This document shows positions 1-64,000 of a DNA stretch of 64,000 bases, in pieces; position 1 is the stretch's first letter, and every line of letters starts with the position of its first letter. The notes under the pieces are model-generated. The model did no database searches. It saw only the letters and a list, made by a program, of their open reading frames with translations, and was not told the DNA's origin. The position numbers and the translations under genes are program-made. Origin of the DNA: Henricia sp. BOLD:AAB3569 (Eukaryota > Echinodermata > Asteroidea > Spinulosida > Echinasteridae); NCBI GenBank assembly GCA_037783545.1, contig JBBELK010000984.1:310001-374000 (forward strand), written 5' to 3'.

Positions 1-229
1 GAACACGAAACGACGATAGTACATGTATCTCGTATCGCACAGGCTCAGGAAGAGCCGGAACTCTTCATCAAAGCCCATACACTGATAGCTTTGTCTAAAC
101 ATGGAGGAAGAATACAGTTATTGATTCTTGCGCATCGCCATGTGGCAATAAGTATGATCAAAGCTGTCCGACAGCATTCTTATCACGATCACAAGAATTG
201 TGAATTAGCTGTAATGGAACGATCAGTAC
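1..229 (+). CDS. Candidate partial coding exon at the window edge
   Basis: Frame 1 is open from the first base for about 80 codons. It contains a leucine/isoleucine/histidine-rich stretch around the peptide KHGGRIQLLILAHRHVAI. Just before the frame closes there is a consensus splice donor, GTAAGT, at 230-235, so the exon would end at 229 and continue elsewhere. I do not recognise the protein. The open frame alone is only mildly significant; the donor at its end makes an exon plausible. No partner exon was found downstream in this window. Confidence 0.33.
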
Positions 230-246
230 GTAAGTTCATGACTTAA

Positions 247-828
247 AAAGGCTGGAATTGTCCATAATTTCCTGCATAAGTAATGAGGTACTTTGATTAG
301 CCATCATGCACTTCGGGGAGCGAACTCGGCTGGCCTATTGTATAGAACACATCATATGACACTCCAGGTTGAAAATATCTTGTGATTCATTTAGTCACAC
401 TAGTACTAAAAGTTCTAAAAACAACATCGGTTTCTGTAATTCCGTAAGGCACGACATGCCCTTGTGGACTAAAGTATGCTGGTGTATCAATACTGACACA
501 TGTACCTGTGGCATGCAATGGTCACACTTCGACCACCCTTGCGGGTAATTATGGATCCACGCAGTCGCGGTCCCATTCTCACAGTAAACACAGTAAACCA
601 CCATGGCCCACTACAGGTGTTTATGTTTATATACACGCAGTCGTGTGTCCTTGTAGTCGGGAGAATACCCAGTGGTTTTCGACTCCCTGTCTGCACTTCG
701 TACAGAAATGTGCCCAGTGGCTTTGCATAAAACTATATACTCGGTGTTTATAAGTCTCTGTTCAATGATCATGTTCAGTAAAGTACTCGGTCATTAACTT
801 TCCAGCGTTGGAACCTCCAATCGCTTAT
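247..828. other. No supported feature
   Basis: Short overlapping open frames only, none with coding character or splice signals. No clear repeat seen. Confidence 0.4.
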
Positions 829-1460
829 TGCTACAAGCACATCTGCCTATGGGTTTAAATGTGATGAATAAAAATGCGTAGATTAAGAGCAAAAGCCAAA
901 CTTGCATTGAGCGCTCTTAATGCGTTCCACAACTCGGCTTATTAGCGAGCCAACTTCTCCGTGCCAAACTTGGGAGAAAGATAACAGCCACAATAGTAGC
1001 TGTGTATACATACATTATAGTAAAATTACAATGTTCGCATTTAATCGTTGGCAACTAGCTGCGTAGGGTTACCAAATATCACAAAAGCCGACTGCCCAAA
1101 GCGGTAAAACGCACTAATCATTTTCCGCTCAAAGATGCAGACATTCATGTGAACGCACTGTACATTTAAGTTTATCACTTGTTGCTACAAGCACATCTGC
1201 CAATGGGCTTGAACAGTTAAAAAGCCAAACTGAAATTACAAGTGTATAGCTTGGGTATTGCACTCTGTGTTGCACAACTCCGTCGGCTTACTAACGAGAT
1301 TGGGAAACCATTAATTTCTCTACATCAGACTTTGGAGAAAGCATACAGCCACAATCCTGAACGTATAGCTGTGTATACATGTATTTTCAGTCAAGATACA
1401 ATGTTCTTAGTTAAGCAAAGCAGTAAAACGCACCAATCATTCTGACCAACTGAAGTAGAA
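829..1460 (+). repeat. Diverged direct duplication, about 350 bp period
   Basis: The phrase TGCTACAAGCACATCTGCC occurs near 829 and again near 1180. It is followed in both copies by AAAAGCCAAAC, a cluster reading AGCCACAAT, AGCTGTGTATACAT, and a GCGGTAAAACGCAC or AGCAGTAAAACGCACC block. The copies have drifted substantially, so this is an old tandem duplication rather than an active satellite. Confidence 0.6.
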
Positions 1461-4042
1461 TTTACTATGAACCCATACGTTCAAGTAAATGTTGTATTCA
1501 GTGCCCGTTAGGCAAATGCCACACTAATTCTGAAATCATTTAGACTTTCTTTAACTCAGTAATCCAATCATCTTGTCGTTCAAGTTTATAAAGCCAGTGC
1601 TACACCTTGATAATTCAAACCACATTAGCTTTTACCTACTTCATCTGCGGCCCATGTGGCAACAATTTTGTCCGAGCTGCAGTCCTTCATATTCAGTGTG
1701 CCGTTCAAGCTCCATGGCTAAGTAGCTCACACATGAGAACATACCCTGTAAAGAATAATCCAAAATTATACCATTTGTATAAAGATAGACATTACGTCAT
1801 TATAAAACTGCCACAAAAACAGCGAAATCATCACTTAATTGAGGATGAGAATTCAAGCAAAAACAAAAAACAAAAAACAAAATTCCACTGACAGTTGGAA
1901 CCATTAGTACATCATGATCTTGCATGTGGGAAAGGTTTTCCCAGTCAATTAATGGTTGACCAATTTTCGAAACAGTGCAAATCATGCATACAGATTTAGG
2001 CTTTACAACCATTTCAATTAATTATAGTTTACCAAGTGCCCCGCTAACTTGGGAGCCGGTTCACGATCTCAGGATGCCGTGACATGAAAACCAAAAATGG
2101 TCCAATTATTTATCTATATAATATTTAATAGCCTAGATGTCTAGTTATAACTGTCGGTAGCGTACTCTGATTTACGGTAATCAAATCTGGGCTCTTCACT
2201 TTAATGGAACCTGAATCAGAATCTACTGTCCATATTAACTTCTCTGAATTTTGCAGCTTTGCTATAACGGCTTGTGTCATACAATGAAACTTTGTTTCTC
2301 TAATAGCCCGAGACATGTCATGCCAGGTATTATATTATTCCAAAAGGACATGAAAAGAAAATACTGGATGAATGATCGCCGACTCACCATTATTTAACAA
2401 ATCATTAGAACACCCGCATGCCCGGAGTGTTCTGTAATACGTAATTTTACATTATCCTAATTGATCACCAAAAAATATGTTCACCTACCTCATATTCAAT
2501 ATGAGGTTTAATTGCATGCGTTGTTTATGGAACTGAAACGATTAACTGAATAAAGCAAAGAAAACATCTGATATACATGCACAATGAGCTTAATTTGTTT
2601 CTCAGATGGTCAGAAAGTTGCTGATTAATCTTGATCGCAAGTACATGTGTAGATAAAGGGTATGAGACCAATGGAAATTGTCTCAGAATAAATAAGTGTA
2701 AACAGGTCAGGGTTTTCGTTGCTAAAAACCCTCGACATTGAACAAATACATGTATGCCCGTCGCAAGTGGTATTGCTTAGCTTACCCGTACTGAGAAAAT
2801 ACCATCGATATAACTCGATTCATAGGAACACGGGCATCTTAAAATTCGCCCATGAACGCTGGACTGCATGTATGAACAAATGACTGCCCACTAATACATT
2901 ATAGCATAACATAGTTCAGCTATCTGAATACATGTAAAATGTATCTCAAAACTCGTATGTCCATTCCACTCCAATCTGAGGTTTTCTGGTACAAAAACAA
3001 ATCCTCTGGAGGAATGTAACTGTATACAGGAATACTATCCTTGATTTACTATAAAACAAAAAAAATACGAAAAGGATTTACCTGCATTCTTAGATGCCTC
3101 ACTACCACTGTTGGGTTAACGGATGTGGCTTTTATATTTGTTAGAAGTGGCTCTGACCTGAGCCAACCTGATGCGCACTCTTTGCTTGTCGGGTCTTCTG
3201 AAAGAAACTCGTCAATGACTTTCTAGCCGTTATCAAATATCAAACTCACATGTATCTCTTATAGACATATTTATATAACTTTCTTTGTTATAGCCAAGTC
3301 ATAATTAATAACGTCAGTCTCTTTCCGGCAGCAAGAGCTGAATTCGTTTTATATTCAAAATAGGTATACAATTCTTTTAGCATTTTATGGCCTTTAAGTG
3401 AAATCTACCTTTAACCTGTTTCAGCTGTTAATTTCTCGTTCGTCGAGACCACGCCCTTTAGCAGATCTCGGCTATCTGAACGTCTAATTCTCCAGCGTAG
3501 GGCTTTGGACTACACCAACCATTTCAATAATGGCCCTAGGAATAACCTTTGCCGTTATAGCTGTAACGCCGGTGCGGGATATCGTTAAAAAGCGAGTAAA
3601 TGGGATTCTAAATCTACCATAGTAAAGGCAGAAATAGCCCCGTCTTGTAGAACGATCGCGGAGTAAATTTGGGACGTCCATTCTCGGCTGCGTGAAAACC
3701 GTCAATGCCTTTACACGCCTTTCCGCGTTGTCATGCTTCCACTCAAGCATGACACCTTCTCATCTGCATATGAACGAGTACTACGTACGAGGTACTTCCT
3801 GCTACACAATAGGAAAGTATAAATCCTGTCATATATATAAGCCTACATGTACCTTCGAAGATATCTGTGTTATGCGATGTCTCTTGTAAGCCACCATATG
3901 CAGCTGCAAGTGCGTCAAAAACCTTTATCTTCAAGCAAACTTGAATCCGTGGTTCTGATTGGTGGATCCATGGCAACAACAGTGTGACATTATCCTATGT
4001 CCCGTCTTCCGATTTTATGTCGCACTCTGCGTGATGCGCCCT
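1461..4042. other. No supported gene or repeat
   Basis: About 2.6 kb of AT-leaning intergenic or intronic sequence. Open frames are short and start at non-ATG codons. I see no tandem array or long inverted repeat here. Confidence 0.4.
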
Positions 4043-4283
4043 GGGGCCAATTTCATGAAGCTGTTTAGCAGAAAAATTTGCTTAATCAAAAATTTGTTTG
4101 GTTAATAAAAATAAGTCAATAGTCGAAATTGCATGTCAACTTGTGTTTTTCACAAGAATATCTGCTATTCTTGCTAAAAACACAAGTTGACGTACAATTT
4201 TGATTATTAACCCATTTTTATAAAGCAAACAAACTTTTGATTAAGCAAATTTTTCTGCTAAACAGCTTTATGAAATTGGCCCC
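4043..4283. mobile_element. Hairpin MITE, GGGGCCAATTTCATGA family
   Basis: The left end reads GGGGCCAATTTCATGAAGCT and the right end is its reverse complement, with inverted similarity running through most of the 241 bp (for example AACACAAGTTGAC against GTCAACTTGTGTTTT near the centre). A second, diverged member is at 25002-25236. There is no coding capacity, so it is a non-autonomous DNA element. The ends are clear; a target duplication is not. Confidence 0.8.
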
Positions 4284-4859
4284 TGGTATTCCAAATGCAT
4301 GCGTCCCCTACATACACGGAGCTGCACACTTAAATCTAGACTGGTCCCCTGTCCATGTGCACTACGCTGCTCTCGCTATACAGGGACAGGCACACGCCGA
4401 GCAATAACCACGGGTGATTGGCCGTTGTATTACCACGCGTGATTGGTCGATGTATTAAATATATGCATGATCTATTTTTAGAGTTTGCTTAACAACGAGT
4501 GAATTTCGCAATCGTTAATTTTGTCGCTGGGTTTTGCATATCCTATTCAATCTTTGCCATCCCTTATAATTATTTAGTAATTTTGGCAGTGGTGTACTCG
4601 TCAACGCCAAGGTTTGTACTGATACATTACTTTTGACTTGAAATGGCGCTGTTTGCCGTATTTTTAAGCCGCCAAACATCAATATCACAGTGCGGCCGTT
4701 GTTCAAAAAAAGTTTTTCATCGCATAAAAAATCTCGACAAAACATGACAGAAACCCCATCGAACGATATGAATGACATGGTTGGATATAGAGCTATTTGT
4801 TCAACCTTGATTCCCAACGAAACCAGTATGCTTATTTGGTTCTGACAGCAATTTTACAG
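4284..4859. other. No supported feature
   Basis: Contains two short similar phrases around GTGATTGG (4410-4450) but no gene, and no repeat with definable ends. Confidence 0.35.
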
Positions 4860-5115
4860 GCATATCTTCTGCTGTCGATGCAAAAACACCGCTGCTGCCG
4901 CCGCTGTAATTTTCCCAGACATCGATCGCGATATGCGTAGCGCGCGCGATACCAAATCGAACGAAGGCGCGCAACACGCTGTATTCTGGGCGCCTGCTTG
5001 GCGCTTGCGCAAACCGTGACACAGTCCTTTTAATTTGCATAAACATCCAGGAATTCCTGGATATTTATGCCAAACATGGCGGCGTGTACCTGTCCTCATA
5101 TACGACGGAGGGGAA
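4860..5115 (+). promoter_or_regulatory. Candidate CpG-rich promoter with first coding exon
   Basis: This stretch is CpG-rich compared with its surroundings (GCGCGC words near 4940-4990, CGCCGCTG near 4900). It ends in AAACATGGCGGCGTG, where the ATG at 5075 lies in a YY1-like, strong Kozak context typical of animal transcription start regions. The frame runs about 13 codons to a possible donor (GTAAAT at 5116). No downstream exon was matched, so this is only a promoter-like region. Confidence 0.22.
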
Positions 5116-5298
5116 GTAAATATGTGGACAAGGGAACCAGTCTACACTTAAATCTAGCTATCTGATGCGGCTTGTTATGCGCGCGATTCTCTGCACTGCG
5201 TCCCGCGCATGTATTGCAGACTGCGCGACTGCAGAGTGTGCGCGTTATTAGTGGGTCAAGTTTGCTTGAAGATAAATTCGCGCTCGTGGCTCGCGCTC

Positions 5299-5401
5299 GT
5301 GGAATACGGCATGATGTAGTGCGTTTGCGTCCCATATCCCACTCGGCCTTCGGCCTCGTGGGATATGGGACGCAAACGCACTACATGATGCCGTATTCCA
5401 C
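5299..5401. repeat. Near-perfect 44-bp-arm palindrome
   Basis: Arms at 5299-5342 and 5358-5401 are reverse complements with one mismatch by my reading. The 15-base loop contains a smaller palindrome, GGCCTTCGGCC. Flanking GCTCGTGG-type words suggest it sits in a CpG-rich repeat. It has no coding role. Confidence 0.9.
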
Positions 5402-6261
5402 TCGCGCTCGGATAACTAATAAATTGTATATACGCGCGTCAATAAAGGCACAACAATTCCAGCGCAATGTCTTCTACAGAAAAATATATGGAGCTCACTG
5501 TATGCGCATTATCACTGGTCAAACCCACTTTTATTGCCTAATTTATTTGTTTACTCATTTGTTTTCACAGAAAAAAAATTTAGCGAGAGCAAGGAGCGTC
5601 AAAAATTTGAAATGCTCAGTACCGGCACACAAAATGGTGATGGTTGCTCAGTTTTTGCTCTGACGAATGCCCGCCTAGAAATACAAGAAAGGATGTTCAA
5701 AAGTAAGATTTTTCCTTGGCAGCACCAGGGGACCTATTTAATTTAAACATATTTTTACAGAGCGATGATTAATTTAAGACACACTCTGTAAAATAAGGAT
5801 GGAAGACACGCTGGCTTACATGTAATTAACTGCTCATATATATCTTGTCCAGTAGAAAGAATTTTTTTTTAATGAATTAGAATCGTGCTTGACTGGAATC
5901 TACGACTGCTCGGCTGCCATATCGAAAGCCGAAGTTGGACGTACGAGAGCTGTCGTGGTAATTGGCTCTGAATGTTAAGTCGTAGTCTGAACCCTCCTTT
6001 GCAAAAAGCACAGGGCACTCTTTGATGACTTTATAATGATTTTTAATTTTTAATGTATACGTATTACCTAACTAACAAAGGGTGATGTATTCACTTTGAC
6101 AGTCTATAACGCTCTACCAAGAGCTTGTCAGTGAGTCCAAGTCCAGCCCTACAGGTACACACTGTAGGTGGGCTACGGTACGCAAAACCAACTCTCACTT
6201 TGCCGAGAGGTGGGGTGTCTAGTATATTGTTAAAGAAGTCAAACAATGCATGATACATTAT
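5402..6261. other. No supported gene
   Basis: Unique-looking sequence with short open frames. An acceptor-like pyrimidine tract at about 5550-5575 precedes a short open frame, but nothing else supports an exon. Confidence 0.35.
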
Positions 6262-6995
6262 AGCTTCTGATATTGGCCTTATTTACGAGTCGGCCATCTT
6301 TAAATCAGAGCGAGGCGAACCCTGTAGCAACGGTAAACAACTCCGTGACAACACGTACAAACAGTGCACAAAGTTAATTGTCGGCAGCCTTTTCGGCAAG
6401 AATTCGGCAGAAATACCTTGGTAGATTAGCAAAATATCATGTGGACAGTTGGAAGAGTACGTTCGCTAGAAAAAAAACTGTTCGGAGAACTTCAGACGGG
6501 GTTATTTGGAGGATTTTGTTCGCGATGTACATTCCGCATACGCGCACCGCGGCTTGCAGGCAAGCGGCCTGTATGCACTGTCAATGTGTTGTTTTGTGAT
6601 TTATAGTGCATCCAACGAAAAAAATACCATACAGGCTTGCCAGTTGAGACTACGTGCACTAAGTCGAGGAGCATGACACAAAAATCCATTGTTTTCAAAG
6701 GGGAAACAATTAAATATTCTCGCTGCTAAAACAATGTTTTCTAAACAAATTTAAACCAATACAAGAGGTTTTTTTGGCATGTCATCACTTATGAATGTTG
6801 GTAGCTAGCTTTTTATAACACTCAGTTCATGTTTTCATTTTATTTTCTGGACTTGGCAATCCACGGTTTCACAGACTTGACAGAAGCCCAAAAAGAAGAG
6901 TACAACACCACAGAAAATGACATTTGGCCGAGTGTTTTCAACTCTCCACCATGTAGTGAAACAGTTGTGAGCATCATTTTTGATATATGGAAACT
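6262..6995 (+). pseudogene. Degenerate copy A of an unrecognised gene (inverted duplicate)
   Basis: From about 6268 this strand matches the reverse complement of 8700-9128 at high identity, including the peptide YESAIFKSERGEPCSNGKQL. The copy breaks after about 55 codons by a small insertion near 6398, and the donor region matching 8852-8858 is deleted. A second block at 6860-6960 (peptide EEYNTTENDIWPSVFN) matches a block on the other strand at 7950-8060, which suggests two exons of the same gene. The acceptor-like site before this block reads CTG instead of CAG. I do not recognise the family. Read together with copy B, it is one arm of a tail-to-tail inverted gene duplication. Confidence 0.5.
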
Positions 6996-6999
6996 GTCC

Positions 7000-7899
7000 A
7001 AGATACGCTGGAGTTGGTGCTGTTGCAAATATTCACAAAGCTGTGTGTTCACACAAATTAACCGTGTTCAGGCTGCCATGTTGCTTGCCTAACACTACAG
7101 CAGTTCAATATGGTATAGCCTGTAGCCATTATTTATGACTTAAACATGTTAAACACTTGTTTGGAATTACCGACAAATTTAACACAAAATCCAACCTACA
7201 TATAGTCCAGTGCATTTAGTAATTTGTTGATAGTAATTGTTTTCACTCAACATATGGCTATGTGCTGCGCCATGTTTAAAACTGAAAACATGTCGACTTA
7301 CATAAAGGGTATTTAGATGGAAATTAAACGTGATTTTTCAAATAATTGTTATTATTATTAGTGCATATTCATAGATTATATTTTCTGTTCCATGGCCAGA
7401 TGTCAAATTCTGGTATCCAGTGAAGACAAGTAAATTTAGCAGTTTTAACATTGTATTTTTGTTGGCACCTGTACAGGGGTGGTCTCAGAAGAAATATATG
7501 TAAACCTTTTAGTAGTCCTGTCACATATATTGACATAAACAGACAACTAAATTATTATGCAACAAAATAAATTAAGCAAAACTACTAGATTCTGAAAAAA
7601 AGTTCTCCTTTAATTCAACCAGTCAAAATAATCAGTAAGGTGTCCAATGTAAGAGTGATTAACACTATACACAAATGAAAACATTGATTGTTTTTTGACA
7701 GGTCATATTTAGTGGCCTTTGAATGAAATGAGGCAAATAACTCAACCAATTAGGGGCTTGTTAGAGACTTGAATCTAAATTTTGATCAATGTTAGGGTTT
7801 TCAAATGGCCCCTTTGTTGTTGGTGCATCAATAACTTATTAAATTTATAAACATTACAAATGTTGAATAAGTAATTATTTGTAAGGATTATGACCCAGG
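7000..7899. other. Spacer between convergent gene copies; no feature
   Basis: AT-rich sequence between the two inverted copies. No further matching exon blocks were found, and no tandem repeat. Confidence 0.4.
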
Positions 7900-7949
7900 G
7901 ACAAATCACTGACTCCTCACTGGCAGCAGTGCCTCCAGTCGCATTTCCA

Positions 7950-9171
7950 CTAATGACTGCGGGCCGCCGTAGTGCATTGTAGAGAGTTGAAGAAACGCTC
8001 TGTCAAATGTCTTTTTCTTTGTTGTTGTACTCTTCTTTTAGAGTGAAGCCCTCATGATGTGCTGGTACATGCAAAGTCTGGAAAATAAAATAAAAACATT
8101 AACTTATAATCCTATCTACATAAAAGTCTGGTTTTGAAAGCAACTCAAAATGCAACCAGAAACCTTGAATGTTCTGTACATGTTCTATTAGTACACATGC
8201 AATCAATAAACTTGACTATTCAGCATTTTTCGCAAACGATGGAATTAGCATATTCATATATTTTTGGTACAGCGGACCTTTGAAAATGTAGATTGGGTCC
8301 CGACTCCCGAGTAGATGGCAGTCTGCAATAAGCGATAGGATTAGTCACCAGTCTATACATGTCAAAGGGTCGCTGTACTAAAAATACATAAATATGCTAA
8401 TTGTATTGTGTGCGAAAAACCCCAAACGGGTCTATTCCATGTAGATTTGTTGCCTTTTGTTTGACCTAAACATGTTTATTTCCGGTATAAATACCGTACA
8501 CCCTGCCACTAATTATACCTAATATGACATGATAATTTACATAATAATTGCCCAGAAATACCCCAGAAAGTGCCAATTTGGTTAGGAAACATGATTTTAG
8601 CATGAGAAAATATCAATTGTTTCTATCAAAACACGTAGGTTTTTATATCATGCTCCATTCTTAGTGCATGGAGTCTCAATAACTGGCGAAATGTCCACAT
8701 GACTTTTATAGACTCAGTGCATGGTCTCAACTGCCCAGCCTGTATAATTGTATTTTTTTCGTTGGATGCACAATAAATCACAAAACAACATTGACTGTGT
8801 ATGCAGGCCGCTCGTTTGCCTACATGGCCGCGGTGCGCGTATGCGGAATGTACTCACCGATCGTCACGAAATCGCGAACAAATCCTTCCAAATAACCCCG
8901 TCTGAAGTTCTCCGAACAGTTTGTTGCTGTCGAACGTACTCTTCCAACTGTCCACATGATATTTTGCTATTTTACCAAGGTATTCTGCCGAAATATTGCT
9001 GAAAAGGCTGCTGACAATTAACTTTGTGCACTGTTTGTACGTGTTGTCACGGAGTTGTTTACCGTTGCTACAGGGTTCGCCTCGCTCTGATTTAAAGATG
9101 GCCGACTCGTAAATAAGGCCAATGACAGGGATCAACCCAAGAAGTGCGTGACAACCCATAGCACCATGCAT
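7950..9171 (-). CDS. Copy B of an unrecognised gene: exon 8858-9171 plus a damaged second exon
   Basis: On the minus strand an open exon starts after a good acceptor (pyrimidine-rich tract and TTTGCAG ending at 9173). ATG codons lie at 9171 and 9159. It runs about 104 codons to a consensus donor, GTGAGT, at 8857-8852. Peptide phrases include YLGKIAKYHVDSWKSTFDS and KLFGELQTGLFGRI. A second exon-like block on the same strand (about 8070-7950, after TTTTATTTTCCAG) matches copy A but carries an in-frame TGA, so copy B may also be non-functional. Exon phases do not join simply, so intermediate exons may be missing. Its 5' end lies only about 90 bp from the first visible exon of the opposite-strand helicase. 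Function unknown. Confidence 0.38.
8226..8419. mobile_element. Short inverted-repeat element (MITE)
   Basis: Arms containing TTAGCATATTCATATATTTT and its partner ATACATAAATATGCTAA enclose about 190 bp. Arm similarity extends outward through TTTTCGCAAAC and GTGCGAAAA. It has no coding capacity. Confidence 0.6.
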
Positions 9172-9259
9172 CCTGCAAATAAAACGGTAACACGTAGATT
9201 ACCTGCCGTTTGTGTTCACAGTTATCCCTTGTATACATTTTCTGTCTCTTTTCCAACAG

Positions 9260-12200
9260 TAAAGGAAGGTCTACACATTTGGCCCGAGTCTTACCATAGT
9301 CTTGTACATCCTGAGGTTGCTCCATTGCTCGACAGTGTAATCTCTGCTCTGAGGGTTAGATTTTGGTCCACAAAGGGACTATGTGTCGTTTCCCAGTGTA
9401 TAGTAGCCGACATAGGCATCCAAAGACCTGGAGATGGCAGGGATGTTGCATGCGATATCTTGGTCTTCACGGAGACAGAAACTCCATTTCTAGTGACTTT
9501 GGGGTTCGATACGGGGTCGTCAGGTGAGGGTAAGAGGTATTCCAGGAGAGCTGCAATGGAACTTGAGAACCGTCTCACTTTGCCCGGTAGAGAAGGCCGG
9601 TTCTTCATCAAACATTGTTGGATACCCCGGATGACTTCGAGATCTGTCGACCTGTCGACAGATCTCGATGTCATCCAGGGTATCTTGAAGATCATCTTGA
9701 AACACCGACCTCGGGATCAACCTTCCAGCTATCAGGAGATGCACCTTCAGAAACTGCTAGAACTAGTAGACAGTCTTGTCATTGCTTTCGCTGCATTCAC
9801 CCCGCATACCTACCTGTACATGAGAGATTTAATGGGAGTCCAAGTTATGAACCTCTTGACTCCGTGCCAGCTCTCGGCACTCACAACATGCAAAGAGAAT
9901 CCCTATGTTTGCATCCAAGGCTACCCGGGTACTGGGAAGACAGTGGTTGGTATTGAAAGAGCTAAGCAATTGCGTCTTGATGGAGATCACGCGGACGAGA
10001 TTCTGTATATCCCTTCCAATGTGGAAATGGCAAATTACGTGAGGTGGGTAGTGTTCTTTTTGCCAAAATATGCCCGTTTCAACCCGAAGAGGCTGGTTGG
10101 CTCAGGTGCCTCCCGAAGTCCATCACAAGTTCATCACAAATCCTTCACAGGTCCGTCACAGGTCCACCACAGGTCAATCACGAGTCCCCACAATTCACAA
10201 GTCCATCATAATTTCATTACAAGTCCCCACAAGTCCTTACGAGTCCCCATATAAGTCATCATAAGTCCTCATAAGTCCTCACAATTCACAAATCCATTAC
10301 AAGTCCTCACAAGTCCATTGCACGTTCCTTGATCTTCGTTTAAGTTCAAAACAACAAACGTTAGTCTGGTTATTTTTCAGGACTAATAACCACGGCACCA
10401 TCTTTTAGACAAACAAGGCAGCCAGTATGCTTTTCCCAGGGGAGTTATTTTTCAGTGTGTATTGCACAAACAAAGACGTAGAACGTTTCATATGCAGCAC
10501 GATCACAGAGGCTACCCATCTACATTGTTCTATTATTGCGTTAATGCATAGTTCCGACCTGTCAATCAAGCCGAACCCGCGACCAATCACAACAGAGCTA
10601 GCAGACATCACCCACAAAGGTCAAAGTGATGCAATCATCACAAACAATCCGCGATGTTCTGCCCATACAGTTTGTATGTTGTATGCGCCATTGACCGGGT
10701 GAATTTTGGTTTCAATGTCGGGCGATTCGCTGTTCAAAGGTAGGAAAGCGCATTTTTATGAAAGATATGTCATCCCTGCATTACTAGCCCTTCGCTCAGT
10801 GAGTGCTACGGTAACTGTCGACCTCAAAACATAAATACCTTTGGGTTTTCTCCAATGAATCTGTGCTTTCCATGCCGAGTCCCGTTGCTTTGTACGTAGT
10901 CTCGCCATTTTTTTGCGATGGCTTGTGAGCACATAGCAACAATATCCAAGGGGGCGGGGTTAACTGGGCAATCTCGGAACTATGCATTGAACATGGTCTA
11001 GTTTTTCATTTTTCTCTAAAATATCAAGTCAGCAATAAAGATAAGAAAAACGCAACTTTATCAAGTAACAGTCCGTTTTATAAAATAACGTTCTTCCTTG
11101 CTAATAGTAGCTTCAAGCTTTCAGTCTGGCTTTAACGTGCAGACGCCCTACCAATTGAGCTATGAAGCCAACTGGTGGTCTCGAATCACAATAGTGCAGT
11201 CGGGGCAAGCCGGGCAGGGGTTTAGGCGTATCTTAATTGATCTATGGGAGGGGTGGTCATTTCTTTGTAGGGCTTGCTAAGCTCATGTGATAGCCAATCC
11301 CAATTAGTGAGGAACAACTGCACTACATGGTTCGAGACCATCAGTTGGCTTCATAGCTCAATTGTTAGGGCGTTTACACGTTAAGCAGAAGGTCCGCGGT
11401 TCGAATCCCGGTGGAGCCAAGTTGCTTTTCACTGCATCCAGATTTCCAGAAACTCATATGGACATTTGTCCACATTTGTATCTGAACATTTTTGTTCGTT
11501 TTGACCCTTTCAGAGACTTAACTTTCCCAAGAAACTGCTCGTTACACGGGGACAAGATTTGTCTTTCTGAAACATTCAAAGACGTTATACGGATGCTGAA
11601 ACAGGGGGCCATGCCCGAGAGAGTAAAGTACCTCATTCTGGATGACACACAAAACTTGCTTAGCAGGAGGAACGTTCCTGCTTCTAATGCGGAGGAAGAT
11701 ATTCACAATCTTACTGGAGAGATGAGGCGTCGGGCCGTACTGGATGAAATGTCTGTGGACTGGATGAAATGTCTGTGCATTTGGCTACGCGGGAAGCAAG
11801 GCAGCAGAATGGTGATCATCTGCGATGAGTCACAAAGTATTGAGAAGAAACACTACTACCAAACGCTACGAGAGTTCATCCGGGAAAGCAACGGCATAAC
11901 AGTGACACTAAATGAAGTCACAAGAAATTCCGAGGAAATTACGGAGTTTTTCTCGAACTTTATAACGACAAAGTGTTACGGTGTATGTCCTGTGACCTCG
12001 CATAGGTTTAAAGGCGAAAAACCTGTGTTAAGACGCGCCTTATTATCACCAGAATCGTTGAGGGAGGCTGTGAGGAAGTACACGAAAATGGGATACAGTC
12101 CAAGTGAGATAACTGTTATTCCCACCCATCGCGATTATGACTTACCATCACGGGTCGAGTTTATGTCAACACACCTCCAAATGAGGTGCAGGGGCATTTA

Positions 12201-13017
12201 TCAGTCCATAGGTAAAACGCTTGAGGATCAAGGATTATTTAATAGCGGGGTACATTTGTGTCAAGTGTTACACGCTGTTCTCTTCTTATGCCTCCTTAAT
12301 AAAGAATTGCGCAGCTTAGATAGGGATCAAAACTCAAACTTTAAGATCAATCTAGCATCGCCTTGTTTTGCAGGAGCGTGTGCCCCAGTCTTCTTGCAAG
12401 GTCTTTTGTCAGATAGAGGCAGATACACCACACCTGTCAGAAAAAAGATCATCTGCTTGTTTGAAGAGAGATGGCAGTATCTTTGTAAGCTATACAAGAC
12501 ATTTGTACTGAGTGATCGAGCCCACTTAACTGAAGCAGTAGACACTTTGGAAGAGTGCAAAGTGCCACTTCTCCATTCCGGGGAGGAGCAAATGACAAAT
12601 CTTCAGAAACTGTATTCACTCTCGGAGTTCCTTCTTGGACCTGTCACTGTCCCGGAACACATCTTCCGCATAATTGATGTCCAGCATGCGGGTGTCAATC
12701 GGCTGACCATTTTTCATATTGTCCCGAATGTCCACGCCATATATGCAACACACAAAGCCCCTGCACATGGCCAGTATATTTGTATAGAGAGTTTGGAAAG
12801 TTCTGTGGGACGGGAAAACCAAGTGGTTATAGGGGCAATGCGACTCGAAAAAACATTCATTTCGCAATTAGTTCCGGAATATGCTGTAGCTTTGGCCTCT
12901 AGGGCCAGAACTAAACTGGAAATATTCTCTCTGGAGCTTTGGGCCCTCAGAAACTTGGATACGGATCGTCAACAAAAGATCAAGGCATACTATGCTCATG
13001 AGGATGATGATGTTTAA
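9260..13017 (+). CDS. Schlafen-like superfamily-1 helicase, 5' end missing
   Basis: Exon 9260-10043 follows a good acceptor (TCTCTTTTCCAACAG). The final exon is 11514-13017, after TTGACCCTTTCAG. Donor GTGGGT at 10044 and this acceptor join in phase, giving the peptide NVEMANYVRLTFPRN, and about 760 visible codons in all. Motifs: Walker A GYPGTGKT at 9919-9942; a Walker B-like LILDDTQNL near 11632, where DDTQ replaces the usual DEAQ; IICDESQS near 11814; TRNSEEI near 11917; and a UvrD-type last motif, ASRARTKLEIF, near 12895. The order matches the C-terminal helicase domain of Schlafen-like and DUF2075-type ATPases, which act on nucleic acid. The upstream exon would end in phase 1 and was not found; the apparent continuation to 9148 starts at GTG and is intron. 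A poly(A) signal follows at 13069. A short direct repeat (GGATGAAATGTCTGTG, twice near 11740-11778) lies in the coding region. Confidence 0.82.
9621..9684. repeat. 31-bp-arm palindrome inside the helicase exon
   Basis: Arms 9621-9651 and 9654-9684 are inverted copies with two mismatches, centred on GTCGACCTGTCGAC. It lies in open coding sequence and encodes the stretch around MTSRSVDLSTDLDVI, so both strands read similar peptides. Confidence 0.85.
10107..10322 (+). repeat. Intronic minisatellite, about 10-bp unit
   Basis: Loosely repeated TCACAAGTCC-type units fill about 215 bp starting roughly 60 bp after the helicase donor site. Variants include CCACAGGTC and TCATAAGTCC. The array explains the low-complexity peptide at the end of the read-through frame. 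Confidence 0.8.
11124..11418 (+). repeat. Inverted pair of tRNA-like heads in the helicase intron
   Basis: On the plus strand 11347-11418 folds exactly as a 72-base tRNA: acceptor GGCTTCA with TGGAGCC, D stem GCTC with GGGC, anticodon loop ACGTTAA (GTT by position), T loop TTCGAAT. It has two mismatches in the T stem, one in the anticodon stem, and C instead of T before the anticodon. On the minus strand 11131-11175 carries the first half of the same tRNA, with a better anticodon arm (TCTGC). Similarity of the inverted arms extends inward through TGGTCTCGAA. This looks like a tRNA-derived SINE or hairpin element rather than a working tRNA gene. Confidence 0.6.
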
Positions 13018-13068
13018 TAACACTGCCGTCAGTCATACAGTAATGTTTACTGGATGTGGGACAGTTGA

Positions 13069-13074
13069 AATAAA
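13069..13074 (+). terminator. Poly(A) signal AATAAA after the helicase gene
   Basis: AATAAA lies about 50 bases after the helicase stop codon, in a position suitable for 3'-end processing. Confidence 0.55.
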
Positions 13075-13295
13075 AACAGACGAGCTGCGTCTGAAACAAG
13101 TTACAGACGTAGGGTGTTTGGGGTATGTAAAGAACAGAGGTTAAAAGTTTAGAGTATATAGTCCTGGGGTTGACCACGGAACCGTGCATTGGGGTCCGCA
13201 CACAATGTTTTTGCATTTTTTTGTCATTTAAACTATGTAGATCAATATTCTGACGGGTGCTACTTTGTCACCCTTGAGCATTTTTTAAATGCAAT

Positions 13296-14140
13296 TAATA
13301 TGCAAATTAGCATATTACATTATGAAAAGTTTACGTTTTCCAGCACCAATCAGCCAAACTAGGCATCAAAACCAATGTTTCGGTTAGCCGATTCATTGAA
13401 CCCATTTTCTAAATGATAATGTTTATAATTTATGCAAAATATATGAAACGTTATTGATATTATGCAAATTAGCATCTTTCATTATAAAAAGTTATGTAAG
13501 TCTGCACCGATCAGCCAATTAACCCATAGATATTGATAGGTGTCGAAGCCAACTTATGTTTTGAGGGTTAACGGGCTCGTTGAAAACATTTTCTAACTGA
13601 TAATGATCATGATTTATCCAAGGTATGATCGGAATAATATGCAAATTAGCATATTTTATTGTAAAGTTTACGTTTTCAGTGCAACTTTGCAAAGTCTTCA
13701 ATGGAGGTGTGTAAACGAATGTTCCGAGTGTCAACGGTTCGATAAAAACATTGTCTAAACGATAATGTGTATGATTTATGCAAGATATAACCAGGTATGT
13801 TATTGATAATACGCAAATTAGCATCTTCCATTATGACAAGTTCGCATTTTCCATGTAACTCTGCACCTTGTCGGCCAAACTTATTGATACAGGTGCCTAA
13901 ACCAATGTTTTGAAGGTCAGTGGAAATATTGAAATATTCTACGTGATGATGTGTGTGTTTTATGCCAAAAAATATCAAAATTGTTATTGTTGATATGCAG
14001 ATTACCACAAGTCCGCTATATGAAAGTTCTCGGTTTGTTTTAATGTGCATCATCTTGGCCAAACCTATTTAGAGGTGTATATACCAATACATGTATATGC
14101 ATTTTGGTCAGCGGACTCATTTAAACCATTTTTCTAAATG
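13296..14140 (+). repeat. Diverged satellite, about 160-185 bp units
   Basis: Five units start near 13296, 13458, 13637, 13809 and 13993. Each begins with a variant of TATGCAAATTAGCAT, then ATTATGAAAAGTT, a CAGCCAA phrase, and TTTTCTAAATGATAATG. Early units keep the octamer ATGCAAAT. Divergence between units is high, so the array is old. Confidence 0.75.
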
Positions 14141-14152
14141 ATAATCAGTACC

Positions 14153-14250
14153 GGATCCGTGCCTCATTAAAATAAAGGAATACAATGGAATTCAGGGGGT
14201 CGGACTCCTTAAAATCCATTGTATTCCCGTATTTTAATGAGGTTGGATCC
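14153..14250. mobile_element. Hairpin element bounded by GGATCC
   Basis: Inverted arms run from GGATCCGTGCCTCATTAAAA to TTTTAATGAGGTTGGATCC, with AATACAATGGA on the left facing TCCATTGTATTCCC on the right. The same hairpin family, interrupted by a 9-bp-duplicating insertion, is seen at about 23240-24000. Confidence 0.7.
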
Positions 14251-14289
14251 GCCACTGATAATGTGCGTGATCATTATACAAAATATGAT

Positions 14290-15030
14290 CGAAATATATT
14301 AATCCCGGACGTACAGCACATACTTCAAATCTACCAAAGCAAGTTTCTATGCCCATGTTTCCCTGATTTTTCTCTCATGCGTGGTTGGTTGATTTATATC
14401 AATGCCGATTAAGCACCATACCAAACATTGCTCTTTTTCCCCTTTTTCAACACCGATGGAAAAATTGGGTTCATAGCTCAGGTATCTGCTCAGAGTCCGA
14501 GGTTTCGGTTTTAAATCCGAACGCATGATTTTTCTCCCATCCCAGGTTTGGATGTTCATTTCAGTGGTGATTAGGCAAAATAATAAATAGTTGTAATGGA
14601 CCATATACAAATTTTGAAATACATCTTTCATCGATGTTTTCGAAGTCCACCAGAAGCTGGTAGAATTTGTAATTGTACGCAAACAATTCGGTCCATGTTA
14701 TCAGAGGTTTCCCTGGTCCCGTTTGTCAAGAATTTTCCTCCATGCTGTCGTCATTATGATAACAGGGAATAGTATACCGAAAGTTGCCCATCAAAACGTG
14801 TGGTTTTGTGTCACAGTATTTCGCATTTTCTTCAAACATATTTGCGTCTTTTGCGAAATGCTGGAATGCCGCTCAGGTTCTTGAGAAACGTGAAGTGTAA
14901 TGGTTATTACTTGATATGCTTCCAGTGCGGTATTCCATGTGCACCTAAAGGACAGATTTCTGAAAACCAAATGCAAAATCGGTGCAAAACTACATCGAGA
15001 TAACTTACTATAGACAAATTATTGTATTGT
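14290..15030. other. No supported gene
   Basis: A weak tRNA-like stretch (CATAGCTCAGGTATCTGC near 14473, then a poor B box) is the only recognisable element. Confidence 0.35.
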
Positions 15031-15034
15031 AGTG

Positions 15035-16010
15035 TAGTGTACTTTCTTTGACTCTTAAACGGAAGCCAGTAACTTGTAATTATCACATAAATAACAATCT
15101 TCCTAGCAGAGTTACTATGCAGAAAGATCTTGGCATTTTGATTGATTCTCGGCTTAGTTTTATCCCTAATGTAGATCACATTGTTAAGAAGGCTAAACGT
15201 ATGTCTGGTTTAATTTGGCGCAATTTTAGATTAATCAAAAACGAGCACACACTCCGCACTTTGTACTGTACACTCATCAGACCCCATTTGGAATATTGTA
15301 GGCCCTACTGTTATTTTCTAATTCTGTCTGTACTTATCAGGAAACTAGGATCGAACGGGTTCAGCGCCGATATCTGTATTTTATGTATAAGACTCTAAAT
15401 GGTATCAACAACGGTAATACTCCTGATTATCTAGAACTTTGTGATTTGTATAAACTTTCCCCACTGTCTGTTAGGCGTACCGTCAATGACTGTTTATTTC
15501 TGTTTAAAACACTTTCACAACCATTTCAGCTTGACCGATGCCAACCCTTGCAGTCTGTATGCGCCCGTGCGACGGACAAGGCTTGCCAACGAACACATCT
15601 TACATGTCCTACGGAGTCGCGTTGAGGTCACAAAGCGTGGCTTTGTTTCCAGAATTTATTCCACCTACAACGGACTCCATGGGAGATTTGATGTGTTCGG
15701 TGTCGCAAGCCTTGGAAGTTTCCGGAACCAAATTTACCGTTGCAGCTGATACAATCTAATACAATCTAATGTGCTTTATGTTTGCCCTTTTCTTTTTGTA
15801 CATAGTGCCAGTCCTTGTATAAAATTATATATTTTTTATTTTATTTTCAGTTATTCAATTTGCTTTTTTCCTGTAATTTATTTAATTGTTATATATTGTA
15901 ACATGGTTTATTTAATATATTGATGTACATGTCATTTATTTAAATACCAACCTGTAATTGGCGACTTGATCGCTGTTGGATTTGGTTAATAAATAAATAA
16001 ATGAATTTGA
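15035..16010 (+). pseudogene. 5'-truncated non-LTR retrotransposon (CR1/Jockey group)
   Basis: The frame from about 15048 encodes the end of a reverse transcriptase and its C-terminal linker: DLGILIDSRLSF, IVKKAKRMSGLIWRNFR and LYCTLIRPHLEYCR are characteristic of CR1/Jockey-like LINEs. After about 15320 the frame shifts at least twice, and the remaining homology is spread over frames ending near 15750. The 3' region ends at about 16005 in AATAAATAAATAAATG after CCTGTAATTGGCGA. This tail is shared with a short retroposon at 50187-50525. The copy is dead. Confidence 0.8.
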
Positions 16011-16615
16011 TCAGTATTGGAACAATTTTATTGACGAAAACAAGACGTCTTAATCGAAAATTGAAACTCGGTTAAACAATAAAAGTGACCAAAAAGGGAG
16101 CTTGCCGCTAAAAGCAAAGGTTTCCTGGTTGTTGATTTAACTCTTTTAGTGGTTTTCTTTCACTTATTTGGTTTTATTTTCATGTGATTATTTTGAATGT
16201 GCAAAGTGCTAAATTGATTGCATGTAAACGAAAAGAAAAGAAAAAATAGAACGCCAAAACGCGTCAACTCGGCGTGTGCCAAATTGAGTGACGATTCGAT
16301 GGTTTGAATAAAAATGACGCACGTTTTGAAATGGATAGCTTAGCGCACAAATTCGAAATGTCTTTAAACGAAATCGAATAGCGTGAAAATCAATAAGAAC
16401 CACGGAAATAGCTACCTCATCAAAGTTACACGAACACGCACTTTAAAATTGGAATTCATTTTTGAGGAATTCGAGCGGCAAAACCTATATATCATACAAT
16501 GACCATCGATTTAGCAAATAGAAAAATTAGTCAAAGGTCATTACGTACGGTTTGTCAACAACAATTGTTTGGTATTCTCAAATGATAGGTTTTCTCGTTC
16601 AGTTTTAACAAAGTA
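16011..16615. other. No supported feature
   Basis: AT-rich sequence downstream of the LINE tail; nothing recognised. Confidence 0.35.
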
Positions 16616-16649
16616 CGTTTTGGTATGGTATGGTATGGTATGGTATGGT
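16616..16649 (+). repeat. (TATGG)n microsatellite, possible LINE tail on the minus strand
   Basis: Five to six copies of TATGG run into TTTATTTCATAC. On the minus strand this reads as ATGAAATAAACCATACC, the form of a retroposon 3' tail. No coding part of that element is recognisable to its right. Confidence 0.6.
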
Positions 16650-17582
16650 TTATTTCATACACATTCATGCAAAACACATATTTTCATTTGAAAAGACAAT
16701 TTACAGAAAAGTAAGTACACATGAAATGTATAGGATGCTAGATAAAAAGCCAAGGCTTATGCAAGACCTAGAAACCTTCGTTAATAATTATTGTAGATGT
16801 ATACTAACCATTCGCCACCCCAATCAAAACAATAGCTGATGAATAATGTGGCAACCCCATGAACCCGGCGACCACGCCGACACCTACATTACGCAGCCGA
16901 ACTGACAATAAAAACACTGTTAATACAAAGTAATGTCGATTACAAGAAAAACCTTAGGTCCCAAGTCCTTTGTTTTCAAGATTTCTGTCACAACAGGATT
17001 ATTCACAATGTCCCAAGGAACTTTTATTGTCAGTGTTCGGTGGTAATTACTTTTATAATATTTACATACAAGAAAACAAACATAAAAAGTGAAATCCTAT
17101 CATGAATTTCGAGTGTTACTTAAATGTGTAACCCCAGAATGACATTAAACATCAGTACCTATATAGTGTGACGACCTTTAGTCGTCCCTATGTGAATTGT
17201 TTCAGGGTTTATTGTACAGTGTATTGTATCACGCGCCTGTCAAAAACGAACAGTAACTTGGAGTTTTTGGAATTTGTTGTTATATTGAACAAACATTCTT
17301 CCGTCTGTGTACATTTTAAACATATTTGTCTATTTGATTACAGACGATTTGCCGTTAAATTACAGTTTTGTTCAGGAACAAGACAATTTGAATACTCTTT
17401 TGTTTAAATACAGACAGTTTACTGTTCACCAACAGTTACATCTACTGTTTTCCGCCCATGTTCCCCATCCTCTTGCAACAGTGCCCCTTTAACGCACTCC
17501 CTAACTCCTGCGTACAGTGGCCCTGTTAAAAAAGGCCCCATTTGGCGGTGGGACTAGCGACAGAAATCTTGTCGCCTCTGCT
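16650..17582. other. No supported gene
   Basis: May hold the 3' untranslated part of the minus-strand retroposon ending at 16616. Around 17170-17460 there are scattered ACAGTTTACTGTT and AACAGTT words like those near 24300. Confidence 0.35.
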
Positions 17583-17836
17583 GGACCAATCAGGACGCTT
17601 GCAGTGCATTGTAGCACGATTGCAGGCATTCAAATGTAACGCGCGCAGATTGTAAACACCGTGCATGCATGTGATACATGTACTAGGTAATGCTGGCCGT
17701 TGTCCGCGTCGGCGATTGGCTGCTATTTAAAGCATATTGGGGAATCCCTTCCATTACATTCGTCAGCATGCATCCCTGTTATTAATTTGAAAAACTGCGG
17801 AGTAAATAAGGTTCGTCTTTGAAAATTTGGTAGGAA
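17583..17836 (+). promoter_or_regulatory. Candidate promoter with CCAAT boxes and a TATA-like box
   Basis: CCAAT at 17585, an inverted CCAAT (ATTGG) at 17715, then CTATTTAAAG at about 17723. About 110 bp later an ATG lies in good context at 17836 (GGAATGGCC), opening a 17-codon frame that ends near a possible GTATAG donor. A second ATG frame of 61 codons starts at 17913. Neither was matched to a family. Confidence 0.22.
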
Positions 17837-19562
17837 TGGCCGGGACAGTCATAAGGAACGGAACCCAATACAATTTCTGGAAAGTATAGAAATTGTTTCT
17901 TTTCGGCATAACATGACCGAATTGATTAAATTACATCAAAATGACTCGGGCGTGAGTTGGCTCAAGACAACAGCCGACTCGCTCCACAGATTTGCGTGTA
18001 TTTCCTCAGGGTATTGTCACGTCGCTTTGCAGAGTAGAAATTCCCTGAGATCTCAGGATGATGTTCCCTGGTACGCGGCAGCAATTGTGCGGCGTTGATA
18101 GCGAGTACCAATGTACGCTGTCGCGCGCGGGAAATGACAACAGCAAAATTCGGTCATTAACTGCACCGTGCATTTATTTATTTTATTTATTTATTCCATT
18201 TATTTACCCAGGGTGTGCCCAAACAGTTTATAAAAACTGGTTTCCATTGGGGCCCTGCAAACACACATAGAACAAATATACTAAATTGAACAACTTCATA
18301 ATTACTAACAAACTGGAATAAGATACATTTGTACAACAACTACAACATAAAAAACACGAATGGTTACAGAAGAACAACATCACAAGTAACTATTATACAT
18401 GCATGTGACACTAAAATTTACGCTAATTACGGGAAGGGCGAAAAACCCGCAAAAACTCTTTTTAAGAGAAAACAAAATTTAAAAAATGGGAAAATTTCCC
18501 TCCGGCTCCAAAATTAAAGTTTGATTTTATGGCAACCAAGTCATACGACTCCGTAAATTAGCATTTCTCACTTGAAGTTGATCATGTGAATATTATGTGT
18601 ATGTTTGGCGAAGTGCCGATTTGAATGAGCTCAAAGAAGACATAGTTCTAAGGTGAGCACTAAGGCTGTTCCAAATTGCGGCGCCAGTTACAGCAAAACT
18701 CGAGGCGTAAGACCCCTTTCGTGCAAAGGGAATTTTCAGTGTCTTTTCGGCAGATTGACGAGTTTCTCGAGTTTGTACGTAAGGTGTAAATAGACTTGCC
18801 ATATACTGCGGGGCCAAGGAATTGATGCTTTTAAAGACGAATATACACTCTCAGAACGTTGGTTAAAAATTTTAACCAACTTGGTTAAAATGTTAACCAA
18901 CCATGTATTACCAGGTGAACATCCCAACAGTTGGTTAAAACCTTAACCAACCCAGGTTGGTTAAATTTTAATACGTGGTTGGTTAAACTTTTTAACCAAT
19001 TATTGGTTAATTTTATTTTAACCAATCTGTTGGTTAATGCCGAGTTGGGCAAATTTTAACCATGCAGTTGGTTATACCCGAATGGTTGGGCATTTTACTG
19101 AAATGCTGTTCACAGTAATTAGGCAATATTTTACCAACAATTGGTTAATTTATTATGTTAAAAGTTTATAAAAAAGATATTTGGGTATAAAGCACACTAT
19201 AAATAAAGGCAAACACCACACGATGGACTTGACAGTTTTACATTTTTATTTTTTTTATTTTGTGATATTTGATGTACATGTATGTACTTTAGCAGCAGGT
19301 GTAGGCAAATATATACTGGTATTTTCTAAATGAAAGTGTTTGGCTTCCTTCAAACATTTTCATTTTTAAATGTTTCACCATCACACTGTGTTAACAATGA
19401 GTTCGAGAATGCTTGTGTGACGTTTAGCTCAGCTGCACTATATGAAGTCAGAGAGCGTACTTTTATTTTTGTGGTTTACACAGCCAAAGAAAGGTTAAAT
19501 TCAGATTAGGAAATAACAATTTCCGAGTTGCAATTACAATTAATGGCAAGTTCGTTCTACAG

Positions 19563-20085
19563 TGTGAGTAAACAAAAACTATTATACACTTTTAAAATTA
19601 CTTTTTGTGTTTTAGTGTACAAATATTTATAATTATATGAGATGTTCTGACATGTATTTTGGATAGGTTCTCCTGTGTCATTTAAATTATTTTTCATGCA
19701 TGACCGCACATGAGGCAAATAAGGATGTCAGGTGGAACACGACTTGCGCCAACATCAGAAGAGAAAAAAAAAGAGACCACCAAATTAATTATTTTCCGAA
19801 GAACCTGTTGCAAAATCTGGGACGGATGGCAGCTCTGCACTGGTTCAAATCCTTTTCTTTTTCCTAGCCATACTGAATTGGCGCAAGTCGTGTTCCACCC
19901 GACACCCTTATTTGCCTCATGTGCGGTCATGCATGAGACATAATTTAATTAAACTGTTACCAAAAGACACAGGAGAACTTATCCAAAATACACGTTGTCA
20001 AAACATCTCAAATAAATATTGATACACTAAAACACAACAAGTAATTTTAAAAGTGTATTTTTTTTTTTTACTCAACCTGTAGTTG
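19563..20085. mobile_element. Foldback element with ~210-bp arms
   Basis: The left arm (about 19563-19765) and right arm (about 19875-20085) are reverse complements, sharing for example GGCGCAAGTCGTGTTCCACC, GACCGCACATGAGGCAAATA and ACACAGGAGAAC. The central 100 bp are unique. It is nested inside the TTAACCA element, so it is younger than that element or was carried by it. Confidence 0.8.
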
Positions 20086-20489
20086 TGTCGAAAAAGTGGC
20101 CAAAATGCAGCTTTGATCAAAAAGACGTGGTTCACGCCGAAGCCTTGCTTCGGCGTAGGCTAGTCAGATCAACTGTGATGTGCATGATGAGTGGTTATGG
20201 CCTCGGCCTCTGCTGTCATAGTTGTTGTCCAGTAACAGTTGCTGCCAAGATGCCAAATCCGATCCGATCCGATCAGCACTGTGTGGATAAACAAAATGAA
20301 ACAAGGACTAGTATTAACATAGTAAGATCCAAAGGCGGTAGGCCTATATGTGACCCATCCATTCATACTACTATTAAACTAATAGCAACTGATAATCTTT
20401 CTGATTGATACCGGCGCATTACAAATATTCATTATTATTATTAATAATGCACCTATCACTGCCCCCATCCCTCCCCCGCGCTACTCCAC

Positions 20490-20990
20490 CCTGCGATGCC
20501 CCACCCCTTAGGTGGGGATTTGGTCCGACGATTTCCGTGCCCCAGGGTGGGACTAAAGCCCGCCGCACACCATTGCATTTTGCAACTCTTGCACTAGTTT
20601 ATTGAATCGTTCTCGTTATGATTTGGGTAGTATCAAAGGTGGTGTTCAGTACCTTTGCGATTTACCGGATAATCGGACCATCGGACCACTTACCGGAAAA
20701 GTGTGCGCTGAAACAATTCAGGCCGGTCTGACCGTACGCTATAGACCGGAGCAAATCAAACTTGTTTGATTTTTCCGGATCCGGTGGCCCGGTGTCCGAT
20801 GGGCCGGTAAATCGCAAAGGTGTGCGGCGGGCTTTAAACGCATGAAAAGCAAATTTTCAGCGCACAGGGAGCAAAACGTGCATCTTTTGGCCCATGGGTG
20901 GGGAGTTTGTAACCCAAATTTTGCCCCACGGGTGGAGAATTTGTCATTCGAAAAGTGATAATCCCTACCTCTTAGGTGGGGCAGCCCGGC
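20490..20990 (+). repeat. Dispersed repeat with CCACCC...GGTGGGG phrases, copy 1
   Basis: Phrases CCTTAGGTGGGGATTTGG, CCCAGGGTGGG, GGAGCAAAACGTGCAT and TTTTGCCCCACGGGTGGAG recur in the same order, inverted, at 40428-40625. A short related piece is at 29340-29450. This copy is interrupted by a MITE at 20553-20836. Confidence 0.7.
20553..20836. mobile_element. MITE with 16-bp ends AAAGCCCGCCGCACAC
   Basis: Left AAAGCCCGCCGCACAC and right GTGTGCGGCGGGCTTT are perfect inverted repeats. A second inverted pair lies inside: CCTTTGCGATTTACCGG with CCGGTAAATCGCAAAGG. The uninterrupted relative at 40428-40625 shows that this is an insertion. Confidence 0.8.
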
Positions 20991-23258
20991 GGGCCAGTGG
21001 TGGGAAAAAGTTACACGTATACAGGCCGTGCGTAGCGAGTTGGTGTACTGTACATGTGATGTAGTTTGTGGCCCGCACTCGCTGCACACGGCGCGCTGCA
21101 TGCAACGTGAAAGTAACGTTATACTCGTGACAACCTTTAAAAAAAAAACGTAAAAAATAACACTTTGAAATCGGCTTAAATCTTCGAGAAAGGTTTCCAA
21201 AACCGACCGCTAGCAACCACTAAAATGTCCCCCCACCATTCACCGATCGGACCAGACAATTAACGAGGCAAAACTTACCTTAAATTAGTCGTTTCGGCTC
21301 GGAAACACCACTACATTTTGCAAATTTGCCGTCAACACATCCTCCATGACACGAGTCCTGTATACGTTTGTGTAGTAGTTTTACACGTACAAGGCACACA
21401 CACACACGAAACGAACGCGCGTGGGCATTTTGTCGCTCTTGCCTTTCTGCAGACAATCGAGTCACTAACCAATGGTAGCTTTCACTGGACACCACGTGAC
21501 ATGGTTGGGCGAATTTTTTAACCAACTTTCGCTTTGCGGGGGGTGTAAATTATAACCATAGTTGGTTAAAATACAGCCCTCTGATCTTATATTTTACACA
21601 ACCCGCTGTTTACCCAACCAGAAAGCAAAATATTTCCTAACCAACGCCTGGTTAAAGAAAAAATTACCCAACTCGGAGAATTTAACCAACATTGGGAGAT
21701 TTTTAACCAACTGATTTTTAACCAGTGATATTTTAACCAGCGTTCTGAGAGTGTAGCTTTCTTGTATTTAACTCTCTCTGGATAGGCAAGCCAGTCGAGC
21801 TTTTTAAACATGTCAGCTGATGGCGTTAGGAAATCGCATTTCAGTATTATTCTGGCTGCACGTTTGAGGCATTTGTTCAAGACATTGTTATGAGATGCGT
21901 AACGGTCACCCCATAATGTGCAACAATAATCTAGACTAGGCATGACTAAGCTTAACATAAGGGTGTTCATGTGCTGTTGAGTTACACAGTCGCGAATTCT
22001 TTTTAACATAGCTAATTTCGAGAAAACTGTCTTCTTTACATATTCGACATGTTGGTTCCAACTTAAGGTTTCGTCAATAATAACACCCAAGCATTTAAAC
22101 GATTTAACGTTATGCACTTGATCATTATTAATGTGTACTCTGAGCTCATGCGCGCTTATATTTTTCTTTGAGCCAATTAGCATACATTTAGTTTTACTGG
22201 CATTAATTTTGATTTTATTTTTAACGGACCACAGATGAATCATGTCTAATGACTTGTTAAGGCTAGTTTCAATTTCGACAATGCTTTCGGAACTGCAAGT
22301 TAGTGTGGAGTCATCGGCATACATATATAGCTTATCGGATACATAAAGAGGCAGGTCATATGTATATACAAGAAACAATAATGGGCCCAGAATTGATCCT
22401 TGTGGTACACCGACACTTATAGGCAAGGATTTTGATATATGTTTACTAATATTAACGGTTTGACTGCGATCACTGAGATAGGACTTAAACCAGTTTATTA
22501 CCGAAATCGACATGTTCAGCTTTTCTAATTTTTCTAAAAGAATTTTATGGTCAACGCAGTCAAATGCCTTACTGAAATCTAGGAAAAACTGTTCCGGTCA
22601 TTCTCCCGTGATCCATAGCTTGAAGACACTCGTTTGTTAAATCGTTTAGTGTACTTTCTGTCGAGTGCAACCGACAAAGATGCAATTTGCTTTTTGACAA
22701 ACTCTTCTGGGATACTAGGGAGAGAACAATGCTCGTAATCTGGTGAAGAAACAAGAGAATGGTCGTGAGAATCATCGGCCTCATTTGAACTTGTGTGATT
22801 CTCAGCGGCCATACGTACACCAATTGTTGAAAAATATTCATTGAAATTATTTGCGATGTCGGTAGGGTCATCAACATATTCTCCGTTTGAGGAGATGATT
22901 GAACTCGGGACACATTTTTGTTTATTGGGAAGGACTTCTTTAAGTTTCTTCCACAAGAGTGATGAGTTATCCTTATTTTCCTCAATTGCCGAAAATAGTA
23001 GTTGGACGTGCAATTTAATGTCTGAAAATGCCAGCTTTTGCCAGGCGTTTCATGCCGAAAGGTGTACTGGACATTCTCCAGTGAAGTGCTGATTTAACCT
23101 TGAAGTAGCTGCTCTACATGTCGTGAAAGGCAAGTCGGTATTTCTCTTACGTTTTTGGTTTTTATTTGCGTGTTATTTGTAATGTAGTGCAGTGATACAC
23201 TGCCTGCAGTGGGGGTATACAGGAGCGTGCAGCCTGCCTCATAGTACGGGAATACAAT

Positions 23259-23957
23259 TAGTCTTGGCCCAAGACTACTCTAGTCGATATTGGTTTGTGT
23301 ACGCGTTGGCCATTCCCAGTAGTGGGCCCTCTTGCAGCACTAACTGGCCAGCCCTTTGCTCACTAGAGTAGTCTTGGGAATTTCTCCCGGAAGTTCAGCA
23401 TTGGGGGCGGTACCGTTTTATGTAAATAGCTGCAGAGGGTTTTATGATGGCACACAAGGGACATGGCATACCACAGGTATCTTTGCAAATATTTGCAATG
23501 TCGCAATTATCTTCATAAACAAATGTATTTTGCGATGTCATACGCCTTTGCAAACATGTTTGTAAATATATTCGCAAACATTTGCCAAGAAACTTATGCC
23601 ACCGAAAATATTAGCAACGATAAAACGGTCATGTTCGATGATTCTTGTAAGCCGCCTTATATTTTTCAAACCATTCGAAGCGCATGCACGCGGTGTATTT
23701 GGGTCACGCTCTGCGGTCGACGCGCTGTATTTGGGTCGCTCGCTGCATTCCCACGCTCTGCTGTATTTGGGTCACTCGCTGATTGGTTCCCTAGGAAAGC
23801 CTAGGCAAAAACAAAGAAAAAGTTAAAACTTCCGGGAGAAATTCCCAAGACTACTCTAGTGAGCAAAGACTGGTCCGTTAGTGCTGCAAGAGGGCGCACT
23901 ATATGGCCAACGCGTACACAAACCAATATCGACTAGAGTAGTCTTGGGCCAAGACTA
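23259..23957. mobile_element. Long-TIR element with a 9-bp target duplication
   Basis: Ends are TAGTCTTGGCCCAAGACTA-type, with inverted arms of about 135 bp (shared: CTCTAGTCGATATTGG, GTACGCGTTGGCC, AGAGTAGTCTTGGGAATT). The flanks carry GAATACAAT at 23250-23258 and 23958-23966, an exact 9-bp direct duplication. It is inserted into a member of the hairpin family also seen at 14153-14250. The interior is about 430 bp with a TGTATTTGGGTC repeat and no gene. A 9-bp duplication with long TIRs fits Mutator-like or foldback elements. Confidence 0.85.
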
Positions 23958-24000
23958 GAATACAATGGATTCAGACGGCAATTGCTGTATTTTAATGAGC

Positions 24001-24259
24001 CAAGTTGAATCCCCGGTATACTGAACGTTGTGTTGACCCTGCAATACATCTCAGCATGCAAATAAAAGCTACGAAATTGAGAGGAAAATGCCGACTTATT
24101 TTCCACGAGGTGATGGTGCATCTCCAACACAAAAAGTGAAGGGCAAACTGTGCATATCCGATATCCAGAATCAAACGTCTACAACAAGAAACAGTCGTCA
24201 ATAACCCATATACTTCGTTCAGTTACATCATGGTTACATAAAGTTGTTTCTGGACAAAA
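24001..24259. other. No supported feature
   Basis: Short unique-looking sequence after the hairpin; only short open frames. Confidence 0.3.
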
Positions 24260-24590
24260 GGCTATGTTCAGGAACAAAACGAAGACTTAGTCGTCTGTTG
24301 AAAAACAGAAGAAACTTCTGTATATTTACAATTCCAAATAACAGTAGCATCTACTGTATGCAAACAGAGAAAACTAAAAAGTAGAATGTACTGTTCAAAA
24401 ACAGTACGCTATGTAATGCCATATGACATATGAATGTACTGTTAATGAACAGAGATTTTTTTTAACACTGTAATTAATTGTTCCTAAGTCATTTAGGAAC
24501 AATTTATTTGGAAAAATTCCTAACTTAGGCATGATTAATTATCCTAAGTTAGGAACAATAAGTTGAGAATTGATAAAAAGTTCCTATCTT
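24260..24590. repeat. Word-rich stretch: AACAGT then CCTAAGTTAGGAACAAT
   Basis: Between 24330 and 24470 AACAGT and ACTGTT words recur in both orientations. From 24480 to 24580 palindromic words around TTAGGAACAAT and TTGTTCCTAAG follow. This looks like remnants of two different motif-dense elements; ends are not definable. Confidence 0.45.
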
Positions 24591-25001
24591 TATAGTAAGT
24601 GAAAGAGGCTGTGTGACCTTTGACCCATGTGTTCACTTGAAAAGTTTCGAGAGAGTGGCCATTCTTTTCTTCAAACAGTCCTAAAGTATTTGCTTTATAT
24701 CTCAATATTCTATGAATATTAGTTTAGTATAAGATTAAAAACGATAATTGTAATACACATGGAGGGAGTGTCATCTTTCAGGTAAATCAGAAAGTTGCAT
24801 TTTAGGTAGATTTTAGCCTCGGTACATCATCAAATTAACACACTAAACTCCCCTATACAAATGCATACAGAAACTTGTGTTGGTAAATATTGAACTAGGC
24901 CTATGCAGTGTTACATACACATGTAGGCCTGCAGACAAAAATGGTTATATGCATTTTTTATATCAAAACCTTTTTTTCTGTTTAAGCTTAGGCCTAGCAC
25001 A

Positions 25002-25236
25002 GGGGCCAATTTCATGGCGTTGCTTAGCACAAATTTGCTTAGGACAGGATTTGTTTGCTTTATTTTGCAAAAATGGATTGCCAGCCAAAATCGTAGGTGA
25101 TGTGTATTGAAAGGTATTCTCCTATTCTTGCGAAGAACACAAGTTGGCGTATAATTTTGGCTTGTAATCCATTTTATAAAGCAAATAAATGTAGTGCTAA
25201 GCAAATTTGTGTGCTTAGCGCCATGAAATTGGCCCC
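25002..25236. mobile_element. Hairpin MITE, second GGGGCCAATTTCATG copy
   Basis: Starts GGGGCCAATTTCATGG and ends CCATGAAATTGGCCCC. The internal TTGCTTAGCACAAATTTGC and AACACAAGTTGGCGTA correspond to the copy at 4043-4283. Confidence 0.8.
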
Positions 25237-25829
25237 AGGTTGGACTCCATACTGCATAATACTACTAGGCCTATATATGCAATAAAGTCGTAATGCAATG
25301 AAGACGACGTCCAACCTGGGCTAGCCTAGGCCTAGCCTACACACTGAACACCGATTCGAATTAGAAACAAATAGGCCTAGACGTACCTGTAGACTAATCT
25401 AAATAATTAACCTTAACTTTTTATTGCTGTTCTCAATGTATCATGGGATTGGATGACAAACATTGCTAGTGAAGTGTGCGTAAACATATGAGGCAGAAAA
25501 AGGCATATACCAACAGCTTAGCCTTTTTAAGTTTGGTATTTTTTCCGTATAAAGATTTAAAGAAAATCACCTTCTGACAATAGATATAATTCTAAGATAT
25601 ACTTCCCACTTGCACTTTTCCGGGGAAGTTTTCTACGGTCATCATGTTTATATTGTGTAAGTTAGGCGTAAATCTGTGAACATTTCTGATTTTCGAGATT
25701 ACCAATGCCTTTAAATATATCCCCAAATTGCTACATATAATATACAATGGGTTTCCTCACACTTGCGAGTGACAGTGCAATGAGTACTATTGAGGAATCC
25801 TTGGTATAATTACCAGAAAGAAATAATAA
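25237..25829. other. No supported gene
   Basis: Holds one arm of a short dispersed sequence (AATGCAATGAAGACGACGTC near 25293) whose reverse complement recurs near 30146. Otherwise unrecognised. Confidence 0.35.
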
Positions 25830-26430
25830 TAATAATAATTCCTCGATGGCGCAATGGGCGACACTCCGGAAACCATTTCTTAAACGACCACCGAATTTTA
25901 ATTAGGACCACTCAACTCTGGGTAGAAAGCTCTCTAAAAACACTAATTTTCTCAAAAAAAAAGCTTACAAAAGATGGTTTTCGACCTAAACGAAAATGGT
26001 TCTCGACCTAAAAAGAATAGTTAAGAACCTAATAAAAATGGTTTTCGACCTAATAAAAATGGTTTTTAACCTTCTTGGAATTAGGGAGACATGGCAATGT
26101 CTCCCTAATACCCTGATAATAACCCTCTCGTGTCTCCCCAATACCATATATGTGGTTGTATCACTTAATGCCGCAAAGGGACGACACGCCGGAAAGACTT
26201 TACCAAACTACCACCGAAATTTCGGCTAAAAGACATCGATTGGACACCAAAATTATGTTACCCAAAGGTTCCGAAAATGGTTCCAGACCTAAGAGAGATG
26301 GTTCTTGACCTAATAAAATGGTTCTCGATTTGAAAAAGATGGATTTTGACCTTAAAAAATTGATTTTGACTTCCAAAATATTGGGCCTACACCAAATTGT
26401 CGACCTATAATAGGGCACGTCATCCTAATA
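25830..26430 (+). repeat. Dispersed repeat rich in AAAATGGTTTTCGACCTAAT
   Basis: The phrase AAAATGGTT(C/T)TCGACCTAA recurs about eight times between 25970 and 26360, after CGATGGCGCAATGGGCGACA and a CGACCACCGAATTT block. The reverse complement of the same family, in matching order, is at 35971-36285. A second partial unit starts near 26170. Confidence 0.7.
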
Positions 26431-26569
26431 GGGCTCTCTACGCAAAAAGTGTCGACCCATTGGATGAAATAGAGAAATATGGCAGTGCTTTCCGGGGGCA
26501 ATGAATGTATAACATGGATACATACAAAAAGCTAAAATGTGTTCATTATTTGTCATGTTCTGTCATCAT

Positions 26570-27385
26570 GCATCTCTTCAGAGTTTATCATTATATTATT
26601 GCATTATTGCACTTTTTAATGAATAAATCCTGAACAGATACCCATGGATAAATGTATTTCCATTTATAATTCTTACAGCTGAATAATAGTTTTGTTAAGA
26701 AATGTTTTCTTGCTTTATGATACAAGAAAAACATGGATAACAAGGGAAAAATCTTCAATTGCATTAGATTATTTTTCATGATTGAAAAAACAAAAATTGT
26801 CAAGAAAATAGCAGTAAGGAAAAAACAAGAAAACATTTATTTTATCGCATTAAATTATTTTTCTTGAGTCAAGTTTTGGTTTTATTTTTAACTAGTCAAG
26901 AAACAATTTCTTAAACTACCCAAGAATAAACCGGCAAGGGGTAAGAAAATAACAAGAAGAAATTCCTTTAAATGTATGAGATTATTTTTCTTGTTCTAAG
27001 AAAATAAACATGTTTTCTTGTGTCACTCCCTAGAATAAAAAATTATAAGAACTTTTTTCTTGAAATATTTCTTGATACAAGAAAAATTAACAAAATAAGA
27101 ACTTGCAGACAAGATTTATTTCTAGCATGCTAGAAACAAATTTCAGCAGTTTTTCTTACTTTGAGAAATGAAAAGAAAATAATTCTTACTTTGGATTTCT
27201 TAAATCAAGAGACTAATAAAATTTATTTTCTTGATACAAGAAAAAAATACTGAACAGTTTTTCTTACTTTAGATTTCTTTAATCAAGAAATTAAGAAAAC
27301 ATTTTGTACCTGGTTTCTTAAAACAAGAAGTGGCCACTTTCTTGTGTCACTCACCAGAAAAAAAACTTAAAAATAAGAAAATTAT
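26570..27385 (+). repeat. CAAGAAA/TTTCTTG word-dense region
   Basis: Within about 800 bp, TTTCTTG, CAAGAAA and TTCTTACTTT occur dozens of times in both orientations. TTTCTTGTGTCACTC occurs near 27018 and again near 27340, in similar surroundings. No coding content. It probably represents the motif-dense body of a non-autonomous element. Confidence 0.6.
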
Positions 27386-27477
27386 TTTTGGCAGTGTATG
27401 GTTTAATTGTTACTCAGACCCGAAATAAAAGCGTTTCCTTAAGGTTTGATTGGGTTAGACTTACTGTCCACTGGATT

Positions 27478-27665
27478 TTGCTGGTGGAAAAGCGGTCTCC
27501 ACCGTGTACAAGTGGTAGCGGCAACCGTTTTCCACCGATTTTCCCGGGGTTTCGCTGGTGGAAAAGTGGTTTCCACCAGTACTACGCAGTAGCGGCAACC
27601 GTAGGTTTCCACCGGGGTTTCGCTGGTGGAAAAGTGGTTTCTACCACCGTGACAGTTCGACTTGG
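27478..27665 (+). repeat. Tandem repeat, about 70 bp, three partial copies
   Basis: The unit holds GCTGGTGGAAAAGTGGTTTC and AGCGGCAACCG. Copies start near 27480, 27552 and 27612. It lies just upstream of the gag fragment and may belong to the same retroelement's leader or LTR. Confidence 0.7.
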
Positions 27666-27871
27666 TGGATAATAGATATCTTGTAAGATATCTACGCACA
27701 TGGCTATTTAAAACAGACTACATGTATGGCTTCCTCTGACATTCACCGACAAGTCGACGAAGACATAAGTTTTAGAATCGGGAACAAAGAGGAGCGGATG
27801 AATCATATTCCTCAAACAAGGACCATAAAACAAGTGATTGTAGTGTAGACGGGGAACATACTGAGACTCCT

Positions 27872-28620
27872 GTGACGAATGATGTCGAACTTGTAGAGAG
27901 TGTAAGACGCCCGAGTGTGACAGTGGAAAATATGGAGAAACCACCGTCAAAGCAGACGCAGATGAATGATCTGACCCCAGAACATGAACCTCACGAGCCG
28001 TTGTCGGGCAAAGTTAAGTCCCACCAGTTCAAGAACCTACAACCTGATGCTTTTACTGGTGACGAGGATTGCGATTGGAACGAGTACATTACACACTGAG
28101 ATGTGTAACTGGGACGACAAAACGAAAGCACACATGCTCGCTTTCCGCCTTAAAGGTAACGCCCGAAGATTTTATACTGGTCTTCCAACACGAAAATAAA
28201 GAAAGCTACGTCAGTTTGGAGACAGCAATGGCTAGTCGTTTTGGAAGCGGAATGAAACAGGAGCAGTGGAAGGCAAGACTGCAGTGGGAAGAAGCAGAAA
28301 ACCCGGCAAATCAATACAGAAACTGGCGGATGATATTTGGTGTATGGTGCAAAAGGCATATCCAAGATGGATATGGCAGCAAAAGAAGTGCTGGCGGTGG
28401 ACGCTTTTAGAAATGATGTCGGTCCTGGTTTAAAGATCAAGCTGTTTGACAAAGGATGCAGTACTATGGACGGACGAAGTCGTAATGACAATCGAACAAT
28501 ATAGGGCTGTTCGGGAGTCTATCAAAGACACGAGAGGTTATGCAAGAGGGGTGGAAAACGAGACCGCCAACCGTGATAAGTCGAATTATGCTGCCCAAAT
28601 TCTCTCCCAATTTTGGAAAA
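27872..28620 (+). pseudogene. LTR-retrotransposon gag fragment (Ty3/Gypsy-like)
   Basis: The encoded order is a typical retrotransposon gag core: FTGDEDCDWNEYITH, then CNWDDKTKAHMLAFRLKG, then LETAMASRFGSGM, then a helical tail. The frame is broken at least three times (near 28097, 28195 and 28315), and no protease, reverse transcriptase or integrase follows. It is a decayed fragment; I give the breaks but no reconstruction. Confidence 0.75.
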
Positions 28621-29339
28621 ACTAGACAGGCAAGAATACATAAGAACAGAATCTTCAGGGCATGACCTGGGTAGAATGCAAGACTAGTTCCGGCACCACA
28701 TATTCAACAAACACGAGATTCGTGTTCGTATGAGGAATATGAGGTCCGGGAAAACAGTATAATATGTATTGCGCCTGGGATGCATATGTAATAGACCCTT
28801 TCACTAATAAATTCAAATTGTATGCACGCATGCGCATAACAGAAGTGGTAGGCGGAAGTGAAATTAGTCGATATTACGTGCATATGTTTATATGGCGAGT
28901 TACGCGGCTGGCATCATCTTTCTCAGTTTTGGAGTTACATTTGTGGTGTTTTGGGGTATACCGGGAGGCAAAATGCAAATAAAGGAATCCACAAGAGGCA
29001 ACGTTTGGTTTGGACAAGGAAATTACGGAAAAAAATACAGAGCTAGTTGTTTCGCGCAGCGCGCGCCGGCTAACGCTGAGCTGAGCTGAGGCCAACCGTG
29101 TTGATTATCATTTGACACAAGGGGAGCTGCCAAAAAGAAGCCAAACGAAAGGAAACTTGGTAGCAATTTGTCGAATTGAGGGAAATTCCATGTACTTTGG
29201 CTACTATCTGGAGTTTAGGCATGTCTGCATGGGGAAATAAATGACCATGGCTTCTGACTTTGCTGAAAAAGTTGTTTGTTTATTCTAAGACAGATAGTAT
29301 AAATATTGATTATTTTCTCAATTCTTATGCCTCTCTCCC
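28621..29339. other. No supported gene
   Basis: Unrecognised sequence after the gag fragment; only short open frames. Confidence 0.35.
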
Positions 29340-29450
29340 CTGTTATACCCCAAGAAATGGGGATTCACTTTTTGAAACTCAAAAATTCCCACCCATGAGG
29401 CAAAATTTGGATTACCCAATACCCATGGGGAGGGGAAACAATTGGCAAGT
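29340..29450 (+). repeat. Short piece of the CCACCC...GGTGGGG dispersed repeat
   Basis: CCCAAGAAATGGGGATTCAC and CCCACCCATGAGGCAAAAT follow the phrase pattern of the copies at 20490-20990 and 40428-40625. Confidence 0.45.
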
Positions 29451-30685
29451 TGATCATGGCTTCATACCTTTTGTGCAACACATTTGTTTGTATGCAAAAC
29501 ATTTGTTTTCCACCTGTGACCAGGCCAGCTGTCTGGTCACGGTATTTTTAAAAAGCTCTGCCATCTGCATGTTTGGGGTGCCACTGTGTGCAATTGTTCC
29601 TTGGAATGTCTGGAATTCTTTTGTGAGGAACAGTTGCATTTACAGTGGGTCCCCTGGCTGCAGGTGGCAGGAGCTAGCCTACATTCTTGTGTTTGTATTC
29701 TGGCATACTTGAGATTCCAGGTGCTCAGTCTGTGTTCCTATATAAAGGGAGTGCAGGCCAGGTTCTGCAGTTCTTCTGTTCTGGCTGCTGGTGGAACACA
29801 GGCTGTGCGTGCACTGCCTGTGCATGGGCCGTGGTGCTGCTACTACTGCTACTACTGCCTGTCATCATTTATCAACTTGATCAACATTATGCCTATGCTA
29901 CATGACTGACGTTTTGTTTCGTTTGGTTTGGTTTTGTTTCGTTTAGTTTCGTTTTGCATACACCAATACCGTGCAATACAATGTGAAATAAACTAATACT
30001 GTAAACGTTTGAATAATCATTTTGAAATAAATAACCCACTACTTCTGAATTACAGATTTGTTTCGTGCATTATTTTACGTCTCTGTTCGCCATCCCTATT
30101 TTATATCTTTATTTAACCAACTCGGTTACACATAGCCCAGATTGGACGTCGTCTTCATTGCATTACGACTGACGGTATATGCGGATGGAGTTCAACCTGG
30201 CCGGGCTATGCCTACATAGGCCTAGTATACGACATAAGGACACTGCCTGGCCTGAGTTTTTCCTAAGTCGTGGCCTTTCCCTTTTTAAATTAAATTTACA
30301 GCGAGACAGTGTTTGTTTTCCTGTTTGCACGAGGTGACTGGCCCTAAATTTTTAGAAGGCCAGCACTTGGATGCAGTGTTAATTTTTGGTTATTAAGAAT
30401 TCATAAACTAGCGAAATCGAGTTATTATCTGAACAAACTTTACGACTCGCCTTAACATGCGCATTATACTTTTCAAATATATACTGGCATGTGCACGAGG
30501 TGCCTGGCCTTGATTTTTTTTAGAAGGCCAGGGGCGGTATTCACAAAACTCAATCTAAGCGAGGTACTTAAGTCTGTCTTAAATCTAAGCACCCGCTAAG
30601 ATAAGTGGGGCACTCAACTTCGTATTCACAAAATATTTAAGCGCCCAGCTTACCTTAGTGGTGTACTTAATCAATCAGTGCACGC
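29451..30685. other. No gene; simple GTTTCGTTTG run
   Basis: A short GTTTC/GTTTG run lies at about 29912-29956. GGTATTCACAAAAC-type phrases at 30535-30660 recur once in direct orientation. Near 30146 there is an inverted match to 25293. No coding support. Confidence 0.4.
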
Positions 30686-30825
30686 TTAAAGGCACAGGCT
30701 CGTCAGCAATGCGCGCCCGCCAAATTAGTGCCACGCAATACGCAGCTCCATAGCAAAGGCATGGAGCTGCGTGTTTCGAGCACGAATTTGGCGGGCGCGC
30801 ATTGCTGACGAGCCTGTGCCTTTAA
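30686..30825. mobile_element. TTAA-flanked MITE
   Basis: TTAAAGGCACAGGCTCGTCA at the left and its reverse complement at the right give about 41-bp inverted arms flanked by TTAA on both sides. The TTAA duplication is the signature of piggyBac-type insertion. The 140-bp element has no coding capacity. Confidence 0.8.
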
Positions 30826-31562
30826 CTCTGTCACGTAATAATGTCTTTGCAATCAAAGCAGCGCAGACCACGCGCGGACGTTTCAAAAACATTCGATTAC
30901 TACGCGCGAGCATTATACGCGCACACTACGCGCATGTCGTGCATATATACGCGTGCACGTACCACAAGTAGACGACGTACGTTGTGCTATGCGGTAGTCA
31001 ATGGTCAGTGGCGAACAAAGACGGAAAACGAAGGCTTTTTAAGGTCAGTAAGAATAGAAATTGAAATCTGTTGTAATCTCCCAAAGTCTAAATTGTTTAG
31101 CATTCTCTAATCAATCATATAGCCGTTTTTCGATAACACACTGGGAAGAAAAACAATGCAATTGATGACAGTTGACCCAGCGTTAAATGCTATTAACAAT
31201 TAAGTATGCTTGCTATATAATCTAGCAAATGTTAAATCACTGATGTTGTTTTGTTTCTCTTCAGGTGAGTGGAGTAGTCAGTACATTAAAGTGCTGTAAC
31301 AAGACACAGATGGTCCCGTCCTCTGAATTCATCTTTGTTTGCGCAGATGTTGTGGGATTTGGCAATGCAGAAGATCAACCCATCTTGGAAAGTTGTACAA
31401 CTGTAGCAGGGCAAGCAATTAGCCGACCTACACAAGAGAGCCTTGGCTGAGGGGATGGGGGTTCAATGAAAGAGGGTAGAGAAACAGCAGTAAGGCTAGA
31501 AAAGGAAACTAGTGGCCGAAGGGAGTTGAGAAGCTTATTTAAGTTCATAGTCAAAACAAGGT
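30826..31562. other. No gene accepted
   Basis: CpG-rich sequence near 30860-30980, and an open stretch 31265-31450 after TTCTCTTCAG, discussed among the rejected calls. Confidence 0.3.
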
Positions 31563-31673
31563 AAAAGGGTCTTTTTATAAATTAGGGGTCCAAAAGTGTG
31601 ACATTTTAGTGTCCCCTGTTACACCTGACATGTGTTATCCATAATCATTGGACCCCTAATTATAGAAAGACCC
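31563..31673. mobile_element. Small hairpin MITE
   Basis: AAGGGTCTTTTTATAAATTA and its partner TAATTATAGAAAGACCCTT form about 30-bp inverted ends, including AGGGGTCCAA with TTGGACCCCT. Confidence 0.7.
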
Positions 31674-31739
31674 TTATGTGCTTTGGGAAAATAAGACTAC
31701 TTTACAACAACTGAGTGAAAAGTAGACATTGGCAACCCT

Positions 31740-31838
31740 GCAAAAAACGGAGTTGAGCCCAAAAAACAAAAAAAATGCGTATCTTTTGCTGTTCTATACT
31801 GTTTTTATTATTAGTGCTCAACTCCGTCTTTTGCACGC
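31740..31838. mobile_element. Small inverted-repeat element
   Basis: GCAAAAAACGGAGTTGAGC at the left and GCTCAACTCCGTCTTTTGC at the right enclose about 60 bp. Confidence 0.65.
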
Positions 31839-31909
31839 TTATTGATACGATATTTCTGATTGAATCTGTTTAAACTTATTTATACACATTATACTGTATG
31901 TTGACTATG

Positions 31910-32347
31910 TGGGTCTGTCCACAGTAATGGGGTACATTTGAAAAATAAGTCAATAATTCCTTTCAGATGTCTTTAGTTTATCTCAGAATTAAAGAAATTT
32001 CCTTGTTTTGTTCTCAGGAGATAACTTTTGCCCAAAAAGGTAAGAAATTGCTGCCACAACATACATTTTTGAAAATCAAGTGTACAAATTTTCCTATTAC
32101 GCATGTAACGTGGACAGACAATTTTGTGACATTTTTTTCCGTCTTTGTTACACGCGTAATAGGAAAATTTGTGCACGAGGTTTTCACAAATGTATGTTGT
32201 AGGACTATTTTTCTTACTCCTTGGTGAAAAAGTTATTTCCTCAGTTTAGCTTGATAATTTAAAGATAAAATTAAGACATTTGAAGTGAACTGGGACCTAA
32301 GATCTTGAATGTTACAGAAATGTACCCCATTACTGTGGACAGACCCA
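31910..32347 (+). mobile_element. TGGGTCTGTCCACAGTAATG hairpin element, copy 1
   Basis: The 438-bp element has inverted ends TGGGTCTGTCCACAGTAATG and a palindromic centre (TTTTCCTATTACGC... with GCGTAATAGGAAAA). Copies 2 (32995-33414) and 3 (50541-50978) are nearly identical but inverted. The short open frames inside are shared by all copies because the DNA is shared, not because a protein is conserved. Confidence 0.85.
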
Positions 32348-32994
32348 TATATATTTACCGATCTCCTTAAATCATAACCAACAACTTTTATTCATCAATG
32401 TTAATTTATCAATATGATTTTATGTACCAATATGTGAGTTTTTGCAGAATATGGTTCAGTGTATTATAATGAAGCTAATTTTGTTTAACTTGATTTTCAA
32501 TTATCCCCATATTGTGAAATATTCACATAAATCATGAAACCAACAAAAATACAGTACCTATAGTTTGTAAAACCAAGAAAAAACCCATCCCATGCATAAA
32601 TGAACTCCATACATCATCCAAGTATATAAAAAAATATATATATTGTGGGGAAAATGTATGGACACATGGATTTACGAATTCATCCATCGGACTGTACCAA
32701 TCAGTCAAATATATATAAACGTAAAATTGACGACATTACTAAAACAAAAGTTGTTTGTAAATAGCTGCTTTTAGTGCATATTGTGTAAAATACTAACATA
32801 TCGTTTGTGTGTATGATATAAACATATGAAGATTGTTTTATTGTATTTGTGGGTTTTTAACACGTATTACTAGTGGTAAATGGCAATAAAATACTGTCGA
32901 AATTTAACTGTAAAGTGACGTTTCCAAGGGTGAATTAATTTGTGTCTTTGTCTTTCCTACTCGCGTGACGTGTGTCGTCGGCTTGAAATGTATG
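32348..32994. other. No supported feature between two inverted element copies
   Basis: AT-rich; nothing recognised. Confidence 0.35.
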
Positions 32995-33414
32995 TGGGTC
33001 TGTACACAGTAATGGGGTACATTTCTGTAACATTCAAGATCTTGGGTCCCAGTTCACTTCAAATGTCTTAATTTTATCTTTAAATTATCAAGCTAAACTG
33101 AGGAAATAACTTTTTCACCAAGGAGTAAGAAAAATAGTCATACAACATACATTTGTGAAAACCTCGTGCACAAATTTTCCTATTACGCATGTAACAAAAA
33201 CGGGAAAAAAGTCACAAAATTGTCTGTCCATGTTACATGCGTAATAGGAAAATGTTTACACTTGCTTTTCAAAAATGTATGTTGTGGCAGCAATTTCTTA
33301 CCTTTTTGGGCAAAAGTTATCTCCTGAGAACAAAACAAGGACATTTCTTTAATTCTGAGATAAACTAAAGACATCTGAAAGGAATTATTGACTTGTTTTT
33401 CAAATGTACCCCAT
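32995..33414 (-). mobile_element. Hairpin element, copy 2, right end truncated
   Basis: Same family as 31910-32347, in opposite orientation. The right end stops at GTACCCCAT, so the last 17 bases or so of the terminal repeat are missing. Confidence 0.8.
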
Positions 33415-33544
33415 GTATGACCGTGTGGTCACTAAAACTGAATCGGATAGGGTTCTCCCTTAATTCCCCAACGTAATTTTCTCTCTCTATGTTCTCGGTG
33501 ATTTTCTGATAGTATAATATGTTAAAAGGTTAAAAGCCAAGTTG

Positions 33545-34500
33545 AAGCCCAGCAAACACAAAACGTTCACAAAACGTTTTGGATAAGTTTTATAAAGGTG
33601 ACTTAGGTTTTTGTCAAATAAAACGTTTTATTAACGTGTATGAAACGTTCCAAAATGGGACATTTTCTCATGTGATGTTCCAGGCACGTTTTTAGGACGT
33701 TAGAAAAGGTACCGACAAAAACGTTTTATTTGGACGTTTGTAAAACGTTTTTCCTAGGACTCCTGAAAAAAATTTAATTTACGTGTAGGTTTTATATAGG
33801 TTACTTACGTTTTTATCTTCAGCGACGTTTTATTAACGTGCATGAAACGTTTCACGACGGTACGATTTTTTCTATGACGTCCAAAACACGTTTTAAGGAC
33901 GTTGGATGGGGTACTGACATAACACGTTTTGTTCGGACGTTTGTAAAACGTTTTGTCCTGGAATTCTTCAAACATAAACAAACGCACGTACGTTTTATAT
34001 TGGTCTCTTACGTTTTCGTCTTCAAAAACGTTTTTAAACGTATATAAAACATTTCAGACGGTACTTTTTTTCCTGTGACGTCCAAAACACGTTTTAAGAA
34101 CGCAGGAGAAGGTACTGACATAAACGTTTTGCTCGGACGTTTCTAAAACGCTCTGGAAATCACGAAACTTTAATAAGTCTTTAATTACACGTATAGAGCC
34201 TTTGCACGGCGGCCATGACAGGGGGCAGTCACATTGTCACCGTGTGTCATGCACGAGTAGGTGCTTTGTGTTTCTATTGTTACATCATTTAAATAAGAAA
34301 ATCTGACCCCTGTCATGGCCGCCGGTGCAGCAGCTCTATAGGTTTTGAACAGATCACTTATTGTTTTTATCGTCAAAAACTTTTTAAAACGTGTATCAAA
34401 CGTTCCAAAATGGTACATTTTCTTCTGTGACATCAGTTCCAAACACGTTTTTAGGACGATGAAAAACAGATAACGTATACATGTAGTTCGTTTGGATATC
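33545..34500 (+). repeat. About 205-bp tandem repeat rich in AACGTTT
   Basis: Four diverged units. Each has ACGTTTT, an AACGTGTATGAAACGTT phrase, GTGACGTCCAAAACACGTTT, GGTACTGACATAAACG and GGACGTTTGTAAAACG. The last unit is interrupted at 34189-34341 by a hairpin element and resumes with the expected sequence after it. Confidence 0.75.
34189..34341. mobile_element. Hairpin element inserted in the AACGTTT array
   Basis: TATAGAGCCTTTGCACGGCG and CGCCGGTGCAGCAGCTCTATA are inverted ends, with GGCCATGACAGGGG facing CCCCTGTCATGGCC. The left end is the same as the start of the retroposon at 50187. Confidence 0.7.
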
Positions 34501-34559
34501 TATAAATCGCTTCAAATATATCTTTTAAAAAGTTTTATAAACGTGCACCAACCCAGCTA

Positions 34560-34930
34560 ACACACCGAATGTTTTTGTTTTGGTCACGTTTTTAGTTTAA
34601 ATTTCGAGGGAACGTTCCTCGAACGTTCGTGGAAGTTACTGTTTTGAACTTCGATGGAACGTTCTGCCGACGTTTGAATATAACATTGCACTATAACGTT
34701 CTAAAAACGTTATTTAATAACGTTTGGAGAATGTTAGTTTTTGGTCATATTTGTTTTGAACGTCGATGGGACGTTCTGTGGATGTTTGAATCTTGAAGCA
34801 CGTTTTTTAATAACGTTGGGAGAAAGTTCGTTTTTGGTCACGTTCATTTTGAACGTCGAGGCGACGTTCTACGGACATTGAAATTTAACGTTGCAGTGTA
34901 ACGTTCTAGGAACGTTCTGAGAACGTTGTT
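34560..34930 (+). repeat. Second AACGTT-rich repeat, about 115-bp period
   Basis: Three diverged units with TTTTGAACGTCGATGG, ACGTTCT, ACGTTTGAAT and AATAACGTTTGGAGAA. Its word composition is related to the preceding 205-bp array, but the unit is different. Confidence 0.65.
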
Positions 34931-35265
34931 AACAAAGTAAATCGCGCGGGGATAATTTTTCCGTAAATTTCACGGGAAAATGCCTTTGATTTAAGATTTA
35001 CGTCGTAACCACGCACTGCCTGATTTCAAATGTATATAATTTTGTATATAAAGCCCATCTATATTCTAAAAAGGTAATATTTTCAAAAAATAATAGAAAA
35101 ATTTGGTTTCCAATGTTCACCAACCGTGACTACATACAAAGGAAATTCAAGAAGCATATCAAGCGTCGTAATGTACCCAGTAGGAGAAAGTGACTGATGG
35201 TATCAAGAGCCGGAACTTCAGGTAAGCAATCAGTCAATATGTAATTACACATTGAGAATATTCCG

Positions 35266-35286
35266 ATTACGTCATGATTACGTCAT
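35266..35286. promoter_or_regulatory. Two tandem CRE-like sites
   Basis: GATTACGTCAT occurs twice, spaced 10 bp apart, about 55 bp upstream of the dispersed repeat at 35339. TTACGTCA is a CRE/ATF-type site. Regulatory use is speculative. Confidence 0.3.
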
Positions 35287-35338
35287 AAAAAAGGAAATTA
35301 TAAATAAAGCTGTCATAATAAACGTGTTGTAAGTACAA

Positions 35339-35870
35339 TTGACACGTTCTCTCAAAGTTCCGCGAGAGATATGCCCATTAGCTGCGTGGTTGTATGTTTT
35401 ACCAGACACTATGAAAACAAAAAGAGCAGAAAGATTTTCTTTTATATTACCAAGAGAGAGAAACATGAGTCGCTCATTCTATAACTTGTACGGCCGATGT
35501 CCAAACACGTGTGGACTACGCCCGCAGGGGACCGTACACAGACCGCTGTGAATGCCATTCGTTCCGTGACAAAACCACCCGTCGCAATGCACCAGTATTT
35601 ACTTCAAAAGAACTTCATTGTGATGATAAACATTCACTTCGTGTATTTTACATTCAATACTGCACAGGCCGTTTTGTATGTTTCTCAGGATGACGTCAAA
35701 ACCCTGTTGATAAACAGACCAAGTGACCTCGAGCGTTTTAGAATTTCGGGTGAAGAGGGTCGGAACTGCTTTACGTTTTAAGCAAAAGCCTGTCGATTTT
35801 TTTGTGAAAAACAAGTTGTGATGGTGTTGTAGACACATACACCTCCATGATAAACAGAAAAACTCAAAAA
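35339..35870 (-). repeat. Dispersed ~530-bp repeat with a conserved exon-like frame, copy A
   Basis: The reverse complement matches 51181-51795. On the minus strand an acceptor-like AATCGACAG is followed by an open frame containing GFCLKRKAVPTLFTRNS and VYQQGFDVILRNIQNGLCSI, kept in both copies. The AVPTLF phrase resembles the box that ends THAP zinc fingers, but the cysteine-histidine part is not present, so the identification is weak. Confidence 0.6.
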
Positions 35871-35970
35871 ATGTGGAAGGGGGGATTCTAGCTGTTTAAC
35901 ATTGCACATATATATGTCAAATTATTGCACATATATTTTTAACATCGCATACAACTTACTCTTTCGCATT

Positions 35971-36285
35971 TAGGTCGACCGGTTATGGGTAAAAAAGGCG
36001 TATTAGGACGACCGACCGCATTAGGGCGACCGATAGCCGGTCGTCCTAACGCCAAGTGCTTCAAAAACCATCTTTATTAGGTCAAAAACCATTTTTATTA
36101 GGTTCTTAACCATTTTTATTAGGTAACAAACCATTTTCGTCCTGGTCGCAAAACATTTTTTTCAGAGAATTAGGTCGAGAAAATGGGTGTAAATTGAGGA
36201 GTTTCTTTCCGACAATTTTGTGGTTTTAGTGGTCTCTGTAAGCACTCTACCCAAAACGGTCGTCCTAATACGGGAAAAATAGTTA
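35971..36285 (-). repeat. Inverted copy of the GACCTAATAAAAATGGTT family
   Basis: On the minus strand it repeats the order seen at 25830-26100: a CGACC block, a CTCAATTTACACCC stretch and serial AAAATGGTT phrases. A CGGTCGTCCTAA palindrome starts the repeat near 36030. Confidence 0.65.
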
Positions 36286-36579
36286 TTTAACATCGCACAT
36301 ATATATCAAACATCGCACATATATTTGTGCATTATCAAATTTTGCAACGTTTTACACGCCATACTGACTTGCACATTCATATATTGCGCCCTCTTTAAAA
36401 TGAACTGTGAATATATCGCGCCCTCTATATTGCGACGAACTACAACCCTCCCTCCCCCACATTCACAACCGTCTCCGCGTCTCCAGAGACCCTCTTGCCC
36501 GGAATAATCTCGGCACGAGAGAGATGTTTTAAAAAAGGTAAATAAAGTAAAAGGTAAATTCAACTCTCCCAATATTCTC

Positions 36580-37250
36580 CTTTTCGTTCGTTATATTGAC
36601 GATGGCTTGATTATCCTTCGAAATTCTAGCAACAATTATTACCAGAACATCATCCGCACGTTGTCAACCTTTATCCCACATCGACACCAATCATTTTTTC
36701 CGTTAATCACAAAACCGTCAATTTCCTTGACCTAACCCTCTCCATCAACCACTACACCCTTGAAACCAACAGAATCCACTACCATATTTTTCAAAAACCC
36801 TTTCAAAAATTCACTTACGTCAACTTTGACTTCAATCACAACCCCAACATTTTCTCCAGCGTCATTAAAGGTGAACGACAACGCTATAAGTCTCATTCTG
36901 CTGACAATGACGAATTTCACCATATCATTAGACTTTTTAAATTGAGACTCTGTAAATGCAATTATCCTTCTTCCTTCATCCAGAACAACCTCTCTGGTCA
37001 CTATCAAGCAACCCCTAGGAAAACTAGGAAAACTCAAACATCCACCACAATCCGGAAAGTAATTTTCTGTAAAATTCCCTTTAACAAAGCCAACAATAAT
37101 GTCAAACTTGCAAAACGGATTTTCAGAAAATACAACAAATTACTAGACAAGAAAATAAAAATAAAAATAGCCACTATTAATTCAGTCAAACTGAAACAGC
37201 TCTTCTGCTCCAGCCGCAAATTGCACAGGAAGATCGCCGCCTTCAGACCT
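36580..37250 (+). pseudogene. Penelope-like reverse transcriptase fragment
   Basis: FVRYIDDGLIIL at 36582 is the catalytic YxDD motif. One frame shift later come NFLDLTLSI (near 36716), then IFQKPFQKFTYVNFDFNHNP and SVIKGERQRYKSHSADNDEF. The FLD(L/V)xI motif followed by a QKP(T/F)xK block is typical of Penelope-like elements. Upstream RT motifs and a GIY-YIG endonuclease were not found. The frame is broken near 36710, so the copy is dead. Confidence 0.7.
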
Positions 37251-37450
37251 TAGTTATCCTTTTTAACCAACAACTTTCGGGCAATTTTCTAAACAAATTT
37301 TCTAAACAATTAAAACCGTGAGTAGCTGCTCACTTTGTGAGACATGGCGTATGCCTCTACTCAGCACTCGGCCGTTTTCAAGCTAATTATTTTTCTACTT
37401 TTTATTTAACTCGCATCAACATGACTCTTTGGCATGAACAAGACTTTTTC

Positions 37451-37965
37451 ATTGATAATGTTCTTGCTTTTCTTGCCTTCTTTTGTTTTGACCCTCCTTC
37501 CACACAGCATGTCCGATGGTAATGGCCTCAGGTTCACTAATCCCTCAGGTTCATTATAGCGCAGCACCGGAAACGACGCGCGATAAAGCCACGAACTCGC
37601 TTCAACTAAACTCTTTCATTGAAAATGTTCTTGCTTTTCTTGCCTTTTTTTGTTTTGACCCTCCTTCCACACAGCATGTCCGATGGTAATGGCCTCAGGT
37701 TCACAAATCCCTCAGGTTCATTTTAGCGCAGCACCGGAAACGACGCGCGGTAAAGCCACGAACTCGCTTCAACTAGGCTCTTTCGTTGAAAATGTTCTTG
37801 CTTTTCTTGCCTTCTTTTGTTTTAACCCTCCTTCCACACAGCATGTCCGATGGTAATGGCCTCTGGTTCACAAATCCCTTAGGTTCATTATAGCGCAGCA
37901 CTGGAAGCGACGCGCGGTAAAGCCACGAACTCGCTTCAACTAGACTCTTTCGTTGAAAATGTTCA
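37451..37965 (+). repeat. 167-bp tandem repeat, three copies
   Basis: Units start at 37451, 37618 and 37785, with a fragment at 37952. Each carries GAAAATGTTCTTGCTTTTC, CCACACAGCATGTCCGATGG and GCAGCACCGGAAACGACGCG. Identity between units is high, so expansion is fairly recent. It adjoins the Penelope-like fragment. Confidence 0.9.
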
Positions 37966-38159
37966 TGTTTGTTTTCCTTCGTTAGACACTACGAATGTTG
38001 CTTAATTTGCACTGAAATTATCCCAACCCAACCCAGATCGCTATTCTCATGAATAACTCCTCACTATCCGTGAGAATAAACCTAGCCTTTTCACCTTTTT
38101 TTCCAGGAGTAACCGTATATAAAATCATTTTAAAGTGTAATCGTTAATTGGATAAATTC

Positions 38160-38510
38160 CCCATTTATTTTCTTATAATCGGTAAAGAACATCCTCAAGT
38201 TTATTTTATAAGCGCCCCGAAAGATTTGGTCAAGGGAAAACCTCAGCCCAATGACATTTTATAATGATAGATCGAAAAATAGGCACAAATTCACCATACA
38301 ATTGTATACGCATAAATGCCGCGCTTTTCAAATGATTTTGTACCATTGTAAAAATGAAAAATTCCCGATTTTGTTTCTTCTAATTGGTAAAGAACATTGT
38401 CAAGTTTATTTTATAAGCGCCCCGAAAGATTTGGTCAAGGGAAAACCTCAGCCCAATTAATTTTTTCTAATGATAGATCGAAAAATAGGCACACATTCTC
38501 CATATTAAAT
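38160..38510 (+). repeat. Direct duplication, about 205-bp period
   Basis: GCGCCCCGAAAGATTTGGTC and the following AAGGGAAAACCTCAGCCCAA occur at about 38212 and 38417, each followed by AATGATAGATCGAAAAATAG. Confidence 0.85.
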
Positions 38511-38566
38511 TAGGCACAAATTCACCATACAATTTCGTGCTAGGTTTCGGCTGGTCCCCGTCCACA

Positions 38567-38676
38567 TGCATGATCCAGGCATTCGGTAAAAGCCGGAGTT
38601 GTCGGAACTGCTTGAATTTTTCTTGGTCCCAGCAGTTCCGGCAACTCCGGCTTTTACCGAATGCCTGGATCATGCA
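38567..38676. repeat. Hairpin with ~45-bp arms
   Basis: TGCATGATCCAGGCATTCGG and its reverse complement bound the structure. Arms continue through AAAAGCCGGAGTTG and CAACTCCGGCTTTT around a loop of about 15-20 bases. Confidence 0.85.
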
Positions 38677-39364
38677 TCGCACATGTTCCCGTTTATTTCC
38701 CAAAATTTTTGTAGGAGAATTTAATGGACAAATGCTACCGAAATTCCGTAGACACACGCAAGGTGGGTGTCTCAAGAACTATCAGACGGAGTTTGGTGGC
38801 GATTGGGCAGCGGATTATTGCGCTAGCTGAAAACTTAAAGTTAAACTAAAGTTCAGGCGCCGCCATATTGGAAAAACAACATTAGCTATGAGGGATAAGC
38901 ATCCCCCATAGTTCTAGGGGTAGCCACTGAGATAAAAGAGGACGAAAATGAATTGCGAAGTTTTATCCAGTGAGCCAATTAAGCCGCCTTAATTAGCTTA
39001 GAGAAATTATGAAATAAGAAGGGGTCTTAAAATTGTGTTGTGTAGTGCCAACTGGTCCTTGGAGCCAGTCTATTGTACCGATTTAGACCCCAATGACTTG
39101 GTCATGTGACCCCTAATCGATGTATCGTGTTGGTCGTGGGTGCGGCCATCTTTGGATCGGATGAAACTATTGTTGCCTTCCCGGGTATTTGGGGTGTTAC
39201 CCGAGGTGTGGGCAATCAGTTAATAGTTAAAGGGAAATGGACTGGACACTTCCTTTGTTGACAGTCAAGGGTTGGTTTATTAACCTCACTTCATTTATTT
39301 ACAAGTATACAAGTATAGCAGTAATAGACTTAGATAATGGTAGCGTTAGAGTCTTCGAGCGGTT
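38677..39364. other. No accepted gene
   Basis: A YY1-like CCGCCATATTGG at about 38859 and GCCATCTTTGG near 39147 hint at transcription start regions, without exons that can be supported. Confidence 0.3.
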
Positions 39365-39484
39365 AGACTTGGTTCCAAGTCCGAGATCCTGTTTTGTTTT
39401 CCGTTTCCGATTTTTGAAATGTATGGACAGGGAACTAGTCTATTTCGGTTCAGGATCTCGGACTTGGGACTTCTGCACGCCAGT
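39365..39484 (+). mobile_element. 120-bp inverted-repeat element, copy 1
   Basis: AAGTCCGAGATCCTG on the left faces CAGGATCTCGGACTT on the right. A nearly identical copy in opposite orientation is at 43554-43673. Confidence 0.75.
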
Positions 39485-39817
39485 TGTACACGGTCTATGG
39501 GAATTAAGTCCAAAACAGGACGTAACGATATGATTGGTCGAAGTCACAGGGAGCCTTACGTTGTAATGAATATTCATTAGAAATCTTCTAGAGGATGTAT
39601 TTGCGAGTCGTGTCGTCTGCTGGTACATGGTCGTGTTGGATTGTTTACAAACCTGTTGTAAATAATACAACATTCTGACATATCGGTTGATAATTTACTG
39701 ACATTCGCAGATGGTTGAGATGGTGAAAGAATCTGGGGGTACATGACATGGTTATAACATCACCTGAATTGAATCTTCAACAGGTAATCACTTAAAATTA
39801 GAAAATATTACCATACG

Positions 39818-39920
39818 CGGACTGTGCCGGCACATGCCTGGCTGGCCTAGCGCTGCCTGGGCCGGGCGGTCGTGGGCCGCGCCCGGCTGCGGCGCGTGGC
39901 CAGGCGGCCTCTACCCGGTT
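39818..39920. other. GC-rich island-like stretch
   Basis: About 100 bp of very GC-rich sequence (GCCGGGCGGTCGTGGGCCGC) in AT-rich surroundings, with GCCTGGCTGGCC and GGCCAGGCGGCC capable of pairing. No gene seen. Confidence 0.5.
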
Positions 39921-40182
39921 TCACGGTACGTTGATATGTTAACATATGACTATTAAAGACTTACATGCAGTAAGAATGGAGAAGTTGAGCAGAAAAAAAT
40001 ATTGAAAATGTTAATACTTCAGTAACTTGCTGATTTAATGAAAAACCCAAATTTAGGAATACGAATCTCTCATTTGTTGTCCTAATAAAATAAGTAATAA
40101 TAGGCCTGAGGTCTGACATTGTCTGAAGACTGAAGCCAGAGTTCTCCATTCTTTCGGGTAATCCTGCAAAAAAGTCAAACTT

Positions 40183-40262
40183 GAGCAAGCATGCTAGTGA
40201 GCTAGAAGCAGGCATCTGCTTTGTTAGCAGGAAGTCGTGGGTTCAAATCCCACCTGATCCGA
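40183..40262 (+). repeat. tRNA-like SINE head
   Basis: A B box GGGTTCAAATCCCACC follows a stem-like GCATCTGCTTTGTTAGCAGG. The acceptor stem is not intact. It is best read as a tRNA-derived SINE remnant. Confidence 0.45.
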
Positions 40263-40427
40263 GCACGTATGCTATGAACTTGAAGTTTTCCCGATAGTGT
40301 CTTAGGGGAAAACATTTAGTGTATTTGTCATAATTGGGAAAGGGCAAAACAATTACATGTCATGATGTAGGCCCTATGCACATAGGCCTACATGTATGAA
40401 TTGTTTCCATAACCACTTCCCCGCTCT

Positions 40428-40625
40428 ATCCCACCTCAGAGAAGGGGATTGTCACTTTTCGAGTGACAAAATCCCACTCCTGCGGGGCAAAATCTAGGTG
40501 ACAAAATCTCCACCCAAAATAATGCACGTTTTGCTCCCATGTGCACAGACAATATGATTTCCTTTTGTCAAAATCCCCACCCTGGGGGCATGAAAAAATG
40601 TGACCAAACCCCCACCTAAGGGGAA
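40428..40625 (-). repeat. CCACCC...GGTGGGG dispersed repeat, uninterrupted copy
   Basis: Inverted relative to 20490-20990 and lacking the MITE found there. It carries ATGCACGTTTTGCTCCCATG and CCCACCTAAGGGG. Confidence 0.7.
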
Positions 40626-40857
40626 ATATTACCCTAATTAGTAAGCAGAAGCAGGTAGATTCACATAGATTCACTTTTTGGGGGCGGTGGAGGGGTGTGT
40701 GGGGAAATTTTCTATTATTTTGGTCAGGTGCTCGAATTCAGAAACATGCATCCAAAAACTGCATCTGTTAATTAGCTCTTGTGACGCATGTATATGTCAG
40801 GAAAGGCAAAGTATGGTAATTTATACCAATAACCTTTTTACTTGTATTTGTGCACAG

Positions 40858-41034
40858 AGTCCAACTGAGGCAGGACTACTTCGAGAGCTCAGCTTGAACT
40901 CACTGCAGGAAGCCTTGGCGGATCTGCGCCTTGGCAATACCTTTGTGATGAGTTGCAGATTCTCAGGGACTATTCACAAGTACAAGATTGAAGGAACTGC
41001 CACAAAACGTAAAGAGGAGTTCAGCATGATATAG
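40858..41034 (+). CDS. Candidate terminal coding exon, gene not recognised
   Basis: After a pyrimidine-rich acceptor (CTTGTATTTGTGCACAG) a phase-0 exon of 58 codons runs to a TAG stop. It contains the peptides GLLRELSLNSLQEALADLRL and CRFSGTIHKYKIEG, with balanced, coding-like composition unlike the surrounding repeats. I cannot name the family. Upstream exons were not found with confidence. A Tc1-like MITE lies about 70 bp downstream. Confidence 0.48.
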   Translation, partial: SPTEAGLLRELSLNSLQEALADLRLGNTFVMSCRFSGTIHKYKIEGTATKRKEEFSMI

Positions 41035-41106
41035 ACAGCATGATATTTTCCTACGGTGATTAGAGCACAATTTGAGTACTTTGCAACATCCTAGCTCCAA
41101 CACACA

Positions 41107-41326
41107 GCCTTGGGAAAAAATTATTGGACCACCTACAACCTGCATAGACAACAAAAATAAGTATGTAAGAATTGTTTAAGGCATGTCTTACATATTTGAT
41201 GCCTTGTAAGCCTCCTGAGCTAATGACCATTGTCTAAGACCAAATATCATAAACATAAGCCTGGTTGCTGAGGGATTTTGTTGAATAATTCAAGACATAG
41301 GTGGTCCAATATTTTTTTCCAAGACT
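41107..41326. mobile_element. Tc1-like MITE
   Basis: CTTGGGAAAAAATTATTGGA and TCCAATATTTTTTTCCAAG are inverted ends (GGACCACCT facing AGGTGGTCC). This resembles Tc1/mariner termini. There is no transposase in the 220 bp. Confidence 0.7.
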
Positions 41327-42030
41327 TTATGTCTCTGGGGCCTCTGAAGAGGCCCCCAGTCCTTCCTAGGTTAATTAGCCAGATTAAAAAATATATATTT
41401 CACTCTGTTTCACTGAGGTATCTAACATTTTTAAAAGTAGAATTTACTAACATAAAAATACAGGTACAATTGAATTGTCTCGAAGGATTTGTTAAATTTG
41501 CTACAATTTGCCATGATCTTTGTTTGATTTCCTTTTTCTTGTACTATATTAGGTAGATTCACAAGCTGCAAAAATGAGGGCGTTTTTTTATACCCATTTT
41601 GTGCCTACAAATTCATATGCAGCACGATATGGGGCCGAGGGTACTCCCCCTACCATTGTCCACCTCCCCGCCCACCCCCCTACCATTGTCCCCCTATTGT
41701 GTCTGAAACATCCAAGGAATTCCTTTCAGTTTTTAGGGGTGGTTGGTGCGTTAACAAAAGGGAAGAGAGTGTGTTGAGTCATAGGTCCCAAATCGTGCTG
41801 GGTATATACATGTATACAAATTGTGACAAATTTTTAAACCTACAATCTCTTCGGGAGGCATTTTAAGCAATACATGTATAAAATGTTTAATGTAGAGCAT
41901 TTTTTGTTTAAAAAGGAATACCGCAGTATAAAACCAACTAAATATCTGAATTACAACAGTGTTATAAGCATATTTCCTCATGCCGTTTAAATGTTGATCC
42001 TGAACATGATTGCTAAAATTTGCCTTATTT
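41327..42030. other. No supported feature
   Basis: AT-rich with one CCCCCTACCATTGTCC direct repeat near 41646 and 41675. Confidence 0.4.
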
Positions 42031-42380
42031 TGTGCAGGCGATCTCGAGACTCAGACTCTAGTTGACTCGAGACTCCAACCCCAAATGATATGGCTCGACT
42101 TGAGACTCAAACCTCAAAAGACTTGACATGAGTCAGATTTTTTTATTTGATTCATCCAAAAATAAAATAATTTTTTTATGCATTTTTTGTCATTTTGGGG
42201 ACCGAATTTCAGCACTAAAGAAACCTTGGCTAAAAGCATGCGAGTTCCATTGTTAAGACTCAATTTGAAATTTGTTTGACAAATTTATTGTCGTGACTAC
42301 TCGACTTAACGAGCAAACTTGACCAATATGCCTGACTTGACCTGACTTGGGACTCGAGCAGAAGGAGACAAGTTACAACC
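42031..42380 (+). repeat. GACTCGAG word-dense stretch
   Basis: GACTCGAGACTC, CGACTTGAGACTC, TTGACATGAGTC and GACTTGGGACTCGAG words recur at both ends of about 340 bp, in both orientations; the interior is unrelated. Another motif-dense terminus. Confidence 0.5.
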
Positions 42381-42669
42381 CTGATTTTGTGCATCAAAAT
42401 CCACATTAACATCAGTTTTAATAACCTAAAAATTACAGACCTCTCATTTGAAGGAGTTTGTCAAGATAAATTTTGAATGTGTTCTTAACCCATGAAGAGC
42501 CACGACCACTCACTGCAAGGTTTTTTTTTCTTAAAATATGGAGATTTTATGGTAGGAAAAAAGTCTTCTTGAGTTGTCTCATAGGTTTAAATGTAGGAGG
42601 GCTTATGTGACGTCGAACCCTTCATCAGGAAAGTAGGTAAATTTGTTACGAAATGGATGCAGTATAATA

Positions 42670-42925
42670 CTATGGACTCGGGTCAAGTCGACCGTTTGCC
42701 CAACTCGACCGTGAACCAACTCGACCACACAGTGCATGCAACAATTAAGTCACTTTGCTTTACGTCCACCGATTGACTGACCGAAGTTACGGGTGTAGTG
42801 ACACATCATTAATAGTTGCAGTATTTTTGGACATACAAATTCCAAGTTTCAAAGAAAAACTTGAACTACGGTCGGTTCGCGGTCGATTTGGTTTACGGTC
42901 GAGTTGGCAAACGGTCGCCTCGCGT
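42670..42925. repeat. Inverted GTCGACCGT/ACTCGACC element
   Basis: CAAGTCGACCGTTTGCCCAA on the left and GTCGAGTTGGCAAACGGTCG on the right are inverted, with further ACTCGACC and GGTCGA words between. A related AACTCGACCGTTGCC lies near 45666. Confidence 0.55.
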
Positions 42926-43553
42926 CTTTTGTACGGGTGCGGGGAGCTCGCCGGGCGCCACGCGTTATCAAATCGGCCGGGTAAATCGGTAACGATCACT
43001 CTCAAACCGCTTCAAAAGAATATATATTTTGTCATCAGAAAGGTTCTGCTGTTGCGTGTCCCCAGTTTTGACAAATACCACGAATACAACACGTACCCCG
43101 GTACGGTATACCTGCTTTTTTTTGGCGTTTTGGTCTCGGCATTTGCCTTGAAAACAAGTGCACAAAACTTTTTAAGTTTATCGCACCCGGATATAAGGCC
43201 ATGTACGTTCGCAACAGCAGTTGCACTAAAATACATGCACTGAGAGGATTACAAAGCGACTATTCCATTCTACCAAAAGGTAACAGATGTGTATTGTGAC
43301 ACGAGTAAGTGTCAGGAGTACGTTTTATTTTTATTTCCATTCAAAATATTACAACATTTCATGCTTATGGCACTAATTCTTCCTAACAACAAACCACAGA
43401 AACAGTTTTAAAAAGAAGGCTGCGAAAATGGTAAACCTCATCTTACCTGTGAAGCATATAGACCCGACCACCCGGATTTGTATACGTTCCAATTGGCCGT
43501 CGCTACGGAAACCGCGCTGTATGTAAATCCAACTGGTGAATACATGAATGTAG

Positions 43554-43673
43554 CTGGCGTGCAGAAGTCCCAAGTCCGAGATCCTGAACCGAAATAGACT
43601 AGTTCCCTGTCCATACATTTCAAAAATCGGAAACGGAAAACAAAACAGGATCTCGGACTTGGAACCAAGTCTA
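43554..43673 (-). mobile_element. 120-bp inverted-repeat element, copy 2
   Basis: Reverse complement of 39365-39484 with very few differences, including the flanking GCGTGCAGAAGTCCC. Confidence 0.75.
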
Positions 43674-43879
43674 TCGAGCGGTTGGAATAACTCAAACAGT
43701 ATTGCATAGCGACACCGGGACGACGGGCAAATGACCGGGCGTAGGTACGGGGGAGACACGGCCAACGGCAAGGGACTGCACCGATGTCTCAAGTGTTCGT
43801 ATAAGACTATACGGGTACTAGGTTGACCAGGTTGGGTGGTGGCTCAATTCGAGGGGCTCGCTAACGAGAGACTCGGCCG

Positions 43880-44056
43880 GGTGTAGCAGAACTGGACCGC
43901 TATACGCCGAGTGGGACAACCGCAAGCCACGCACGGCGAGGTGTAGCGGGGGAGAGCCGCTACGCATACGCCGAGAGAGGCAACCGCAAGCCCGGCGAGG
44001 TGTAGCGCGCGAGATGGAACCGCTACGCCTACGCCGACAGACAACCGCAAGCCACC
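43880..44056 (+). repeat. CpG-rich tandem repeat, about 60 bp, three copies
   Basis: Units contain ACCGCTACGC(C/A)TACGCCGA, CAACCGCAAGCC and GGCGAGGTGTAGCG. The region is strongly CpG-rich compared with its neighbours. Confidence 0.7.
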
Positions 44057-44577
44057 CACACCAAGGTCATACGAAGCACGGACGGTTTAGTGGCCGACGC
44101 CGCACAGCACGACCAAGCAACCGCATGCTCAGCCACAGTCTTATCGAACGGGACCGCTAACCAAATACGAACTCAGTCTGATCTTTCGCACCAACCAGTT
44201 TACTCAGAACGCATCAGTCTATATTCGAGATCGCCCTTTACCATGGTCACCATTCGCCGCCCGGATATCGCTCGCAAAACGACACACCGAAGTGGACTTC
44301 ACTTGCCTTATTTATAGAACTTCGGGAGCTAGTTACATGAATAAATATGAGGAGAGAACCAATGGAAAGGCGCCAACGTGTCCTCTTGCCACATGGTTGG
44401 GATCAAGGCTAGCGTCATGTATGAGCCTTGGGCAAAAGGGTAATAGCTAAAATAAGAGGTCAGAGCTGAGTCAGCAATCCTCTGAAGGACTATGACTTAG
44501 CCACGCCCAATCTTGATGCACTCATTCAGTTATGTACGAAGACCCAGAGGGGACATTTAAGTAATTTTTTTTTTTGT

Positions 44578-45425
44578 TAATACGTACGTACGTGATAATA
44601 CTACGTACGTACGTGATAATACTACGTACGTACGTGATAATACTACGTACGTACGTGATAATAATACGTACGTACGTGATAATAATACGTACGTACGTGA
44701 TAATTTAATACGTACGTACGTGATAATTTAATACGTACGTACGTGATAAATTAGTACGTACGTACGTGATAAATTAGTACGTACGTACGTGATAAATTAA
44801 TACGTACGTACGTGATAAATTAATACTTACGTACGTGATAAATTAATACGTACGTACGTGATAAATTAATACGTACGTACGTGATAAATTAATACGTACG
44901 TACGTGATAAATTAATACGTACGTACGTGATAAATTAATACGTACGTACGTGATAAATTACTACGTACGTACGTGATAAATTAGTACGTACGTACGTGAT
45001 AAATTAGTACGTACGTACGTGATAAATTAGTACGTACGTACGTGATAAATTAGTACGTACGTACGTACGTGATAAATTAGTACGTACGTACGTGATAAAT
45101 TACTACGTACGTACGTGATAAATTAGTACGTACATACGTGATAAATTAGTACGTACGTACGTGATAAATTAGTACGTACGTACGTGATAAATTAGTACGT
45201 ACGTACGTGATAAATTAGTACGTACGTACGTGATAAATTAGTACGTACGTACGTGATAAATTAGTACGTACGTACGTGATAAATTAGTACGTACGTACGT
45301 GATAAATTAGTACGTACGTACGTGATAAATTAGTACGTACGTACGTGATAAATTAGTACGTACGTACGTGATAAATTAGTACGTACGTACGTGATAAATT
45401 ATCACGTACGTACGTGATAATTTAT
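44578..45425 (+). repeat. Tandem array, 21-23 bp unit, about 37 copies
   Basis: The first six units are 21 bp (TACGTACGTACGTGATAATA(C/A)) and the rest 23 bp (core TACGTACGTACGTGATAA followed by ATTAG, ATTAA or TTTAA). One unit near 45057 carries an extra ACGT, and units near 44825 and 45130 carry single changes. The last unit is flanked by TATCACGTACGTACGTGATA, a small palindrome. The same unit, inverted, forms the array from 63793. Confidence 0.95.
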
Positions 45426-45900
45426 GCACGTGTCTAGTGTAGGCATGCCCTATATTCGGTTTCAGCTCGAGCTATGATCACTGAAGTGCAGTTCTCCTTA
45501 AAATGGATAAAGAAAAGGTAAGTTTAAAGGTTCTGAAACTAGAAACATTAAGCCCCTTTCTCGTGTATTTGTTTGGTAAAATATTCGGTCATGACATGCG
45601 GTTCATCAAAAATTTGAGCTTCGGAATACAGCGCGAACTATACAGACATGACACTTGACAGACCAACTCGACCGTTGCCAACATATCCTGCCCACCATGT
45701 CCCCGTGTCATGCCCCCGTGTCGTGTTCCCGTTACCAATTCCCCATCAGCCACTATACGTAGGGCCTACCCTTGGCTGGCTTTGTTACATTATTTCGTAG
45801 TCTAATTATTGACAAGACTGGACAGTAAGAAAGGGCTTAGGTTAGGGGGCGAATTTGCATACTTTTCGTGAAGACATTTCTGTGTAGGCTATGCCAGCCA

Positions 45901-46471
45901 TTAAAGGGCCCCTTATTTAGGATTTTTATCAATGAAATATATCCTTTAAAACCACTCTAAAAATCCTATTTGAAGCTTGCTTTGGGGGTTAAAACAAAGG
46001 TTTTTAGTATTTATGCTAATGCGAATATGCATATTCATGACCAAGGTCACGATGTCACAAGAGGCAAACACAGGAAAATCACATTCAACTGTGCACAAAA
46101 GATTCCACTTTTTTCTCAATTTTCCTGAAACTTTTGTAATCCATGGCTGTTTGCGAGTTTGTTTTACATGTTGCCTGCTGTAAGCCATGACAAAACTGGG
46201 GGTAGAAACTGCAGCAATTTGCCACAAGTCCAACTTCAAGTCTTATGTTTTTCTTAACTTTTCCTTTCTGTCTTCCTTATGTGATGCACTCAAAACAGCG
46301 CCCTCTGTCTGTGATTTATTGCAATGAAATCTTCAAAGTTGAAAAAGGCCATGCACCTTTTATTGATTTTTACATCCAAACGAACAATAGTATGTCTTGC
46401 TGAACAAGTAATCCGTCATTATGAAGCAAAGCTTAGGCACAAAGTTGTTTAGCATGTCACAGGCCCTTTAA
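45901..46471. mobile_element. TTAA-flanked element
   Basis: TTAAAGGGCC at the left and GGCCCTTTAA at the right, with TTAA at 45901-45904 and 46468-46471. No transposase. Its right TTAA is also the left TTAA of the next element. Confidence 0.65.
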
Positions 46472-46977
46472 AGGAACACACCGGCTTTGTTCGGCTATTT
46501 TGGGGTCGAAATAGACCCATAAATCATTATGGAGCTGAGGTCTATCCAAAATAGACTGATGAGAACAAAAAATTTGCCCTTTCGAAAAAATTTCAAATAA
46601 CAAAAACAAAAACGAAACCAAAAATCAAGGTCACGTGATTGATCCGAACCATAAATCTGGTTTGGATAAATCATTTGTTCTTGAAGTTAGTTTTGTTTAC
46701 ATTCCTATGGAAGTTTGGTGCAGAACTGTATATGCACCAAAGTCAGCTCTGATTTTCTTTTTCAATATAGGGGAGAGTGGTGTTAGTTGGAACATATTTT
46801 CTTCCATAGCTTTTTTTGTTATGCAATCCTTCCACTCATATGTTGCTAGTATATTAGCAATAGCTATCCACCATATTTTCCACAGCACATTTGCTACAAT
46901 CCTTTTAAAATAAGAGATAAAGTTTAAGAAGATAAAAAGTAAAAAATTTAAAGTTTAGAATAAACTAGTAATTTCAC

Positions 46978-47160
46978 TGTACAGTTGTACAGTGAAACCT
47001 GCTATAGGCCACCTTGATAAACAGGCCACCTGTTTATAGTGGCCACCGATCTTTGGTCCCAAATATCATTATAATGCTTATAAACATCTATAAAGAGGGC
47101 TCTTGCTTATAGTGGCCCTTTTTTACGGTCCCGAGGGTGGCCGCTATACTAGACAAGTTT
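46978..47160 (+). mobile_element. GTGAAACCTG/GGCCACC repeat
   Basis: ACAGTGAAACCTGCTATAGG, then serial GGCCACC and TATAGTGGCC words, ends in GGGTGGCCGCTATAC. The start resembles the ends of common invertebrate Tc1/pogo-like MITEs. Confidence 0.45.
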
Positions 47161-48159
47161 CGGTGCATTATAAATAAGCAAAAAGCGAACTAAACTGCTT
47201 GATGCATAAATTGTTTTAGTGCTCTTGTCTTGTGCAGTTGTTAATGACCCAAAGGGTTTATTAGCGCCCCAATTTACAGCTGAACTGTCAGTCTTGCTAA
47301 TAAGGGTTATATTACAGTGTTTAAATGACCGCATACCATGTTCAACTTACCCCATAGCTGAGGTAAGTCGGAAAAGCTGACATGGTCATGTTCAAGGTGG
47401 ATTGTACGAGAAACCATTAACGAATCCTAACATTTTATAGGCTCTATTTGTAGCCGACATATGTATGCTTAAAGTGGTGTTCTTGTTTTTTCTTTTAAAA
47501 ATTCTGTTCGTGTTTTATAGACGATTTTGTGAAAATTATTTCAACTAACCCCACTCCCCTTATTTATTACGCATGTTACAATCAGGCCATTTTCGTGGAA
47601 CAACGAACTATCCACAGGCCCGATTACTGCTCCGCGGTGTCATCATTTTTTACAGGGCATTATCAGTGTACAGGACCCCTAGCTGACTTTAAACGTATGT
47701 TTCAGATTGGCCAAACCTACTTTTAATCCCTAATTTATAAATATGTCAGGGACGCTTGTGTTCTGTGTTACTTGACCCTGGCGGGTACACACACAAGTTT
47801 TTAGTTTCGTTGCAACAAAATTGGGATTTTGTTTTATACTTTTACTCATGTCATGTTATTTTTCATAAAATTTGACTCGTGTTTTCCAAATGATACACTG
47901 TGTTTCATTTGCTCAACACATATTCCTTTGGGAAAAAACAGTAAACAGCCATGTTAGCCTGTAGCCTAGATATCAACAAAATACTACTTCATCTGATGAA
48001 AGAGGGACGAACTGTGGTGTAACTTTGAGTAGACTGGCAACACGCGTGTGTCTTTAGCTTTGACCATTTTAGATACCGATTTCGCTCATATCGTTTACAT
48101 CGAACTTGGATGGATTCTGAAGTTATTTTGATTGTTTTGTAACATAAGCCTACCTATAT
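47161..48159. other. No supported gene
   Basis: Unrecognised AT-rich sequence with short open frames. Confidence 0.4.
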
Positions 48160-48411
48160 TTTATGAGTATTTTACAAAAGAGGCTATTTATTCAGGTTAT
48201 GAAACCAAGTTAAACATAACTATGAAAAATGGAACATAAAATGTTGACTAGGAGAGTGACAGCGTGACAGTGCACGCGCTGTTTTTTAAACCACTTTTGC
48301 GAGGGGAAAATTAGTGGTTTTGTACCTTTTTGGTGCCTTGAGAGGAGAATAATAGGTTACGGTTTGTTATTTTCTTTAGGAATGTAGGGTTTTTAATTGC
48401 GGTCGGTTTGC

Positions 48412-48490
48412 ACCAGCTTCGTGGTCTGGTTGGAAGAGAGCTCGACTTGCAATCATAGGCCCTATAGTCCCTGGTTCGAATCTCAGCAGT
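48412..48490 (+). repeat. tRNA-like SINE head
   Basis: A box-like GTGGTCTGGTTGGAAGAG, an anticodon-arm-like CGACTTGCAATC, and B box GGTTCGAATCTC are spaced as in a tRNA. The acceptor ends do not pair well. SINE remnant. Confidence 0.5.
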
Positions 48491-49045
48491 GTTGTATGGG
48501 ATTTTTAGAAATTTCTCGATTTCTTCTTTTTCTCAAATATAGTTAGAGTAAGAGTTCTGACTATTTTAAAGATTGTCACGTGAGAAGTATCAGTCATTAG
48601 CTTTTTAGAAGTATTGCGGAACAAAAGGAGAGGGCGCAATTTTATTTGGGTATGTTTTTTTTAACAATTGTATTTCTTTCCAAAAACATGATTTACATGT
48701 CAGTTGCAATTATAATACAAGAGACAGAATTAGAAAAAGAAAAAAAATGAACGCAAAGTAAAAAATGCAGTTATATTGCATTTTATTCGATTTTATACTC
48801 ACTTCAAAGTGTCCTATATTGTGTCCGCCATACTTCAAAAAGGCTAATTGGAAACTTAGTAGACTCTATTCGGGTTAAAAAATGTTGAAGTACCCCACGC
48901 TGCGGTGTAAAAAAAGTAATAGCGGTTGGTCTAACCCCCATGCATATGTTGCATACTAATGTGTTTTGTCGATAGCTACCTGAACATTACCCCACACCAC
49001 ACTCTCTCCTCAATTAATAGTGAAAAGGGAATATGACTCAAAGGG

Positions 49046-49098
49046 GATTCGAACCCGCAATCTTTCGGATAGTCCCACGTCTTAACCACTATGTAATA
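49046..49098 (-). repeat. tRNA-like SINE head on the minus strand
   Basis: The minus strand reads TAGTGGTTAAGACGTGGGAC and then GCGGGTTCGAATCCC, giving A and B boxes of a tRNA-derived promoter. There is no intact cloverleaf. Confidence 0.5.
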
Positions 49099-49182
49099 AC
49101 TCCCGAGGGCGCTATATAGAGAGTATGAATATTCATTTACAATGCACCAATCAGAAACCTCGATGAAGCCCTATATCATATA

Positions 49183-49937
49183 TGTGACCCGCTCTGCAAA
49201 AAAGGGTCTTAAGTCGCGCTGGCTAGTATTCTTTTTGCGACCATGAAAAGAAATCCGCGGCAAATCCACGCTCAATAAAATACCAAAACACAATGGAAAT
49301 TCCTGGCGGTGCCCAGATACCGCCTGGAATGTCTGTGTTCCTCCTGGAATGTCTGCGTTACGCCTGGAATTTCTTTTGTGTTTAGGTATTTTAATGATGA
49401 GCGTAGAAATGCCACAGATTTATTTTTATTGTCGCAAAAAGAATACTAGCCAGCGCGACTTAAAGTTGCATTGCCCGTGTTTCGGTGAAAGGATTAAAAA
49501 AATTAATTTACACAAGCGAACGAATTTAGAAAGCTTACGTGTCTCTGTAACGAAAAATATCAAAAACTTACATTTCCGACGTCGGGAATTGGAGATACAA
49601 GCCTTTTTCTTGAAACGTGCTCCACATGTTGTACATGTGCGCGTACGCTCATATGTACATAGTATGTGTACAATGTACACATGTACGCGCACATGTACAT
49701 TTACGTCATAACCCTGTCGATTAATAACCTGCCAGCCATTTAATAATTTCTTGTTTTTAATCGACTGGCATTAGACCTTGACGGATTTTTGCGTTCTTGG
49801 TACCAAATGAAAGCTGATAACTTTTTCTATTCTAGAAAAATACCTATTTATCTTCTTTTTTTTTAAATTGACGCCCAAATCGGCCAAAACACGGGCAGTG
49901 CAACTTTAAGACCCTTTTTTTGCAGAGCGGGGTCACA
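49183..49937. mobile_element. TIR element, TGTGACCCGCTCTGCAAAA ends
   Basis: Inverted ends TGTGACCCGCTCTGC and GCAGAGCGGGGTCACA continue through AGGGTCTTAAGT and ACTTTAAGACCCTT. An inner inverted pair (CGCGCTGGCTAGTATTCTTT) at 49216-49250 and 49430-49463, and a hairpin at 49622-49700, lie inside. No transposase. Confidence 0.8.
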
Positions 49938-50186
49938 TGTGATACGGAAATAAATATCGCCCGCGGGTATGCGGTGCTATATGGTTCATGCAGCTAGCGT
50001 GGCATGAGATCTATCCAAAGTAGAAGCTGCCAAGAGAACAGCAAATCGTATGCGACAAATGTGAATGGGTGGTAAAGCGTATAACCCGACTTGACTATTT
50101 GGGATAATTTGAAGGGGTTTTTTCCTAGTTAATTACGGGACATTTTGATAATTTTTTTGTTCACAAGGACCATCAAAAAAATAATA

Positions 50187-50525
50187 TAGAGCCTTTGCAC
50201 GGTGGTCATGACAGGGGGCAGTCTATGATTGTCATCGCATGAGTATAGTGCTTTGTGGCACTTGTTCTCTTGAGCAAGTCACTTACTTAATCACACTTGT
50301 TCCGTCCTTCAAAAGGGATGTAAAGCCGTTGGTCCGGTATCTTAAGATCACACGGTATTCTTTCGGGAAGAGCAAGGGTAGGGATTCCCCGGTGTCTCTG
50401 GTCGTTTCTAATTCAACTTAGAAGTTGATAGTTATTCGAATATCTATGTTAATTGATCCCATTCCTGTAATTGGCGGTCCTTCTGCTGTTGGATGTGATC
50501 AATAAATAAAATAAATAAAGTAAAT
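50187..50525 (+). mobile_element. Short retroposon sharing a LINE tail
   Basis: Begins TATAGAGCCTTTGCACGG and ends CCTGTAATTGGCGG...GCTGTTGGATGTGAT followed by an AATAAATAAAA run. The tail matches the 3' end of the LINE at 15035-16010. This is the arrangement expected of a non-autonomous retroposon mobilised by that LINE. It cuts the TTAA element on its left. Confidence 0.65.
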
Positions 50526-50540
50526 AGAATCATCTGTATA

Positions 50541-50978
50541 TGGGTCTGTCCACAGTAATGGGGTACATTTCTGTAACATTCAAGATCTTAGGTCCGTGTT
50601 CACTTCAAATGTCTTAATTTTATCTTTAAATTATCAAGCTAAACTGAGGAAATAACTTTTTCACCAAGGAGTAAGAAAAATAGTCCTACAACATACATTT
50701 CTGAAAACCCCGTGCACAAATTTTCCTATTACGCGTGTAACAAAGACGGAAAAAAATGTCACAAAATGGTCTGTCCACGTTACCTACGTAATAGGAAAAT
50801 CTGTACACAAGCTTTTCAAAAATGTATGTTGTGGCAGAAATTTTTTACCCTTTTGGGCAAAAGTTATCTCCTGAGAACAAAACAAGGACATTTCTTTAAT
50901 TCTGAGATAAACTAAAGACATCTGAAAGGAATTATTGACTTACTTTTCAAATGTACCCCATTACTGTGGACAGACCCA
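50541..50978 (-). mobile_element. TGGGTCTGTCCACAGTAATG hairpin element, copy 3
   Basis: Complete, with both terminal repeats. Same orientation as the copy at 32995-33414. Confidence 0.85.
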
Positions 50979-51180
50979 TATGTATAGCAACGCGTTGGTA
51001 TAGGCCTATGGGCCAATTTGTACATTTGTCGAAAATTGAACATTTAGGCCTACACGCAGATAACCTTGTACACCCTTTTCCGCGCGCCGCCACGTGCTTT
51101 TGGCGCATTGGCGCGATGGGCGGAAGCACAGTTTTAAAGCTGAAAACCAGATATGAAACAGCTAGTATCCCCCCGTCCGA

Positions 51181-51795
51181 ATGTTTGAAGTTTTCCTGTT
51201 TATCATGTGTATGTGTCTATACAACACCATCACAACTTGTTTTCCACAAAAAAAATCGACAGGCTTTTGCTTAAAACGCAAAGCAGTTCCGACCCTCTTC
51301 ACCCGAAATTCTGAAACGCTCGAGGTCACTTGGTTTGTTTATCAACAGGGTTTTGACGTTATCCTGAGAAACATACAGAACGGCCTGTGCAGTATTGAAT
51401 GGAAAATACACGAGGTGAATGTTTATCATGCCTGTTTTGTCCTTCAAAAAACAAACGTGAAAAACACTTCATGTAATACGACAACAATCTACTATTACCT
51501 GTTTTGTGAAAAAACGATGAAATTGTGGCTCACAATGAGCTCTTTTGAAGTAAATACTGGTGCATTGCAACGGGTGGTTTTGTTACGGAACGAACGGCAT
51601 TCACCGCGGTCTGTGTTCAGCATGGACCGGTACCTCCGGTCCCTGCGGCCCACGTGTTTGAAAATCGGCCGGTACAAGTTAGAATGAGCGACTCATTTTT
51701 CTCTCTCTCTTGGTAATAGAAAAGAAAATCTTTCTGCTCTTTTTTTTAAATAGTGTCTGGTAAAACATACAACCACGCAGCTACTGGGCATATCT
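51181..51795 (+). repeat. Dispersed ~600-bp repeat with a conserved exon-like frame, copy B
   Basis: Inverted relative to 35339-35870. On this strand AATCGACAG (a possible acceptor ending at 51262) precedes GFCLKRKAVPTLFTRNSETL. This copy has an extra ~80 bp (51425-51530) compared with copy A. Confidence 0.6.
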
Positions 51796-51799
51796 GTGG

Positions 51800-52244
51800 C
51801 TTTTTGGACCAACAAAATTCTTCAAAAAACACCATCTAACACTGAGACGGTTTTCCATTTTTGTGTTGCGTGTAAACGTATGGAGCTAACAATCGTGTTG
51901 ACTTCTCTTTCTCAGGATTGCGTCACGGGGTCACGCGCATATCATGAATACCTAATGAGCGTTTCAGAAATCGCGAAAATCTCACTTCGAAAAACGCACT
52001 TTTGCTTGCAATTTATCAACTTAAAACAGACAATTGAAAAAAAAAATCCACGTCGGCAAGAGGGATGTTTGGACTATCGAAAAAAGCCTAACTGCTAGTT
52101 TTTCCTTTCAGGGGGATTCTAGCTGTTTATGTAAAAATGGCCGAAACAGCGTGTTTGTTTCTAACAAACACTAGATTTCTAGTTGCTATTGCTTCAGTTA
52201 TTATTCTTCAAAACAAATTAGCACAACAAATTATTTTATTGCTT
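51800..52244. other. No supported feature
   Basis: Likely intron or leader sequence of the kinase gene; nothing recognised. Confidence 0.35.
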
Positions 52245-52592
52245 GGTTCACGGTAGCCTTGTCCAAGGGCTATGAAATTGTGTGAATCCGTGAAGAATTT
52301 GCATGTATGCTGTGCAGCGAAAGTGCGCCATCCCGCGGTGAATTGTAGCCAACTGCAAAATAGTCTGGTTACCAAAATATCTTGGTCTGAATCCTGACTT
52401 CCCGCGCGAGGCTGGATCGTACTCGCGCGTGAAGTCAGGATTCAGACCAAGATATTTCGGTAACCAGACTATTTTGCAGTTGGTTATATACAATTCACCG
52501 CGCGATGGCGCACTTTCGCTGCATAGCATACATGCAAATTCTTCACGGATTCACACAATTTCATAGCCCTTGGACAAGGCCAGGTTCACGGT
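52245..52592. mobile_element. Foldback element with a 10-bp target duplication
   Basis: GGTTCACGGT is present at 52245-52254 and 52583-52592, immediately outside ~150-bp inverted arms. The arms begin GCCTTGTCCAAGGGCTATGA and include TTTGCATGTATGCTGTGCAG and ACCAAGATATTT. A 9-10 bp duplication with long arms suggests a Mutator-like origin. It lies about 90 bp upstream of the kinase coding exon's acceptor. Confidence 0.85.
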
Positions 52593-52714
52593 TGCAGGGG
52601 CTTTAATAATCTCACAAGTTTGTGTATATTACGTTATGTTTGTTTTGTCGAACAGCACTCGTATACTCTTTTTCTTTAGATTGATGAGCCCAGTGCAGCA
52701 GTAAAGACAATGAC

Positions 52715-54862
52715 ATGACATCTTCCAAAGCTGCAGATAAAAGAAAGCGCCTGTTGTCTGCATTAAGGAAACAGCTCAGAAAGGCCAACGCTGAAGAAAC
52801 CGATGATGAAATGTCGGATAAAGAAATACCACACGCTTCTAAGAAGAGCAAGTCCATGCTGGGAAACAAGTACGCAAACAAACCAAATCGGATAATTGAA
52901 ATAGGTTGGATACACGATGGACAACAGGTACGCATGCCGACTGGTGGAGGAACAAGAAAAACCACCATATCTAAGGATGGTACGGCCAGTGCCATTTCTG
53001 AAGAAGCAACGAAGCTCTTTTTCCCCGACGGCGAATCAAAAAAAGGAATTAAGCTGGATGATGTCGATTTGGAAGTTTGCGATTTCAGTATGAGAACATG
53101 CAATCCAGCTCAAACTGTAGGAGAAGCGTACGAGATCGAAAAGCCAAGCGGCGTCATGAGATATTACCTGTCCTCTACAACGAAGAGTGAATGTAATACC
53201 AAATCTCTTGACGGAAGACAAAGCTCATCATCTCTGAGAGTAAAACAGAAAGACTCACCAGGTCTTCGTACCAGCAGTAAGAAAAAAACCTTAAAGAAAA
53301 ATCTGTCAACGTCCCATTCCAATGCCAAACAAGAAGCACGACCCTTTGTTGAAACCGAAGCTCCTTCTACCGGTCTATACCCCGTAATAAAGGGAAAGAT
53401 TTGTCTCTCTCGTGAACCACTTCAAGTACAATATTTCAAAGAAATTGAATCATCTTGCCAAGAGGTGACATGCATGCTGTCGGCGAATTCAAGAAAAGAA
53501 TGTATGCCCATCGAACTTGACGTTGACGTTAGTGGAGCTAGTGTCCTGTCTGATCCACTGGAAAATGGCTATGTTGTTAGTGGAGTGTCCAAAAATGGGG
53601 TCTGCTTTGTTCGGCGCATAGAAATAGGAAGCGACAATGTGGTGTCATACGAGTTACCAGCGAAAGACAAGGCCGAATCTTCAGATCCCAATCTCATCTT
53701 ACATCAGCCAAATGAGGTTTGGGGATACGAGGAAGGGAAACTCGTACTGGGGGTTATCTCGCCCAATCACAATCATGAGGGACTTGCATTTGAGTGGTTT
53801 TGCGATGAGAAAAGTATATATTCTGCAGGGTGCATTCTAGTAGTAGACAAGCCGGGAAATTACTACTGTCAAGTAAAGGCATTTACAGAAGAATTAGATG
53901 GCAGTAATTCCAAGGAAATTTCCAGAGCGTCAAATTCGGTACAAGTAGTGGAAGTCACAATCCCCCCCGCGCGGACAAGCAATATTGAAGTGAGCCATTG
54001 GCCAAGGCACGAGGAAAGCGGTCTCCCCCAGCAGCTGGAAATGACAGATCTTTCAATCGACTTTAAGGAACCCATAAATCATGGGTCTTTCGGCGAAGTG
54101 TTCAAAGGCAAATACATGAGCACTGTTGTGGCTGTAAAGAAGATAAAATCAAAACAAGGAAAACGTCCAGACAAGCTTATCGTTAAGGAAGCACTCATCC
54201 ATCAACAGATCGCGCATTCCAATATTGTTGACTTTATTGGCACTTCCCTGGCTGATTCTCACGTTTTCATAGTCACCGAATTCATTGACGGACAAAATAT
54301 GGAAGATGTGATTTATGCGCCAAAAATATCGGTTGATAAAAAGAACAAAGTCAGCATCGCTGTTGATGTGCTTAAAGGAGTAAAATACCTACATGAGCAC
54401 ATCCCTCAAATCATCCACCAGGATATTAAGCCAGCAAACATCATGATCGATAAAGTGTATGTGTCTGCAAAGCTGTGCGACCTTGGCCTGGCAAAGATCA
54501 GGTCCTTTGATGTAGCTTCAACAACCTCGGGGGTACACACCGTTGGAACACCTGAATACATGCCACCCGAGACACTGGTGGGAGGCGAGAAGGCCAATAC
54601 ATGTACCGATATGTGGTCTGTGGGCATAACCTTGATGGAATGGTTTTCGGGCACAGATGCATGGGATCTGCAGAACCAAGAAGACGAACCTCTCGTATAC
54701 ATCCGACGATGCATGCAGAAGCTGGAAGTTCCACAAGTTCTGCACAAATACAAACTCATACTGCTGCGACCTTGCGCCAGGTATAACCCCGCAGACCGCC
54801 CGACAGCGAGGCAGTTGCTGAGGCTTTTTCAGTGTCCCTCCTGCTCAAAGGAATTCTTGTAA
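52715..54862 (+). CDS. Protein kinase with N-terminal GGGTR/LFFPxG region (proposed cargo gene)
   Basis: A single open exon of 715 codons. The ATG at 52715 is preceded in frame by TGA at 52685 and an acceptor-like TTTTTCTTTAG ending at 52679. Residues 1-60 are basic with a possible nuclear signal. Residues 60-130 carry RIIEIGWIHDG, MPTGGGTRKTT and LFFPDGESKKG, which I recall from predicted proteins of corals, sponges and fish without a known role. Around 345-420 a WFC...GNYYCQV pattern looks Ig-like. The kinase domain spans about 450-710: GSFGEV, VAVKK, KEALIHQQI, HQDIKPANIM (HRD arginine replaced by Q), CDLGLAKI (DLG for DFG), GTPEYMPPE and DMWSVGI. All catalytic residues are kept, so activity is plausible. 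It has no relatives nearby and lies within the array-bounded element. Confidence 0.88.
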   Translation: MTSSKAADKRKRLLSALRKQLRKANAEETDDEMSDKEIPHASKKSKSMLGNKYANKPNRIIEIGWIHDGQQVRMPTGGGTRKTTISKDGTASAISEEATKLFFPDGESKKGIKLDDVDLEVCDFSMRTCNPAQTVGEAYEIEKPSGVMRYYLSSTTKSECNTKSLDGRQSSSSLRVKQKDSPGLRTSSKKKTLKKNLSTSHSNAKQEARPFVETEAPSTGLYPVIKGKICLSREPLQVQYFKEIESSCQEVTCMLSANSRKECMPIELDVDVSGASVLSDPLENGYVVSGVSKNGVCFVRRIEIGSDNVVSYELPAKDKAESSDPNLILHQPNEVWGYEEGKLVLGVISPNHNHEGLAFEWFCDEKSIYSAGCILVVDKPGNYYCQVKAFTEELDGSNSKEISRASNSVQVVEVTIPPARTSNIEVSHWPRHEESGLPQQLEMTDLSIDFKEPINHGSFGEVFKGKYMSTVVAVKKIKSKQGKRPDKLIVKEALIHQQIAHSNIVDFIGTSLADSHVFIVTEFIDGQNMEDVIYAPKISVDKKNKVSIAVDVLKGVKYLHEHIPQIIHQDIKPANIMIDKVYVSAKLCDLGLAKIRSFDVASTTSGVHTVGTPEYMPPETLVGGEKANTCTDMWSVGITLMEWFSGTDAWDLQNQEDEPLVYIRRCMQKLEVPQVLHKYKLILLRPCARYNPADRPTARQLLRLFQCPSCSKEFL

Positions 54863-55320
54863 AGTAACTGAACCTATATAGCCTAAGAACGATCTTGTCA
54901 AGCGTCTCGCATAGATGTAACACGGGCCCCGCATTCCGGTTATAGTTACTTCAAATCTGATTAAACGGGTGAGAAATACAATGTGATCGGTACACATTTT
55001 GAAAGCATTTTCGCTAAAATATTTGAAACATACATGTAACTATTTTACTCTTTTCTGTGTTTTAACTATAGGAGTTTTTGTTTATTTATGAAACTTTTCG
55101 ATCAAGGATAATATATCTAAATAATCATGGAATAGCAATCAAGTTGTGGATTTATAGTACATGTAATTAAAATCAGTTTGTAACTTTGCTGCATACATAA
55201 GCGACGCTAAATTACAGTTTACTAAAGTATTCCATTTTATTGGTTTCTTGTCGAAAGTCTGTAAATCTTTCAATGATTGATTCGAAGTAAATCACTCAAG
55301 TATCGCCCACTAATAGACTG
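54863..55320. other. 3' flank of the kinase gene; nothing further
   Basis: AT-rich. ATTAAA-like words near 54960 could serve as a poly(A) signal, but none is convincing. Confidence 0.35.
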
Positions 55321-55454
55321 TATCGAATAGCCGCCATTTCGTGGGGCAGTTTCTTTGTTCCTTGAGGACATGCAGGGTTGGACATATTGTGCTTTCATTG
55401 TTTAACGGTTTAAATAACAAAAAAGGTGCCCCACGAAATGGCGGCTATTCGATA
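55321..55454. mobile_element. MITE with 28-bp ends
   Basis: TATCGAATAGCCGCCATTTC and GAAATGGCGGCTATTCGATA are perfect inverted ends, with CGTGGGGCA facing TGCCCCACG. Confidence 0.85.
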
Positions 55455-55983
55455 CGGCTTATAAAAAGAGGGTTCAGACGACTCTACGCCGGAGTCGAGT
55501 AGAATCGATTCCACCTTAGAAATCGGACTCGCAATTCCAGATTTGGCGGAATCGATGGCCGATTCGCTTTCAGCAAGATTAGTTTTCGTGCCGTGGCCAG
55601 ATAATTTCGTTGTTGTGACTAAGATTCGAACCTGAGTCTTAAGACTCTTCTCGATATGACCGGTGATGAAGGAATTTCGTGTTCACGTTCGCGTTTTACG
55701 CGAATTCCCTATTAGGGAAGTATATGGATGCATGCAAACGCAAATGTGAACGCGAAATGGTTTAAGCCCTAGTTATATTTTTAGGAGGTCTCGGAACCCA
55801 TTTTCGAAATTTGGTCACGGCAACAGAGTTATCTTGCCACGAGAGTCACATTTGTGGATTTTTTTTCGTCTGTTTTAAGATTTCATCAAAGTAACGATCA
55901 AGTGTTTAAAGTATTTCGCGTTCACGTTCGCGTTTTATGTGCATCTAAACTTTCCTACATGCAGTATCGTCAACGTAAGGCTG

Positions 55984-56179
55984 GTTTCCATATCGTCGCA
56001 ACAAACGCAGACACACAGTGACGCAAACTAGACGTAAGGTTCGACGCAAACATTAACGCAGACAGTAGGCAAAGTTGAACCAACATTTAACCTTGCCGAT
56101 TTTTTACCGTCGGCGTTTGTTGTGCAGTTGCTTGAATTTAATCCGCGTGCGTATGTTCTGTTGTTACGATATGGAAACT
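55984..56179. mobile_element. MITE, GTTTCCATATCGT ends
   Basis: GTTTCCATATCGT at the left and ACGATATGGAAAC at the right. ACGCA words are frequent inside. Upstream, TTCACGTTCGCGTTTTA occurs at 55681 and 55920. Confidence 0.7.
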
Positions 56180-56546
56180 ATTTTTTCAACGCGCTACATG
56201 TAGTTAATGTTTCTCGCGAAAAGTTGAATCGATTCTGAATGGAATTTCGATTCTCTTTTTGGAATGTTTGAGTCGTCCAAGCCTATATAGCTGTTACTGT
56301 ATTTAATGCATCCATCACGTGAAAGTTGGAGCAACGAAACGTGGTGTTGTTGAAAAATCGCCCCACCAGGACAGGAGTTGAACCAGAGACTTGTACAGGT
56401 TATGCTAGATGCTGTCAAAGCTGCAGAGCTGAAAATTCTAGTATATTCCATAAAATAAACACGGAGTATTTTTTTGCACATTTTAAATCACACACGATTG
56501 CAACATGTGGCGTTTTGTATGTATAAAGTTGAATATTGCATGTGAA

Positions 56547-57286
56547 TAGACCAGTTGCGTGATATATTTGCATAAATCATAGAGTCCCACCCTCGCGCTC
56601 GCGTACGAGTGAGTCAATTAAGCACCAGACTAATCTGGAACATCGGGCCGTTTCCAGGTGGTGCAAGCTGATACATAGCAACAAGCGCGAAAGTGTGTGC
56701 GGTACCTGGAATACCTCGCACATTACTCTATGCATTTTAAAGCTGAAATGAACATGTTAAGACATGTACTCATCGTAAAATTTCGTCAAAATAACGAAAT
56801 AGAACGTGTTTATTTTTTTATTAATTTGTTTACTTTAGATCAATGTCAACTTTGAAAGCTGGAACGTTTCCAAACTGCAATGATGCAAGCGGAGAAACGA
56901 TTTTAGGTTATGTGACTGGATTGAAGTTGCCGATCAACATGTTCGATCAACATGTTCCATCAACCTGTTAGATCAACATAGTCCAGCTTAAAAATACATA
57001 GAGTAATGTGCCAGATATAGCATGGTGCTTCACTCACGTCCACTCGTACGCTAGCGCCTTGCCAGCAGCCACCCAGTTGAAGCAAAATGGTCCCTGATGG
57101 CAGCGGTAATACATAATGTATAATGGCAACAGCGCCAGGAGCACCCCACAGGGTGGACAGTATGTGCGTTATATTATAATCCACCATTACTTATTGTTAA
57201 TTGTTATTTTTGTTATTAATTGTTAATTATTGTTATTAATTATTATTAATTATTATAATACTAATTATATCACGCAACTGGTCTAT
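56547..57286. mobile_element. 740-bp TIR element
   Basis: ATAGACCAGTTGCGTGATAT and ATATCACGCAACTGGTCTAT are perfect inverted ends. Inner inverted pairs include ACATTACTCTATG with CATAGAGTAATGT, and CTCGCGTACGAGTG with CACTCGTACGCTAG. No transposase. Confidence 0.85.
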
Positions 57287-57639
57287 ACAAAGCACACATT
57301 TGAAATGATCAGTCGTGTTATGGGTGTTTTTAATCTCACATTATATTTAATCACAAAACGCAGTAATTCAGTGTAAGCGCTGACTGACATTGCCATCAGG
57401 CCCGTACCCGGTGTATGAGGGTGGAGGTGGGAGGTGTGTGGGGGTGGAGGTGGGTAGTTTGAGATGTGAACGGTTTCACGAGTACATTTTACAAACACTT
57501 GTTTTTTGTTACGTACCGCAAGTTACATGTAAGATAGTACATGTTGCATTCCAGTATTGTACTACACATGCATGTGCGAACGGAAAGGTTACACTCTGGT
57601 AGCGGGGTATGCTCTTAAGACGGAAAAATCTCCCCGCGA

Positions 57640-57960
57640 GCTTCAAGAGGTGGCGAATTCGGGAAACTCTTAGCACGAGTTTATTATGAGTGTATTATGA
57701 GTTTAGCGAGTTAACTATATACAAGTTATTACGAATTAGGCCAAAGTTTCCCAAATCAGTCATTGAGCTTAATACGAGCTTCCTGAGCTTACTGCAAGTC
57801 AGTTACTAGTCTGGCACGAGTTTGGTACGGGTTACCTGACTTCGGCATTTTGCGTGGGATTTGGCGCCAAACCATCCGGATTTTCAGTGACTCTTGCAAG
57901 TCGTGCTTGTAAGTCTTATAACTCGTAGACCACTCATACAACTCGTAACAATAAATATTT
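57640..57960 (+). repeat. ACGAGTT/AACTCGT word-dense stretch, left part
   Basis: CACGAGTTT, TACGAGCTT, GGCACGAGTTTGG, AACTCGTA and related words recur every 10-20 bases. The same words resume at 58430-58660, so the two parts may be ends of one element. Confidence 0.55.
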
Positions 57961-58272
57961 GTTATACCCCGTCTTGGAATACTGCAGTTTCATTGGTCCA
58001 GAACGGTCACATGTCCATGCGATAAAAACTCATCACCCCGCCGTATGCGAATTTAACTTCATATCACCCGGCCATACGCCCACTAGAGGCGCGCAACGCG
58101 CACGCACATCGCATTATTCCACACGCTGTGCGCCAAATCAACAAACTGGTACGCGTGCTACTTTCGCAATGTTAATGTTACACACGGACAGCTAGTAGTC
58201 CGAAGACTAGCGAAAGTGCATTCAGATCCACATTATTATGCTGTACGGAGACCAAGACGGGATATAACAAAA
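57961..58272. other. Interior between word-dense stretches; no gene
   Basis: Short open frame only; nothing recognised. Confidence 0.35.
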
Positions 58273-58408
58273 CAATTGTTGACTGGTGTGGTGTGCGTTA
58301 TGGGTTTTAACACCCTCTGGAGCTCATAGCACCCTCGGCGTTGCCTCGGGTGCTATGAGCTCCCTCGGGTGTTAAAACTCCATATCCCACACCACACCAG
58401 TCAACAAA
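58273..58408. mobile_element. Hairpin element
   Basis: CAATTGTTGACTGGTGTGGT and ACCACACCAGTCAACAAATG bound arms that continue through TTTTAACACCC and GAGCTCATAGCACCC. Confidence 0.8.
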
Positions 58409-58429
58409 TGTTTATTAAAACTGGTGTGA

Positions 58430-58660
58430 TATAGTGCTGTACGAGTTACGCAACACGAGTCATACGTGAGTTGCACGAGTTTGGTGCAAGTTGCTCACGA
58501 GTTGTCAACTCGTTGCCGAAATGTTTAACATGTTTAAAAATGTTGCCACGATTTGCGCGCTGCTACGAGTTGATAAGAGTTATTACGAGTTGTATCCGAA
58601 TTACACGAAACATCCCGAGTTGGCACACGGGGTTTCCCGAATTCATGAACTCGTGAAGCT
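58430..58660 (+). repeat. ACGAGTT word-dense stretch, right part
   Basis: TACGAGTTACGC, CACGAGTCATACGTGAGTT, TCACGAGTTGTC and TTACGAGTTG recur. See 57640-57960. Confidence 0.55.
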
Positions 58661-59785
58661 CCGGCCAATCACGGGCGAGATTTTTCCGTGTGTGAGAGAG
58701 CCCGGAAGAACAACCTCTATAGGCACTCGACACAAAAGTGGTGTCTCTTAGCAGTAAAACATGTGCGCTCCTAAAAACAAATGACAAGAGATGGATAACC
58801 CTCAACGAAAGTGCATACTGGAATGCAACCACAATGACCTGTTTTGTATAGGTATTAAAGTATAAGTTGTTTAACATTTTCGTGTTAAAGGCATTTGCCA
58901 ATCTTTTTCAATTTTGTTCAGCTCTGTTACATTCAAAAACAGTTTTATGTTATTTTAGGAAAACGAATCGAGAATGTAACCCAATTTCATGCACGTATAC
59001 AGTTGATGGAAATAGTACCCTTTGTTTAGACTTTGTAGTAGAAGATATTCGTCGGTGTTGGCAAATTTTGACTATACCTCCGCTTCGCTTCGGGATAGTC
59101 ACAGGCACTCTATTTCCCGATAAACAAATTGTTGTTGTTGCATACATATTAAAAAAAGGTTTGTTACGAAAATTTCACCCGTGTCAGCTCAAAATAATGT
59201 GCAATGTGCATTACTTCAATGGATGGTTGGTGGCGTATGTTGTTAAATACGATTTTTCAAAGGGATTATGAAAAGTCTGACGGAAAGTTAGTCACGTCAC
59301 GATATGGGCACATTTATCGTGACGAAGTTGAACCTGCAGGCTCAATCCCCAGTGGTACCATTATGTTAGGTTAAAATTGTGGGGGCGGAGCTTCCACCTT
59401 TCGGCCGGGGGGGGGGGGGGGTTTAAAGCCCAAGGGTAAACGAAGTTTTTTTGGGATTTATTTCGATATGTAGGCCTACAATTACTTTTATCCAGAACTG
59501 TCAATAAATCGTATAATGGACATGAAGAATGGAAAGGTAATATACTACCAAATGCGTGCTCCAGTGCCATGGTAAATTGGTCTAAACGTTCGCTAGTAAC
59601 CTAAAACACCCACTGCTAAGGCGCAGGGGAAACGTTCACTGGTTTTAGTGTCGACCCAGTAACCATGGCAACGCACAAATGGTGACGGAAGTTCAATTTA
59701 GTAATTTGTAAAACTAATGGATACATGGTAAACAAAATTGACATTGCTATCGGGAAAAACGGTTGCCTGTAACTAAAAAAGCTGT
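58661..59785. other. No supported gene; G run
   Basis: An open frame at 58867-59271 starts after TTAACATTTTC and has no recognisable domain. A run of about 15 G lies near 59407, and TAGTCACGTCACGATATG with ATCGTGACGAA near 59290-59320 forms a small hairpin. Confidence 0.35.
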
Positions 59786-59892
59786 ACAGGACGATTGCGT
59801 CCACTTGGACCATTGTGTCCGCAGATGTTTGTTCGGACACAATGGTGCGGACATAATGGTTATAGAGCGGACACAATGATCCTGTACAGCGT
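59786..59892. mobile_element. Small hairpin element beside the transposase 3' end
   Basis: GCTGTACAGGA and TCCTGTACAGC bound 107 bp with CCATTGTGTCCGC and GCGGACATAATGG phrases. It ends 25 bp from the transposase stop codon. Confidence 0.65.
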
Positions 59893-59916
59893 CAATATGG
59901 TTTATATTGAGTACAG

Positions 59917-62900
59917 CTACAATTCACGGTAGATGGCATCACGCAGGTAGAGATACACGTGGGTAGCTTCCTCTGCGTTCGATGGCAGACTGAGGTTGTT
60001 CTCCATCATAAGGTAACAGCATAACTGATAAACTATATTGCTGCTACACGGTCTCCCGTCCTTGAAAACACAATCTTCGATGCATACTTCAACATCATCG
60101 ACAGACACAGGCACAAGCTTATTCCTGGTGTTGTATAACTCCGGGGAGGTATACATTATGATTGGCTTCCCAGTCGGCTCAATCATGTTACGATGTCGCT
60201 GTAATCGATGACAGTTCCATGTTTGGGCGACCTCATCCAATTCTCTCTGAAAATAGTCAAAGGAACACTTGATAACTAATAAAGGCGAGGTATGTGGATA
60301 TGTTTCCTCCACTTTTAGGGACTGTGAGGCCCAGTTAAAGCTAGGTTCACACATTCCCGATGTTTAAGCCGAATTGCCACGAATAGCAATCCTTGAGTAA
60401 ATCGGGGAATGGTTCTTGGCTGCCTCGGGATGATTGTGGTTGTTCGTTGAAAGATCGGGAAGCGCCCCGACAATTTTGGACATGTTCAAAATTGTCGGGG
60501 TGATTCGGGAACAAATTTCTTAGTTCATTCTTGTTTAAGCCCCAGTCACACCAAGGTCCCGAACCATCCCGGGCTGAAATATTGCCGATCCGGGGTCCTA
60601 TCCGTGTTGGTTCCTGGTTGGTTCGTGTTGGGTCCGGAGTAGTTCTGGATGGTACTGGATGAATCGGGATAGTCCTGGGCGGTTCGGGAGGTCACCCCGA
60701 CTTTTTAAAACTGTTTAAGCCTAGGTCACACCAACGCCGGATACAACAAGGATTATCCCGGATAGCCACGGACCCAGAATGACCCTCTTCCGGGGCGAAT
60801 CGGGATGAAATCGTCCAGACCGTCCCCTCGACGGTGGAAAAACCCAGACACCCCCGTACTGTCCCGTACCATGACGGACCACACGGAAACAGTACGTTTT
60901 ACCAAGGATTGACTACGGACCCAACACGGACCCAACACGAACCACCCCGTACTACCACGGACCCAACACGTTTTACCACGAACTGCCCCGGACCCAACAC
61001 GAACTGTCCCGAACTGTCCCGGAAGAGCTACGGATGCACCCTGAACCATCCCGGACCCAACACGGAACCAACACGAACCGCCACGGAGACTATAAATACA
61101 GTTGCGTTTGTCATTGGTTTTCACTTTTCGACAGGACTTTGTTGTGTCCGGGGAGGTCCGGGATGGTAGGTGGCGACAACGTGTTGGGAAAATTATGCCG
61201 TATCGCCAAGTATCGCCAAGCATCATCACGTTGCCACTACGGATTCACTACGTACTGTCCCGAACCCAACACGAACCGAACACGAACCATCCCGAAATCA
61301 ACTTCTATCTAACTGAATAGCTAAGCCCCCATAGCTGTTAAAATAACTGTCACTTTGTTTACTAATGCAATATTGTATGCAGGGGAGCTCATTAAATGTG
61401 CGTGACTGACGTTACAAAAAAGGGACTTGCAAAAAAATCAGTCATCTTTATTTTCAATTTCTTCTCAAACTAATGATACATTCAAAATGGTTATTCTACC
61501 CCTCAAAATAGAAGAGTTGGACCTAACAAACACACCATTTGGAGTCAGAAATATTGCATCAGTATATGTGTACACATGAAAATATGCGTGACTGACGTTA
61601 CATGTGACTGACGTTACATTTTCTGTCATTACAACTTATAACAAAAAAGTGGATACCACAATACCTACAAAACGGACAATACAAAGTGTCCTATACAAAT
61701 TTACAACCTTAAAGGCATACTTTAACCATCCTAGGTAGTTTCTAATAAATTTGGGGTTTTATTTTTTCCCCCTCATGTCCACCTATTTGCGGAATTGCCC
61801 AGCATAGGTTTGATTAAAAGGACACGGCTTTGTTGGGCTATTTTAGGCTCGAAACAGACCCATACATTTTTCTGAAAGTCTTTCCGAAATAGACGAAAGA
61901 GAACCTGAAAATAAACCACCAAATATTGGGCCGTTTTTTAGCAATTTTCAAAAAGTCAAGGTCACGTGACTTTTCGGAACCAGATTCTGGTTCCGAAAAG
62001 TCACGTGGTCTTGTGAGTCAGTTGTATTTCCAGCCGTATGGCCGTGTGATACACAGTTTATTCCTGAAGTTTATTACTGCAGTACTGCATCAAATTCAGC
62101 TCTGATTTTTTTCAAAATAATTATGAGTATTTGACAAAAGAGACTATTTATTCAGGTTAGGAAACAAAGTTAAACATAACTCTGAAAAATCGTACATAAT
62201 ATTTGGACACAAAGTCCAAGGAACCGAAGCGAGTTCCACCGTGGACAGTCTACCGGACAATGTGACTTTTAGCCCCACGGCACACAAACATTGCCCGCCT
62301 AAACCAGTAGTGCTGTTGAACTACGTTCGTGAAGACAAACCATGAATGTCAGCTCCTCTACAGAAAAACGGAAAAACCCATTCAGTCGTCCAGGCTGCCC
62401 AGTGAAATCTTCAGCAAAGAATGAGAGATATCCAAAGCAAAAAGCTGCCAAGTGAAAAGCGAATCGTTACCGACAAAGTCGTGAGTCTAGTGCGACAGTG
62501 AACGGCTGGTAAAGCGTATAACTCGACTATTGACATTGTTTATTAATTTTAAACTGTTGTGGTTAATTACGGGACATTTTGACCATCTTTGTTTCACAAG
62601 GACCATTAAAAAACTATTGTCAAAGATGCTGTATCACTAAATTACGTAAACAGTAGGCCGGTGTGTCCCTTTAATAACAATACCATTTCAAAAGGTTTGA
62701 AACCACAAAGTTGTTCGACCTAGCAACAAGTATTGTATGCCAATGAACTGCAACTATTGACATCGAATTGCATGAAGCAGGTGAATAAAATAGCCCGTAA
62801 ATTTGAATACATTTAATACGAAAATGGATTGTGCACAATTTCTGTGAACAGAACCATTGTCAAAATATTCATAATTACAAAAGCGGTTTGTGTGCAATTC

Positions 62901-63747
62901 TTGATTAACTTACCTGTATTAATGCCATGAAGCAGAACTGAATTAGACTTTTATCAAGGAAATGTCCGTTGAAGTCCCCATCATCTTTGAGTTCAGAAAA
63001 TATGTTCATCCAAAACTGTGCACTTTCCTTTCGGAGGATGCCCCACCATGCCTCGATACGCTGATTTGCTATGCTCTGACCGTAGACAAAGCTCTTTTCA
63101 CCGGCCAAACTATCTTGGTGATTTCTTCTGAGGAACCTTTGCATAGTTCGGACCGTACTATTTTCAGTTCCCAAGTCTGCACGAACTCTACGTGGGCATC
63201 CACATTCGTCGATCGCAGATCTAATGAAGTATCCAGCAATGACCCTGGGATTACTGCTAGTGTGGTGGGCTTTTAGCCAGACTATTTTTCGCGAGAAGCC
63301 GTCGATGCATCCATTAATACAAATACCGTAAGGCTTCAGTTTGTCGTATGAGTCAATATGCCAAGTAAAGTTTGGACCAACACCTCTATATTGCCTACGC
63401 TGGAGACGTCTTCGACGCCGCTTATCTACCCCTTCTGGATCCAAAATGGCAAGGAGGTGTCTTGTAGTATCTCTAGACACCCGAAGTCCATTCGCTACAC
63501 ACTTTGAATGCATCCACCGATATCCGTGTAATTGTCCAGATTCTTGTAGTGCGTCCAAAATAAAAACGGCCACGTCAACTACGTTTGAATGTTTACGACG
63601 ATACAAACTGAGCCCCTTTAATATACGTTTGAGATGCCTTAGACTGATGATTACTCGATGTTTTGCAACTAAATAATACAACGTTTCTTTTTGGTTGAAT
63701 CCTAATTCAAAATACAACTGCACAAGACTCTCTCTGTTCGCTGCCAT
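59917..63747 (-). CDS. Integrase-like DDE transposase, two exons, apparently intact
   Basis: Exon 1 is 63747-62914 (278 codons, ATG start). Its donor is a perfect GTAAGT. Exon 2 is 60246-59917 after TTTGACTATTTTCAG, and joins in phase 0 (ALIQ then RELDEVAQTW), giving 387 residues. Residues 1-50 look like a helix-turn-helix. The RNase-H fold carries WHIDSYDKLKPYG (D132), RADLGTEN (D191) and NQRIEAWWGILRK (E232), a rve-type DDE triad. An arginine-rich stretch (107-118) precedes it. Exon 2 carries the conserved tail with CHRLQRHRNMIEPTGKP. Proteins of this form occur widely in corals, molluscs and fish as unnamed integrase-core proteins. I do not assign a Repbase family (Ginger- or IS3EU-like are candidates). 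The start codon is 44 bp from the right array, so its promoter must lie in or next to the array. The intron (2.67 kb) holds other repeats. Confidence 0.88.
60340..61310. repeat. CCCGAACC/ACACGGACC word-dense region in the transposase intron
   Basis: Three start-like phrases, GGTTCACAC, AGTCACACCAAGG and GGTCACACCAACG, occur near 60346, 60546 and 60727. From 60560 to 61310 words such as CCCGAACC, GGACCCAACACG, ACGAACC and their complements fill the sequence. Word orientation flips between the 60550-60700 and 60740-61310 halves. No gene inside. Confidence 0.55.
61321..61813. other. Intron sequence with repeated GTGACTGACGTTACA
   Basis: GTGACTGACGTTACA occurs three times (about 61401, 61588 and 61604), the last two almost adjacent. 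Otherwise unrecognised. Confidence 0.5.
61814..62674. mobile_element. TTAA-flanked 861-bp element, intact copy
   Basis: TTAA at 61814-61817 and 62671-62674 bound ends of the type AAAGGACAC(A)CCGGC. The broken relative at 46468-50185 matches its left, middle and right parts in order. It lacks a transposase and sits in the transposase intron. Confidence 0.7.
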
Positions 63748-63792
63748 TTATACCAATAGATCCGTACAGTGATAGGCGAGTACTTATTATTA

Positions 63793-64000
63793 TCACGTAC
63801 GTACGTATTAAATTATCACGTACGTACGTATTAAATTATCACGTACGTACGTATTAAATTATCACGTACGTACGTATTAAATTATCACGTACGTACGTAT
63901 TAAATTATCACGTACGTACGTATTAAATTATCACGTACGTACGTATTAAATTATCACGTACGTACGTATTAAATTATCACGTACGTACGTATTAAATTAT
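63793..64000 (-). repeat. Inverted tandem array, 23-bp unit, nine copies to the window end
   Basis: Perfect repeats of CACGTACGTACGTATTAAAT followed by TAT. On the minus strand this is the same unit as the left array (ATACGTACGTACGTGATAAT), reading inward. Units are identical to one another, unlike the slightly varied left array. The outer end is not visible. Confidence 0.95.

Follow-up and report, generated by a model that had tools for sequence, protein, structure and literature searches.

The window analysed here, a stretch of 64,000 nucleotides comprising bases 310001-374000 of contig C984, holds an element of 19,843 bp that runs from window position 44535 to 64377 on the forward contig, with the sequence beyond the window end taken from locus L003 and stretch L033. 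Two subterminal tandem arrays of one unit (pattern form TACGTACGTACGTGATAA) lie near its ends—a left array at 44577-45424 (+ strand; 23-bp consensus, 37.1 copies, 96% match by TRF) and a right array at 63789-64000 (- strand; 9.2 copies inside the window by TRF) that extends 333 bp past the window end to 64333, making 24 copies in full. The arrays are mutually inverted with the units of both directed inward, as an earlier note on this DNA had claimed, with its boundaries of 44578-45425 and 63793 corrected to those given here. Matches to an 18-bp core of the unit (up to 3 mismatches) number 85 in the window, all of them within the two arrays, against 0.05 expected from shuffles. Spacing in the left array is 21 bp in the outer five steps and 23 bp afterwards, with one step of 27 bp; a perfect core is kept in 34 of the 37 left units, adjacent units within the arrays are locally alike, and the innermost left site (45397-45422) reads by eye as a 26-bp palindrome. 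Observed-over-expected CpG reaches 4.76 and 5.89 in the arrays, against background values of 0.90 (left flank) and 0.96 (interior).

Each array is followed on its outer side by a short inverted terminus beginning TACGAAGACCC, such that the left end reads TACGAAGACCC at 44535 and the right end GGGTCTTCGTA at 64377, giving the element TA..TA termini. Both consist of TACGAAGACCCAGAGGGGACATTTAAGTA plus a T-rich run, which is slightly different at the two ends (overall pattern TACGAAGACCCAGAGGGG), with the left terminus occupying 44535-44576 (+ strand) and its inverted counterpart on the right ending past the window. The hexamer GTTATG stands directly outside both (44529-44534 on the left; 64378-64383, past the window, on the right) as a perfect 6-bp target duplication. 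Extending the sequence past 64000 yielded the outer array edge and the target duplication that the earlier note had anticipated, while its proposal that the arrays are the ends of the element needs adjusting: inverted arrays do lie near both ends, but they are subterminal, the true ends being 42 bp (left) and 44 bp (right) farther out. Two repeats are nested inside the element, a MITE-like one at 50535-50985, with 94-96% identical copies outside at 31906-32354 and 32986-33414, and another at 51156-51795, which is 86-92% related to 35367-35897 outside the element, so the element is not brand new.

An integrase-type transposase and a convergent kinase gene

The transposase is encoded on the reverse strand in two exons, the first at 62914-63747 (278 aa; donor CAG/GTAAGT) and the second at 59917-60246 (109 aa and a stop; acceptor TTTTCAG), which together give an intact protein of 387 aa with consensus splice sites. 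An intact integrase-like transposase had been noted at 44 bp from the right array; its intactness and type hold, but the ORF start at 63747 is 41 bp from the array and the gene has a second exon. Pfam assigns the protein to PF24764, an integrase core domain (E 5.8e-26) which we take to be associated with IS3EU, with sub-threshold matches to IS481 (E 2.7e-6) and IS3 (E 4.5e-6), and the transposase profile found no match in the PDB at E up to 0.01. Protein databases hold 1419 relatives at E<=0.001, the best 120 of which were listed, and in a 121-row tree the window transposase falls within a well-supported 12-row clade (100/91). Across an alignment of 17 sequences (window included) the N-terminus is variable and D132, D191 and E232 are invariant, forming a DDE triad; judging by this motif, they are probably the catalytic three.

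Convergent to the transposase, and between the arrays as previously noted, is an intact ORF of 715 codons at 52715-54862 (+ strand), whose product has a basic N-terminus, a GGGTR domain (~48-155), a middle domain (~220-415) that has no Pfam match, and a protein kinase domain (449-703). The kinase domain matches PF00069 (E 9.6e-48) as well as PF07714 and, weakly, PF17667, and the Pfam search of the 715-aa protein returned no alpha-kinase family match of the kind expected from fungal IS3EU elements. It contains the lysine, HQD and DLG motifs of protein kinases and matches many solved kinases in the PDB, CTR1 best among them; its structure prediction is poor (mean pLDDT 44). Ten of the 35 interior ORFs of at least 80 aa were compared with Pfam, and none matched above the cut-off.

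The N-terminal 430 residues of the kinase protein match seven database proteins: four, among them one from Lytechinus variegatus, have the same kinase architecture, and the other three are of HECT type and share the GGGTR domain. Using one HECT-type protein as query gave 17 matches, counting the query itself. The GGG and neighbouring residues are invariant across 17 aligned sequences. When the GGGTR domains of 24 rows are placed in a tree, the five kinase rows group as a single clade (96/90), which P0140 joins (100/98); the middle domain of P0140 suggests a kinase-type protein that has been truncated. Comparing contig sizes between 120 transposase rows and 23 GGGTR rows of the database lists, we found equal-sized contigs (59,600 and 245,806) that each carry records of both a transposase and a GGGTR protein, a third match being an uninformative 92-Mb chromosome; one of the four other kinase-architecture proteins lies on a contig equal in size to that of a 75% identical transposase. 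With jittered sizes, two or more matches above 10 kb arose in none of 200,000 trials, and at least one match of any size in ~7%.

A second copy and sister families in the genome

Searching the 740.7-Mb assembly (2104 contigs), we identified on contig C485 a transposase (112246-113085) 99% identical to that of the window, within a copy of 19,623 bp whose termini lie at 111525 and 131147 and which carries inverted arrays of the window's unit, with 28 copies at one end and 29 at the other. Identity with the window copy, given for three stretches only, is 97.6% at the far end (4151 bp), 98.6% at the transposase end (2593 bp) and 99.3% around the kinase (4003 bp), and it ends exactly at the terminus on both the transposase side and the far side, where the last shared window base is 44535. 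The second copy is flanked by ATGTGG and ATACGG, hexamers that share four of their six bases, and a single TAA stop interrupts its kinase frame. This copy fits the expectation, voiced in the earlier note, of another locus with the transposase, inverted arrays of the unit at both ends and a GGGTR kinase between them. The next-closest transposase in the genome is only 60% identical to that of the window, so the family has two copies among the matches listed. We infer recent mobility of the element.

Among the 73 transposase matches in the genome, we analysed the best 30 with 1.5-kb flanks (L003-L032), and found that 16 of them have, within 1.5 kb upstream, an array whose 20-23-bp unit is repeated at least 8 times. 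These fall into six families, lettered within the present analysis: A (the window locus L003 and L004; 23-bp unit), B (L005; 21 bp), C (L006 and L007; 21 bp), D (L008-L011; 21 bp), E (L014; 21 bp) and F (L020, L021 and L023-L026; 20 bp). The unit differs in each family and tends to contain a CG-bearing dyad, so that the idea of other transposase loci being flanked by inverted arrays of the window's own unit holds for the presence of an upstream array at these 16 loci, but not for the unit, which is mostly different. No array was found within 1.5 kb upstream of the other 14 loci (L012, L013, L015-L019, L022 and L027-L032), a reach which arrays farther out would escape; among these are the six most distant loci analysed (L027-L032), as well as L016, which has an array and a TACGGAG terminus on the other side of the transposase.

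Termini starting TACGAA or TACGGA were read in all six families, at one end each and by eye for B, C, E and F, with no TACG terminus within 75 bases beside the arrays of L006, L008 and L014. For a family D sister on contig C829, both ends (380136 and 407757) and the ORF between them were read: the element is 27.6 kb long, has inverted arrays, is bounded outside both ends by a perfect 6-bp duplication (GTTTCG) and contains a GGGTR ORF. The recurrence in six families of 20-23-bp arrays with different units at the same place suggests that the layout may be under selection.

With the kinase protein as query, the genome gave at least 56 matches (a lower bound, 62 of 100 candidates having been scored), 25 of which cover the GGGTR region. 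Twenty of these 25 loci lie within 30 kb of a transposase, every one on the opposite strand and convergent, compared with a chance of ~0.003 per locus for a random place; this count used 39 of the 73 transposase rows, the rest being second exons or weaker fragments, and since family F contributes seven near-copies to the 20, the loci are not independent. For the remaining 5, none of the listed transposases lies that close. Among the 25, the alignment extends into the query's kinase part only for the C984 and C485 proteins. We examined five sister accessory ORFs (from families B, D and F and two of the E group, with none of C), and found a Pfam HECT match in two, one above and one below the cut-off; for each of the five, the alignment with HECT-type GGGTR proteins reaches into the C-terminal part, with three of the ORFs ending early at the edge of the sequence stretch or at the ORF end. 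In all five, the second gene thus appears HECT-like instead of a kinase. Given the GGGTR module near transposases and the HECT-like C-terminus in the sisters, it looks as though a conserved accessory protein has here swapped its effector for a kinase. The earlier note had left it between cargo and an accessory function; because the GGGTR gene lies near transposases at so many loci, random cargo is disfavoured, and the kinase gene is best read as the second gene that is standard in this lineage, its effector domain having been exchanged.

Comparison with known transposons

IS3EU and GingerRoot elements are marked by TA ends and 6-bp duplications (PMC10045372), and Styx is an IS3EU relative of ~7.9 kb with extra genes and 36-bp TIRs, in one subfamily of which a 32-bp tandem repeat flanks an insertion (PMC10853768). 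The Henricia element shares with IS3EU/GingerRoot its TA..TA ends, its 6-bp duplication, an integrase-like DDE transposase without an HHCC motif and the extra genes seen in some members, and is unlike those described in its arrays of ~0.5-0.85 kb and in the sizes reached here, 20 and 28 kb. The placement rests on the TA ends, the 6-bp duplication, PF24764 and the weak IS481 and IS3 matches. We conclude with high confidence that the locus contains a complete 19.8-kb DNA transposon of IS3EU/GingerRoot type, with TA-ended inverted termini, a 6-bp duplication, inverted arrays, an intact transposase gene, a convergent accessory gene and a second copy.

A parallel for the gene content comes from fungal TET+ IS3EU families, which carry a transposase and an alpha-kinase in opposite orientation together with a TET/JBP gene between ends of TAYGG..CCRTA (PMC12730594). 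The oppositely oriented transposase and kinase genes within one element are common to both, and the TACGAA/TACGGA termini resemble TAYGG; unlike the fungal families as described, the Henricia element has a PF00069 kinase on a GGGTR module, no TET was seen, and its relatives are animal proteins.

Long inverted ends with internal tandem repeats are also found in the present element as in foldback-type elements, of which FB and sea urchin TU are examples. The tandem repeats in the long ends of Galileo hold further binding sites for a transposase domain (PMC3688188), Tetris is a foldback element with ~220-bp tandem repeats in its ends and duplications of 8-10 bp (PMC4079207), and Tm1 has composite ends and a 9-bp duplication (PMC3169594). 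The likeness to foldback elements lies in the long inverted ends and, for Galileo and Tetris, in the internal repeats, but those elements belong to other superfamilies (P; Mutator). En/Spm, in which TNPA binds serial subterminal repeats, is likewise a two-protein system with serial subterminal sites, binding here being predicted; it differs in its transposase superfamily and in having irregularly spaced short motifs.

Within one library of open-access papers, no account of terminal arrays in IS3EU elements came up, nor any of GGGTR-kinase or GGGTR-HECT accessory genes, and nothing on IS3EU together with HECT. The earlier note's impression that long-array ends on a kinase-carrying element are undescribed therefore stands, as far as that library reaches, for the combination, but not for the parts, since arrays in ends are known from foldback elements and the kinase from fungal IS3EU. 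Four scans of viral contigs yielded neither relatives of the transposase or the kinase nor an exact occurrence of the unit; one scan of prokaryote genome contigs gave two matches, L001 and L002. The latter, a multi-exon locus attributed to a sponge symbiont, has the appearance of host contamination, and its small inverted repeat was set aside.

Proposed mechanism and alternatives

We propose that the transposase would act by DDE cut-and-paste at the TACGAAG termini, and that the arrays probably function as serial binding platforms, with about two helical turns per unit, that would concentrate the transposase or an accessory protein on both ends. Protein bound in this way would aid the pairing of ends 20 kb apart, and because the right array is located where the transposase promoter must be, with the ATG 41 bp away, binding would also regulate the transposase, presumably as autoregulation. 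The GGGTR domain may be a shared targeting or partner module, and the C-terminal enzyme—a kinase here, HECT-like in the sisters—would act on the transposase or on host factors to permit transposition; we lean towards such an accessory role for a GGGTR module with an exchangeable enzyme. At its broadest, in a reading that we consider evenly poised, the element would belong to a giant IS3EU lineage of animals in which the 20-23-bp array of each family, serving as a landing platform with many sites, co-evolves with that family's transposase or accessory protein, and in which transposition is linked to host signalling by a conserved GGGTR module with an exchangeable enzyme, a HECT-like ubiquitin ligase in most and a protein kinase here.

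One variant within this explanation, tentative and in our view somewhat improbable, assigns the arrays to the accessory GGGTR protein, leaving the transposase to work at the TACGAAG ends only. The two-gene organisation at 20 of the 25 GGGTR loci, the basic N-terminus of the accessory protein and its invariant GGG and neighbours point that way, against which the units vary by family while the GGGTR core is conserved; as the transposase N-terminus also varies, neither binder is favoured.

It is unlikely, to our reading, that the arrays are instead satellite-like expansions near the ends, maintained by unequal exchange and with no role in transposition. Such expansion would be consistent with copy numbers that vary by end and by copy (37, 24, 28 and 29), with the local likeness of neighbouring units and with the 14 of 30 transposase loci that have no array in the 1.5 kb upstream. 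It has precedents in Tetris, a foldback element that seeded satellites (PMC4079207), and in sequences that resemble IS3EU, namely two satellites of oysters and one half of a Tribolium repeat (PMC8268682, PMC5844308). It sits poorly, however, with the perfect core of 34 of 37 left units and with six families that keep a 20-23-bp array in the same place with different units, and we prefer arrays that serve transposition.

More doubtful still is the possibility that the kinase is passenger cargo that benefits the host and does not aid transposition. Its restriction to two of the 25 GGGTR loci (C984 and C485), the only ones that align to the kinase part, would suit such cargo, but the N-terminal domain of the kinase protein is linked to transposases at 20 of the 25, the five kinase-type proteins form one clade (96/90), and all TET+ IS3EU families of one fungal study, as described there, pair a transposase with an alpha-kinase in opposite orientation (PMC12730594). 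A coincidence of an ordinary satellite at both places with a separate transposase and kinase gene has a negligible probability and is ruled out by the perfect 6-bp duplication, the inverted termini and the second copy on C485.

This element has a wider interest. Complete and bounded by a target duplication, it shows the construction of a very large DNA transposon of an animal, and one genome offers a natural series of families in which the array unit, terminus and effector domain vary while the plan is kept. This series makes testable the job of long subterminal arrays and the question of why eukaryotic transposons carry kinases and ubiquitin ligases. Each family, moreover, would spread a private minisatellite, a possible origin of new satellite DNA.

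Sequences surrounding the giant element

To the left of the giant transposon, a Schlafen-like stretch at 9148-13017 (+) represents gene remnants or exons, with 9148-10254 giving weak matches, both under the Pfam cut-offs, to the SLFN GTPase-like and group 3 helicase domains, and a Pfam search of 11362-13017 returning no match. A tRNA-like match lies within the same stretch, at 11347-11419. Further right is a reverse transcriptase fragment (21587-22513, minus strand, PF00078), followed by tandem repeats of 202 bp (33587-34150) and 167 bp (37437-37964). We also found a 0.45-kb repeat in three copies that are 94-97% identical (31906-32354, 32986-33414 and 50535-50985), one of them nested within the giant element; this repeat additionally matches itself in inverted orientation at ~69%.

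Related elements elsewhere

On contig C829, which carries the 27.6-kb family D sister element, a second family D element begins, with its transposase end, just beyond the far end of the first. This pair was seen at locus L011, at 185-558 and 920-1381, with ~0.3 kb between them. In family F (L020-L026), C-rich low-complexity DNA separates the array from the transposase, and in the genome search with the transposase, residues 204-279 were matched separately, with one TAA inside, in seven family F copies. Locus L002, binned as sponge symbiont, is probably host DNA; a small inverted repeat with tandem units (3323-3431 and 3657-3761) lies there, close to a broken transposase that belongs with that of the giant element.

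Finally, five loci encoding GGGTR, the N-terminal domain of the element's kinase protein, have no listed transposase within 30 kb (L038 at C1398:412053, C572:263764, C572:320110, C1186:144966 and C1287:150656), and we read these as solo, decayed or host-adopted copies.
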